The notes under the pieces: generated by a model
Told to the model about the DNA's origin: nothing
The model's database searches: none
The model's input: the letters and a program-made list of their open reading frames with translations, nothing else
Shown: positions 1 to 34,573 of the stretch, in pieces
Numbering within the stretch: the first letter of the stretch is position 1
How the letters are laid out: each line of letters starts with the position of its first letter
Origin: Bacteroidota bacterium
Lineage (GTDB): Bacteria > Bacteroidota > Ignavibacteria > SZUA-365
Reading direction: 5' to 3'
Assembly: GCA_014860565.1 (NCBI GenBank)
Contig: JACZJN010000147.1
Location: 1-34,573, forward strand
DNA: 34,573 bases
Translations under genes and position numbers: made by a program

Positions 1-518
1 TCTGTCATCAGGACAATCTGAATACGGACGGCATTTATCCTGGCAAATACACATACAATGACGATTTCACCCCGGCACAGCAGGCCGGCGTGGCGATGGA
101 AAACTATGATCTCGCCTGGCAGGAACTCGCACACGAAGGCGATATCCTTGTAGGCGGCTTCAATTTCGGTACCGGGAGTTCGCGCGAGCAGGCGGCAACG
201 GCGCTGAAGTATCGTGGAATCCGCATGGTGCTCGCCGGCTCGCTGAGCGAGACCTATGCCCGCAACGCGATCAACAACGGTTTCCTCGTGGTGGAAGCTC
301 CGGATCTGGTTTTGGATCTCAAAAAGCGATTCGGAACGGAGGCGTTGACACTGCGCACCGGATTACGTGCGTCAGTGGACTTTCGGCGTTCGGAAATTCT
401 CGTCGACGATACATCCTACGCCATCGATCCGGTGGGACCCGCGGCACAGGAGCTCATTCTTGTAGGCGGGCTTGAAGCCTGGGTGAGTGCGAACATCGCT
501 TCGAAATCCGAAAACTGA
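1..518 (+). CDS. Homoaconitase-like aconitase-family protein, C-terminal swivel domain (5'-truncated by window edge)
   Basis: The reading frame is open from base 3 to the stop at 516-518, so only the last ~172 residues are present and the true start lies outside the window; the GTG at 90 is internal. The visible part is the aconitase swivel domain. It carries the segment NTDGIYPGKYTY followed by the active-site loop GTGSSREQAATAL. In this superfamily the SSRE arginine/serine loop contacts the substrate carboxylates, while the [4Fe-4S] cysteines sit in the missing N-terminal part. The wording of both motifs is closer to fungal-type homoaconitase (LYS4/LysF) than to AcnA/AcnB or small LeuD subunits. 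Likely reaction: dehydration/rehydration of homocitrate or a related tricarboxylate. The fusion to an upstream large domain is expected but unseen. A MmgE/PrpD hydro-lyase follows 83 bp downstream. The substrate is inference. Confidence 0.8.
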   Translation, partial: CHQDNLNTDGIYPGKYTYNDDFTPAQQAGVAMENYDLAWQELAHEGDILVGGFNFGTGSSREQAATALKYRGIRMVLAGSLSETYARNAINNGFLVVEAPDLVLDLKKRFGTEALTLRTGLRASVDFRRSEILVDDTSYAIDPVGPAAQELILVGGLEAWVSANIASKSEN

Positions 519-601
519 CGCCCGCTTCTTCGGATGAACTGCAGCGAAATATTTTTCGACGAATCAGACACCGTAATACACATCGCTCACAAGGAAGACT
601 T

Positions 602-1969
602 ATGGACAAAAGCATTTCAAGGCAGATAGCTGAATTCGCGGTCGGCCTGCGCTATGAAGATCTCCCGGAAAATGTCCTACACGAGGTCAAGCGCTACCTG
701 TACGATTCCATCGGCTGTGCCTATGGCGCGACGCACACAAAAGACGTGAGCATCATGCGCGAACTCTATCGCGACATGGGCGGGAAGGAAGAAGCGACGA
801 TCATCGGTTTCGGCGATAAAATGCCGGCGGTGAACGCGACGCTTGTCAATTCCCTCATGGTACGCGCGCTGGACTTCAATGACATCTACTGGAAGGAAGA
901 CCCTTCCCATCCCTCCGATATCATTCCCGCAGCACTCGCCATGGGTGAGCGCATGAATGCGTCGATGAAGGACGTGATCACGGCGATCGTACTCGCCTAC
1001 GAATTCGAGCAGCGCCTGTGCGAGTTTGCCGTCCCCGGCGTGCGTGAACGCAAATGGCATCATGCCACACTGACGCAATTCGTTTCTCCGATCGTGGCTG
1101 GCAAGCTGCTCGGACTCGACGTCGACAAGATGGTGCATGCCATCGGCATCAACGGCTGCCACAATCACACGATCGGCTGTCCGACCGCCGGCAAGCTGAC
1201 CATGATGAAAAATACAGTCGATCCGATGGCGGTGCAGACGGGTGTTTTCGCCGCGCTGATGGCGGAAAAGGGCTATTCCGGTACCGAAGCAGTGTTCGAG
1301 GGCAAGGAAGGTCTCATGGATGTGTTCGGTCCCGACTGGGATCTCGAGAAACTGCTGGGCGGACTCGGCCAGAAATTCAAGATTCTCGAGTGCAGCATGA
1401 AAGCCTTCCCGACGGAGGCGCTGACCCATACCCATCTGAGCTGTACGCTGAAGGTCGTCACCGAGAACGATATTTCGTATGATCAGATCGAGGAAGTGCG
1501 GCTGACAACCATCGCACGGGCCTGTGATATCCTGTTCGATCCGCACAAGTATCGCCCCGAGTCGCGTGAAACCGCCGATCATTCTCTTCCGTACTGCGTC
1601 GCGGCCTGTCTGGTCGATCACAAGATCACGACTCAGTCATTTTCCGACGAGAAACTCAAGGATCCGAGGATCTGGGAAGTGATCGACCGGATCAAGGGTG
1701 ACGCCTCGGTCGAGTTCGAAGAGATGTTTCCCGCGAAACAGCCTTCGCGCGTCGTCGTCACAACGAAAGACGGCAAAAAGTACGAAGAGTATCTCGAATA
1801 CCCGAAAGGCGATCCGCGCGAACCTATGACGATGGAGGATCTCGAGAACAAGTTCAACGCGCTCTCGAGCAAACTTCTTTCTGTCGAAGCGCAGGCAGAA
1901 AAGCGGGACATCATCTTCTCATGTGAGGAATATTCCGTGCGTGATTTCATGAAGAGTATGATCGTGTAA
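602..1969 (+). CDS. MmgE/PrpD family protein (2-methylcitrate dehydratase-like)
   Basis: The 455-residue protein has the length and pattern of the MmgE/PrpD family. The N-terminal all-helical domain begins ISRQIAEFAVGLRYEDLP, where the family usually has an 'ia.f...l.y.dlP..v' opening. It is followed by a DSIGCAYGA segment, an NSLMVRALDFND motif (family form: N....H.ldfDD) and PSDIIPAALA. The C-terminal lid/dimer domain ends the chain. Known members dehydrate 2-methylcitrate (PrpD) or decarboxylate cis-aconitate (IrgI/CAD); the substrate here cannot be read from sequence. The start at 602 has an AAGGAAG Shine-Dalgarno six bases upstream. Cytoplasmic. Its pairing with an aconitase-family enzyme upstream suggests a shared tri- or dicarboxylate pathway. 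Two tandem hairpins follow the stop. Confidence 0.88.
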   Translation: MDKSISRQIAEFAVGLRYEDLPENVLHEVKRYLYDSIGCAYGATHTKDVSIMRELYRDMGGKEEATIIGFGDKMPAVNATLVNSLMVRALDFNDIYWKEDPSHPSDIIPAALAMGERMNASMKDVITAIVLAYEFEQRLCEFAVPGVRERKWHHATLTQFVSPIVAGKLLGLDVDKMVHAIGINGCHNHTIGCPTAGKLTMMKNTVDPMAVQTGVFAALMAEKGYSGTEAVFEGKEGLMDVFGPDWDLEKLLGGLGQKFKILECSMKAFPTEALTHTHLSCTLKVVTENDISYDQIEEVRLTTIARACDILFDPHKYRPESRETADHSLPYCVAACLVDHKITTQSFSDEKLKDPRIWEVIDRIKGDASVEFEEMFPAKQPSRVVVTTKDGKKYEEYLEYPKGDPREPMTMEDLENKFNALSSKLLSVEAQAEKRDIIFSCEEYSVRDFMKSMIV

Positions 1970-1995
1970 CCGTCTCGCATTCCAGTTTCGCATGT

Positions 1996-2014
1996 GATGA
2001 GGACTGTCCTCATC
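1996..2014 (+). terminator. First of two tandem hairpins after the PrpD-like gene
   Basis: A perfect 8-bp stem, gatgagga (1996-2003) with tcctcatc (2007-2014), has a 3-base loop and is followed by gttttc. Alone it would be a weak terminator. It sits seven bases before a stronger one. Confidence 0.5.
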
Positions 2015-2020
2015 GTTTTC

Positions 2021-2049
2021 AGGGTGGCAATTGGCCACCCTTTGTTTTT
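2021..2049 (+). terminator. Rho-independent terminator
   Basis: A perfect 8-bp stem, agggtggc (2021-2028) and gccaccct (2034-2041), encloses a 5-base loop. It is followed immediately by ttgttttt. It separates the carboxylate-metabolism genes from the sensor kinase that begins ~30 bp later. Confidence 0.85.
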
Positions 2050-2079
2050 GCACAGAATTCGACTAGCTTTTTGCACTGA

Positions 2080-5000
2080 TTGTCGTTTCCACAGCAACCA
2101 CGATCCCCCGTGATTCGATACCGCATTACGTATTTGTTCGTATTTCTGTCGATCGTTGTAATGGACGGCGACCCGCTCTTTGCGCAGCTGCACGATCGTT
2201 TCCGCTTTGACCACCTGCGCGTCGAGCAGGGGCTTTCCCAGGGTTCCGTCAATGATATGCTGCAAGACAGCAGGGGCTTTCTGTGGATAGCGACAGATGA
2301 CGGTCTCAACCGTTTTGATGGGTATCAGTTCCTGGTTTTCAGGCCCGATCAAACAAATCCCGGTTCCATCACAGGGAATGTGCTATCGGCACTGGCAGAG
2401 GATTCAGAGGGTCGTTTATGGATTGGTGCGTCGTCCGCCGGTCTTCAATGGTATGACCCGAAATCCGGACTGTTCACTTCCGCTCCCGCGAATGTCTCCG
2501 GCGGGAGCACCCTTTTAAGCAGTGTGATCACCGCACTTCAGATCGACGGAAGGGATCGCGTCTGGATCGGTACGGACAATGCGGGCCTTCTGCTCTACGA
2601 CCCGCCGACACAGAACCTCAGCTCGGTGGAGCTGGCCGGGACGGACAAGAGCGTGAAGGTGTTCGATATCGCGATGACGCGTTCGGGAAAATTGTTCATG
2701 GCCTGCGGTGACGCCGGTCTCATCGCGCTTGATCCGGAGAGCCGTGCCACGCAGCACATCCCGCTCCCGGCCGAAATAATACAAGCCGGTAGAACCGGAA
2801 TCGTCAGGGTTGCCATGGAAGGCTCTCGCTACCTTTGGGTCGCAACGGATGACAGCCGCGTTCACCGTTACGACGTTCGTACCGGTGTCTGGAGAGTATT
2901 CAAACTTCTGGAGGCAACACAGGACGGATACATGGTTGACATCCGGGGGATGTCGGTGGATGCCGAAGGGAATATTTGGATCGCGACGGCTTCTGACGGA
3001 TTGTTTGTCCTTCAAACGCAGAGTAGACGAATCACACACGTCCGCGAAGACAGAGTGATCGCTTCTTCGCTGCCGAGCAACAGTATTCGCAGTCTTTTTG
3101 TGGATCGGCTTGGAAACGTTTGGATCGGCATGAATGGGAGTGGCCTGGCGCTTCATTCACCAGCAGTCAAGGCCTTCAATCTGCTTGTACCGGGGCTGCG
3201 CAGCGGTGTCGATCTGACTATCCACAGTTATCGTGCAATCTTTGAGGATGGAGATTCCGTGCTTTGGCTCGGCGGATATCGCGGTTTCAATCGACTGGAC
3301 CGGAAATCCGGAACCGTAACGGTATATCCGCGAGATCCCTCGGCCGGACAAGGGAGCGGTGCAACACGTGGCATCAACGGCGGAGATGTGTTCGTCATTC
3401 ACCCTGATCCCGTCGATTCGCTGCGCTCCCTTCTGCTCGGAACCGAAGGGGATGGACTCTATCGATTCGACAAGGAAAGGGGATTGTTCCAGCGGGTTAT
3501 ACTGGAAGACGATCATGGAGGATTTGTTCATACACCGGGTACCAGTGTCTACGAGATCTGCCGCACCCACGATAAAGATCTATGGATCGGAGGATCCAGC
3601 GGTCTCTGGCGCTGGCGATACAGGCAGAAGGGGAGCCTCCCGGTCCGTGTTGCTCCGGGATATTTCAGTGTTCGGCAAGGCGGCATCTATGCGATCCATG
3701 AGGATCGCAACGGGTTTCTATGGATTGGGACCGCGAGAAATGGCCTGGCAATGCTTGACAGGCTTACGAATGATATCACGGAGTTCAGGCATCTCTCCTC
3801 GGATACAAACTCTCTGAGCAGCAATTCCGTGAAATGTATTTTCGAAGACAGCCGCGGCATTCTTTGGATCGGCACTTCCTTTGGTCTGAACAGCATGAAT
3901 CGGAGGAATGGCACCTTCCGGGTCTATACTTCCCGCGATGGTTTGCCCAATGACGTCATCTATGGAATACTGGAAGACGCCTCGGGCTTTCTGTGGCTGA
4001 GCACGAACAGCGGTCTTGCCCGCTTCCATCCCGATTACGGCGTACTCTCGACCTATGATGTGCACGACGGGCTGCAGGGCAACGAATTCAACACCGCGGC
4101 ATTCTTCCGGAGTCGCTCGGGCGAGCTCTTTTTCGGCGGCGTACAAGGACTGACATATTTCTTTCCAGACCAGATATCCCGGAATCGTGCGATTCCGCCA
4201 GTGGTCGTTACCGGGGTGCGTGCGGGGAACCGGGCTGTGTTTCTCCGCAACGGAGGCGTTGGGCCGGATACCGTCCGTCTGGATTATCGCGATGAATCCA
4301 TCACATTCACGTTTGCAGCACTCAGCTATTACCGTCCCGAAAAGAATCGCTACCGCTACCGCATTGACGGCCGCAATGATTCGTGGATCGACCTGGGGAA
4401 TGAGCGTTACCTCAATTTTGCCGGGCTCAGCCCAGGCGAATATATTCTGCATGTACAGGGATCAAACAACGACGGAGTCTGGAATGAAAAGGGCGTTACC
4501 ATCACGCTGATCATACAGCCACCGTTTTGGGCATCGTGGTGGTTTCGCCTGCTTGTCGGACTCCTCCTCTCAATTCTGGTATATCTCGGATTCCGCTGGC
4601 GCATGACAGTGGTACGCGCGCAGGAGCGGAGGCTCTCTGTCGAGGTCGAACAACGCACAAGCGAATTGCAGCATTCCAATGCGAACCTGCTTCTCGAAAT
4701 CGAAGAACGGAAGAGGGCGGAAGCGGAAGCCTACCGCGCGAATGCGACGAAATCTGAATTCCTCGCTCATATCAGCCATGAAATACGGACTCCTATGAAC
4801 GCCATTCTCGGGTTCACGGAACTGCTTCATGACAGAATATACGATGTAGAACTCCGGGATTATCTTGAGTCCATCTCCGTGTCGGGCAAAACACTGCTCA
4901 CGCTCATCAATGACATTCTCGATCTCTCCAAAATTGAGGCTGGGAAACTCGATCTCGTATATCAGCCCGTGAGCATACGCGACATCACCGATGAAATCCG

Positions 5001-5865
5001 TCTGCTGTTTGCCTATCAGGTCAGCAGAAAACAGCTCGCGTTTGAAGTCAGCATTGATGAAAGCGTTCCTCCGCTGCTGTATCTCGATGAAACCCGCGTT
5101 CGTCAGATTCTTCTCAATCTTGTGGGAAATGCCGTCAAGTTCACCGATAAGGGACGCATCTCGATCGAGGTGAAAAGTTCGAAACACGTAAAGGACACGT
5201 GTACGTTGAGCATCCACGTGATTGATACCGGGGTTGGCATCGCTCCGTCTCAGCAGCAGCGCGTTTTCGAACCGTTTCGGCAGGGAGGCCGGGGGAGAAA
5301 TACCGATTACAGCGGCACCGGGCTCGGCCTGGCCATCACGCAGCGACTGATCCAGATGATGGGCGGGGAGATTTCACTCGTTTCTCGCCTCGGCAGTGGT
5401 TCCACATTTCGCATTACCTTTTCCGCGGTATCGGTTGCCGCTCAAACAATGGATCTGGATTTCGGTGATCCGATGCAGGGAGAAGAGGCGCCTGCCGTGG
5501 AGGCGGTGCGGGAAGAAGCCCTGCTGCAGCATGAGGAAATCGAAGCGGAAGCCACGGCGGCGAAAGAGGACTTGCGCGCTCTGTACGACGAGTTGTCTGG
5601 AGTGGAGCTGCTTCGCTGGGAGCGCTTGAAGCGCACCTATCTCATGCATGAAATCGAGAGCTTCGCAGTTGATCAGCTGCATCGTGCGGCACGGGTGTCT
5701 TACCCCCCGCTTGCTGACTGGAGTGAACGCCTCGTCCGTGAGGTGCGAAGCTTTGATATGGAACACCTGCCGATTACATTGGAGGAGTTCCCATGCATTC
5801 TCGCCGTATTGCACGAAAAGGGAAAGGAATTCCCCTCTGCCTCCGAGGGGACAGACACTGATTGA
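2080..5865 (+). CDS. Membrane sensor histidine kinase with Reg_prop beta-propellers, Y_Y_Y domain and C-terminal extension
   Basis: A large kinase of up to 1261 residues. Residues ~30-700 contain about a dozen Reg_prop repeats, each with a core like DSRGFLWIATDDGLNRFD, consistent with two seven-bladed periplasmic propellers. A Y_Y_Y domain (~705-810) and a TM helix (~816-841) follow. HisKA has the phospho-acceptor His900 in SHEIRTP. HATPase has NLVGNAVKF, DTGVGI and GTGLGLA (to ~1112). A Glu/Ala-rich helix and a ~120-residue helical extension end the chain. This is the layout of Bacteroidota hybrid two-component sensors, but there is no receiver or AraC/HTH domain; the next gene supplies a receiver. 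The listed start is TTG; a GTG at 2110 gives a tidier signal peptide (IRYRITYLFVFLSIVV). Neither has a clear Shine-Dalgarno. Ligand unknown. Confidence 0.9.
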   Translation: MSFPQQPRSPVIRYRITYLFVFLSIVVMDGDPLFAQLHDRFRFDHLRVEQGLSQGSVNDMLQDSRGFLWIATDDGLNRFDGYQFLVFRPDQTNPGSITGNVLSALAEDSEGRLWIGASSAGLQWYDPKSGLFTSAPANVSGGSTLLSSVITALQIDGRDRVWIGTDNAGLLLYDPPTQNLSSVELAGTDKSVKVFDIAMTRSGKLFMACGDAGLIALDPESRATQHIPLPAEIIQAGRTGIVRVAMEGSRYLWVATDDSRVHRYDVRTGVWRVFKLLEATQDGYMVDIRGMSVDAEGNIWIATASDGLFVLQTQSRRITHVREDRVIASSLPSNSIRSLFVDRLGNVWIGMNGSGLALHSPAVKAFNLLVPGLRSGVDLTIHSYRAIFEDGDSVLWLGGYRGFNRLDRKSGTVTVYPRDPSAGQGSGATRGINGGDVFVIHPDPVDSLRSLLLGTEGDGLYRFDKERGLFQRVILEDDHGGFVHTPGTSVYEICRTHDKDLWIGGSSGLWRWRYRQKGSLPVRVAPGYFSVRQGGIYAIHEDRNGFLWIGTARNGLAMLDRLTNDITEFRHLSSDTNSLSSNSVKCIFEDSRGILWIGTSFGLNSMNRRNGTFRVYTSRDGLPNDVIYGILEDASGFLWLSTNSGLARFHPDYGVLSTYDVHDGLQGNEFNTAAFFRSRSGELFFGGVQGLTYFFPDQISRNRAIPPVVVTGVRAGNRAVFLRNGGVGPDTVRLDYRDESITFTFAALSYYRPEKNRYRYRIDGRNDSWIDLGNERYLNFAGLSPGEYILHVQGSNNDGVWNEKGVTITLIIQPPFWASWWFRLLVGLLLSILVYLGFRWRMTVVRAQERRLSVEVEQRTSELQHSNANLLLEIEERKRAEAEAYRANATKSEFLAHISHEIRTPMNAILGFTELLHDRIYDVELRDYLESISVSGKTLLTLINDILDLSKIEAGKLDLVYQPVSIRDITDEIRLLFAYQVSRKQLAFEVSIDESVPPLLYLDETRVRQILLNLVGNAVKFTDKGRISIEVKSSKHVKDTCTLSIHVIDTGVGIAPSQQQRVFEPFRQGGRGRNTDYSGTGLGLAITQRLIQMMGGEISLVSRLGSGSTFRITFSAVSVAAQTMDLDFGDPMQGEEAPAVEAVREEALLQHEEIEAEATAAKEDLRALYDELSGVELLRWERLKRTYLMHEIESFAVDQLHRAARVSYPPLADWSERLVREVRSFDMEHLPITLEEFPCILAVLHEKGKEFPSASEGTDTD

Positions 5866-5877
5866 CAGCGGAAAACC

Positions 5878-6978
5878 ATGATTGAAAAGAACGCACTCAT
5901 TCTCATCGTCGATGACGTCACCAGGAATCTCCAGGTACTCGGTAGCTTCCTGCGGGAAGCGCATTATGACGTATCCGCTGCGGTGAGCGGGAAACAGGCT
6001 ATCGAAATCGCAGCCGACGTAAATCCGGATCTGATACTCCTCGATATAATGATGCCGGAAATGGACGGATTCGAAACCTGCAGGCGTCTGAAATCCGATG
6101 AGCGTACCCGGGACATTCCCGTTGTTTTCCTGACCGCCAAGACGGCGGAAGAGGATATTGTGCACGGGTTCGAACTCGGAGCGGTCGACTACATTACAAA
6201 ACCGTTTCAACGGCAGGAATTACTTGAGCGGGTTCGTGTGCACGTCGACTTGCGTCGATCCCGACTCGAGCTTGCACGCACCGTGCGGGACAAGGACAAA
6301 CTGTTTTCCATCATCGCGCACGACCTTCGCGGGCCGCTCGGCAGTTTCATGAGCATATCGGACTATCTGACCGAGAATCTTGATGAACTGGACCTCAAGG
6401 AAATAAAACCGCTTTTTCGGGAAATGCGGCAGACGAGCAAGAGTGTTTATGCATTGCTCGAGAATCTGCTCGAATGGTCCAGGATTCAACTTGGCACTGT
6501 AGCATTTCATCCATCGGAATTCAAGCTCGCCTCGGTCGCGATCAATGTGGAAGCGATCGTCCGCGCACAGGTCATCCACAAGGAATTGACGCTCGAAAAT
6601 CTGATCCAGGACGATATTCTCGTCATGGCCGATCCACAGATGATCTCCACTGTTCTCCGCAACCTCGTATCCAATGCGATCAAGTACACGCCCCGCGGAG
6701 GCAGGATCTATCTTGAAGCCCAGCGAGAAGAGCGGTCATCGCTTGTGACGGTGTACGTGCGCGACACCGGGGTAGGCATGAGTGAACAAATGCAGTCCGC
6801 GCTTTCAGAAGGAGCGCAGGTCAACAGCATGCCGGGTACGGAAAAGGAGAAGGGGACAGGATTGGGAATGATGCTCTGCCGCGAGATGATTGCGCGACAC
6901 GGACAGCAGTTGAAGGTCGAATCGGCGATCGGAGAGGGCAGTACGTTCTCGTTTACGCTCGAACTTGCGGGGCCATGA
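5878..6978 (+). CDS. Response regulator-histidine kinase fusion (REC-HisKA-HATPase)
   Basis: A soluble 366-residue protein with no TM segment. The receiver (~5-125) has acidic residues D12-D13, phospho-acceptor D56 in LLDIMMPEMDG and K108 in TKPF. HisKA has His148 in IAHDLRGP. HATPase has RNLVSNAIKY (~261-270), DTGVG (~296-300) and GTGLGM (~326-331), so it should be catalytically competent. It begins 12 bp after the propeller kinase and is presumably co-transcribed. The simplest reading is that the membrane kinase phosphorylates this receiver, which then gates the cytoplasmic kinase; the final output is not in the window. Its 3' end overlaps the converging DUF362 gene by 26 bp. The 24412-25701 product has the same architecture. 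Confidence 0.9.
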   Translation: MIEKNALILIVDDVTRNLQVLGSFLREAHYDVSAAVSGKQAIEIAADVNPDLILLDIMMPEMDGFETCRRLKSDERTRDIPVVFLTAKTAEEDIVHGFELGAVDYITKPFQRQELLERVRVHVDLRRSRLELARTVRDKDKLFSIIAHDLRGPLGSFMSISDYLTENLDELDLKEIKPLFREMRQTSKSVYALLENLLEWSRIQLGTVAFHPSEFKLASVAINVEAIVRAQVIHKELTLENLIQDDILVMADPQMISTVLRNLVSNAIKYTPRGGRIYLEAQREERSSLVTVYVRDTGVGMSEQMQSALSEGAQVNSMPGTEKEKGTGLGMMLCREMIARHGQQLKVESAIGEGSTFSFTLELAGP

Positions 6979-8071
6979 CGCCGCTCTTCCTGTAATCGGC
7001 AAACATTTTTCCCCAGGGAGTGGTCTCGAGCCAGTGCTCGAAGGTCTTGCGATCCTTGAGCGGCCAGCGATAGTAATCATGATACACTTCTGAGCCGGCC
7101 ACGAAAATATGCACGAGCGGCGTGTGGAAAAAGAGCTTCTGCATGCTCTTCAGCGGACCGAACCACATGATGTCGCCGACACGGCTTGCCCCGTTGTCGC
7201 CTACTTCGAAATGCCAGTTCTCGTCACTGATGTCGTCGCCGACAATTTCGATATCGCGCACGTCGCCGGTGCCGAGGCCCCGGTCGTGAGCGAGTCGCAC
7301 GTACTTCAAATCCGAAAGAGGATCGAACCCCATCAGCTTCGCGGCCACTGCGTCGATCGCCACCTGATCAGCGCTGGCGAGAATGACGTTCTTGATTTCC
7401 GGGTACATCGTACGTGGTCCGGGACCGTTCCCGGCTGTCGTTCCATCCATGACGGCGAACACCCCCGAATGAATCTCCTTCTGTATCGCCAGCAGATCCA
7501 CGAGTGTCTCATGGATCCAGCTGTGCGTGTAATGCCGCTTGGTGTTGAGCAGTCCCCCGAAGGCATTTTTCATCGCGCCAGTGGTGGTTGTGTAGATGTG
7601 GCATTTGACAGTGGGGAGATGAATGATATTCTTTCCGAAAAAATACTCCGGAATAAAAATCCCTTCAGGATAGATGCGCGAAAGCGCGAGCATGTCGGCC
7701 TTTGGCTCGTAGCGTACCCATTTCATGTCCTCTTCCTTGAAATTGAAGAGAACCGGGATATCGTAGTGCTTGAAGATCGGTACGTACCCGTTGAGATCTT
7801 CCCCCTTGAATGCGTCCGTCACGACAGTCTTGTTCTGCACGCAGGAGATGTCGTCGTATCCGTGTTTGCGTAGTCCCTGTACTACTCCTTCCATTTGCCA
7901 CGGCGTAGTGTTGGCACCCGGGAAAGGGAAATGCCAGCTTATGTTGTCCTTGAGAATGGTGGTGGCGGAGCGATCCAGCGCCTCGGTCATTCCGGCAATT
8001 TCCATGAGCCTGACATAATCGTCTAGCACCGTATCGGGGGAGGTGCGCAGAACCGCGACTTTGCTTTTCAT
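6953..8071 (-). CDS. DUF362 domain protein (no ferredoxin domain)
   Basis: A 372-residue protein whose core matches the DUF362 pattern: a lysine/histidine segment (HLPTVKCHIYTTTTGAMKN), an AFGGLLNTKRHYTH stretch, the MDGTTAGNGPGP motif, and a SADQVAIDAVAAKLMGFDP segment. Many DUF362 proteins carry a C-terminal 2x[4Fe-4S] ferredoxin; here only two cysteines are seen and no CxxCxxC. Function is not established for this branch. The frame is open to 8224, but ATG at 8071 is preferred because it starts MKSKVAVL, begins just after the upstream stop at 8082, and fits family N-termini. It is the last gene of the minus-strand run, ten bases after the UbiA-family gene, and ends inside the 3' end of the convergent kinase gene. 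Confidence 0.8.
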   Translation of the reverse strand: MKSKVAVLRTSPDTVLDDYVRLMEIAGMTEALDRSATTILKDNISWHFPFPGANTTPWQMEGVVQGLRKHGYDDISCVQNKTVVTDAFKGEDLNGYVPIFKHYDIPVLFNFKEEDMKWVRYEPKADMLALSRIYPEGIFIPEYFFGKNIIHLPTVKCHIYTTTTGAMKNAFGGLLNTKRHYTHSWIHETLVDLLAIQKEIHSGVFAVMDGTTAGNGPGPRTMYPEIKNVILASADQVAIDAVAAKLMGFDPLSDLKYVRLAHDRGLGTGDVRDIEIVGDDISDENWHFEVGDNGASRVGDIMWFGPLKSMQKLFFHTPLVHIFVAGSEVYHDYYRWPLKDRKTFEHWLETTPWGKMFADYRKSGVMAPQVRA

Positions 8072-8081
8072 GAGTGAGCTT

Positions 8082-9011
8082 TCATCTGAGATAGAGAATA
8101 ATAAAAACTGACGCTGCCCAGAGCACGACGTTGACAAGCAGGGGGATGTCGGAGAGGAACTCCGAGGTCGGATCACCGCCCGTCTTCTTCTGATGGACGA
8201 GGTAGTAGTAGCGGAACAATCCATACAGCACGAATGGCGTGGTGTAGAGCAGCGCCTTGCTTCCGAATTTGGCGACGGTATCGTCGTCGACGGTATAGAG
8301 GATATAACAGATGAGCGTGGACGCCGTGACCAGGGAAATCATCTGATCGAGAAAATAGGTGCTGTATTCGAGAAGGACCGGACGGTGGATATGCGCGTCG
8401 GCCTCCAGCACCGTAATCTCATGCCGCCTCTTGCTGAAGCCGAGAAACAGCGCAAGGAGCGAAGTGCAGATCAGCAGCCATTCGGAAATCGGAACATCGA
8501 TGATGATGGCGCCCGCGACGATGCGCAGCACAAACGATGCGGCAATAGTCATCACATCGATGATGACCGCGCGTTTGAGCGCGTAGGAATACACGACATT
8601 GAGGGCGAAATACCCGATAAGAACAAAAGCGAAGCCGCGATGCACCCACAGCGCAAGACCGACGGTGATGGAGAAAAGGATCACCACTGCCCAGGCGGCA
8701 AACCCGAGCGGCAGGGCGCCCGAGGCAATCGGACGCAGTCGCTTTACTGGATGCGAACGATCGACGTCCGCATCTACGATATCGTTCAGGATGTAAATGG
8801 AACTGGCGGTGAGGGAGAAGAGGAAGAATGCGATGACGGAGAGGAGGAGGGAGTCCAGCTCGAAAAGATGCAGCGAAAACAGCAGTGGAGAAAGAACGAA
8901 GACATTCTTCGTCCACTGCCGTACCCGCATCGTCCGTATCAGCAGAACAAGCCGGGATTCGGTTGCCGTCGCGGTAACTGCCATCCGCCGGATCAGCGCC
9001 CTGCGCGCCAT
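8082..9011 (-). CDS. UbiA-family prenyltransferase, decaprenyl-phosphate phosphoribosyltransferase-like
   Basis: A polytopic membrane protein of ~309 residues with about eight hydrophobic helices. The opening MRVRQWTKNVFVLSPLLFS and the first Asp-rich motif NDIVDADVDRSHPVKRLRPI are typical of the branch containing actinobacterial decaprenyl-phosphate phosphoribosyltransferase (Rv3806c type), which moves a phosphoribosyl group from PRPP to a polyprenyl phosphate. Other UbiA members prenylate quinones, chlorophyll or heme. The HPxKxxRPIASG signature favours the DPPR-like branch, but the acceptor is inferred. The start is uncertain: ATG at 9011 overlaps the upstream stop by 19 bp, while ATG at 8984 leaves an 8-bp gap. 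Neither has a strong Shine-Dalgarno. Confidence 0.82.
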   Translation of the reverse strand: MARRALIRRMAVTATATESRLVLLIRTMRVRQWTKNVFVLSPLLFSLHLFELDSLLLSVIAFFLFSLTASSIYILNDIVDADVDRSHPVKRLRPIASGALPLGFAAWAVVILFSITVGLALWVHRGFAFVLIGYFALNVVYSYALKRAVIIDVMTIAASFVLRIVAGAIIIDVPISEWLLICTSLLALFLGFSKRRHEITVLEADAHIHRPVLLEYSTYFLDQMISLVTASTLICYILYTVDDDTVAKFGSKALLYTTPFVLYGLFRYYYLVHQKKTGGDPTSEFLSDIPLLVNVVLWAASVFIILYLR

Positions 9012-9385
9012 TTATCGAGAAACACGTCGATGCCGCGCCGGATTCCCGAGAGGCGACGGGCAAGCCCGGCCACTCCCGGCTCGACCTGCTCCTGGAGCAG
9101 ATTCTCAAGCCGGTAAATGTTCTCCGTTACCTTGCGCACATATTCCGCGGCTGCAGTAAGTTTCTCGCGATTTTCGGAAACGACCTTCAGGGCTTCGCTC
9201 GTCTGTTCGGCGACTTCCCGGACTTCTGCAAGCACAGGAATTGTCTCGTCGCTCAGTCGGCGGATATCATTGCTGATGTTCTCGATAGCCGTTTTTGTGG
9301 AACGAAGGACCGAGATCACAACGAAAACAAGCACTATCCCGCCAACGAGAAGAACGAGCAGGAGAATGTCCTGCAGAACGTCCAT
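8993..9385 (-). CDS. DUF948-like membrane-anchored coiled-coil protein
   Basis: A 130-residue protein. One N-terminal TM helix (~6-25, ILLLVLLVGGIVLVFVVISV) is followed by a long amphipathic helix rich in Glu, Val and Ala, as in DUF948 proteins (general-stress type). The C-terminus is basic. No enzymatic motif is visible. ATG at 9385 has an AGAGG Shine-Dalgarno. It lies 11 bp after the YtxH gene; DUF948 and YtxH proteins are commonly neighbours, which supports both calls. A cell-envelope stress or scaffolding role is inference. Confidence 0.72.
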   Translation of the reverse strand: MDVLQDILLLVLLVGGIVLVFVVISVLRSTKTAIENISNDIRRLSDETIPVLAEVREVAEQTSEALKVVSENREKLTAAAEYVRKVTENIYRLENLLQEQVEPGVAGLARRLSGIRRGIDVFLDKWRAGR

Positions 9386-9396
9386 AAAAACCTCTC

Positions 9397-9795
9397 TTAC
9401 GCCTCGGTCGCAGGCGCTTGTTTGTCGCGTTCTTCCTTGTAGGTGTCGACACCGGCTTTTACGGCGGTCTTCAGACGATCGCCTTCCTCGCTCATGCGGT
9501 GTTTGGCACCGCTGAGAATGCCTTCGGCATCCTTGAGCAGGGTATCGGCACGGCGCTTGGCGTCGGTAATGAGAGCGCTGGATTTCTCCTTGCCCTCATT
9601 GATAATGGTCTTTGCCTTTTCCTGGGCATCCTGCAGGTAATCTTCGATGTCGTCGGAAAGTTCGCCGCCCTTTTTCAGCAGTTCCCCGCGAAGTTCCTTC
9701 CCGGGCTTCGGTGCGTAGAGAAGAGCGACGATTCCACCAACCACCGCGCCTGAGAGAAATCCCAGCATCAGGTTGCGGGTTGCATTGTCAGACAT
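9397..9795 (-). CDS. YtxH domain-containing protein
   Basis: A 132-residue protein. It opens with the YtxH pattern: a glycine-rich TM helix (LMLGFLSGAVVGGIVALLYAP) ending in APKPGKELRGEL, where the family usually has 'laP.sG.e.R..l'. A charged coiled coil runs to the C-terminus and is rich in Lys, Glu and Ala. The frame extends upstream to 9873, but ATG at 9795 is chosen because AAGGAG lies six bases before it and the family starts there. Function is unknown beyond association with stress and envelope loci. It is co-transcribed with the HIT gene upstream and the DUF948-like gene downstream. Confidence 0.82.
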   Translation of the reverse strand: MSDNATRNLMLGFLSGAVVGGIVALLYAPKPGKELRGELLKKGGELSDDIEDYLQDAQEKAKTIINEGKEKSSALITDAKRRADTLLKDAEGILSGAKHRMSEEGDRLKTAVKAGVDTYKEERDKQAPATEA

Positions 9796-9826
9796 AGGTG
9801 CTCCTTGTAAACATGGGGTTAAGTCT

Positions 9827-10345
9827 TCAGTCATCGACGACTGGACGGGAATGCACCGCGTCAAACGCCTCACGGAGTTTCCGCATCGTATCGTCCATCG
9901 ATTCGGAGATGACTTTCGTATCCGCGATCACGGGCATGAAATTGGCATCGCCGCTCCAACGTGGAACGATGTGCATATGCACATGCTGATCGATGCCGGC
10001 ACCGCCAACGCGTCCGATGTTGGAACCGATGTTGTACCCTTGTGGGTGCATCGCCCGGTCAAGTACTGCCATCCAATCACGCAGAAGCTCAGTCATTTCG
10101 CGGTATGCTTCAATAGAAAGATCGGCATACGTCGCGGTATGGAGCTTCGGAATGATAAGAAGATGACCGCTGTTGTACGGGTAAAGGTTCAACATCGTGA
10201 AACAATGCTGATGACGGCGCACGAGATATCGATTGTCGTCATCGGAAGACGCAAGGGCCTCGCAAAATACGCAGCCCCTGCCTTCCTGTTCGGTGCCAAA
10301 CGTCTGAATGTACTGCGATCTCCAGGGAGACCAGAGCCTATCCAT
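9827..10345 (-). CDS. HIT family hydrolase/AP4A phosphorylase-like
   Basis: A 172-residue cytoplasmic protein. The N-terminal MDRLWSPWRSQYI and CVFC pair (C25, C28) are typical of HIT proteins related to diadenosine tetraphosphate phosphorylase. The histidine triad HVHMHIVPRW (H121, H123, H125) is intact, with H123 expected to be the nucleophile. Likely substrates are dinucleoside polyphosphates or nucleotide-phosphoramidates; the exact one cannot be read. It starts 10 bp after the small basic-protein gene and ends 31 bp before the YtxH start. The Shine-Dalgarno is weak (AGGTT). Confidence 0.9.
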   Translation of the reverse strand: MDRLWSPWRSQYIQTFGTEQEGRGCVFCEALASSDDDNRYLVRRHQHCFTMLNLYPYNSGHLLIIPKLHTATYADLSIEAYREMTELLRDWMAVLDRAMHPQGYNIGSNIGRVGGAGIDQHVHMHIVPRWSGDANFMPVIADTKVISESMDDTMRKLREAFDAVHSRPVVDD

Positions 10346-10355
10346 AACCTAACGT

Positions 10356-10451
10356 TTAGCGGTTTTTCTTCTTGTGCCTGTTTTTACGCAGACGTTTCTT
10401 GCGCTTGTGCGTCGACATTTTATGCCGCTTTCTTTTCTTGCCGCAAGGCAT
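10356..10451 (-). CDS. AURKAIP1/COX24-type small basic (ribosome-associated) protein, 31 aa
   Basis: A 31-residue protein made almost entirely of Lys, Arg and His. It starts MPCGKKRKRHKMSTHKRKK and ends RLRKNRHKKKNR followed by TAA. This matches the AURKAIP1/COX24-domain miniproteins annotated across Bacteroidota and relatives, which are related to mitochondrial mS38 and mycobacterial bS22 and so are probably small-subunit ribosomal proteins. GGAGG sits eight bases before the ATG, and the gene lies between the TPR gene and the HIT gene on the same strand. A MSTHKRKK start at codon 12 is possible but has no Shine-Dalgarno. The ribosomal role is inferred from family resemblance. Confidence 0.85.
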   Translation of the reverse strand: MPCGKKRKRHKMSTHKRKKRLRKNRHKKKNR

Positions 10452-10515
10452 AGCCTGTACCTCCAATCAAGAATCGATGAAAAAATAGTGAATGTATATC
10501 GTCAGTTACTCGACG

Positions 10516-11304
10516 TTAAAAATGTTCGCTCAGAAGCTGGGCCGCATTCTTTCCATGAGGCGAGTTGGGATCCATGTCACGCGCCTTCGTGAACCACTCG
10601 CGCGCCTTCTCCTTGTTGCCTGCATTGAGGTTGACAATCCCGAGATTGTACGTCCCCAGCTGATGGTCAGGGTGATCCGTCACGGCGCGCTCCATCTCCT
10701 CGATGGCGAGGGCGAACTCCTGTTTCTCAAAATAGCAAATTCCGAGATCAACTCTCGCATCCGGGTCGTCAGCATTCTTGCTCAAGTACGATTTGTACTG
10801 GACAATTGCCTGATCGGTCATGCTTGCGTCATGCAGGGCGTTGGCGTATGCGAGGATCGCGGCGGGATCATTCGGATTGGCGTCCAATGCTGCCTTCGTT
10901 GCATTGAGACGCTGGAGATCGGGCTGGGCTCCCTGTGTCATCGTCCCCTCGTCCTGTACAGATCCCTGACCGCTTTCGGTGGAAGGGAGGAGAGAGGCCG
11001 TGATGACGCCGCCGAGAATGAACGCCGCGATGGTTATGGCAACCCACTGCATCGTGGAGAATACGGGGTCGCTGGCAGGACTTTTTGCGCCTGCTTTGCC
11101 ACTGGACTTTTTCTTCGGTTTCGCGAGCGGAGCCTTTGGCGCGGTCTTCGCCGGAGCAGACGGGGCAGCAGCGGGAGCGGCTTCTGCAGTGGATTCCACG
11201 ACCTCCATTTTCACTGTCAGATCGTGGCCGCAGATATCGCAGATCAACGCATCATGGGCATTGGCCGAGCCACAAGAGGCACAGATGTTCTTCTCTTCCG
11301 CCAT
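10516..11304 (-). CDS. Zinc-ribbon, single-pass membrane TPR protein
   Basis: A 262-residue protein. The N-terminal zinc ribbon has C8-x2-C11 and C22-x2-C25. An Ala/Pro/Lys linker (~40-80) leads to one TM helix (~86-106, WVAITIAAFILGGVITASLL) and about three TPR units (~134-255), including a GICYFEKQEFALAIEEMERA-type repeat. The topology suggests a cytoplasmic zinc ribbon and a periplasmic TPR domain for protein contacts. Its ATG shares one base with the HU stop codon (TAATG), which suggests translational coupling. No enzyme motif is seen. A role in envelope protein assembly is inference. Confidence 0.8.
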   Translation of the reverse strand: MAEEKNICASCGSANAHDALICDICGHDLTVKMEVVESTAEAAPAAAPSAPAKTAPKAPLAKPKKKSSGKAGAKSPASDPVFSTMQWVAITIAAFILGGVITASLLPSTESGQGSVQDEGTMTQGAQPDLQRLNATKAALDANPNDPAAILAYANALHDASMTDQAIVQYKSYLSKNADDPDARVDLGICYFEKQEFALAIEEMERAVTDHPDHQLGTYNLGIVNLNAGNKEKAREWFTKARDMDPNSPHGKNAAQLLSEHF

Positions 11305-11597
11305 TATTCCTTCGCTTTCAGGTTCTGATCGACACCGGAACGCAGTTCTTTCGACACCTTGAAAATGGGCACGTAATGCTCGTCGACGAACACTTCCTCT
11401 CCGGTTCTCGGATTGCGCGCCATGCGGGCTTTGCGTTTCTTCACTTTGAAACTCCCGAATCCCCTGATCTCGATGGAGTGTCCCTCCTTGAGAGCCTGGC
11501 TCACGGTAGCGAGGAATCCGTCAACGACGGCTTCGGTCTCGACTTTCGTGAGGCCCGTAGCGGCCGCAATGTTATCGACGATGTCTGCTTTTGTCAC
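11304..11597 (-). CDS. HU family DNA-binding protein
   Basis: A 97-residue histone-like protein. The opening MTKADIVDNIAAATGLTK and the middle GFGSFKVKKRKARMARNPRTGE, with the DNA-minor-groove arm RNPRTGE, are diagnostic of the HU/IHF family. It dimerises and bends DNA non-specifically; IHF-type specificity cannot be excluded. The start is GTG at 11597, with AAGG eight bases upstream. It follows the SppA gene by 23 bp and is coupled to the TPR gene. Confidence 0.95.
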   Translation of the reverse strand: MTKADIVDNIAAATGLTKVETEAVVDGFLATVSQALKEGHSIEIRGFGSFKVKKRKARMARNPRTGEEVFVDEHYVPIFKVSKELRSGVDQNLKAKE

Positions 11598-11620
11598 GAC
11601 ACTACCTTTTGGAACTGTTG

Positions 11621-12547
11621 TTAATAATGCATTCTGTATTCGAGTGGACCGCCCGGCTGCATCTGCGTTCCCATTTGTTCGATGGAATGACGCGCTCGCG
11701 TCCCGACGAGCAAATCGAGAAGGGTTTCCTGCTCTTTCTCGCGCATCACGCGCGGCTCGCCCTTTATCTTGCCAAGATTTCCGGCAATGCGGATGGCAGT
11801 GTACAGCGTTCCCAGCGTATCGACCAGTCCGTTGCCGTAGGCCTGCTCGCCGGTGTAGATGCGTCCGTCGGCCAGGTTGCGCACGGAATCCGCTTCCATG
11901 CCGCGGCCGCGCGCGACGATATCCACGAACTGCTCATACACGTTGTCAATCGTGCGCTGAAGATAGGCGCGTTCCTCGGGACGCATGTGCCGCGTGGGAT
12001 TGCCTGTATCCTTGAATTCACCGCTCGTGATCGTGGTGCTTTCAATACCGATTTTTTCAAGCAGAGACTGAAAATTCGCGAATTCGCTGATCACACCGAT
12101 GCTGCCGGTGATGGTACCGGGGTTGGCCACAATGACATCCGCCGCGCAGGCGATGTAGTACGCACCACTCGCGGCGACCGAGCCCATGGAGACAACCACG
12201 GGCTTGCCATAGTTGCGCATCCGGCGCACTTCCTCGTAAATTTCGTGACTGGGTACCACTCCGCCGCCCGGCGAATCGAGCCGGAGCACGACTGCCTTGA
12301 CCGACGAACGGGCGCGGTACTTCCGCAGCTGACGGATCACATCTTCGGCGTCAACAATCGGTGCCGCGATCTCCACGATCGCCACACGCTCGCTGCCGCT
12401 TCCTCCATATGTCTCCTCGACCGTGTCACTGCTCGCGTCCGTGGTTACAGCGGTGACCAGCAGAAAAAAAGCCAGGGCCATGACGAGAAAGGCCATGCCC
12501 GCAAAGCCTGCCAGTATTCCGACTATCCATCTGCCACTATTACCCAT
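11621..12547 (-). CDS. sppA: Signal peptide peptidase SppA (36-kDa type)
   Basis: A ~308-residue membrane-bound serine protease that degrades cleaved signal peptides and other membrane fragments. One N-terminal TM helix (~10-32) precedes the ClpP-like fold. The LRLDSPGGG motif, the catalytic serine in VAASGAYYIA (S127 from this start) and the general-base lysine in SGEFKDTG (K179) form the Ser-Lys dyad of single-domain (Bacillus-type) SppA. Double-length E. coli SppA is twice this size. ATG at 12547 is chosen over the in-frame TTG at 12556. It is the first gene of the minus-strand run, with a candidate promoter at 12583-12611. Confidence 0.93.
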   Translation of the reverse strand: MGNSGRWIVGILAGFAGMAFLVMALAFFLLVTAVTTDASSDTVEETYGGSGSERVAIVEIAAPIVDAEDVIRQLRKYRARSSVKAVVLRLDSPGGGVVPSHEIYEEVRRMRNYGKPVVVSMGSVAASGAYYIACAADVIVANPGTITGSIGVISEFANFQSLLEKIGIESTTITSGEFKDTGNPTRHMRPEERAYLQRTIDNVYEQFVDIVARGRGMEADSVRNLADGRIYTGEQAYGNGLVDTLGTLYTAIRIAGNLGKIKGEPRVMREKEQETLLDLLVGTRARHSIEQMGTQMQPGGPLEYRMHY

Positions 12548-12582
12548 CGTTTCCAACTTCCAGTAACTTATTGTGGATCACT

Positions 12583-12611
12583 AAGTTATGAAAACAATAT
12601 ACTATTGTCAA
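12583..12611 (-). promoter_or_regulatory. Candidate promoter for the sppA-HU-TPR run
   Basis: On the minus strand a perfect -35 TTGACA (12611-12606) is followed after 17 bp by TAACTT (12588-12583), a weak -10. A start near 12576 would give a leader of about 30 bases before the sppA ATG. The rest of the 12548-12809 divergent gap shows no gene and no clear plus-strand promoter. Confidence 0.4.
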
Positions 12612-12809
12612 TGAAAAACACTTCCGTAAGTAATGGAAAGGGAACCGTATAGCGGGATCGAAGCAACCTCGCCTGGTCGTGATCGGGCGGCAACAGGCCG
12701 GGGCAGGTCTCGGACACGGGCCGCGCATTTTTGAAACCTGCAAGCCCTCCCGGCACAGAGATCACGTATTGCACAGGAAACTCTTCCAACAATCCATTAT
12801 ATTTAACAA

Positions 12810-13451
12810 ATGCATCAGATTATTCACATTACACTCATCGCGCTCGCAGCCTTTCTCGTCGGTTCCTTCCCGACTGCCTATGTTATTGTCAGGCGCCGGC
12901 GGGGGAAGGATCTCAGGAACGAGGGGAGCGGCAATATCGGGACTTTGAACGCGTACGAAGTCACACGTTCCCGGCGCATCGGCATATTCGTGCTGCTGGT
13001 CGATCTCTTCAAAGGGGCGCTTCCGGTACTGCTGGTATCGATTCTGTTTCCCGATGATTTTATTGGAGCAGGTGCGGCGCTGTGTTGTGTCGTTCTGGGC
13101 CACAACTATTCTCCCTGGATAGGCTGGAAGGGAGGTAGAGGCCTCGCACCCGCCGCAGGCGCGACCCTTGCCTTCAATCCGTTGTTTCTCGCATTGTGGG
13201 GTTTGTTCTGGCTGGCGGCATTCTGGAAATCGCGGGACGTGCATTTCGGAAACATCGCGGCCACGGTGCTTGCGCCGTTCGTCGTTTTGCTCGTGCAGCC
13301 GGTATTCGCGGCGACCAGTTTTTTCCCGCTGCCGTCGTATTATTCGGTGTCTATTGTCTTTTTTATTCTCAGTGGTCTCGTTTTTCTCAAGCATCTCGGA
13401 CCGCTGCAGCAACTCATTGCCACAAATCGTCAAAAAAATAGAGACAGGTGA
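12810..13451 (+). CDS. plsY: Glycerol-3-phosphate acyltransferase PlsY
   Basis: A 213-residue integral membrane enzyme that transfers an acyl group from acyl-phosphate to glycerol 3-phosphate, the first step of phosphatidic acid synthesis. All three PlsY cytoplasmic motifs are visible: VGSFPTAYVI, GSGNIGTLNAYE (family GSGNIGATNv) and LGHNYSPWIGWKGGRGLAPA (family GHnfpvflgFkGGKGvAt). Several hydrophobic helices match the five-TM fold. The start lacks a Shine-Dalgarno, and the upstream TATATTTAACAA is very close to the ATG, so a very short leader is possible. It is followed after 4 bp by the HtrA gene. Confidence 0.95.
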   Translation: MHQIIHITLIALAAFLVGSFPTAYVIVRRRRGKDLRNEGSGNIGTLNAYEVTRSRRIGIFVLLVDLFKGALPVLLVSILFPDDFIGAGAALCCVVLGHNYSPWIGWKGGRGLAPAAGATLAFNPLFLALWGLFWLAAFWKSRDVHFGNIAATVLAPFVVLLVQPVFAATSFFPLPSYYSVSIVFFILSGLVFLKHLGPLQQLIATNRQKNRDR

Positions 13452-13455
13452 ACGG

Positions 13456-14586
13456 ATGTTTCGCTTCATCACACATGCACGCGTGCTGCTCTTCCTCTTT
13501 TTTCTCGCCGCAACAACTTCATGCAATGCCGGCAGGGATCCTCTGTCTGATGGCGCCACCGATGGCTCACGGTTTCGCACACCGCAGGGCGGAGGCGATG
13601 AAATAAGCGCCTCGCGGCAGAATGCCATCACGAAGGCTGTCGAAATGGTGAGTCCCGCGGTCGTCGGAGTCAACGCGACAGTGGTGCAGCGCCGGTATGT
13701 CGATCCTTTCTATCGGATGTTCTTCGGCGATCAGTACTCTCTCATGCCGGTGCTCGGCAGTGGATTCATCATCTCGGCAGACGGGTACATCCTTACCAAT
13801 GATCATGTCGCCGGAAACGCCGAAGAGATTTCTGTCACAATGACCAACCGCGAAAAAATTCCCGCGAAACTGATCGGTACGGATCCGGTGACAGATCTCG
13901 CACTGCTGAAGATCGAGGTCGATCACGATCTGCCGTTCATCAAGTTGGGCAATTCGGACGATGTCATCGTCGGGGAATGGAGCATCGCCTTTGGTAATCC
14001 GTTCGGCCTTATGTCGACCAGCGCGAAGGCGACCGTCACGGTCGGAGTCGTAAGCGCAACGCATGTATCTCTGGATGAAAACGAAGGACGGGTATACCGC
14101 AACATGATCCAGACTGATGCGGCGATCAACAGTGGAAACAGCGGAGGACCGCTTGTCAACAGTCTCGGTGAGGTCATCGGGATCAATACCGTGATCTACA
14201 GTCCCAATCAGGGAAGCGTCGGTCTGGGCTTCGCGCTGCCCATGAACCGCGTCAAGCAGATCGTCGCGATTCTTAAAGCCGATGGGAAGGTGAACCGTGA
14301 GTTCAATCCCGGCTTCCGCGTACAGCTCGTCAACGAAGCCATCGCCCAGGCCTATAATCTGGTCCGTCCCGAAGGCGCCATCGTCACGCAGATCACCGCC
14401 CGCAAGGGCGTTGCCGCCCGCTCCGGCCTCGAAGTCGCCGACGTCATCCTGAAGGCGAACGGGGAGCCCGTGTATTCGATCAGCGTGCTCGAAGGGCTGA
14501 TCCGCTACGGGCTGCGCGGCGAGGATATCGAGCTTGAGGTCCTGCGCAACAACGAGAAAAAGAAAATCGATCTGAAACTCGAATAA
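13456..14586 (+). CDS. HtrA/Deg-type serine protease, probable lipoprotein
   Basis: A 376-residue trypsin-like protease of the envelope quality-control family. The signal sequence LLFLFFLAATTSC ends in a plausible lipobox, which makes Cys23 the lipid anchor; this is inferred because the residue at -3 is atypical. The catalytic triad is H117 in LTNDHVAG, D147 in TDLALLK and S229 in NSGNSGGPLVN. One PDZ domain (~280-376) follows, so the plan is DegS-like or HhoA-like rather than two-PDZ DegP. The frame runs upstream to 13168, but that part overlaps plsY in another frame; ATG 13456 has AGGTG before it and starts 4 bp after the plsY stop. Confidence 0.93.
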   Translation: MFRFITHARVLLFLFFLAATTSCNAGRDPLSDGATDGSRFRTPQGGGDEISASRQNAITKAVEMVSPAVVGVNATVVQRRYVDPFYRMFFGDQYSLMPVLGSGFIISADGYILTNDHVAGNAEEISVTMTNREKIPAKLIGTDPVTDLALLKIEVDHDLPFIKLGNSDDVIVGEWSIAFGNPFGLMSTSAKATVTVGVVSATHVSLDENEGRVYRNMIQTDAAINSGNSGGPLVNSLGEVIGINTVIYSPNQGSVGLGFALPMNRVKQIVAILKADGKVNREFNPGFRVQLVNEAIAQAYNLVRPEGAIVTQITARKGVAARSGLEVADVILKANGEPVYSISVLEGLIRYGLRGEDIELEVLRNNEKKKIDLKLE

Positions 14587-14595
14587 GAGGAGAAA

Positions 14596-15897
14596 ATGAT
14601 TCAACGCTATACGCGTCCCGAGATGGGGACGCTCTGGACCGACGAGGCCAAGTTCCAGACCTGGCTCGAGATAGAAATCTACGCTTGTGAGGCACAGGCC
14701 GAATTGGGCCTCATTCCCAAGGGAGCTGTTCCGGTGATTCAGCAGCGGGCGGATTTCTCCGTCGCGCGAATCAATGAACTGGAGAAAACGCTCAATCACG
14801 ATGTCATAGCGTTTCTGACAAACGTCGCGGAAAATGTTGGTGAAGAATCGCGCTTTGTTCATCTCGGCCTGACTTCCTCAGATATCGGCGACACGGCACT
14901 CTCTGCCATGGCGCGGCGTGCGGGACTGCTGCTGCGCGAGGGGATGGCGGCGCTCACCGAGGCGATTGCCGTGCAGGCGCGCAAATACAAGTACACGCCG
15001 ACCATCGGCCGCACGCACGGCATTCACGCCGAGCCAATGACCTTCGGTCTGAAAATGGCGCTCTGGCATGAGGAAATGAAGCGCAACCTCGAGCGGATGG
15101 ACAGGGCCATCGAACGGATCTCATATGGAAAAATTTCCGGAGCAGTGGGGACATACGCGAACATCGATCCCTTCGTCGAGAAGTACGTGTGCGGGAAAAT
15201 GGATCTGACCCCCTCGCCGATAAGCACGCAGATCCTGCAGCGCGACCGGCATGCCGAATTTCTGAGCACGATCGCCATCGTCGGAGGATCGCTCGAAAAG
15301 TTTGCCACCGAAATCCGCCATCTGCAGAAGACGGAAGTGCTGGAAGTGGAGGAGTATTTCGCGAAGGGGCAGAAGGGCAGTTCGGCCATGCCGCACAAAC
15401 GCAATCCCATCACCTGCGAACGCGTTGCGGGAATGGCGCGCCTTCTCCGCGGGTACGCTGCGGCAGGATTCGAAAATCAGGCACTGTGGCACGAAAGGGA
15501 TATCACCCATTCGTCGGTCGAGCGCGTCATTCTCCCCGATGCGACCATCGCGCTCGATTACATGCTTGCGAAAATGAAGCATATCGTGGAAAACTTCTTT
15601 GTCTATCCCGAGAATATGCTGCGCAATCTCAACGGTACACGAGGACTTATTTTCTCCCAGCAGGTTCTCCTCGCGTTGACGAAGAAAGGCATGCAGCGCG
15701 AAGAGGCCTACCGCATCGTCCAGGGACATGCAATGCGCGTATGGAAGGAGGACGTGCATCTCCGCGAGCTCGTCGGCAGTGATCCGGAAGTAACGGCACT
15801 GCTCGGGAAAGAGGATATTGACGCGTGTTTTGACGTCACGCGGGGTACCACGCATGTCGATATGATATTCGACCGCCTCGGACTCGGAGGCGAATAA
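14596..15897 (+). CDS. purB: Adenylosuccinate lyase
   Basis: A 433-residue cytosolic enzyme of the fumarase/aspartase superfamily. It cleaves SAICAR and adenylosuccinate, releasing fumarate in purine synthesis. Clear landmarks are the N-terminal MIQRYTRPEMGTLWTD (PurB opening), HLGLTSSDIGDTA, the catalytic-histidine segment IGRTHGIHAEPMTFG, and the superfamily signature GSSAMPHKRNPI containing the mobile catalytic serine. Length is normal. AGGAG lies four bases before the ATG, a near-ideal ribosome site. The gene starts 9 bp after the HtrA gene. Confidence 0.97.
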   Translation: MIQRYTRPEMGTLWTDEAKFQTWLEIEIYACEAQAELGLIPKGAVPVIQQRADFSVARINELEKTLNHDVIAFLTNVAENVGEESRFVHLGLTSSDIGDTALSAMARRAGLLLREGMAALTEAIAVQARKYKYTPTIGRTHGIHAEPMTFGLKMALWHEEMKRNLERMDRAIERISYGKISGAVGTYANIDPFVEKYVCGKMDLTPSPISTQILQRDRHAEFLSTIAIVGGSLEKFATEIRHLQKTEVLEVEEYFAKGQKGSSAMPHKRNPITCERVAGMARLLRGYAAAGFENQALWHERDITHSSVERVILPDATIALDYMLAKMKHIVENFFVYPENMLRNLNGTRGLIFSQQVLLALTKKGMQREEAYRIVQGHAMRVWKEDVHLRELVGSDPEVTALLGKEDIDACFDVTRGTTHVDMIFDRLGLGGE

Positions 15898-15906
15898 GCC
15901 GATCTG

Positions 15907-15933
15907 CCCGGGGGCCGGCATCCGGCCCTCGGG
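15907..15933 (+). terminator. Strong hairpin after purB (weak U-tract)
   Basis: A 12-bp stem, cccgggggccgg (15907-15918) with ccggccctcggg (15922-15933), has one G-T wobble and a 3-base loop. It begins 10 bp after the purB stop. The following tgcatttcacc is only weakly T-rich, so termination may be partial. The remaining ~240 bp to the chemosensory operon shows no gene and no promoter I can defend. Confidence 0.6.
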
Positions 15934-16172
15934 TGCATTTCACCTCATTATCGTTCCATCCTGAAGTTTTTGGGCGATTCTTACGCGTTTCCCCTCCTTG
16001 CAGCCTGGTCGCGAATTTCTCCAATCAGTTCCCTATTTCCCGATTACATTTTATTAATCCGGTATTCAGTTTCCCGAAAGGAAGCCGGGGTATCTTGCAA
16101 GCAGTTCCGTAGTTCAGGCACATTCCATAATTCACGAGTGCGGAACGCACCCACTGCAAGCGCGAGATTCCC

Positions 16173-16658
16173 ATGCCAGAATCCTCACTCCATACCATTC
16201 TGATGTTCCGCACGCACGGGAGACTTCTCGCGGTTCCTCTCGATGCGGTACGTGAAGTGGTTCCTGCGTTTGAAGTACTCCACGCTCCGGGGTTGGCCTC
16301 GACCATTGCCGGAATGATCAGCCTGCGCGGTGAGGTGCTGCCGGTAATCGATACGGCGGTACTAATCGGGGAGGAAGTCACCCTCCTCCAACCGCAGCAC
16401 AAATTTATCATCGTTCGAGCGTCACGCCAGTCCATTGCATTCCTGGTGGATTCCGTGGAAGACCTCGTAGCACTCGAACAAAACGCCTCCGTTGATCCGA
16501 TGGCGGGGAATGGAGCGGTTCTTTTCAAAGGCGTCGTTTCAGTGGAAGAGGAAATGGTTCTCATATTGGATATCGACGCATGTTACGGAGCCGAACTGAC
16601 CCTCCTGCCTCTGGAAGTGAACGGAGCTAAAACCAAACTGGAAGGGCAATACTCGTGA
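16173..16658 (+). CDS. CheW-like coupling protein (first of two; WspB/WspD-like)
   Basis: A 161-residue protein consisting of one CheW domain. The order of blocks is typical: LLAVPLDAVREVVP, the GMISLRGEVLPVID core, and SIAFLVDSVEDLVAL. It couples receptor signalling domains to CheA in the cytoplasm. It opens the operon; no clear Shine-Dalgarno precedes ATG 16173. Its stop overlaps the GTG start of the CheR gene by four bases (GTGA), indicating translational coupling. Two CheW genes in one operon is typical of Wsp, Frz and Dif-type systems. Confidence 0.9.
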   Translation: MPESSLHTILMFRTHGRLLAVPLDAVREVVPAFEVLHAPGLASTIAGMISLRGEVLPVIDTAVLIGEEVTLLQPQHKFIIVRASRQSIAFLVDSVEDLVALEQNASVDPMAGNGAVLFKGVVSVEEEMVLILDIDACYGAELTLLPLEVNGAKTKLEGQYS

Positions 16659-18175
16659 ATGCAGAAGCGCGAGCCCAAAACATCGAATCCGGTGTCCTGC
16701 TTGCAAGCGTGCTGCACAAGATCGACACGCTGCTCGGACTCCGCTATCAGCCGCATCAGTGGAGCGATCTGCTCCGTCTGCTTAAACCGGCTGCACGCGA
16801 ACTTGGCTTTACCGATTCATCGATCTTCCTGACCTGGCTGGCAAACTCGGATCAGGACGAAAATATGATCCGTGTGCTTGCAAAACATCTAACTATCGGT
16901 GAATCGTATTTCTTCAGGGAGATCGTTGTTTTTTCCATCCTCCGGGAACAGCTGCTCCCAGCGCTGCTGGAGCGCAAACAGGCACAGGGCGACCGGCATG
17001 TGCGCATATGGAGCGCCGGCTGCAGCACAGGAGAAGAAGTGTACACGCTGGCCATTCTTCTTGATTCCTTCCTCGAAGGGAGGCAGGAATGGAAGTACAG
17101 TGTACTCGGCACGGACGTGAACCCCGTTGCGATCGAACGCGCTCGCGATGCGAAATACCGTGACTGGTCCTTCCGGGACGTACCGGCGGAGATTCACTCC
17201 TCGTATTTCGAGCAGACCGAGGACGGGCGTCATTCCGTGATTTCACGCATCAAGGACCGCACGGAGTTCAAAATGCTCAATCTTGTGAGCGCTCCCGCTC
17301 TGTACCCCGCCGGATTCGATCTCGTGTTCTGTCGAAACGTGCTGATGTATTTCACTCGCGATAAAGTGAAAAGCATCATCCAGGGATTTCGGCGTTCCCT
17401 TACCGAGGGTGGCTGGCTTGTACCCAGCCTGACCGAAACCACGCTGGTCAATAATCCGGGTTTCGAGGGTGTCCGTTTCGGAGATGCAACCCTGTTTCGG
17501 AAGCAGCCGCATGTCACGAATATTCTCACGTTCCGCGGCGATAAGGATAATGCTGCGGACGACGATGCAGAACGGGCCGTCCTGCCCGCATCGACGGGCA
17601 TGCGCAATCCGTTTGCCGGACTGTTCTCCACGCGCGAGAAGCAGGATGAACCTCAGGAGCTCTCCGAGTCGCTGCCTGCGACTGCGAGCGATAATCCCAT
17701 TGCTCCTGTATCAATACAAGACGCAGAGGAAAGCCCGGTCAATGCAGCGCTTCACGACGCGGCAGACAATCAACTCCCTGAGAATGTGCATCAGCGCATC
17801 CTGGAGGCGCGTCAACATGCCGATGCGGGTCGTCTCGATGACGCGCTCGCCGTAACGCAGACTGCGATTTCTCTCAATAAAATGGATCCGCACGCGCATT
17901 TCATGCACGGCACCATCCTCCGGGAAAGCGGTGAAACCAGCCAGGCGCTGCAGGCATTCGAACGTGCACTGTACCTCAATCAGGATTTCATTCCCGCACA
18001 TTTTTCGATAGCCACGCTGCATCATCAGCTTGGAAATCAGGCAAAGGCCCGCCGCCATTTCGGTATTGCGCTCCACCTGATCGAAGCGCAGGGCGATCTG
18101 AATCTTATCCTTGAACCCGGCGAAATAAGTGCGCAAAGGATGGTGGAAATCATTCGCACATTCATTGAACGGTAA
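16655..18175 (+). CDS. CheR-type MCP methyltransferase with C-terminal TPR domain (WspC/FrzF-like)
   Basis: A 506-residue cytosolic enzyme that methylates receptor glutamates using S-adenosylmethionine. The N-terminal helical part includes GESYFFRE (family: gET.FfRe). The SAM site IWSAGCSTGEEVYTLA lies at ~118-133, LGTDVNP at ~151-157, and FDLVFCRNVLMYF at ~221-233. A Pro/Ser/Glu linker (~290-375) joins two to three TPR units (~378-480). CheR proteins with TPRs are typical of Wsp (WspC) and Frz (FrzF) pathways, where the TPRs tune substrate choice. The start is GTG inside the CheW stop. Confidence 0.93.
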   Translation: MNAEARAQNIESGVLLASVLHKIDTLLGLRYQPHQWSDLLRLLKPAARELGFTDSSIFLTWLANSDQDENMIRVLAKHLTIGESYFFREIVVFSILREQLLPALLERKQAQGDRHVRIWSAGCSTGEEVYTLAILLDSFLEGRQEWKYSVLGTDVNPVAIERARDAKYRDWSFRDVPAEIHSSYFEQTEDGRHSVISRIKDRTEFKMLNLVSAPALYPAGFDLVFCRNVLMYFTRDKVKSIIQGFRRSLTEGGWLVPSLTETTLVNNPGFEGVRFGDATLFRKQPHVTNILTFRGDKDNAADDDAERAVLPASTGMRNPFAGLFSTREKQDEPQELSESLPATASDNPIAPVSIQDAEESPVNAALHDAADNQLPENVHQRILEARQHADAGRLDDALAVTQTAISLNKMDPHAHFMHGTILRESGETSQALQAFERALYLNQDFIPAHFSIATLHHQLGNQAKARRHFGIALHLIEAQGDLNLILEPGEISAQRMVEIIRTFIER

Positions 18176-18177
18176 GC

Positions 18178-18825
18178 ATGTACGAAGCCGCATATAGCGA
18201 ACAATACGACCCGGCGCAGTGGGAGCAGATCCGTCAAATGCTCGACACCGTGCGCATCAGTCTCGAACAGCAGAATCGCGTCACCGAAAGTGCAAACGCG
18301 GATGTGCTTCGGAAGCGTGCGAAGGTCTTTGCAGCACTCACACCGTCGACGATTGTCGAGGTGGATGAGAGCGAGGACCTGGTGCTTTTCATGCTGGGGA
18401 ATGACACCTACGGTGTTTCCTGCAACGAGATAGAAGAAGTCATTCCGCTGCAGAATCTTGTCGCCTTGCCGAATACAAACAAGTCGATCCTCGGTATTTC
18501 AAGCCTGCGGGGTATCCTTTTTTCCGTGGTCGATCTCAAGCGCGTTCTCAATATTCCCGCCTCCGAGCTGACGACGATGCATCGTGTATTGATGGTCCGG
18601 CACGAGAGTTTCAAAGTGGGATTTCTAGTGGACTCGGTACAGGGAATGCGCAGCTTCAGTAAGAATGAAATGCAGGATCTTCCTTCGGAAATCCACGAGC
18701 GTTCGCGCACCTATCTGCACGGACTCGCCCTAGGTAACGTTTTGATCCTCAACGCGCGCGTCATTCTACAGGACCAATTGGCCCCTGCTGAGGATAGAGC
18801 AGCGATGAAAGATAGCACTGAATAG
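18178..18825 (+). CDS. CheW-domain coupling protein with N-terminal extension (WspD-like)
   Basis: A 215-residue protein with a ~60-residue helical N-terminal extension (EQIRQMLDTVRISLEQQ, then LRKRAKVFA) before a CheW domain (~65-200). The CheW blocks are LVLFMLGNDTYGVSCNEI, SILGISSLRGILFSVVDL and FKVGFLVDSVQG. Extended CheW proteins with an LR.RA helix are usual in Wsp-type operons. It begins two bases after the CheR stop and is followed after 15 bp by the receptor gene, so it probably links this receptor to the operon's CheA. Confidence 0.92.
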   Translation: MYEAAYSEQYDPAQWEQIRQMLDTVRISLEQQNRVTESANADVLRKRAKVFAALTPSTIVEVDESEDLVLFMLGNDTYGVSCNEIEEVIPLQNLVALPNTNKSILGISSLRGILFSVVDLKRVLNIPASELTTMHRVLMVRHESFKVGFLVDSVQGMRSFSKNEMQDLPSEIHERSRTYLHGLALGNVLILNARVILQDQLAPAEDRAAMKDSTE

Positions 18826-18840
18826 AAACGAGGTCTGATC

Positions 18841-20637
18841 ATGCGCTGGTTCGCAAACCTGAAAACAAAATTCAAGTTATTCATCGGATTCGGTGTCGTC
18901 ATCGCCTTCCTCCTGGTTCTGATCGGAGTGGAAAATCTGCAATCGAACCGTTCACTTCAAGAGTACCGGATTCTTCAGGAGACGCAGATTCCCATCAACC
19001 AGACGGGGAACGATATCCTCAGTGAATTACTTCGTGAGCGGATGATTTTCGACCGTCTGCGTTTGCAGGGCGATCACCGTCTCACTGTGGATCAATTCGC
19101 CGCGCGCCGGGAACAGTACGTTCAGCAGCAGCGAAAAATCGATGGCCTGATTCTGCGTTTTCGCGCACTCCTCGGCAATGCGAGCCAGGAGGTTTCGGGC
19201 GATGAGGTGTTGAGCGCGCTGCAGAAACTGGACAAGCAGTTCGTCATCCTCACGCGCTCGCAGGAAACGCACACACGCCTGGCCGCCAAAGCCTTCCCAT
19301 TGTTCGAACGGGGGAATACGGACGCACTGCAAACGTTGAATGCCGAGTTCGAGGAAGACGAACAGGCGCTCGTCGGCGCGCTCGATCTGTTCAGCTACGA
19401 GCTGCGCAACCTCTTCGACGCTTCGCAGAACCGTATCAAATCCATCGAAGACACCGCCATGTGGTGGCGCATTTTCATTTTTGGTGCCGGCATCCTGCTT
19501 GTCATCTTTTTTGCCTCGTTTATTTCGCGCCTCATATCAAATCCGCTCAGTCTTGCGACCGAGATCGCCGAACGTCTCGGACAGGGAGATACCAACATCC
19601 CCATCAGCACCGACCGTCACGACGAAGTCGGCGAATTACTGAAGACCCTTGAGAAACTGAGGGCGAATTCAGACCACGAAGCACAGATCGCCGCGCGCAT
19701 CGCCGATGGTGATTTGACGGTCGAAATCACACCGCTTTCCGATAAGGATGTTCTCGGAAAGGCGCTCTCCGCAATGGTACATCGCCTGCGGACACAGATA
19801 CGCGAGATGATCGAAGGCATCAACGTGCTGGCGGCCGCAACCGCGGAACTCTCATCGACCATGGTGCAGATCGCGGCAGGCGCGAGAGAAACCGCCTCGT
19901 CGGTAAATGAAACCGCGACGACGCTGCTCGAGGTGAAACAGGCCTCGCAGCTTTCCAATCAGAAAGCCAAAATGATTTCCGATAACACCCAGCAAACCCT
20001 GCGTGTCTCCCACGATGGTGTTGACGCCATCGGGAAAAGCATCCAGAGCATGGAAAATATCCGTGAGCAGATGCGCGGGATCGCGGAAAGCATTATCAAA
20101 CTGAGCGAACAGGGCCAGGCCATCGGAGACATCGTCACTTCGGTGAATGATCTTGCCGAACAATCAAATATCCTCGCCGTGAATGCCGCCATTGAAGCCG
20201 CGAAAGCCGGTGAGTATGGGAAGGGTTTCACTGTCGTGGCCAAGGAAATCCGGAATCACGCCGAACAATCGAAGCAAGCGACGTCGAAAGTACGGTCGAT
20301 TCTCATCGATACGCAGAAAGCAACGGCATCCGCGGTCATGGTCGCCGAGCGCGGCACCAAACTCGCCGAGGACGGTGCGCAGCTCTCATCCCAGTCGGGC
20401 AACGCGATACAGACGGTGATGCAGGGTATCAATGAAACTGCGGAATCGATGCTGCAGATTGCAGCGTCGGCGAAGGAGCAGGTGGTCGGACTCGACCAGG
20501 TGACAACCGCCATTCAGCATATCAAATCAGCGAGCGAGCAGAACGTGGAATCCATACACCAGGTCGAACTGACAGCACAGAACCTCAAGGAATTGGGGAC
20601 CCGGCTGCAGCGCTTCGTCGAACGCTATAAACTCTGA
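18841..20637 (+). CDS. Methyl-accepting chemotaxis receptor with HAMP domains (WspA-like)
   Basis: A 598-residue membrane receptor. TM1 (~12-30) and TM2 (~208-232) bracket a ~175-residue helical periplasmic domain of the 4HB type. A HAMP domain (~230-285) is followed by a second HAMP-like unit (~285-318, IADGDLTVEITPLSDKDVLG), so HAMPs appear to be in tandem. The signalling domain has the conserved hairpin tip around DLAEQSNILAVNAAIEAAKA (~437-456), which binds CheW and CheA. No NWETF-type CheR tether ends the protein. GAGG precedes ATG 18841. The ligand is unknown; Wsp-type receptors respond to surface contact, but that is not shown here. Confidence 0.94.
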   Translation: MRWFANLKTKFKLFIGFGVVIAFLLVLIGVENLQSNRSLQEYRILQETQIPINQTGNDILSELLRERMIFDRLRLQGDHRLTVDQFAARREQYVQQQRKIDGLILRFRALLGNASQEVSGDEVLSALQKLDKQFVILTRSQETHTRLAAKAFPLFERGNTDALQTLNAEFEEDEQALVGALDLFSYELRNLFDASQNRIKSIEDTAMWWRIFIFGAGILLVIFFASFISRLISNPLSLATEIAERLGQGDTNIPISTDRHDEVGELLKTLEKLRANSDHEAQIAARIADGDLTVEITPLSDKDVLGKALSAMVHRLRTQIREMIEGINVLAAATAELSSTMVQIAAGARETASSVNETATTLLEVKQASQLSNQKAKMISDNTQQTLRVSHDGVDAIGKSIQSMENIREQMRGIAESIIKLSEQGQAIGDIVTSVNDLAEQSNILAVNAAIEAAKAGEYGKGFTVVAKEIRNHAEQSKQATSKVRSILIDTQKATASAVMVAERGTKLAEDGAQLSSQSGNAIQTVMQGINETAESMLQIAASAKEQVVGLDQVTTAIQHIKSASEQNVESIHQVELTAQNLKELGTRLQRFVERYKL

Positions 20638-20659
20638 TCCACTCGCACTCAACAGCGTC

Positions 20660-23296
20660 ATGAATGAAGTAGAATTTCTTCAAAAGCTGCGCGAAGCGTT
20701 TGCCATCGAAGCGGATGAACATTACCGCGCTATCAGCAAATGTCTCACCGACCTGGAGCACACATCGAACGGTGATGCCCAGGGAGTGATCGAGCTTATT
20801 TTCAGGGAGGCACACAGCCTGAAAGGGGCAGCGCGCGCAATCAACCGTGTCGATATCGAAGCACTCTGTCAGGCGCTCGAAAGCCTGTTCTCTCTCTGGA
20901 AAAAGGATCCGAAGGTCGCAGACAGGAAGCATTTTGACGCCACCGCCCAGGCCGTGGACATTCTCGCTGAGATGCTGACAAGTGATACGGAATTCTCGCT
21001 GAATCATGAAGCGCTGGAAACGGCCATAGAGCGTCTCAAGGAATTGTCCACTTCCGGAGCAGGGAAGGGCCCTGCGAGACCATCTCCGTGGAACGCGGAG
21101 CGGGAGGCGCAGAATCAAGAAGTGGCGGGGCACAGAGATGCGGTTCCCATTCAGATCCCGGAGAGCAGCTCCGAAGCAGTACATTCGGTGCCTCAGAGGC
21201 GCAACCTGGCGGCAATACCCGGCCTCCCCACCATCCCCGGACTTGATGCAATACCAGGACTCGGCGGCTCCACGGCGTGCGCAACACCGTCAAACGGCAA
21301 CGCTGCAGTTCGGTCGGAAGTCCCACCATCGAACGGTTCGCACAGCAAGACGGAGTCAAATCCGGTGAATGGCGCGCAGCTGTCTTCGGCAGCTTCGTCC
21401 GTTCCGGGAAATGGCGTTCGCGCGCACACGAACCCCGAAGGCAACCAACATTCGGTGAACAGATCGGAGACAGAATCACCACGAGATGGAGCCGCACTTT
21501 CCGGCACCGGAGCGGCATTCAGGACCGTCAAAGACACGATCCGCGTTTCCATTAGTGAATTGGAATCGCTGTATCGCCAGACCGAGGAACTGAGCAGCAT
21601 AAAATTCATGCTCGGCAGGCACGCGGCCGATCTCAGGCGCGTGATGGACCAATGCAGGGAATGGATCAGGGAGTATCACAAACAGCGGCAGAGCGTACTC
21701 GAAGAAACACAATATTCCGGCAACCGGAAGCGCGACGTGGAATTCTATACGAGTCAGAATGAAAAGCTGCAGAACTTCATGAAGTGGACCGCGCGCCAGG
21801 TCGAGGGCATCGAGTCCGCCGTCGGGAAGAATCTTGAGGACGGTCGTGGAACCATGTACATCATGGAAAGCATGTCAGAAGCCATGATGGAGAATGCGAA
21901 GCAACTCCTGCTGCTGCCGTTTTCCCTGGTAACCGATCCCTTGCCTGGCATCGTGCGCAAGCTCGCGCGCGACCTGAACAAAGACCTGCGTTTCCAGGTT
22001 CTGGGCGATGAGATCCGTATCGACAAACGCATCCTCGAAGCGCTGAAGGACCCGCTCCTGCATCTCCTCCGAAACAGTATTGATCATGGAATCGAAGATG
22101 CCGCGACACGTGCACGCTGTCAGAAATCAGTAACAGGGAGCATCACTCTGACGATTCAAACCGCCACTGACAACCGTATCGAACTGCTGCTCGAAGACGA
22201 CGGTCGCGGCATCGATATCGAACGCGTCAAGTGCAAAGCCATCACGGAAGGCGTTCTCACCGAGGAGAAGGCCAGGAAACTCGCAGATCGGGACGCACTT
22301 GATCTGGTATTTCTTTCCGGCATAACCACCAGTCCGATCATCACCGACCTGTCGGGACGCGGTGTCGGCCTCAACGTAGTGCGGGAAAATATTCTTGGAA
22401 TGGGCGGTGAAATCGATATTGAGACTGACAAGGGAACGAGGACGCTGTTTCGAATCTCGCTACCACTCTCTCTCTCGAATGCGCGCGGCGTGCTGGTCCG
22501 AAGCCAGGGTAAACTCTTCGTCGTGCCTCTGCAGTTCGTCGAACGCGGGCTCAGCATGCATCGAGAAAATTTCTCCACGCTTGATGGCAAGTCCGTGATC
22601 GACTATCACGGACGCACCGTTACCGTGCGCCGGCTTGAAGAAATTCTTACCGGGCAGAACAGCGGCAAAAGGGAAGAGCGGCCACAGGCCATCATCCTTC
22701 TCCTGCGCCTTTCTTCACGTCTTCTCGCACTCGAGGTGGACGAAATTCTCTGGGAGCAGGACGTAGTGATCAAACCGCTTCCGGCACCGGTCTCCCGCGT
22801 GCGCACTATCGCAGGAGCAACATTGCTCAGCAGCGGAGAGCTGGTGCTCGTGCTGCAGATCCCGGATCTGTTTGATGCCTCCCGGGGCGTCGTCGCTGCT
22901 GGCAGAAGCGAGCAACCGCTGCAGGAAGCCAGGCGTCATCGCCTTCTCGTGGTCGACGATTCGATCACGTCCCGCGTACTGCTCCATGATATCCTCGTCA
23001 ATTCAGGATACGAGGTTCAAACCGCGGTCGACGGCATCGACGCGCTCACCCATATGCGGGAAGAGCATTTTGATCTGATCGTCTCCGACGTTGAAATGCC
23101 GCGAATGAACGGATTCGAACTGACCGAGGCGGTGCGCAAGGATGAGAAGATGCATGATACGCCTCTCATACTTGTCACCGGCCTTGAATCACAGGAGGAC
23201 AGGGAGCGGGGATTTGATGTCGGCGCCAACGCATATATAAATAAAAGCAGCTTCGATCAAAGCAATCTCATCGATGTGATCGAGCGGCTGATATGA
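20660..23296 (+). CDS. CheA-receiver hybrid histidine kinase (WspE/FrzE-like)
   Basis: An 878-residue cytosolic kinase. HPt has phospho-acceptor His52 in AHSLKGAARA. A ~170-residue Ser/Pro/Asn-rich linker (~128-290) includes three IPGL motifs spaced exactly six residues apart (186-201). A predicted coiled-coil dimer region follows (~290-430). HATPase has HLLRNSIDHGIE (468-479), DDGRGIDI (513-520) and GRGVGLNVV (566-574). A CheW-like domain (~600-740) precedes a C-terminal receiver with D766/D767, phospho-acceptor D810 and K862. The order P1-P3-P4-P5-REC is that of WspE and FrzE; the P2 domain is replaced by the low-complexity linker. The gene follows the receptor by 22 bp and precedes cheB by 1 bp. 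Confidence 0.95.
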   Translation: MNEVEFLQKLREAFAIEADEHYRAISKCLTDLEHTSNGDAQGVIELIFREAHSLKGAARAINRVDIEALCQALESLFSLWKKDPKVADRKHFDATAQAVDILAEMLTSDTEFSLNHEALETAIERLKELSTSGAGKGPARPSPWNAEREAQNQEVAGHRDAVPIQIPESSSEAVHSVPQRRNLAAIPGLPTIPGLDAIPGLGGSTACATPSNGNAAVRSEVPPSNGSHSKTESNPVNGAQLSSAASSVPGNGVRAHTNPEGNQHSVNRSETESPRDGAALSGTGAAFRTVKDTIRVSISELESLYRQTEELSSIKFMLGRHAADLRRVMDQCREWIREYHKQRQSVLEETQYSGNRKRDVEFYTSQNEKLQNFMKWTARQVEGIESAVGKNLEDGRGTMYIMESMSEAMMENAKQLLLLPFSLVTDPLPGIVRKLARDLNKDLRFQVLGDEIRIDKRILEALKDPLLHLLRNSIDHGIEDAATRARCQKSVTGSITLTIQTATDNRIELLLEDDGRGIDIERVKCKAITEGVLTEEKARKLADRDALDLVFLSGITTSPIITDLSGRGVGLNVVRENILGMGGEIDIETDKGTRTLFRISLPLSLSNARGVLVRSQGKLFVVPLQFVERGLSMHRENFSTLDGKSVIDYHGRTVTVRRLEEILTGQNSGKREERPQAIILLLRLSSRLLALEVDEILWEQDVVIKPLPAPVSRVRTIAGATLLSSGELVLVLQIPDLFDASRGVVAAGRSEQPLQEARRHRLLVVDDSITSRVLLHDILVNSGYEVQTAVDGIDALTHMREEHFDLIVSDVEMPRMNGFELTEAVRKDEKMHDTPLILVTGLESQEDRERGFDVGANAYINKSSFDQSNLIDVIERLI

Positions 23297-23297
23297 C

Positions 23298-24410
23298 ATG
23301 GTAAATGTCTTCTCCATAGCGTATTCCTCCGGATGGGCCCATCGTCTCAACCAGCTGTGCGCGCACCGCAGCGACATTCAGATTGTGCGCACGGTGTACG
23401 GGAACGACAGCATTCTTAACGAGCTCGCAGCCTCCGGGGCCGATATTGTGGCGATCGAAGGCGGCGAGGACTGGGAACGAGTGAAAACCGTGACACGCAC
23501 AATAATGGAAGGGTATCCGTTGCCCGTGGTTATTCTTGCTTCTGAAAAAGAATGCGGGGACGACCTTCAGTCCGCCGGTCCTCTGGATGCAGGAGCGCTG
23601 AGTCTCCTCAGGATCCCTTCATACGCAGGTCCGAGCGAAGAACCCGTACTCGCCGAGCAGCTGGTGAAGAGTCTCCGTCTGATGTCCGAAGTCAAAGTTG
23701 TTCGTCGTTGGGACAGCGCGCGGCTGGAATCCCTCTCTCGCGTCCATCAGGAAGTGCGTGCCGTCGGACAGGTGACAAAGCATCTCGATATCGTTGTTAT
23801 CGGCGCCTCGGCCGGTGGTACCAAGGCACTTCAGGAGGTGTTTTCACACCTCCCGGCGGCATTCCCGCTGCCGATCCTGGTCGTGCAGCATATCGCCAAA
23901 GGCTATCTTCGGGGGTTGGCTCACTGGCTCGACGAGCAGACGGAACTCAACGTTTCCATCGCCGAAAACGGACAGAGGTTGGAAGGGGGAACCGTCTATC
24001 TTGCACCCGATGATGCGCATTTGACAGTTGACCGAAAACATTGTATTCTTCTCGCTGATGACGAGCCTGTCAACGGTTTCAAACCTTCCATCGCACGTCT
24101 GTTTTCCAGCGTTCACGATACGTATGGCGGTCATGCCGTGGCAATTCTCCTCTCCGGAATGGGGAACGATGGTGCGCAGGAAATGCTGCATCTCAATCTC
24201 GCCGGGGCTGTCACCATTGCACAGGACAAGGACACCTCGCTTATTCACGGAATCCCAGGCGAGGCGATTAAACTTGCGGCCGTCAGCCTGATCCTGCCGA
24301 TTCAGGAGATCGGTGCCGCGTTGTTGTCACTCACGGCCAAGAGTACTGCCGAAATCACAAAGACAGAAGACAGTCGCCTGGAGAACGGCGATGTCTCAGA
24401 ACAGGAATGA
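23298..24410 (+). CDS. CheB-type MCP methylesterase with degenerate receiver domain (WspF-like)
   Basis: A 370-residue enzyme that removes receptor methyl esters. The C-terminal CheB domain is intact: catalytic S171 in IGASAGGTKAL, H198 in VVQHIAKG and D291 in SGMGNDGAQEM. The N-terminal ~130 residues align in position with a receiver but lack its key residues: there is no acidic pair after the first strand (VFSIAYSS), and the phospho-acceptor position reads ADIVAIEGG, with Glu54 in place of Asp. It should therefore not be phosphorylated in the usual way, and the Glu could mimic a phosphorylated state. It starts one base after the CheA stop and overlaps a possible upstream start of the next gene. 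Confidence 0.93.
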   Translation: MVNVFSIAYSSGWAHRLNQLCAHRSDIQIVRTVYGNDSILNELAASGADIVAIEGGEDWERVKTVTRTIMEGYPLPVVILASEKECGDDLQSAGPLDAGALSLLRIPSYAGPSEEPVLAEQLVKSLRLMSEVKVVRRWDSARLESLSRVHQEVRAVGQVTKHLDIVVIGASAGGTKALQEVFSHLPAAFPLPILVVQHIAKGYLRGLAHWLDEQTELNVSIAENGQRLEGGTVYLAPDDAHLTVDRKHCILLADDEPVNGFKPSIARLFSSVHDTYGGHAVAILLSGMGNDGAQEMLHLNLAGAVTIAQDKDTSLIHGIPGEAIKLAAVSLILPIQEIGAALLSLTAKSTAEITKTEDSRLENGDVSEQE

Positions 24411-24411
24411 C

Positions 24412-25701
24412 ATGTCAACCGGAATCGAAATACTTGTCGTCGAAGACAGTCCCACCCAGGCGCTGAAGCTCAAGTACATCCTCGAAAAACAGGAGTATGC
24501 CGTCCGTCTCGCCACGAATGGTCGGGAGGGACTCGAAGCGATCGCCCAGCGGCGCCCGACACTGGTCATTTCGGATGTCCTTATGCCGGAGATGGACGGC
24601 TACGAGCTGTGCTCCCACATCAAGGCGGACGACGAATTAAGCAGCATACCGGTCATTCTTCTCACGACACTTTCCGATCCGCAGGACATCATTCGGGGGC
24701 TGGAAAGCGGGGCGGACAATTTTCTCAACAAGCCCTACAGCGAGGAAGCGCTGCTTTCTCGCATCAAGTACATTCTCATCAACATGGACGTTCGCACGCG
24801 CACGCGCACGGGCATGGGGATAGAGATCTACTTCGCGAACAAGAAGCATTATCTCACGTCGGAACGCATCCAGATCATCGATCTTCTCTTGTCGACGTAC
24901 GAAAATGCGGTCGAGAAAAACAGGGAGTTGGAGCTAGCCAACAAAAAACTGCGTGCGGTACAGGAAGAAATCGAAAAAAGCAACGATCAGCTCAAACAGC
25001 TCAACGAGCAGAAAAACATGCTGCTGGGAATGGCGGCGCACGACCTGCGGAATCCGCTCTACCTGATCGAGGGCTACAGCGAATTTCTGCTGAAGGACAA
25101 CAGCGAGAATATTTCCGCCGATCAGCGCACCATCATTTCCGCCATACAGAGCAGCAGCACATACATGGTGCAGATGATCAATGACCTGCTCGATGTGCAC
25201 AAGATCGAGACGGGTAAAATGGACCTTAAACTCGAGGTCGCGGATTTTACACAGGTCGTACGCAATGTCATAGACCGGAATGAATTCTCGGCAACAAACA
25301 AGGGTGTTGAAATAACGGTGTCTCTTCCTGACGATATTCCTCACTTCCTCTTCGATCCTTCACGGATTGAGCAGGTGATGGGGAATCTCATCGATAACGC
25401 GATCAAATTCTCGTTCAAAGGCTCTGCGATTGAAGTATCCGTGCAATATCATGATGCCGAGATCATGTTTTCCGTGAAGGATTACGGTCCGGGAATTCCC
25501 GAAAAGGAACAGGGCCGACTCTTCAAACCTTTCAGCACCACAAGCGTGAAGCCCACGGGGAACGAGAAAAGCACAGGGCTCGGGCTTGCGATAGCCGAAA
25601 GCATCGTCTCGAAGCATAATGGGAGGATCTGGGTCCAGAGCGAACAGGGGAAAGGTTCGCAATTCTGCTTCGCGCTCCCGGTTCGGCAGCAATACGTCTG
25701 A
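24412..25701 (+). CDS. Response regulator-histidine kinase fusion (REC-coiled coil-HisKA-HATPase), probable operon output
   Basis: A 429-residue soluble protein. The receiver (~5-125) has E11-D12, phospho-acceptor D55 in ISDVLMPEMDG and K107 in NKPYS. A long coiled coil (~165-200) leads to HisKA with His210 in AAHDLRNP. HATPase has NLIDNAIKFS, DYGPGIP and STGLGLAI. It occupies the operon slot that WspR (REC-GGDEF) or FrzZ fills elsewhere, so the CheA-REC kinase probably phosphorylates D55 and thereby controls a second kinase. The frame runs upstream to 24313; ATG 24412 is preferred because AGGA precedes it and it starts just after the cheB stop at 24410. ATG 24391 is the alternative. Confidence 0.9.
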   Translation: MSTGIEILVVEDSPTQALKLKYILEKQEYAVRLATNGREGLEAIAQRRPTLVISDVLMPEMDGYELCSHIKADDELSSIPVILLTTLSDPQDIIRGLESGADNFLNKPYSEEALLSRIKYILINMDVRTRTRTGMGIEIYFANKKHYLTSERIQIIDLLLSTYENAVEKNRELELANKKLRAVQEEIEKSNDQLKQLNEQKNMLLGMAAHDLRNPLYLIEGYSEFLLKDNSENISADQRTIISAIQSSSTYMVQMINDLLDVHKIETGKMDLKLEVADFTQVVRNVIDRNEFSATNKGVEITVSLPDDIPHFLFDPSRIEQVMGNLIDNAIKFSFKGSAIEVSVQYHDAEIMFSVKDYGPGIPEKEQGRLFKPFSTTSVKPTGNEKSTGLGLAIAESIVSKHNGRIWVQSEQGKGSQFCFALPVRQQYV

Positions 25702-25749
25702 GATTACAGATCGAGTATCCCCAGTATTATCGTGCAAAAACCGAAATAC

Positions 25750-25769
25750 GCCGACCTTCCGAGGTCGGC
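25750..25769 (+). terminator. Hairpin closing the chemosensory operon
   Basis: A perfect 8-bp GC-rich stem, gccgacct (25750-25757) with aggtcggc (25762-25769), encloses a 4-base loop and is followed by atatttgc. The T-tract is short, so it is a probable rather than certain terminator. It lies in the 134-bp gap between the chemosensory operon and the OmpR-type regulator. Confidence 0.55.
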
Positions 25770-25835
25770 ATATTTGCAAATTGTCTGCGGTTGACGTAAA
25801 ATACCCGCGGATTACTCAACATAATACCGGCCGCA

Positions 25836-26513
25836 ATGAGACTTCTTATCGTAGAAGACGAAATCAAGGTTTCTCAGTTCCTTCAAAAAGGCTTTGAGGA
25901 AGAATTATTTTCAGTCGACACCGCCCAGGACGGGGAGCAGGGCTTGTTCCTTGCGATGACCGAAAACTATGACGTCATCATCCTCGACCTCATGCTCCCG
26001 AAAATGAACGGGGTCGATGTTCTGAAGGAACTTCGCAAGGAAAAATCCACACCCGTGCTCGTGCTGACCGCCAAGGGACAGCTGGAGAGCAAGGTGGAGG
26101 TTCTGAACATCGGGGCGGACGACTACTTGACCAAACCGTTCGCACTTGCGGAATGCATCGCCCGTGTGCGATCCCTTATGCGCCGCGCGCAGATGGAAAA
26201 ACCTTCGAACGTCCTCTCTGCCGATACCCTGGAGCTCGATCAGATCCAGCATATCGTCAAGAGGGAAGGCAAGGTGATTGATCTTACCGTCAAGGAGTTC
26301 AAGCTCCTCGAGTATCTGCTCCGCAGCAAGAATACCGTTCTGACGCGCTCTGCCATCATCGAGCATATCTGGGAAATCACCTTCGATACAGGGACCAACG
26401 TACTCGACGTCTACATGACGCGTCTGCGCAAGAAAGTGGACGACGATTTCGAAGTGAAGCTCATCCATACCATACGCGGCGTCGGCTACATTCTCAAGGA
26501 CGACGAGGAATGA
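25836..26513 (+). CDS. OmpR/PhoB-family response regulator
   Basis: A 225-residue DNA-binding regulator. The receiver (1-~118) has E7/D8, phospho-acceptor D51 in IILDLMLPKMNG, the TAK switch residue at ~78-80 and K100 in TKPF. The winged-helix domain (~125-222) contains LTVKEFKLLEYLL and ends IHTIRGVGYIL, as in the CusR/PhoB group. The start has no convincing Shine-Dalgarno, but the MRLLIVEDE opening fits the family exactly. Its stop overlaps the kinase start (ATGA), so the two are co-translated. It sits directly upstream of the pilus-like locus; whether it binds the repeats there is untested. Confidence 0.95.
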   Translation: MRLLIVEDEIKVSQFLQKGFEEELFSVDTAQDGEQGLFLAMTENYDVIILDLMLPKMNGVDVLKELRKEKSTPVLVLTAKGQLESKVEVLNIGADDYLTKPFALAECIARVRSLMRRAQMEKPSNVLSADTLELDQIQHIVKREGKVIDLTVKEFKLLEYLLRSKNTVLTRSAIIEHIWEITFDTGTNVLDVYMTRLRKKVDDDFEVKLIHTIRGVGYILKDDEE

Positions 26514-27565
26514 AAATCGGTCAGAGGCAGAAGGCCATTCTGCTCTACTCTTCGACCATTTTCGGCGCCTTCGTGCTGATCTTTCTTCTGGTCATCACGA
26601 TTTTCACACAGCATTTCTATTCCTTGAATGTTTTCGACTCGAACGTACTCGAACGATACCGCTCGACATTCACGGGCATAGGTATTTTGTTCATCCCTGC
26701 CGGGCTGTTTTTCGCGCTTGCTATCGGCTGGATTATTTCCCAGGAACTGCATCCCAAGAAGCAGCGGGATAGTTTCCGTATTGATGGCCCGGGAGACATT
26801 GCCGAAAGGGAAGAGGATTTCCGGGAAAAGATTCACACGGTGCACAGCACCATCAAGAGCATGCAGGCGGCGTACGAGCAGATTCAGACGTTCTCCGCGA
26901 ATGCTTCGCACGAACTGCGTACGCCGCTGACGATCATGCGCGGCGAGATCGAGCTCGCCCTGCGCAACCCGAAATCCCCCGATGAATATCAACTCCTGCT
27001 CGGGAGCCTGCACGAGGAGATCATGCGGCTCTCGCGCATACTCGACGATCTCCTGCTGATTGCGAAAACGGAGATCGGCGAACGACCGATAGAACTGCAG
27101 CCGATGGATCTGCGGGAACTTGTCGAGGAATTGGCGGACGAGGCGGAGATGTTCGCTGAACAGACGGGGATCAACTTCGAGCTCGGCGAAACCGTCGATG
27201 CATTCGTCGAAGCGGAACCCCTGCGCATCCGTCGTGTGCTGCTCAATCTGATTGACAACGCCGTCAAGTACAACCGGAAGAACGGAACGGTGCGAATGTC
27301 GATGGCGCTCGATAACGATTTCGTCGCGGTGCGCGTCGAGGACACCGGCATCGGGATTCCTCCCGAAGCCATCCCCCGGCTCTTCGAGCGCTTTTACCGA
27401 GTCAACGATTCCGAGAAGCAGGGGACGAAGGGCACCGGCCTCGGACTCTACCTGGTGCACTGGATCGTCAAGAACCACGGCGGAACGATCGAGGTGGAAA
27501 GCCAGCCTGGGCAGGGCAGCGCCTTCACCCTGCGCCTCCCGCTGCGCAATGTTAGCATATCATAG
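26510..27565 (+). CDS. Membrane histidine kinase partnered with the OmpR regulator
   Basis: A 351-residue kinase. Two TM helices (~10-33 and ~54-77) are separated by only ~20 residues, so there is essentially no periplasmic sensing domain; it may sense the membrane or a partner protein. A short linker follows (no clear HAMP consensus). HisKA has His134 in NASHELRTPL. HATPase has NLIDNAVKYN, DTGIGIPPE, RFYRVN and GTGLGLYLV. All catalytic boxes are intact. It overlaps the regulator stop by four bases. The stop is followed by 329 bp without a credible gene, which holds two copies of the 46-bp repeat. Confidence 0.93.
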   Translation: MKIGQRQKAILLYSSTIFGAFVLIFLLVITIFTQHFYSLNVFDSNVLERYRSTFTGIGILFIPAGLFFALAIGWIISQELHPKKQRDSFRIDGPGDIAEREEDFREKIHTVHSTIKSMQAAYEQIQTFSANASHELRTPLTIMRGEIELALRNPKSPDEYQLLLGSLHEEIMRLSRILDDLLLIAKTEIGERPIELQPMDLRELVEELADEAEMFAEQTGINFELGETVDAFVEAEPLRIRRVLLNLIDNAVKYNRKNGTVRMSMALDNDFVAVRVEDTGIGIPPEAIPRLFERFYRVNDSEKQGTKGTGLGLYLVHWIVKNHGGTIEVESQPGQGSAFTLRLPLRNVSIS

Positions 27566-27634
27566 TATAATACCCGATACTCTTAAGACATTACCCTCAG
27601 CAACTCATCCAGCCCTCCTACTTACCTTTCACTC

Positions 27635-27680
27635 TTGTAATTCTGCATTCAGCGGTTTGTAAGGTTCGCCTTGTAAATTG
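27635..27680 (+). repeat. 46-bp TTGTAA-rich repeat, copy A
   Basis: It begins TTGTAATTCTGCATTCAG and ends CTTGTAAATTG. It contains TTGTAA at repeat positions 1, 23 and 37. By eye it matches copy B at about 37 of 46 bases without gaps. It lies in the 329-bp gap between the kinase and the first pilin-like gene, 132 bp upstream of copy B. Confidence 0.75.
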
Positions 27681-27766
27681 ACCTCTGTAACATTCATCAG
27701 GTCAGTGAAACAATACGCAATCATGTTCAACAGCTCTTCAAAATCGGCCCCGGAAATGTTACATCG

Positions 27767-27812
27767 TTGTAATGCAGAATTCAGCCGTTTGTAAGAATGA
27801 CCATGTAAATTG
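27767..27812 (+). repeat. 46-bp TTGTAA-rich repeat, copy B
   Basis: It begins TTGTAATGCAGAATTCAG and ends CATGTAAATTG, with no gaps relative to copies A and C. It starts 128 bp before the ATG of the first pilin-like gene. The remaining gap sequence, 27566-27894, shows no gene I would defend. Confidence 0.75.
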
Positions 27813-27894
27813 CACAGTAGATTTTCGCAGTAAGAAAACAGTCCTAGTTCTCTAATCACACTCTCTCTCTTCAACATTTTCCAGGAGATTTGTT

Positions 27895-28332
27895 ATGGGT
27901 ACGCAACAGCTTCTTCTCATCGTCCTCGGTGTCATCATTGTCGGTATCGCCGTTGTGGTTGGTATCAACATCTTCGGATCCAACGCTGAGCAGGCCAACA
28001 AGGATGCCGTGACGCAGGATTGCCTCCGCGTCGCAGCGGCAGCACAGGGCTTCTTCCGCAAGCCGGAAATGCTCGGTGGCGGCGAAGGCGATTTCACGAA
28101 CATTGAAATCACCGATTGCGGTATGACCGCTGACGACGGTGAGACCATGGTCAGCACGAACATCAACGGTGTGTATACCCTCTCTGGTAATGCCGATGCG
28201 GATCTCACTATTACCGGCAATCCCCTCGATGGAACTGGAGCAGCCGACGTCGAACGTGCTGTCGTGATCACGCTCGACATGGCCGGTGCCACCGATGCCG
28301 ACCGCGTTTCGACTGCATACACTGGCTGGTAA
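27895..28332 (+). CDS. Small pilin-like protein 1 (leaderless, type IV pilin/pseudopilin-like)
   Basis: A 145-residue protein. A hydrophobic helix begins almost at the start codon (MGTQQLLLIVLGVIIVGIAV, continuing to ~28), followed by a charged helix (SNAEQANKDAVTQDCLRVA) and a beta-rich C-terminal domain ending YTGW. This is the shape of a type IV pilin or pseudopilin: helical spine plus globular head, with C43 and C75 well placed for a disulfide. It lacks a basic leader and the G|F-x3-E prepilin peptidase site. AGGAG lies seven bases before the ATG. Its own strong terminator follows, as expected for an abundant monocistronic subunit. The pilin role is inferred from architecture and from the GspE/GspF genes downstream; I do not recognise a named family. 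Confidence 0.7.
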   Translation: MGTQQLLLIVLGVIIVGIAVVVGINIFGSNAEQANKDAVTQDCLRVAAAAQGFFRKPEMLGGGEGDFTNIEITDCGMTADDGETMVSTNINGVYTLSGNADADLTITGNPLDGTGAADVERAVVITLDMAGATDADRVSTAYTGW

Positions 28333-28371
28333 TATCAACCAACGGAACTCTCTCTTCATAGCATTCGGTTC

Positions 28372-28403
28372 AACGCCGCCGTCCCCGGGACGGCGGCGTT
28401 TTT
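28372..28403 (+). terminator. Strong rho-independent terminator after pilin-like gene 1
   Basis: A perfect 13-bp stem, aacgccgccgtcc (28372-28384) with ggacggcggcgtt (28388-28400), has a 3-base loop and is followed by tttaat, giving five Ts in a row with the stem end. This is the strongest terminator in the window. It isolates the first pilin-like gene as its own transcript. Confidence 0.92.
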
Positions 28404-28444
28404 AATATTACCCCGGTGATGCGAGAGTCCGATAGGTTTCAATT

Positions 28445-28490
28445 TTGTAATGCCGGATTTAATCGTTTGTAATGTTGCACTTGTAGATTG
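28445..28490 (+). repeat. 46-bp TTGTAA-rich repeat, copy C
   Basis: It begins TTGTAATGCCGGATTTAATC and ends CTTGTAGATTG. By eye it matches copy B at about 34 of 46 bases without gaps. It starts 115 bp before the ATG of the second pilin-like gene, just after the terminator of the first. Confidence 0.72.
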
Positions 28491-28559
28491 CATTCAAGTA
28501 TGTGCAGGAACCCTGAAGTAGATAACAGGTTGTCGACAGCAGTGTAAAGGAGCGTTGAA

Positions 28560-28976
28560 ATGGGTTCACAACAGTTATTGCTGATCGTTCTCGGGTGTAT
28601 CGTTGTCGGCACGGGCGTGGCCCTGGCGCTTCTGTTTTTTGGCTCAAGCGCCGAGCAGGCGAACAAGGACGCGCTGACGCAGGATTGCCTCAAACTGATC
28701 TCTACCGCGCAGGCCTATTTCGGCAAGCCCGCAATGCTGGGCGGTGGGGACCACTCATTCAAGGGGATCACGATTCGTGATTGCGGCATGGCGATGAACG
28801 AGAAAGGCGTGGGGCAGAACCTGACCGGCACATTCGCAATGGTGGATATCACGGATCCCACGCTGAGCGTTCAGGCAGTGTCAAACACGAATGCCGCACA
28901 GACGGTTACCGTAACCATCGACATGCGCGAGAGTACCCCTGAAAAACGTCTTTCCGTCGAATATACGGGTTGGTGA
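28560..28976 (+). CDS. Small pilin-like protein 2 (paralog of the preceding gene)
   Basis: A 138-residue paralog of the 27895-28332 product. The first 45 residues are nearly the same (MGSQQLLLIVLG, SSAEQANKDALTQDCLKL), the two cysteines keep positions 43 and 75, and the protein again ends YTGW; the middle of the head domain has diverged. An extra cysteine (C13) sits inside the TM helix. No prepilin leader or Glu5-type signature is seen. AAGGAG lies seven bases before the ATG. No terminator separates it from the platform gene, so it may be read together with the assembly genes, unlike its neighbour. A role as alternative or initiating subunit is inference. Confidence 0.7.
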   Translation: MGSQQLLLIVLGCIVVGTGVALALLFFGSSAEQANKDALTQDCLKLISTAQAYFGKPAMLGGGDHSFKGITIRDCGMAMNEKGVGQNLTGTFAMVDITDPTLSVQAVSNTNAAQTVTVTIDMRESTPEKRLSVEYTGW

Positions 28977-29046
28977 TCATAACGCGCTTTTTGGCCCGAA
29001 TCCCCTCCGATTATTACTCGCCTCTCTCTCAACCTGCCTTTCATAT

Positions 29047-29092
29047 TTGTAATGCGTGTTTAAGTCCCTGTTAAGAATGCAGCACTATCTTA
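29047..29092 (+). repeat. Degenerate 46-bp repeat, copy D
   Basis: It shares TTGTAATGC at the start, preceded by CTTTCA as in copy A, and a TTAAGAATG block at the position of the second hexamer. The third hexamer is not recognisable. It starts 130 bp before the platform-protein ATG. It is the weakest copy, and its family membership is partly supported by its position. Confidence 0.45.
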
Positions 29093-29176
29093 CGGTGTGA
29101 GGATGCGACCGACTGTCCCGTTTCAGAGAGCATCGCAGCGCATCCGAAGGAAGTAGGAAAAGAAAGGAAGTATATC

Positions 29177-30625
29177 ATGGCGGATTTCAGATTCCAGGGC
29201 GTTGTCCCATCCGGGAAGATCATCCAGGGTACCATATCGGCTAACAACGCGGCCGAGGCGAAGAAGAAGATTCAGGAACTGTCGAAGGGACGCGGTTTCC
29301 GCCTCAATCAGCTCGACAAGCGTGCGGCATACGTCTACAAGGCGAAAAAAGGCGAGAAGGTCACCGAGGGTGAGCAGAAGGCCTATTCGAAGTCCGAGGT
29401 CGAGAATGCTCTTACTTCAATGGGGTACAAGGTCGTTTATGTCCGCAAAAAATTGGCTATCAATGTCGGTTCACCGCCGGTTGCGGATATCATCACTTTT
29501 GTGCGCCTGAGCGCCGACCTTCTGCGTGAGAAACTCCCCTTCAACGAAGTGATCAGTCTCCTTTCCAATGACATGGAAAACCGGATGCTGAAGGAGACGC
29601 TCAAGGATATCAATTCCGATCTCCGCAAGGGCGCCGAAAGCGAGCGCGTGTTCATGAAATACGAGCATGTTCTCGGAAAATTCACCGCGAAGATGCTGGG
29701 CCTCGCCTCGAAAAGCGGCGCCATGGCCGAAATGTATGAATCGACTGCGAAGTTTCTCGAGCGCCGTATGGAATTCAAAAAAAGCATGAAGAGCGCGATG
29801 ATGATGCCCATGATCACTCTCGTCATTCTCTTCCTGGCTGTGATCTTCTACGTTGCATACATATTTCCCGAAACAGCGCGCATGTTCCTCAAATACGGCA
29901 TCGAACTGCCGCCCATGACCGCCGCCACGCTTGAATTTTCGGAGTGGCTGGTCGCAAACATCATTTTCTTCGTGATTGCGACGATCGGAATGATTGTGGG
30001 CGTGATCATGCTCTTCACGAATGCGAAAAGCCGAACGTGGATCGATAAGATTTCCTTCCGTGTTCCCGTTCTCGGTGGGCTGATACACAAGACTGCCATC
30101 GAGGTATTCTGCCGCGTGTTTTATTCGCTGTACAGCGGTTCGGGTGAAAACATCGATGTGATCAAGACCGCGGCGGAGGCGACGGGAAACAAACATTTCG
30201 AGAGACAGATCCTCACGGTCACTATTCCCATGATGCTCAAACACGGGAAAGGACTGCACGAGAGCTTCGAGGCTTCCGGTGTGTTTACACGCACGGCTCT
30301 GTCCCGCTTCCATGCGGGCGCCGAGACGGGTATGGTCCGCGAAACGGCCCAACAGCTCGCCAACTACTACGAGCGTGAAACCACGTACAAGCTGAAGTCG
30401 GTTGTCGATTTCATGCAGCTGTGGGTCGCACTCCTTATCATGGTCGTCATGGCCGCCCTGACTATCGTTTCGTCCGAAACCTCCGTCATCAAACCGAAAG
30501 CAGCTCCGGGCATGGGCGACTTCTGGTATCTGCACATGCTCCTCACCACCGGACCCATTACTCACTATCTGAAACGGATCTACAATGGATGCCGCAGCTT
30601 CCTTACTGGAACGGAAAATCGATAA
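29177..30625 (+). CDS. GspF/PilC-family inner-membrane platform protein with duplicated N-terminal module
   Basis: A 482-residue polytopic protein of the type II secretion/type IV pilus platform family, which anchors the assembly ATPase and pulls subunits from the membrane. Two GspF domains (~105-230 and ~305-430) and three TM helices (~208-230, ~260-282, ~412-432) are seen. Landmarks are FVRLSADLLREKLPFNEVI, LASKSGAMAEMYEST and FHAGAETGMVRETAQQLANYYERE. The N-terminus normally has one module of the form F.Y.a....G....G...A....eA...L...G. Here two appear in series: residues 4-45 (FRFQGVVPSGKIIQGTISAN) and 52-91 (YVYKAKKGEKVTEGEQKA). AAGGAAG lies six bases before the ATG. The 3' end overlaps the ATPase gene by 41 bp. 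Confidence 0.93.
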   Translation: MADFRFQGVVPSGKIIQGTISANNAAEAKKKIQELSKGRGFRLNQLDKRAAYVYKAKKGEKVTEGEQKAYSKSEVENALTSMGYKVVYVRKKLAINVGSPPVADIITFVRLSADLLREKLPFNEVISLLSNDMENRMLKETLKDINSDLRKGAESERVFMKYEHVLGKFTAKMLGLASKSGAMAEMYESTAKFLERRMEFKKSMKSAMMMPMITLVILFLAVIFYVAYIFPETARMFLKYGIELPPMTAATLEFSEWLVANIIFFVIATIGMIVGVIMLFTNAKSRTWIDKISFRVPVLGGLIHKTAIEVFCRVFYSLYSGSGENIDVIKTAAEATGNKHFERQILTVTIPMMLKHGKGLHESFEASGVFTRTALSRFHAGAETGMVRETAQQLANYYERETTYKLKSVVDFMQLWVALLIMVVMAALTIVSSETSVIKPKAAPGMGDFWYLHMLLTTGPITHYLKRIYNGCRSFLTGTENR

Positions 30626-32381
30626 AGTCGGCGTCGCCCTTCTCCACAAGGGTATCGTCGATCGGGAGACGATTTCCAAGGCGATTGCCACCAAGGAGAA
30701 AGAGGCAGGCCGCAAGCATCGCAGCCTGGCGGAGATCCTGGTCGAGGATTATGCGCTCGATCACCATGTCGTTTTTTCCGAAGTAGCCAGAATCTACGCG
30801 TTCAAGACGCTGAAGATCGACGAAGCGATGACCGAGCGCCGCCTGAGCATCATCAAGCAGATGATCGACACGCTCTCGCAGGAGCAGAAGGTCATGCTGT
30901 TCAAGGCGCGTACGCTGCCGCTGCAATTCGATACACGTACACCGGACAAGCTCGTACTGGTCTCTGCTGTCCCGATCCATCGCGAGATCCCGCGCATCGC
31001 GAGCTACTTCCGTGCGCTGAAATACGAAGTCTACTACGCGGAATTGAAAGCGCTGCAGCCCCATCTCGATAACCTCCTGCGAGGCGACAACATCTTCCTC
31101 GAAAGCATCAAGGAGATGGAGGCGGAGCTGCAGGAATCCGACATGGACTCGGGGATTGACGAAGCAGAGCTCGACCAGGAAATCAACAAGAGCATGCTCG
31201 TCAACCTTTTCGAAGGGAGCCTCGTTGAAGCCGTACGAACAGGTGTCAGCGATATTCACATCTTCCCGACGACAAAGATGGTCACGGAATTCCATTTCCG
31301 TGTCGACGGCAAACTGGCGCTGTGGAACAAAGTCGAGGGGACGCGACCCGAAGCCGTGCTGGCGGTGGTCAAGGATCGAAGCATCAATATCGACCGCTTC
31401 GAGCGGGATGCGGCGCAGGACGGCTTCATCCAGCGGACCATCGACAATTTTATCATTCGTTTCCGCGTTTCCGTATTGCCAATCGCCGGATCGGAATACG
31501 CGCAGAAATTCGAAAGTATCGTTATTCGTGTCCTCGACAGCCGCAAGGTGATCAAGGATATTTCGAAGATTGGTTTCCAGCCGAAGGCTTTCGAGTGGTT
31601 CCAGGCGTCCATTTCCAAACCCCAGGGCATGATCATTCTCACGGGTCCAACGGGAAGCGGAAAAAGTACGACGCTGGTCGCTGCCTTGTATTCCGTCATC
31701 ACACCCATGGTCAATGCGCTGACGGTGGAGGATCCTGTCGAATACGTCATCGACGGCGCACGGCAGATCAAGATTTCGCACAAGGTCGATTTCGAACAGG
31801 CCATCCGGGCCATCCTGCGTCACGATCCCGACATTGTCATGGTAGGTGAGATGCGCGATAAGCTGACCGCGGATATCGCCATCAAGCTCGCGAATACCGG
31901 ACACCTGACGTTTTCCACGCTGCATACCAACGATGCGCCCAGCGCGGTTACACGTCTGTTCAAGATGGGCATCGAACCGTTCCTTATCGCATACGCGATC
32001 AACCTCGTCGTCGCCCAGCGCCTCGTGCGCAGGCTGTGTCCGAAATGCAAGCGACCGTCAAAGGACCTCGATGAGGCGGAACTGCTCAACGTCGGTTTTA
32101 CGCCGGAAGAAATCGAGAACACAACATTTTACGAGCCGGTGGGCTGTCCGAGCTGCGTGAAGGGATACAAGGGCCGCGCAGCCATCCACGAATCCCTGTT
32201 TTTCTCGAGAGAGATCCGCAAGGCAGTGTTCGATTCAGGTGACGATATCGACGAAGATAAAATTCGAAGCATCGCAATCAGTCAAGGCATGTTGACGCTG
32301 CGTGCCAGCGCGCGCGAGCGCGTGAAGGAAGGGGTCACGTCCGTCGCCGAGGTCATCTCGGCAACCATGTCTGATGAATAG
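30585..32381 (+). CDS. GspE/PilB-family assembly ATPase with MshEN-like N-terminal domain
   Basis: A 598-residue hexameric ATPase that powers subunit assembly from the cytoplasm. Walker A is GPTGSGKST (354-362), Asp box VEDPVEY (381-387), Walker B DPDIVMVGEMRD (414-425) and His box STLHTNDAPSA (444-454). The zinc tetracysteine is C485-x2-C488 and C521-x2-C524, which marks an extension-type (GspE/PilB/MshE) rather than a PilT-type retraction enzyme. The N-terminus (residues 11-36) follows the MshEN spacing in degenerate form: KVGVALLHKG then IVDRETISKAIATK. The gene starts 41 bp inside the platform gene, without a clear Shine-Dalgarno, so translation is probably coupled. Confidence 0.95.
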   Translation: MDAAASLLERKIDKVGVALLHKGIVDRETISKAIATKEKEAGRKHRSLAEILVEDYALDHHVVFSEVARIYAFKTLKIDEAMTERRLSIIKQMIDTLSQEQKVMLFKARTLPLQFDTRTPDKLVLVSAVPIHREIPRIASYFRALKYEVYYAELKALQPHLDNLLRGDNIFLESIKEMEAELQESDMDSGIDEAELDQEINKSMLVNLFEGSLVEAVRTGVSDIHIFPTTKMVTEFHFRVDGKLALWNKVEGTRPEAVLAVVKDRSINIDRFERDAAQDGFIQRTIDNFIIRFRVSVLPIAGSEYAQKFESIVIRVLDSRKVIKDISKIGFQPKAFEWFQASISKPQGMIILTGPTGSGKSTTLVAALYSVITPMVNALTVEDPVEYVIDGARQIKISHKVDFEQAIRAILRHDPDIVMVGEMRDKLTADIAIKLANTGHLTFSTLHTNDAPSAVTRLFKMGIEPFLIAYAINLVVAQRLVRRLCPKCKRPSKDLDEAELLNVGFTPEEIENTTFYEPVGCPSCVKGYKGRAAIHESLFFSREIRKAVFDSGDDIDEDKIRSIAISQGMLTLRASARERVKEGVTSVAEVISATMSDE

Positions 32382-32432
32382 CGCGGATAACTTCACGGCA
32401 GCTCCATACATGCGTGAAAAGAAGAGGCATTT

Positions 32433-32945
32433 ATGAATACTGGACAAATGATGCTCACGATCGCGGCTTTCATGCTACTGGGAGTGGTGACGCTCAACTT
32501 ACGGACTGCCAGCTTCCAGAATGAGGAAGTGCTGGATGGAAATGAGTACACGCAGAAAGCGGTGGCAATCGGACGATCGTTGATCGAGGAGATGCAGGAA
32601 AAACCGTTCGATGCCGCATTCAACACGAAAAAAATCGTGAAGCTGCAGGATCTTACGTCCTGCGGGCCGGGTACCGGTGAAAAGTATCCCAACTTCAGCG
32701 ATCTCGACGACTTCCATGGCTCGGTCTTTCGCAGTCCCGCCCCTGGTGTAACGCCGACAACGACCACGCCGAAATGCCTCTGGGATACATGGGGTTACAC
32801 AGTGCGGGTTACCGTCGAATATGTTTCAACGACAAATCCCACAGTGAAAGTGTCTGGTACGTCCTTCGCCAAACGCGTAACACTCAGCATCTTCAATTCC
32901 TTTTCCAATGAAACAGTAATAATGTCATATTTAGCGGCATACTAA
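32433..32945 (+). CDS. Minor pilin-like protein (GspI/PilV-like)
   Basis: A 170-residue protein. A hydrophobic helix starts near the initiator (MNTGQMMLTIAAFMLLGVVT), followed by a helix with KAVAIGRSLIEEMQEKPFDA. The EEM..KPFD pattern is common after the helix of PilV/GspI-type minor pilins. The head domain is beta-rich with two cysteines (the C of LTSCGPG and of PKCLWDTWG). There is no leader peptide or G|F-x3-E site. AGAGG precedes the ATG. It is 51 bp after the ATPase gene and 1 bp before the next minor pilin-like gene. Assignment to the PilV/GspI slot rests on this pattern and order. Confidence 0.65.
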   Translation: MNTGQMMLTIAAFMLLGVVTLNLRTASFQNEEVLDGNEYTQKAVAIGRSLIEEMQEKPFDAAFNTKKIVKLQDLTSCGPGTGEKYPNFSDLDDFHGSVFRSPAPGVTPTTTTPKCLWDTWGYTVRVTVEYVSTTNPTVKVSGTSFAKRVTLSIFNSFSNETVIMSYLAAY

Positions 32946-32946
32946 C

Positions 32947-33501
32947 ATGAGCAGTCAACTGGATATTATCGGATCGATCATCATCGCAGGAATGATCATT
33001 CTCAATTTCTCCTTTTTCATGGGCGAAAGAACAGAATCCCAGATCGAAAGCACAAACAAGATCACTGCTCAGACCGATATCAGCGATGTGACGGAAACCT
33101 TGCGCTTCGATCTCAGAAAAGCCGGGTATGGCTGCGATACACTCCCGATTCTTCGTGCGACCGAAAATAGTTTGGTCTTTCGCGCCGATCTGGAAAATGA
33201 TGGGAAGATCGACACCATCGGGTACTATTTCGGAACTGCGAGCACACTGATCAGCGAGAAAAGTGGATCGCTGCTGTACCGTGTCGTTAACGGCAGGAAA
33301 CAGCAGGGACAGGATCTCGGATTGGAAGGCTTCCGCTTTATCTACTTCTCGACCAATTCGTACGGCACACTGTCGCAGACCACGACACTCGGCGATATTA
33401 AAGCGATCGGTGTAAGCCTGCGTCTGCGCAGCAAAATGAAAGTTGACGGTGAGTGCCAGTATTCGCTTAACGAATTCACCATTTCACCCAAGAACCTCTA
33501 G
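32947..33501 (+). CDS. Minor pilin-like protein (PilW/GspJ-like)
   Basis: A 184-residue protein with an N-terminal hydrophobic helix (LDIIGSIIIAGMIILNFSFFM) two to three residues after the start. The helix is followed by DISDVTETLRFDLRKAGYG, which matches the (i..dlr.AGyg) block of PilW-type minor pilins, and then by SLVFRADLENDGKIDTIGYYFG and a late LLYRVVNG. Three features fit PilW/GspJ: the conserved arginine/aspartate helix, the 'D.n.dg..d.i.Y' strand and the 'l.R.v.g' strand. No prepilin leader is present. It begins one base after the previous stop. Confidence 0.72.
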   Translation: MSSQLDIIGSIIIAGMIILNFSFFMGERTESQIESTNKITAQTDISDVTETLRFDLRKAGYGCDTLPILRATENSLVFRADLENDGKIDTIGYYFGTASTLISEKSGSLLYRVVNGRKQQGQDLGLEGFRFIYFSTNSYGTLSQTTTLGDIKAIGVSLRLRSKMKVDGECQYSLNEFTISPKNL

Positions 33502-33516
33502 AAACGGAGCAGCAGC

Positions 33517-34545
33517 ATGGGCCAGCAATCTCTCATCATCGTTGCATTGTCTTCATTACTCGTGGGTATGTCCGTGCTGGGATTCATGGGTGCGTGGGAT
33601 TTTTCAAATGAAACAACCGCTTCAATGTTCGAACGTGAACAGGCGCTGAATATCACACGCAGCGGAATAAACCTGGCAATTTCCAACTTGCGCCATCAGA
33701 AAACCTGGCGCACCGGCTTCAATAATCTGAGTGTCACCGGCGGCACGGTTTCCGTTCGCGTCATCGATCTTGGGGTCGATACGGTGAGGATTACATCCGT
33801 CGGCACCATCAATGGCGTGAACCACAGGTCCGTAGTGGAAGTGAAATTAAGCAGCATCTTCCCGAACGTGGAGAGCGCTCTTACCATCTTCGGGGATTCG
33901 GTCGAGTTCCACAACGATGGGAAGGCATTCCAAATCGATGGGAGAGATTATTTGCCCGACGGAGTGACACTCGGAACCGCGCAGTCCGTGAAAGGGATTG
34001 GTGTGCAGAGTTCCAAACTGCAGGCGGATCTGATCAAGCATCTGGACCCGAAAGTGAACGGGAACATTCTGGGATCCGGTGGGACTCCCTCGATTGGTCC
34101 GTTCAGCGGCTCGAATCTCCCTACTCTTCAGAAGTTCTATAAAGACCGGGCGACGATCGTTCTGCCGGCTGGCAAGTACACCGCCAACAGCGTATTCGGC
34201 ACCTTGGATAAACCAGAAATTGTCTATGTTCCTGGAGACCTCGATTGGAAAGGTAATATCATGGGGGCAGGCATTCTCGTTGTCGATGGCAAACTCGAAA
34301 TGGGGGGGAACATACAGTGGCAGGGGATTATCCTCAGCCTCAGTGGTGATGTCACGATTGAGCTTGGCGGCTCGGGGAACCCCAGTGTCATCGGTACCGT
34401 GTGGGTTGGGAATACGAGCAGCAGCGGAGTCACGAACGTCAAAGTGAATGGAAGTCCCTCGATCAGATATAGTTATCTCACGCTCTCCAAAGTTCTCGCC
34501 AACCTCGGTTTGCTGGACGTGGAGGTCATCAAGTACTGGGAATAA
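33517..34545 (+). CDS. Large minor pilin-like protein (PilX/GspK-like) with beta-helix-like C-terminal region
   Basis: A 342-residue protein. The helix MGQQSLIIVALSSLLVGMSV begins at the start codon. EREQALNITRSGINLAISNL matches the 'ra..aA..GiN.A...L' block of PilX/GspK. The C-terminal half has repeated short strands (GAGILVVDGKLEMGGNIQWQ, then GIILSLSGDVTIELGG), suggesting a beta-helix-like domain seen in pilus-associated PilX-N-type proteins. The largest minor subunit usually sits at the fibre tip. No leader or G|F-x3-E site is seen. CGGAG lies before the ATG, 15 bp after the previous gene. The locus may continue beyond the window. Confidence 0.68.
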   Translation: MGQQSLIIVALSSLLVGMSVLGFMGAWDFSNETTASMFEREQALNITRSGINLAISNLRHQKTWRTGFNNLSVTGGTVSVRVIDLGVDTVRITSVGTINGVNHRSVVEVKLSSIFPNVESALTIFGDSVEFHNDGKAFQIDGRDYLPDGVTLGTAQSVKGIGVQSSKLQADLIKHLDPKVNGNILGSGGTPSIGPFSGSNLPTLQKFYKDRATIVLPAGKYTANSVFGTLDKPEIVYVPGDLDWKGNIMGAGILVVDGKLEMGGNIQWQGIILSLSGDVTIELGGSGNPSVIGTVWVGNTSSSGVTNVKVNGSPSIRYSYLTLSKVLANLGLLDVEVIKYWE

Positions 34546-34573
34546 CCCGGAGATTTTTTTCTGTTTTTTTTTT

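Follow-up and report, generated by a model that had tools for sequence, protein, structure and literature searches.

A heptamer-repeat element beside a CopR-like two-component system is predicted to act as an activator-dependent promoter of pilin-like, chemosensory and exported-protein genes

The window, by which we mean the whole stretch of 34,573 nucleotides analysed, contains five copies of a DNA element made of four spaced heptamers and a TAnnTT box, and the element recurs throughout the order to which this Bacteroidota genome belongs. We consider it probable that each copy is an OmpR/PhoB-class activator site replacing the −33/−35 element of a predicted activator-dependent promoter, and that this promoter is run by the adjacent response regulator. 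The copies in the window are as follows:

27624..27681, forward strand: element A, with a TAAATTG box at 27674; profile E 1.9e-13, in the training set
27624-27630, 27635-27641, 27646-27652 and 27657-27663, forward strand: the heptamers of element A, at an 11-bp pitch
27756..27813, forward strand: element B, with its box at 27806; profile E 2.2e-13, in the training set
28434..28491, forward strand: element C, with a TAGATTG box at 28484; E 1.5e-9, in the training set
29036..29093, forward strand: element D, with a TATCTTA box at 29086; E 3.6e-10, in the training set
16041..16098, forward strand: fifth element, with a TATCTTG box at 16091; E 1.1e-5, held out of the model

The initial annotation described A, B and C as gapless repeats of 46 bp starting at 27635, 27767 and 28445, which proved exact: the pairs share 37 (A-B), 34 (A-C) and 34 (B-C) matching positions, whereas, when the three intergenic segments concerned were shuffled 100 times, the best pair of 46-mers had no more than 28 (mean 25.0). 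Element D, which had been called degenerate, is indeed the weaker match (22, 27 and 27 of 46 against A, B and C), but none of its heptamers is missing, and their offsets, like that of its box, are unchanged. The repeat unit is best written as four heptamers at an 11-bp pitch, nnCTTtC / TTGTAAT / GATTcAG / yTGtAAG (heptamers −1, 1, 2 and 3), which start at about −10, 1, 12 and 23 if the first T of TTGTAAT is position 1, followed 10 bp past the last heptamer by the TAnnTT box. Of the TTGTAA hexamers noted earlier at positions 1, 23 and near 37, the one near 37 overlaps the box at position 40, and conserved heptamers that had gone unnoticed lie at position 12 and at about −10.

These features were defined in an alignment of 31 copies, taken from the neighbourhood of pilin-like genes in the genome itself and in 13 related genomes, together with one site of the same genome found by pattern. 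The alignment is gap-free, with high information within the conserved heptamers and low information in the variable 4-bp spacers between them. The TA and TT of the box are invariant in the 31 copies, the base that follows TAnnTT is G in about 69% by weight, and the full TTTG occurs in a minority of copies. Among 50 unique copies outside the model, a lag of 11 was the strongest of lags 5-19, and 48 had TA at position 40 and 47 had TT at position 44, although the search model includes these columns, so that the conservation of the box among new sites is in part a product of the model and not independent evidence. In two copies, the TA comes one base later.

The genes that follow the window copies, with one terminator-like feature between them, are listed below; the names of the two pilin-like proteins come from context, as neither (27895-28976) has a Pfam or NCBIfam match.

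16173..25701, forward strand: chemosensory cluster cheW-cheR-cheW-MCP-cheA-cheB-hybrid kinase, target, probably co-transcribed
27895..28332, forward strand: pilin-like protein 1, target
28372..28400, forward strand: terminator-like perfect 14-bp inverted repeat with a T-run, between pilin-like gene 1 and element C
28560..28976, forward strand: pilin-like protein 2, target
29177..30625, forward strand: platform protein (T2SSF), target
30585..32381, forward strand: assembly ATPase (T2SSE), downstream, probably on the same transcript as the platform gene

In agreement with the initial annotation, the 46-bp repeats of B, C and D begin 128, 115 and 130 bp before the ATG codons at 27895, 28560 and 29177; measured from the box, the distance to the start codon is 89, 76 and 91 bp, and 82 bp for the fifth element, which directly precedes cheW, the first gene of the chemosensory cluster. 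The fixed placement before genes that had been proposed applies to B, C and D but not to A, whose box is located 221 bp upstream of pilin-like gene 1. A and B form a tandem pair that is also present in two genomes of the same genus, where heptamers and boxes are kept while the intervening sequence drifts. Tandem copies occur in other genomes too, three in G004 and two in G012. Separately, a 9-bp inverted repeat flanks the space between the two elements, with TGTAACATT at 27686-27694, just 3′ of A, and AATGTTACA at 27755-27763, just 5′ of B; this repeat, TGTAACATT/AATGTTACA, is kept in the same-genus genome G001 and absent in G003. By eye, another terminator-like inverted repeat, GCCGACCTTCCGAGGTCGGC, was seen at 25750-25769, past the chemosensory cluster and ahead of the regulator gene.

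We searched the 4.75-Mb assembly of the same genome with a sequence-only profile built from the 31 copies, a search that the initial annotation had suggested as a check. It returned 14 matches at E<=10, 13 of them clear (E<=1.3e-5) and one more at 0.105, with no sign of random scatter. Five of the clear sites were in the model (A-D and C164:43705) and eight were new, including the one within the window at 16041-16098, before the chemosensory operon. A scattered or mobile repeat was also considered and rejected, given the gap in E-values after the clear sites and the conserved placement. Across the order, the element is present in 16/16 genomes at E<=0.001. In a set of 41 genomes, 18 were matched at E<=0.01, namely the 16 of the order and 2/25 others (E 0.0035 and 0.0042), and in 245 genomes of the class, searched with stricter filters, 16 were matched at E<=1e-4, all from this order (0/229 others). 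The value of so sharp a DNA signature, in an order represented here only by assembled genomes, is that a whole regulon can be listed from sequence alone.

A total of 94 matches were found across the order, and flanks were read for 40 regions in relatives and nine loci of the genome itself (52 site instances), the rest being mostly copies of the main locus already aligned or weaker sites. The downstream proteins form cross-genome groups of 17, 7, 6, 5, 4, 3, 2 and 2 members (single-linkage BLAST, E<=1e-4), and the recurring targets are pilin-like genes, the platform gene, CheW, PilX-like proteins, exported proteins and a CHASE kinase. The presence of the same architecture before these genes in relatives, together with the limited number of sites in the genome, favours the promoter or operator role that had been put forward for the repeat. 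Relatives of the pilin-like proteins occur in 26/41 genomes searched. Matches at the position of the cheW site, with the pilin element following about 11.4-11.8 kb further on, were found in eight genomes including this one, and the next gene belonged to one CheW group in all four genomes read. Pfam searches of representatives gave Nal1_C and S64 above cut-off in one exported protein, subtilase in another and weak trypsin-like matches; further representatives were a CHASE-HisKA kinase, CheW, and proteins with Hepar_II_III_C just above cut-off, PKD/SprB below cut-off or beta-helix/HYR. The seven-member PilX-like group, whose representative has no Pfam match, is named after its N-terminus and neighbourhood, and "exported" refers to signal-peptide-like N-termini judged by eye. 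Genes were called automatically, with unreliable starts in a few cases.

The downstream end of the element looks like part of a promoter. The Bacteroidota housekeeping promoter has TTTG near −33 and TAnnTTTG at −7; TTG was found 19-22 bp from the box in 0/81 copies, and because of this the promoters look activator-dependent. The full Bacteroidetes promoter TTTG-N18-22-TAnnTTTG was not enriched in the genome (23 versus 25 in the control), and the looser form TTG-N19-21-TAnnTT was weakly so, with 11 sense and 5 antisense occurrences compared with 2.6 in shuffles (90 upstream regions, 387-kb sample); for this reason, we only infer that the TAnnTT box is a sigma-A −7 element. The lack of TTG also bears on the opposite reading, in which the regulator represses by occupying the −35 region and blocking polymerase, and the promoters fire on its release. 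The sites do overlap the −33/−35 region, and, as described in PMC11195947, Pseudomonas paraeruginosa CopR represses one operon and activates another from one and the same palindrome, but with TTG at this spacing in none of the copies we regard repression as improbable. Even less probable is an alternative sigma factor that reads the third heptamer and the box, the upstream heptamers being extra. Although these two parts are highly conserved and their spacing is fixed, conservation spans two more strong heptamers and a fourth, partly conserved one, and only 10 bp separate the third heptamer from the box, a gap that is short for common sigma promoters. A sigma-54 reading of the letters GGC...TTGC was dropped by eye, as the spacing is not constant between copies. 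Finally, the position of the repeats 115-130 bp before start codons could suit a structured RNA leader in the 5′ untranslated region, another option raised in the initial annotation. This we consider extremely improbable: the promoter-like box lies at the downstream end, alignment folding of the 31 sequences gave 0 pairs, and no Rfam match was obtained at E<=1.

We now turn to the genes that could act on such a promoter. Two of them are encoded downstream of the chemosensory cluster and ahead of the first pilin-like gene:

25836..26513, forward strand: response regulator of the OmpR/PhoB class (Response_reg + Trans_reg_C), nearest to the CopR/CzcR/SilR subfamily
26510..27565, forward strand: histidine kinase (HisKA + HATPase_c), nearest to NCBIfam cztS_silS_copS, below cut-off

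This regulator had been proposed from the outset, and it has become the leading candidate on the strength of its orthologs across the order, their constant recognition helix, its CopR subfamily and the CopR consensus in the element. Both regulator domains score above gathering (PF00072, 102.5 bits; PF00486, 89.2 bits). The best NCBIfam match of the regulator is cztR_silR_copR (TIGR01387, 262.3 bits, below the cut-off of 279.2), and the kinase scores 208 with cztS_silS_copS against a cut-off of 292.6; the regulator is the best CopR-subfamily match of its own genome, and the solved DNA-binding domain nearest to its own is that of PcoR. Orthologs of the regulator, full or truncated and 68-100% identical, are found in 15/16 genomes of the order, compared with a best identity of 60% elsewhere. 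The exception is G013, where the kinase lies near the contig start and the regulator may be cut off. Kinase orthologs are present in 14/16 genomes, of which two are partial and that of G009 has an internal stop, and both genomes lacking one have a truncated regulator. Regulator, kinase, element and pilin-like gene share one contig in 11/16 genomes, and kinase, element and pilin do so in 2 further genomes, although the order is a single clade and the co-occurrence of element and regulator is thus not independent evidence. The recognition-helix stretch TNVLDVYMTR is constant in 15/15 sequences of the order and found in 0/15 outside relatives. The profile search of this genome gave no site before the regulator's own gene. 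In G009, the kinase ortholog (C75:19603-20604) carries one in-frame TAA, which could be a sequencing error, and both regulator and element are intact.

Element and regulator also fit each other when known binding sites are considered. The P. aeruginosa CopR consensus CTGACAn5GTAAT, as reported in PMC11195947, was matched within <=3 mismatches by 54/81 unique copies, all at one offset and 2 of them exactly (27 copies fell outside), compared with a mean of 4.3 and a maximum of 9 in shuffled copies. The CusR palindrome was matched by 22/81 copies versus about 1 in shuffles, and the remaining copies carry another upstream heptamer. The consensus was not tuned, and the link was found after the neighbouring regulator had been proposed on position alone; its GTAAT half does fall on the heptamer that is best conserved in the element.

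Taking these data together, we propose that each copy would act as an activator-dependent promoter with two stacked boxes, each formed by two 7-bp half-sites 4 bp apart, to which phosphorylated dimers of the regulator at 25836-26513 would bind. The proximal box, ending 10 bp upstream of the TAnnTT(g) −10/−7-type box, would stand in for the missing −33/−35 element, and the bound regulator would recruit housekeeping RNA polymerase. For B, C, D and the cheW site, this would put transcription starts some 65-80 nt upstream of the start codon. With about 13 such sites at its disposal, the kinase/regulator pair may thereby co-activate a pilus-like apparatus, the chemosensory system, a CHASE sensor kinase and exported proteins.

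The orientation of the half-sites is ambiguous. OmpR/PhoB sites are described as direct repeats (PMC4832192), whereas those of CusR and CopR are described as palindromes (PMC11195947), which eases the conflict with the direct-repeat rule without settling it. Heptamers 1 and 3 are clearly direct, and heptamers −1 and 2 appear inverted relative to them; for four of the six heptamer pairs, the inverted pairing has a clearly higher score than the direct one, and against a purely direct-repeat site, inverted pairings score as well or better. Upstream heptamers were of the inverted type in 40 of 81 copies, direct in 17 and other in 24. When 79 unique copies were compared, the direct lags 11 and 22 as well as the inverted centres 19, 41 and 61 exceeded column permutation (single-test p 0.0005-0.0125), with p values of 0.04 for direct and 0.10 for inverted repeats when the choice of lag or centre was allowed for.

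Good scores of the inverted pairings TTnCA-N4-TGnAA and TTCAG-N4-CTGAA are also what one would expect if the same promoter element were bound by another factor, either a symmetric-dimer regulator (CRP/FNR-like or other) or a second CopR-like regulator. The latter does exist (C132:39886, 249 bits), but at E<=1e-55 it is found in only 5/16 genomes of the order and the element in 16/16. Moreover, the dyad centres, located about 20 and 41 bp ahead of the box, differ from the usual CRP class I/II positions, and it is the window regulator/kinase pair that adjoins the element, in a conserved order. We thus regard a different factor as unlikely, if the most serious of the alternatives. The second regulator, which has its own kinase, is encoded at G000:C132:39886-40554, with the element at C132:30710 about 9 kb away; it is 45-50% identical and was detected at E<=1e-55 in G000, G007, G009, G014 and G013, being the only match in G013.

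The regulon that we attribute to the window regulator is built from parts of known kinds. Its distal box is like the CopR/CusR/CzcR boxes (CTGACAn5GTAAT; ATTCATnnATGTAAT) in sequence and arm spacing, at one fixed offset in 54/81 copies, and the best NCBIfam matches of regulator and kinase, below cut-offs, are to this same subfamily. In contrast to these systems, the element has two boxes stacked at a 22-bp pitch, and its targets are pilus-like, chemosensory and exported proteins rather than metal resistance. The Mycobacterium tuberculosis PhoP direct repeats and the PhoB pho box are described as 7-bp motifs with a 4-bp spacer, as in the element (PMC4832192), and the Escherichia coli pho box substitutes for the −35, as we propose here (PMC4971064); unlike PhoB/PhoP sites, the heptamer sequence is different and two of the four heptamers are of unclear orientation. 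The OmpR-class WalR/VicR box TGTWAH-N5-TGTWAH (PMC4168254) shares TGTAAT-type half-sites and the 11-bp pitch, but the two TGTAA half-sites of the element are spaced 22 bp apart, another heptamer lying between them. According to PMC12802237, constitutive activation of OmpR-class Cpx in P. aeruginosa alters chemosensory chpA/chpB and pilT expression; these are small decreases in a large stress regulon, and the motif GTAAA-N5-GTAAA is unlike the element. A literature search, largely without subscription journals, retrieved no paper on this regulon or on OmpR-class pilin control in the lineage.

The element connects the pilus-like genes, the chemosensory genes and those for exported enzymes with a single named two-component pair, a link testable in vitro, and it suggests that a regulator of the CopR type has here acquired a role outside metal resistance. 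More tentatively, and with somewhat less than even confidence, we speculate that the ancestor of the order took over a two-component system of the metal-sensor type as a master switch for surface life, so that a surface or envelope signal would act through double-box promoters on the pilus-like machine, the chemosensory array, exported peptidases and adhesin-like proteins.

Individual sites show further variation. At C132:15766 (L076) in this genome, a well-conserved element precedes a short ORF, an apparent remnant of a gene of the peptidase group. In three sites of the PilX-like group (L158, L161 and L165), the upstream heptamer is identical to heptamer 2 (TTCAG type), and the element thus amounts to a near-exact tandem repeat of one 22-bp box.

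Follow-up and report, generated by a model that had tools for sequence, protein, structure and literature searches.

Cleavage of a leader peptide by a dedicated peptidase and a glutamate at position 5 (Glu5) are both regarded as near-universal features of type IV filaments. Normally, the leader gives the subunit its positive-inside topology and is cut after a Gly residue, and homopolymeric assembly requires Glu5, as mutants in this residue are unable to form homopolymeric pili (PMC4471445). Among the phyla listed by the same source, Nanoarchaeota was the sole one without a detectable peptidase, and by its account PilT was known from type IVa pili alone (PMC4471445). A survey of type IV filaments counts the prepilin peptidase among the core components, sometimes common to several systems, and finds the so-called T2SS of Bacteroidetes peculiar (PMC6668835). 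In Melioribacter roseus, the genome paper reports pilT, pilQ, pilB and pilC as found, with pilA and pilD not found (PMC3534657).

We found no description of leaderless pilins in the open-licence papers searched. The locus presented here is likely to be one half, the first in gene order, of a type IVa-pilus machine with pilins that do without leader processing.

A pilus locus at the end of a contig

The window (the whole stretch of DNA that was analysed, 34,573 nucleotides) is the entire contig C223 of a draft genome, and the contig stops 28 bases 3' of the gene for the last minor pilin, p5. The operon has therefore been split by the assembly. Seven genes make up the locus (Table 1), and the two that the preliminary description had called unmistakable, those for the platform and the ATPase, are confirmed as such by their domain matches. 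The platform matches the NCBIfam PilC and GspF models at 1e-37 to 1e-33, under their equivalog cut-offs, and the ATPase match to TIGR02538, also under the equivalog cut-off, denotes homology all the same; among solved structures the nearest relatives of the ATPase are PilB proteins, with GspE scoring lower. Searches of Pfam and NCBIfam with the five pilins of the window gave no significant match.

Table 1. Genes of the leaderless pilus locus in the window
Feature	Coordinates	Strand	Basis
Leaderless major pilin 1, MGTQQLLLIVLG..., 145 aa	27895..28332	+	ORF; AlphaFold model; structural matches
Leaderless major pilin 2, 138 aa	28560..28976	+	49% identity with pilin 1; good ribosome-binding site directly 5'
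Inner-membrane platform, PilC/GspF type	29177..30625	+	PF00482 1.1e-26; NCBIfam PilC and GspF models
Assembly ATPase, PilB type	30585..32381	+	PF00437 2.9e-97; TIGR02538 2.4e-125; PDB PilB 2e-85
Leaderless minor pilin p3	32433..32945	+	PilV/GspI-like from position and motif; class kept in relatives
Leaderless minor pilin p4, GspJ/PilW type	32947..33501	+	AlphaFold model; structural matches
Leaderless minor pilin p5	33517..34545	+	PilX/GspK-like from size and position; class kept in relatives

A chemosensory operon (CheW, CheR, CheW, MCP, CheA, CheB) adjoins the pilus locus on its upstream side, an adjacency that suggests regulated surface motility.

Leaderless starts and N-terminal residues

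In each of the five subunits the hydrophobic helix begins at most about 6 residues past the Met, with in-frame stops close by on the 5' side, and a class III leader ending in Gly was looked for in these subunits and is lacking. The same holds for relatives. In 90 of 91 distinct majors taken from genome loci, the stretch from the Met back to the nearest in-frame stop contains no ATG, GTG or TTG in frame; this stop lies within 10 codons of the Met in 82/91. In a second set, 129 of 136 majors are without an upstream start. Across 1,814 pairs, DNA identity rises from ~0.3-0.5 upstream (0.61 in the top block) to ~0.9 from the majors' ATG onwards, triplet periodicity begins exactly at this ATG, and a local rise in identity ~10-18 nt 5' of it is as expected for a ribosome-binding site. 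Most members of the three minor classes are leaderless in the relatives too. Hidden upstream starts supplying leaders are ruled out by the two counts and by the identity step at the ATG. Judged from these sequence comparisons, the leaderless starts are real and not due to chance, as the preliminary description had read them from the five window subunits.

The consensus start of the majors is MGQQQLLLIVLGVIIVGIA. Counting Met as 1, residue 5 is Gln in 217/222 majors, though Glu in 5/222, so that the residue is polar rather than literally Glu. Glu at mature position 5 was looked for and is not the rule here, the residue being numbered from Met in a register to mature numbering that is not fixed: in structural alignments mature residue 1 falls opposite varying residues near the N-terminus of the model. 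Residue 2 of the majors is Gly in 219 cases out of 222, no K or R occurs among residues 1-5 in 217/222, and a KPxxLGGG motif is strongly kept. Among the minors, p3 has Gln5 in 21/27 and, counted separately at residue 2, Asn in 11/27 and Ser in 6/27; p4 has Asp6 in 15/26, and its residue 2 is mixed. A near-invariant Gly2 is compatible with removal of the Met by methionine aminopeptidase, among other reasons.

The second half of the machine

Where relatives keep the region whole, its genes usually run as follows: the majors, then PilC, PilB and three minors, then PilT, a PilM-like gene, a PilN/O-like gene and a secretin gene. Some relatives lack the three minor pilin genes at the locus, or have them displaced or inverted. 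Genes for PilT, PilM-PilN, PilO and a secretin are found at the end of contig C16 (locus L074) of the same genome as the window. This PilT matches PilT in the PDB at 3e-65. The next protein appears to be a PilM-PilN fusion, since its second half matches Myxococcus PilN (family profile, 8e-10), the PilM half being assigned from position only. PilO is matched at 2.3e-5, and the secretin is of the PilQ type (5.6e-15, outscoring GspD among solved relatives), with the secretin domain PF00263 detected in the secretins of relatives.

From the gene order kept in relatives, we infer that C223 and C16 are neighbours in the genome. Taken together, the two contigs would hold the gene set of a type IVa pilus, with the prepilin peptidase as the sole missing part. 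The preliminary description had reported the window as lacking peptidase, secretin and PilMNO genes alike. For the peptidase this extends to the whole genome, where none was detected; that the window has no secretin, PilM/N/O or PilT gene results from the assembly break, these genes being the ones on C16.

Distribution of the prepilin peptidase

Searches of the genome itself (draft, 97.8% complete) with PF01478 and PF06750, and with PF07963 (N_methyl), returned no match; a PilD/GspO-type peptidase was thus not found. Leaderless majors occur in 73 of the 198 genomes of the phylum, all 73 of which have a platform. The A24 prepilin peptidase was found in 8 of these 73, leaving 65 without a detectable A24, versus a first count of 21/28 among genomes that have a platform and lack leaderless majors (Fisher p ~1e-9, for species that are not independent). 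As PF01478 can overlook divergent enzymes, we built an A24 profile specific to the phylum. With this profile, six divergent enzymes that PF01478 alone had overlooked in leadered genomes were regained, bringing the count to 27/28 for leadered-only genomes, and among the 73 leaderless genomes it added to the 8 already known a single weak partial match (G069, E 0.008). Mere failure of detection does not account for the missing A24, the phylum-specific profile having brought nothing convincing in the leaderless genomes. Detection is nonetheless imperfect, since no A24 was detected in G046 or G175, both of which carry a cluster of leadered prepilin and platform genes.

All 8 leaderless-major genomes that carry A24 have a second platform, and in the three inspected (G065, G019 and G116) the prepilins of the second system have ordinary leaders. 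No PF01478 match was obtained in the genome of Stygiobacter electus strain 09-Me or in the Ignavibacterium chromosome record CP070637 (isolate bin94), both of which have the majors.

The preliminary description had left a choice between processing at Gly2 by a divergent peptidase and assembly of unprocessed subunits. Processing after Gly2 would imply a two-residue leader, cut between MG and Q, and a peptidase either unrelated to A24 or too diverged from it. The prevalence of Gly2 in the majors, recalling the Gly at -1 of ordinary leaders, speaks for this, as do the six enzymes that escaped PF01478. We nevertheless consider it unlikely, given that the kept gene order includes no peptidase gene and none was seen in the inspected leaderless loci, that the sensitive profile yielded just the one weak partial match, and that residue 2 of the minors is frequently not Gly. 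Unprocessed assembly is favoured by the 65 genomes out of 73 without A24, by the phylum-specific profile and by the loci devoid of a peptidase gene, though an enzyme of another family may trim one or two residues, or the Met alone may be lost.

Predicted folds

Folds were predicted with AlphaFold for pilin 1, a major, and p4, a minor. The model of pilin 1 (AlphaFold2 with 28 relatives; pLDDT 84.4, pTM 0.73) has a single helix at residues 2-55 followed by a beta sheet. In a second-look structural alignment, its 18 highest-ranking matches are without exception type IV pilins or pseudopilins, with Z values (PilV 5v23, the best, 9.3; K122-4, 8.8; PilE, 8.2; PAK, 8.1; first unrelated structure, 4.8) that are near the range where common arrangements turn up. 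The p4 model (pLDDT 77.8, helix 2-57) has as its top ten matches TTHA1219 (Z 12.4) and XcpW, EpsJ and GspJ (11.3 to 10.0), the first unrelated structure scoring 5.3. Raw Foldseek E-values are not significant for either model, nor is an hhalign profile comparison of the majors with leadered prepilins. Type IV pilin-like folds are supported for pilin 1 and p4 by these models, in agreement with the pilin-like shape first proposed for them, and homology, gene order and the two structure models agree on a machine like that of a type IV pilus.

The likeness of p4 to GspJ raises the question of whether the locus encodes a type II secretion-like pseudopilus that exports proteins and forms no surface pilus, and the putative PilM-PilN fusion, which we take to be similar in architecture to GspL, points the same way. 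Such a role is distinctly unlikely: a PilT retraction ATPase is part of the operon, an enzyme identified only in type IVa pili (PMC4471445), and among solved relatives PilB beats GspE and PilQ beats GspD. That the five small proteins are instead unrelated membrane-anchored envelope proteins adjoining a pilus locus, as their lack of a sequence family match and the non-significant profile link to leadered prepilins might allow, is very improbable in view of the pilin-like predicted folds of two of the five, the platform present in 73/73 genomes carrying majors, homologues that adjoin PilB, PilC, PilT and secretin genes, and a genome of their own with no N_methyl pilin detected elsewhere.

Spread and phylogeny

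In a scan of 84,980 genomes, one per species, relatives of the majors were found to be encoded at 491 loci. The best 80 of the 491 are mostly from Ignavibacteria (Melioribacter, Stygiobacter, Ignavibacterium) and from records titled Bacteroidetes or Chlorobiota; one of these best 80 is from a record titled Calditrichaeota, a genome in which A24 is present. In the phylum of that record, matches were found in 11/40 genomes, and the six loci inspected begin MGQQQLLL. The leaderless family is present in a second phylum, Calditrichota going by the record title.

In a PilB tree rooted with PilT as outgroup, the leaderless ATPases, 34 in number, fall together in a single clade (support 0.96). In the PilC tree, leaderless and leadered platforms part with a support of 0.63.

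A proposed mechanism

We think it likely that a widespread type IVa lineage, in Bacteroidota and the second phylum, dispenses with prepilin processing, its pilins being translated at mature length with a Met1/Gly2 N-terminus and with Gln in place of Glu5. The subunits would be made without a leader, and the hydrophobic helix would by itself insert them N-in/C-out. PilB and PilC would then polymerise them into a filament passing through the secretin, with PilT retracting it, and the N-terminus in the filament core would be the initiator Met, or Gly2 once the Met is removed. The role of Glu5 would pass to the polar Gln that precedes the hydrophobic stretch (Gln at residue 5, seldom Glu), and in p4 plausibly to Asp6. 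On this proposal, the lack of an A24 peptidase would be explained by the lack of a substrate for it. The pilus probably serves in twitching, adhesion or DNA uptake.

If this is true, neither leader cleavage nor Glu5 is a general necessity for assembling type IV filaments, and a complete predicted retractile machine without either feature makes the role of processing and of Glu5 directly testable. Leaderless pilins also offer an explanation for the pilus genes without pilA or pilD of Melioribacter roseus (PMC3534657). Searches based on leaders or on N_methyl can overlook such pilins, as illustrated by the five window pilins without a family match and by the 491 loci.

Comparison with known systems

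The leadered pilus or T2SS-like systems of the phylum share homologous PilB and PilC proteins with the leaderless system, whereas their prepilins have basic leaders and a GFSLTELLV-type motif, A24 accompanies them in nearly all leadered-only genomes, and their PilB proteins lie apart from the leaderless clade in our PilB tree. With the type II secretion pseudopilus (GspG-K), the common ground is the predicted fold of p4, nearest GspJ/XcpW and TTHA1219. A type II secretion system would have GspE and GspD as best matches and no PilT, while here PilB and PilQ are the best matches, PilT is present and leaders are lacking.

The closest likeness is to the type IVa pilus, of which homologues of PilB, PilC, PilT, the PilN half, PilO and PilQ are found in a single gene order (PilM, as noted, from position), along with pilin-like folds predicted for pilin 1 and p4. 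The differences are that PilM and PilN are apparently fused, that there is neither a leader nor A24, and that the fifth residue, with Met taken as the first, is Gln and rarely Glu. Since leader peptide, peptidase and Glu5 were each looked for and not found, the locus lies outside the strict definition of a type IVa pilus. The gene content and the structure models nevertheless make it a well-supported candidate for a new variation on that pilus.

Leadered prepilins and A24 peptidases in the phylum

A platform gene is found together with prepilins carrying a leader at two loci of the phylum (L180 in genome G046 and L181 in genome G175), and no A24 prepilin peptidase was detected in either genome. 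Either these systems are decaying, or a peptidase has been overlooked. Several short, divergent A24 enzymes of the phylum fall below the detection level of PF01478.

Variation among relatives

The minor pilin set of one relative (L061) looks as if it had been duplicated, judging by its succession of genes. The PilB reading frame reaches about 1,100-1,160 amino acids in some high-GC relatives (L068, L069, L071 and L072), a length that suggests a large N-terminal extension. Genes similar to the small cyclic-nucleotide-binding protein gene of L056 are also present in L054, L055, L057, L059, L060 and L066, all in one family of relatives, with PilB and PilT on either side.

Features near the pilin genes of the window and at other loci
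Feature	Position	Remark
Chemosensory operon	window 16173-25701	CheW, CheR with TPR, CheW, MCP with HAMP, CheA with receiver, CheB, receiver-histidine kinase
OmpR-type response regulator and histidine kinase	window 25836-27565	immediately 5' of pilin genes
62-nt direct repeat, three copies	window 27621-27682, 27753-27814, 28431-28492	5' of both major pilin genes
Minor pilin genes	L061:6436-10187	two p3-like (PilV/GspI-like) and two p4-like (GspJ/PilW type) in succession around long p5 (PilX/GspK-like)
Long PilB frames	L068:6813-10298, L069:9697-13182, L071:5341-8724, L072:10474-13860
Cyclic-nucleotide-binding protein gene	L056:7507-8010	PF00027, 1.6e-11; between PilB and PilT
Short divergent A24 peptidases, ~155-160 aa	L165:7155-7631, L166:6469-6948, L169:2682-3149	adjoin leadered prepilins

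Regulatory genes beside the pilin locus

The 62-nt repeats, whose copies are 68-71% identical to the reference copy and contain TTGTAA and TTTGTAA blocks, are possibly regulator-binding sites, on which the OmpR-type regulator/kinase pair could act. The chemosensory operon lies closely 5' of the pilin genes, an arrangement that recalls the control of pili by Pil-Chp or Frz.
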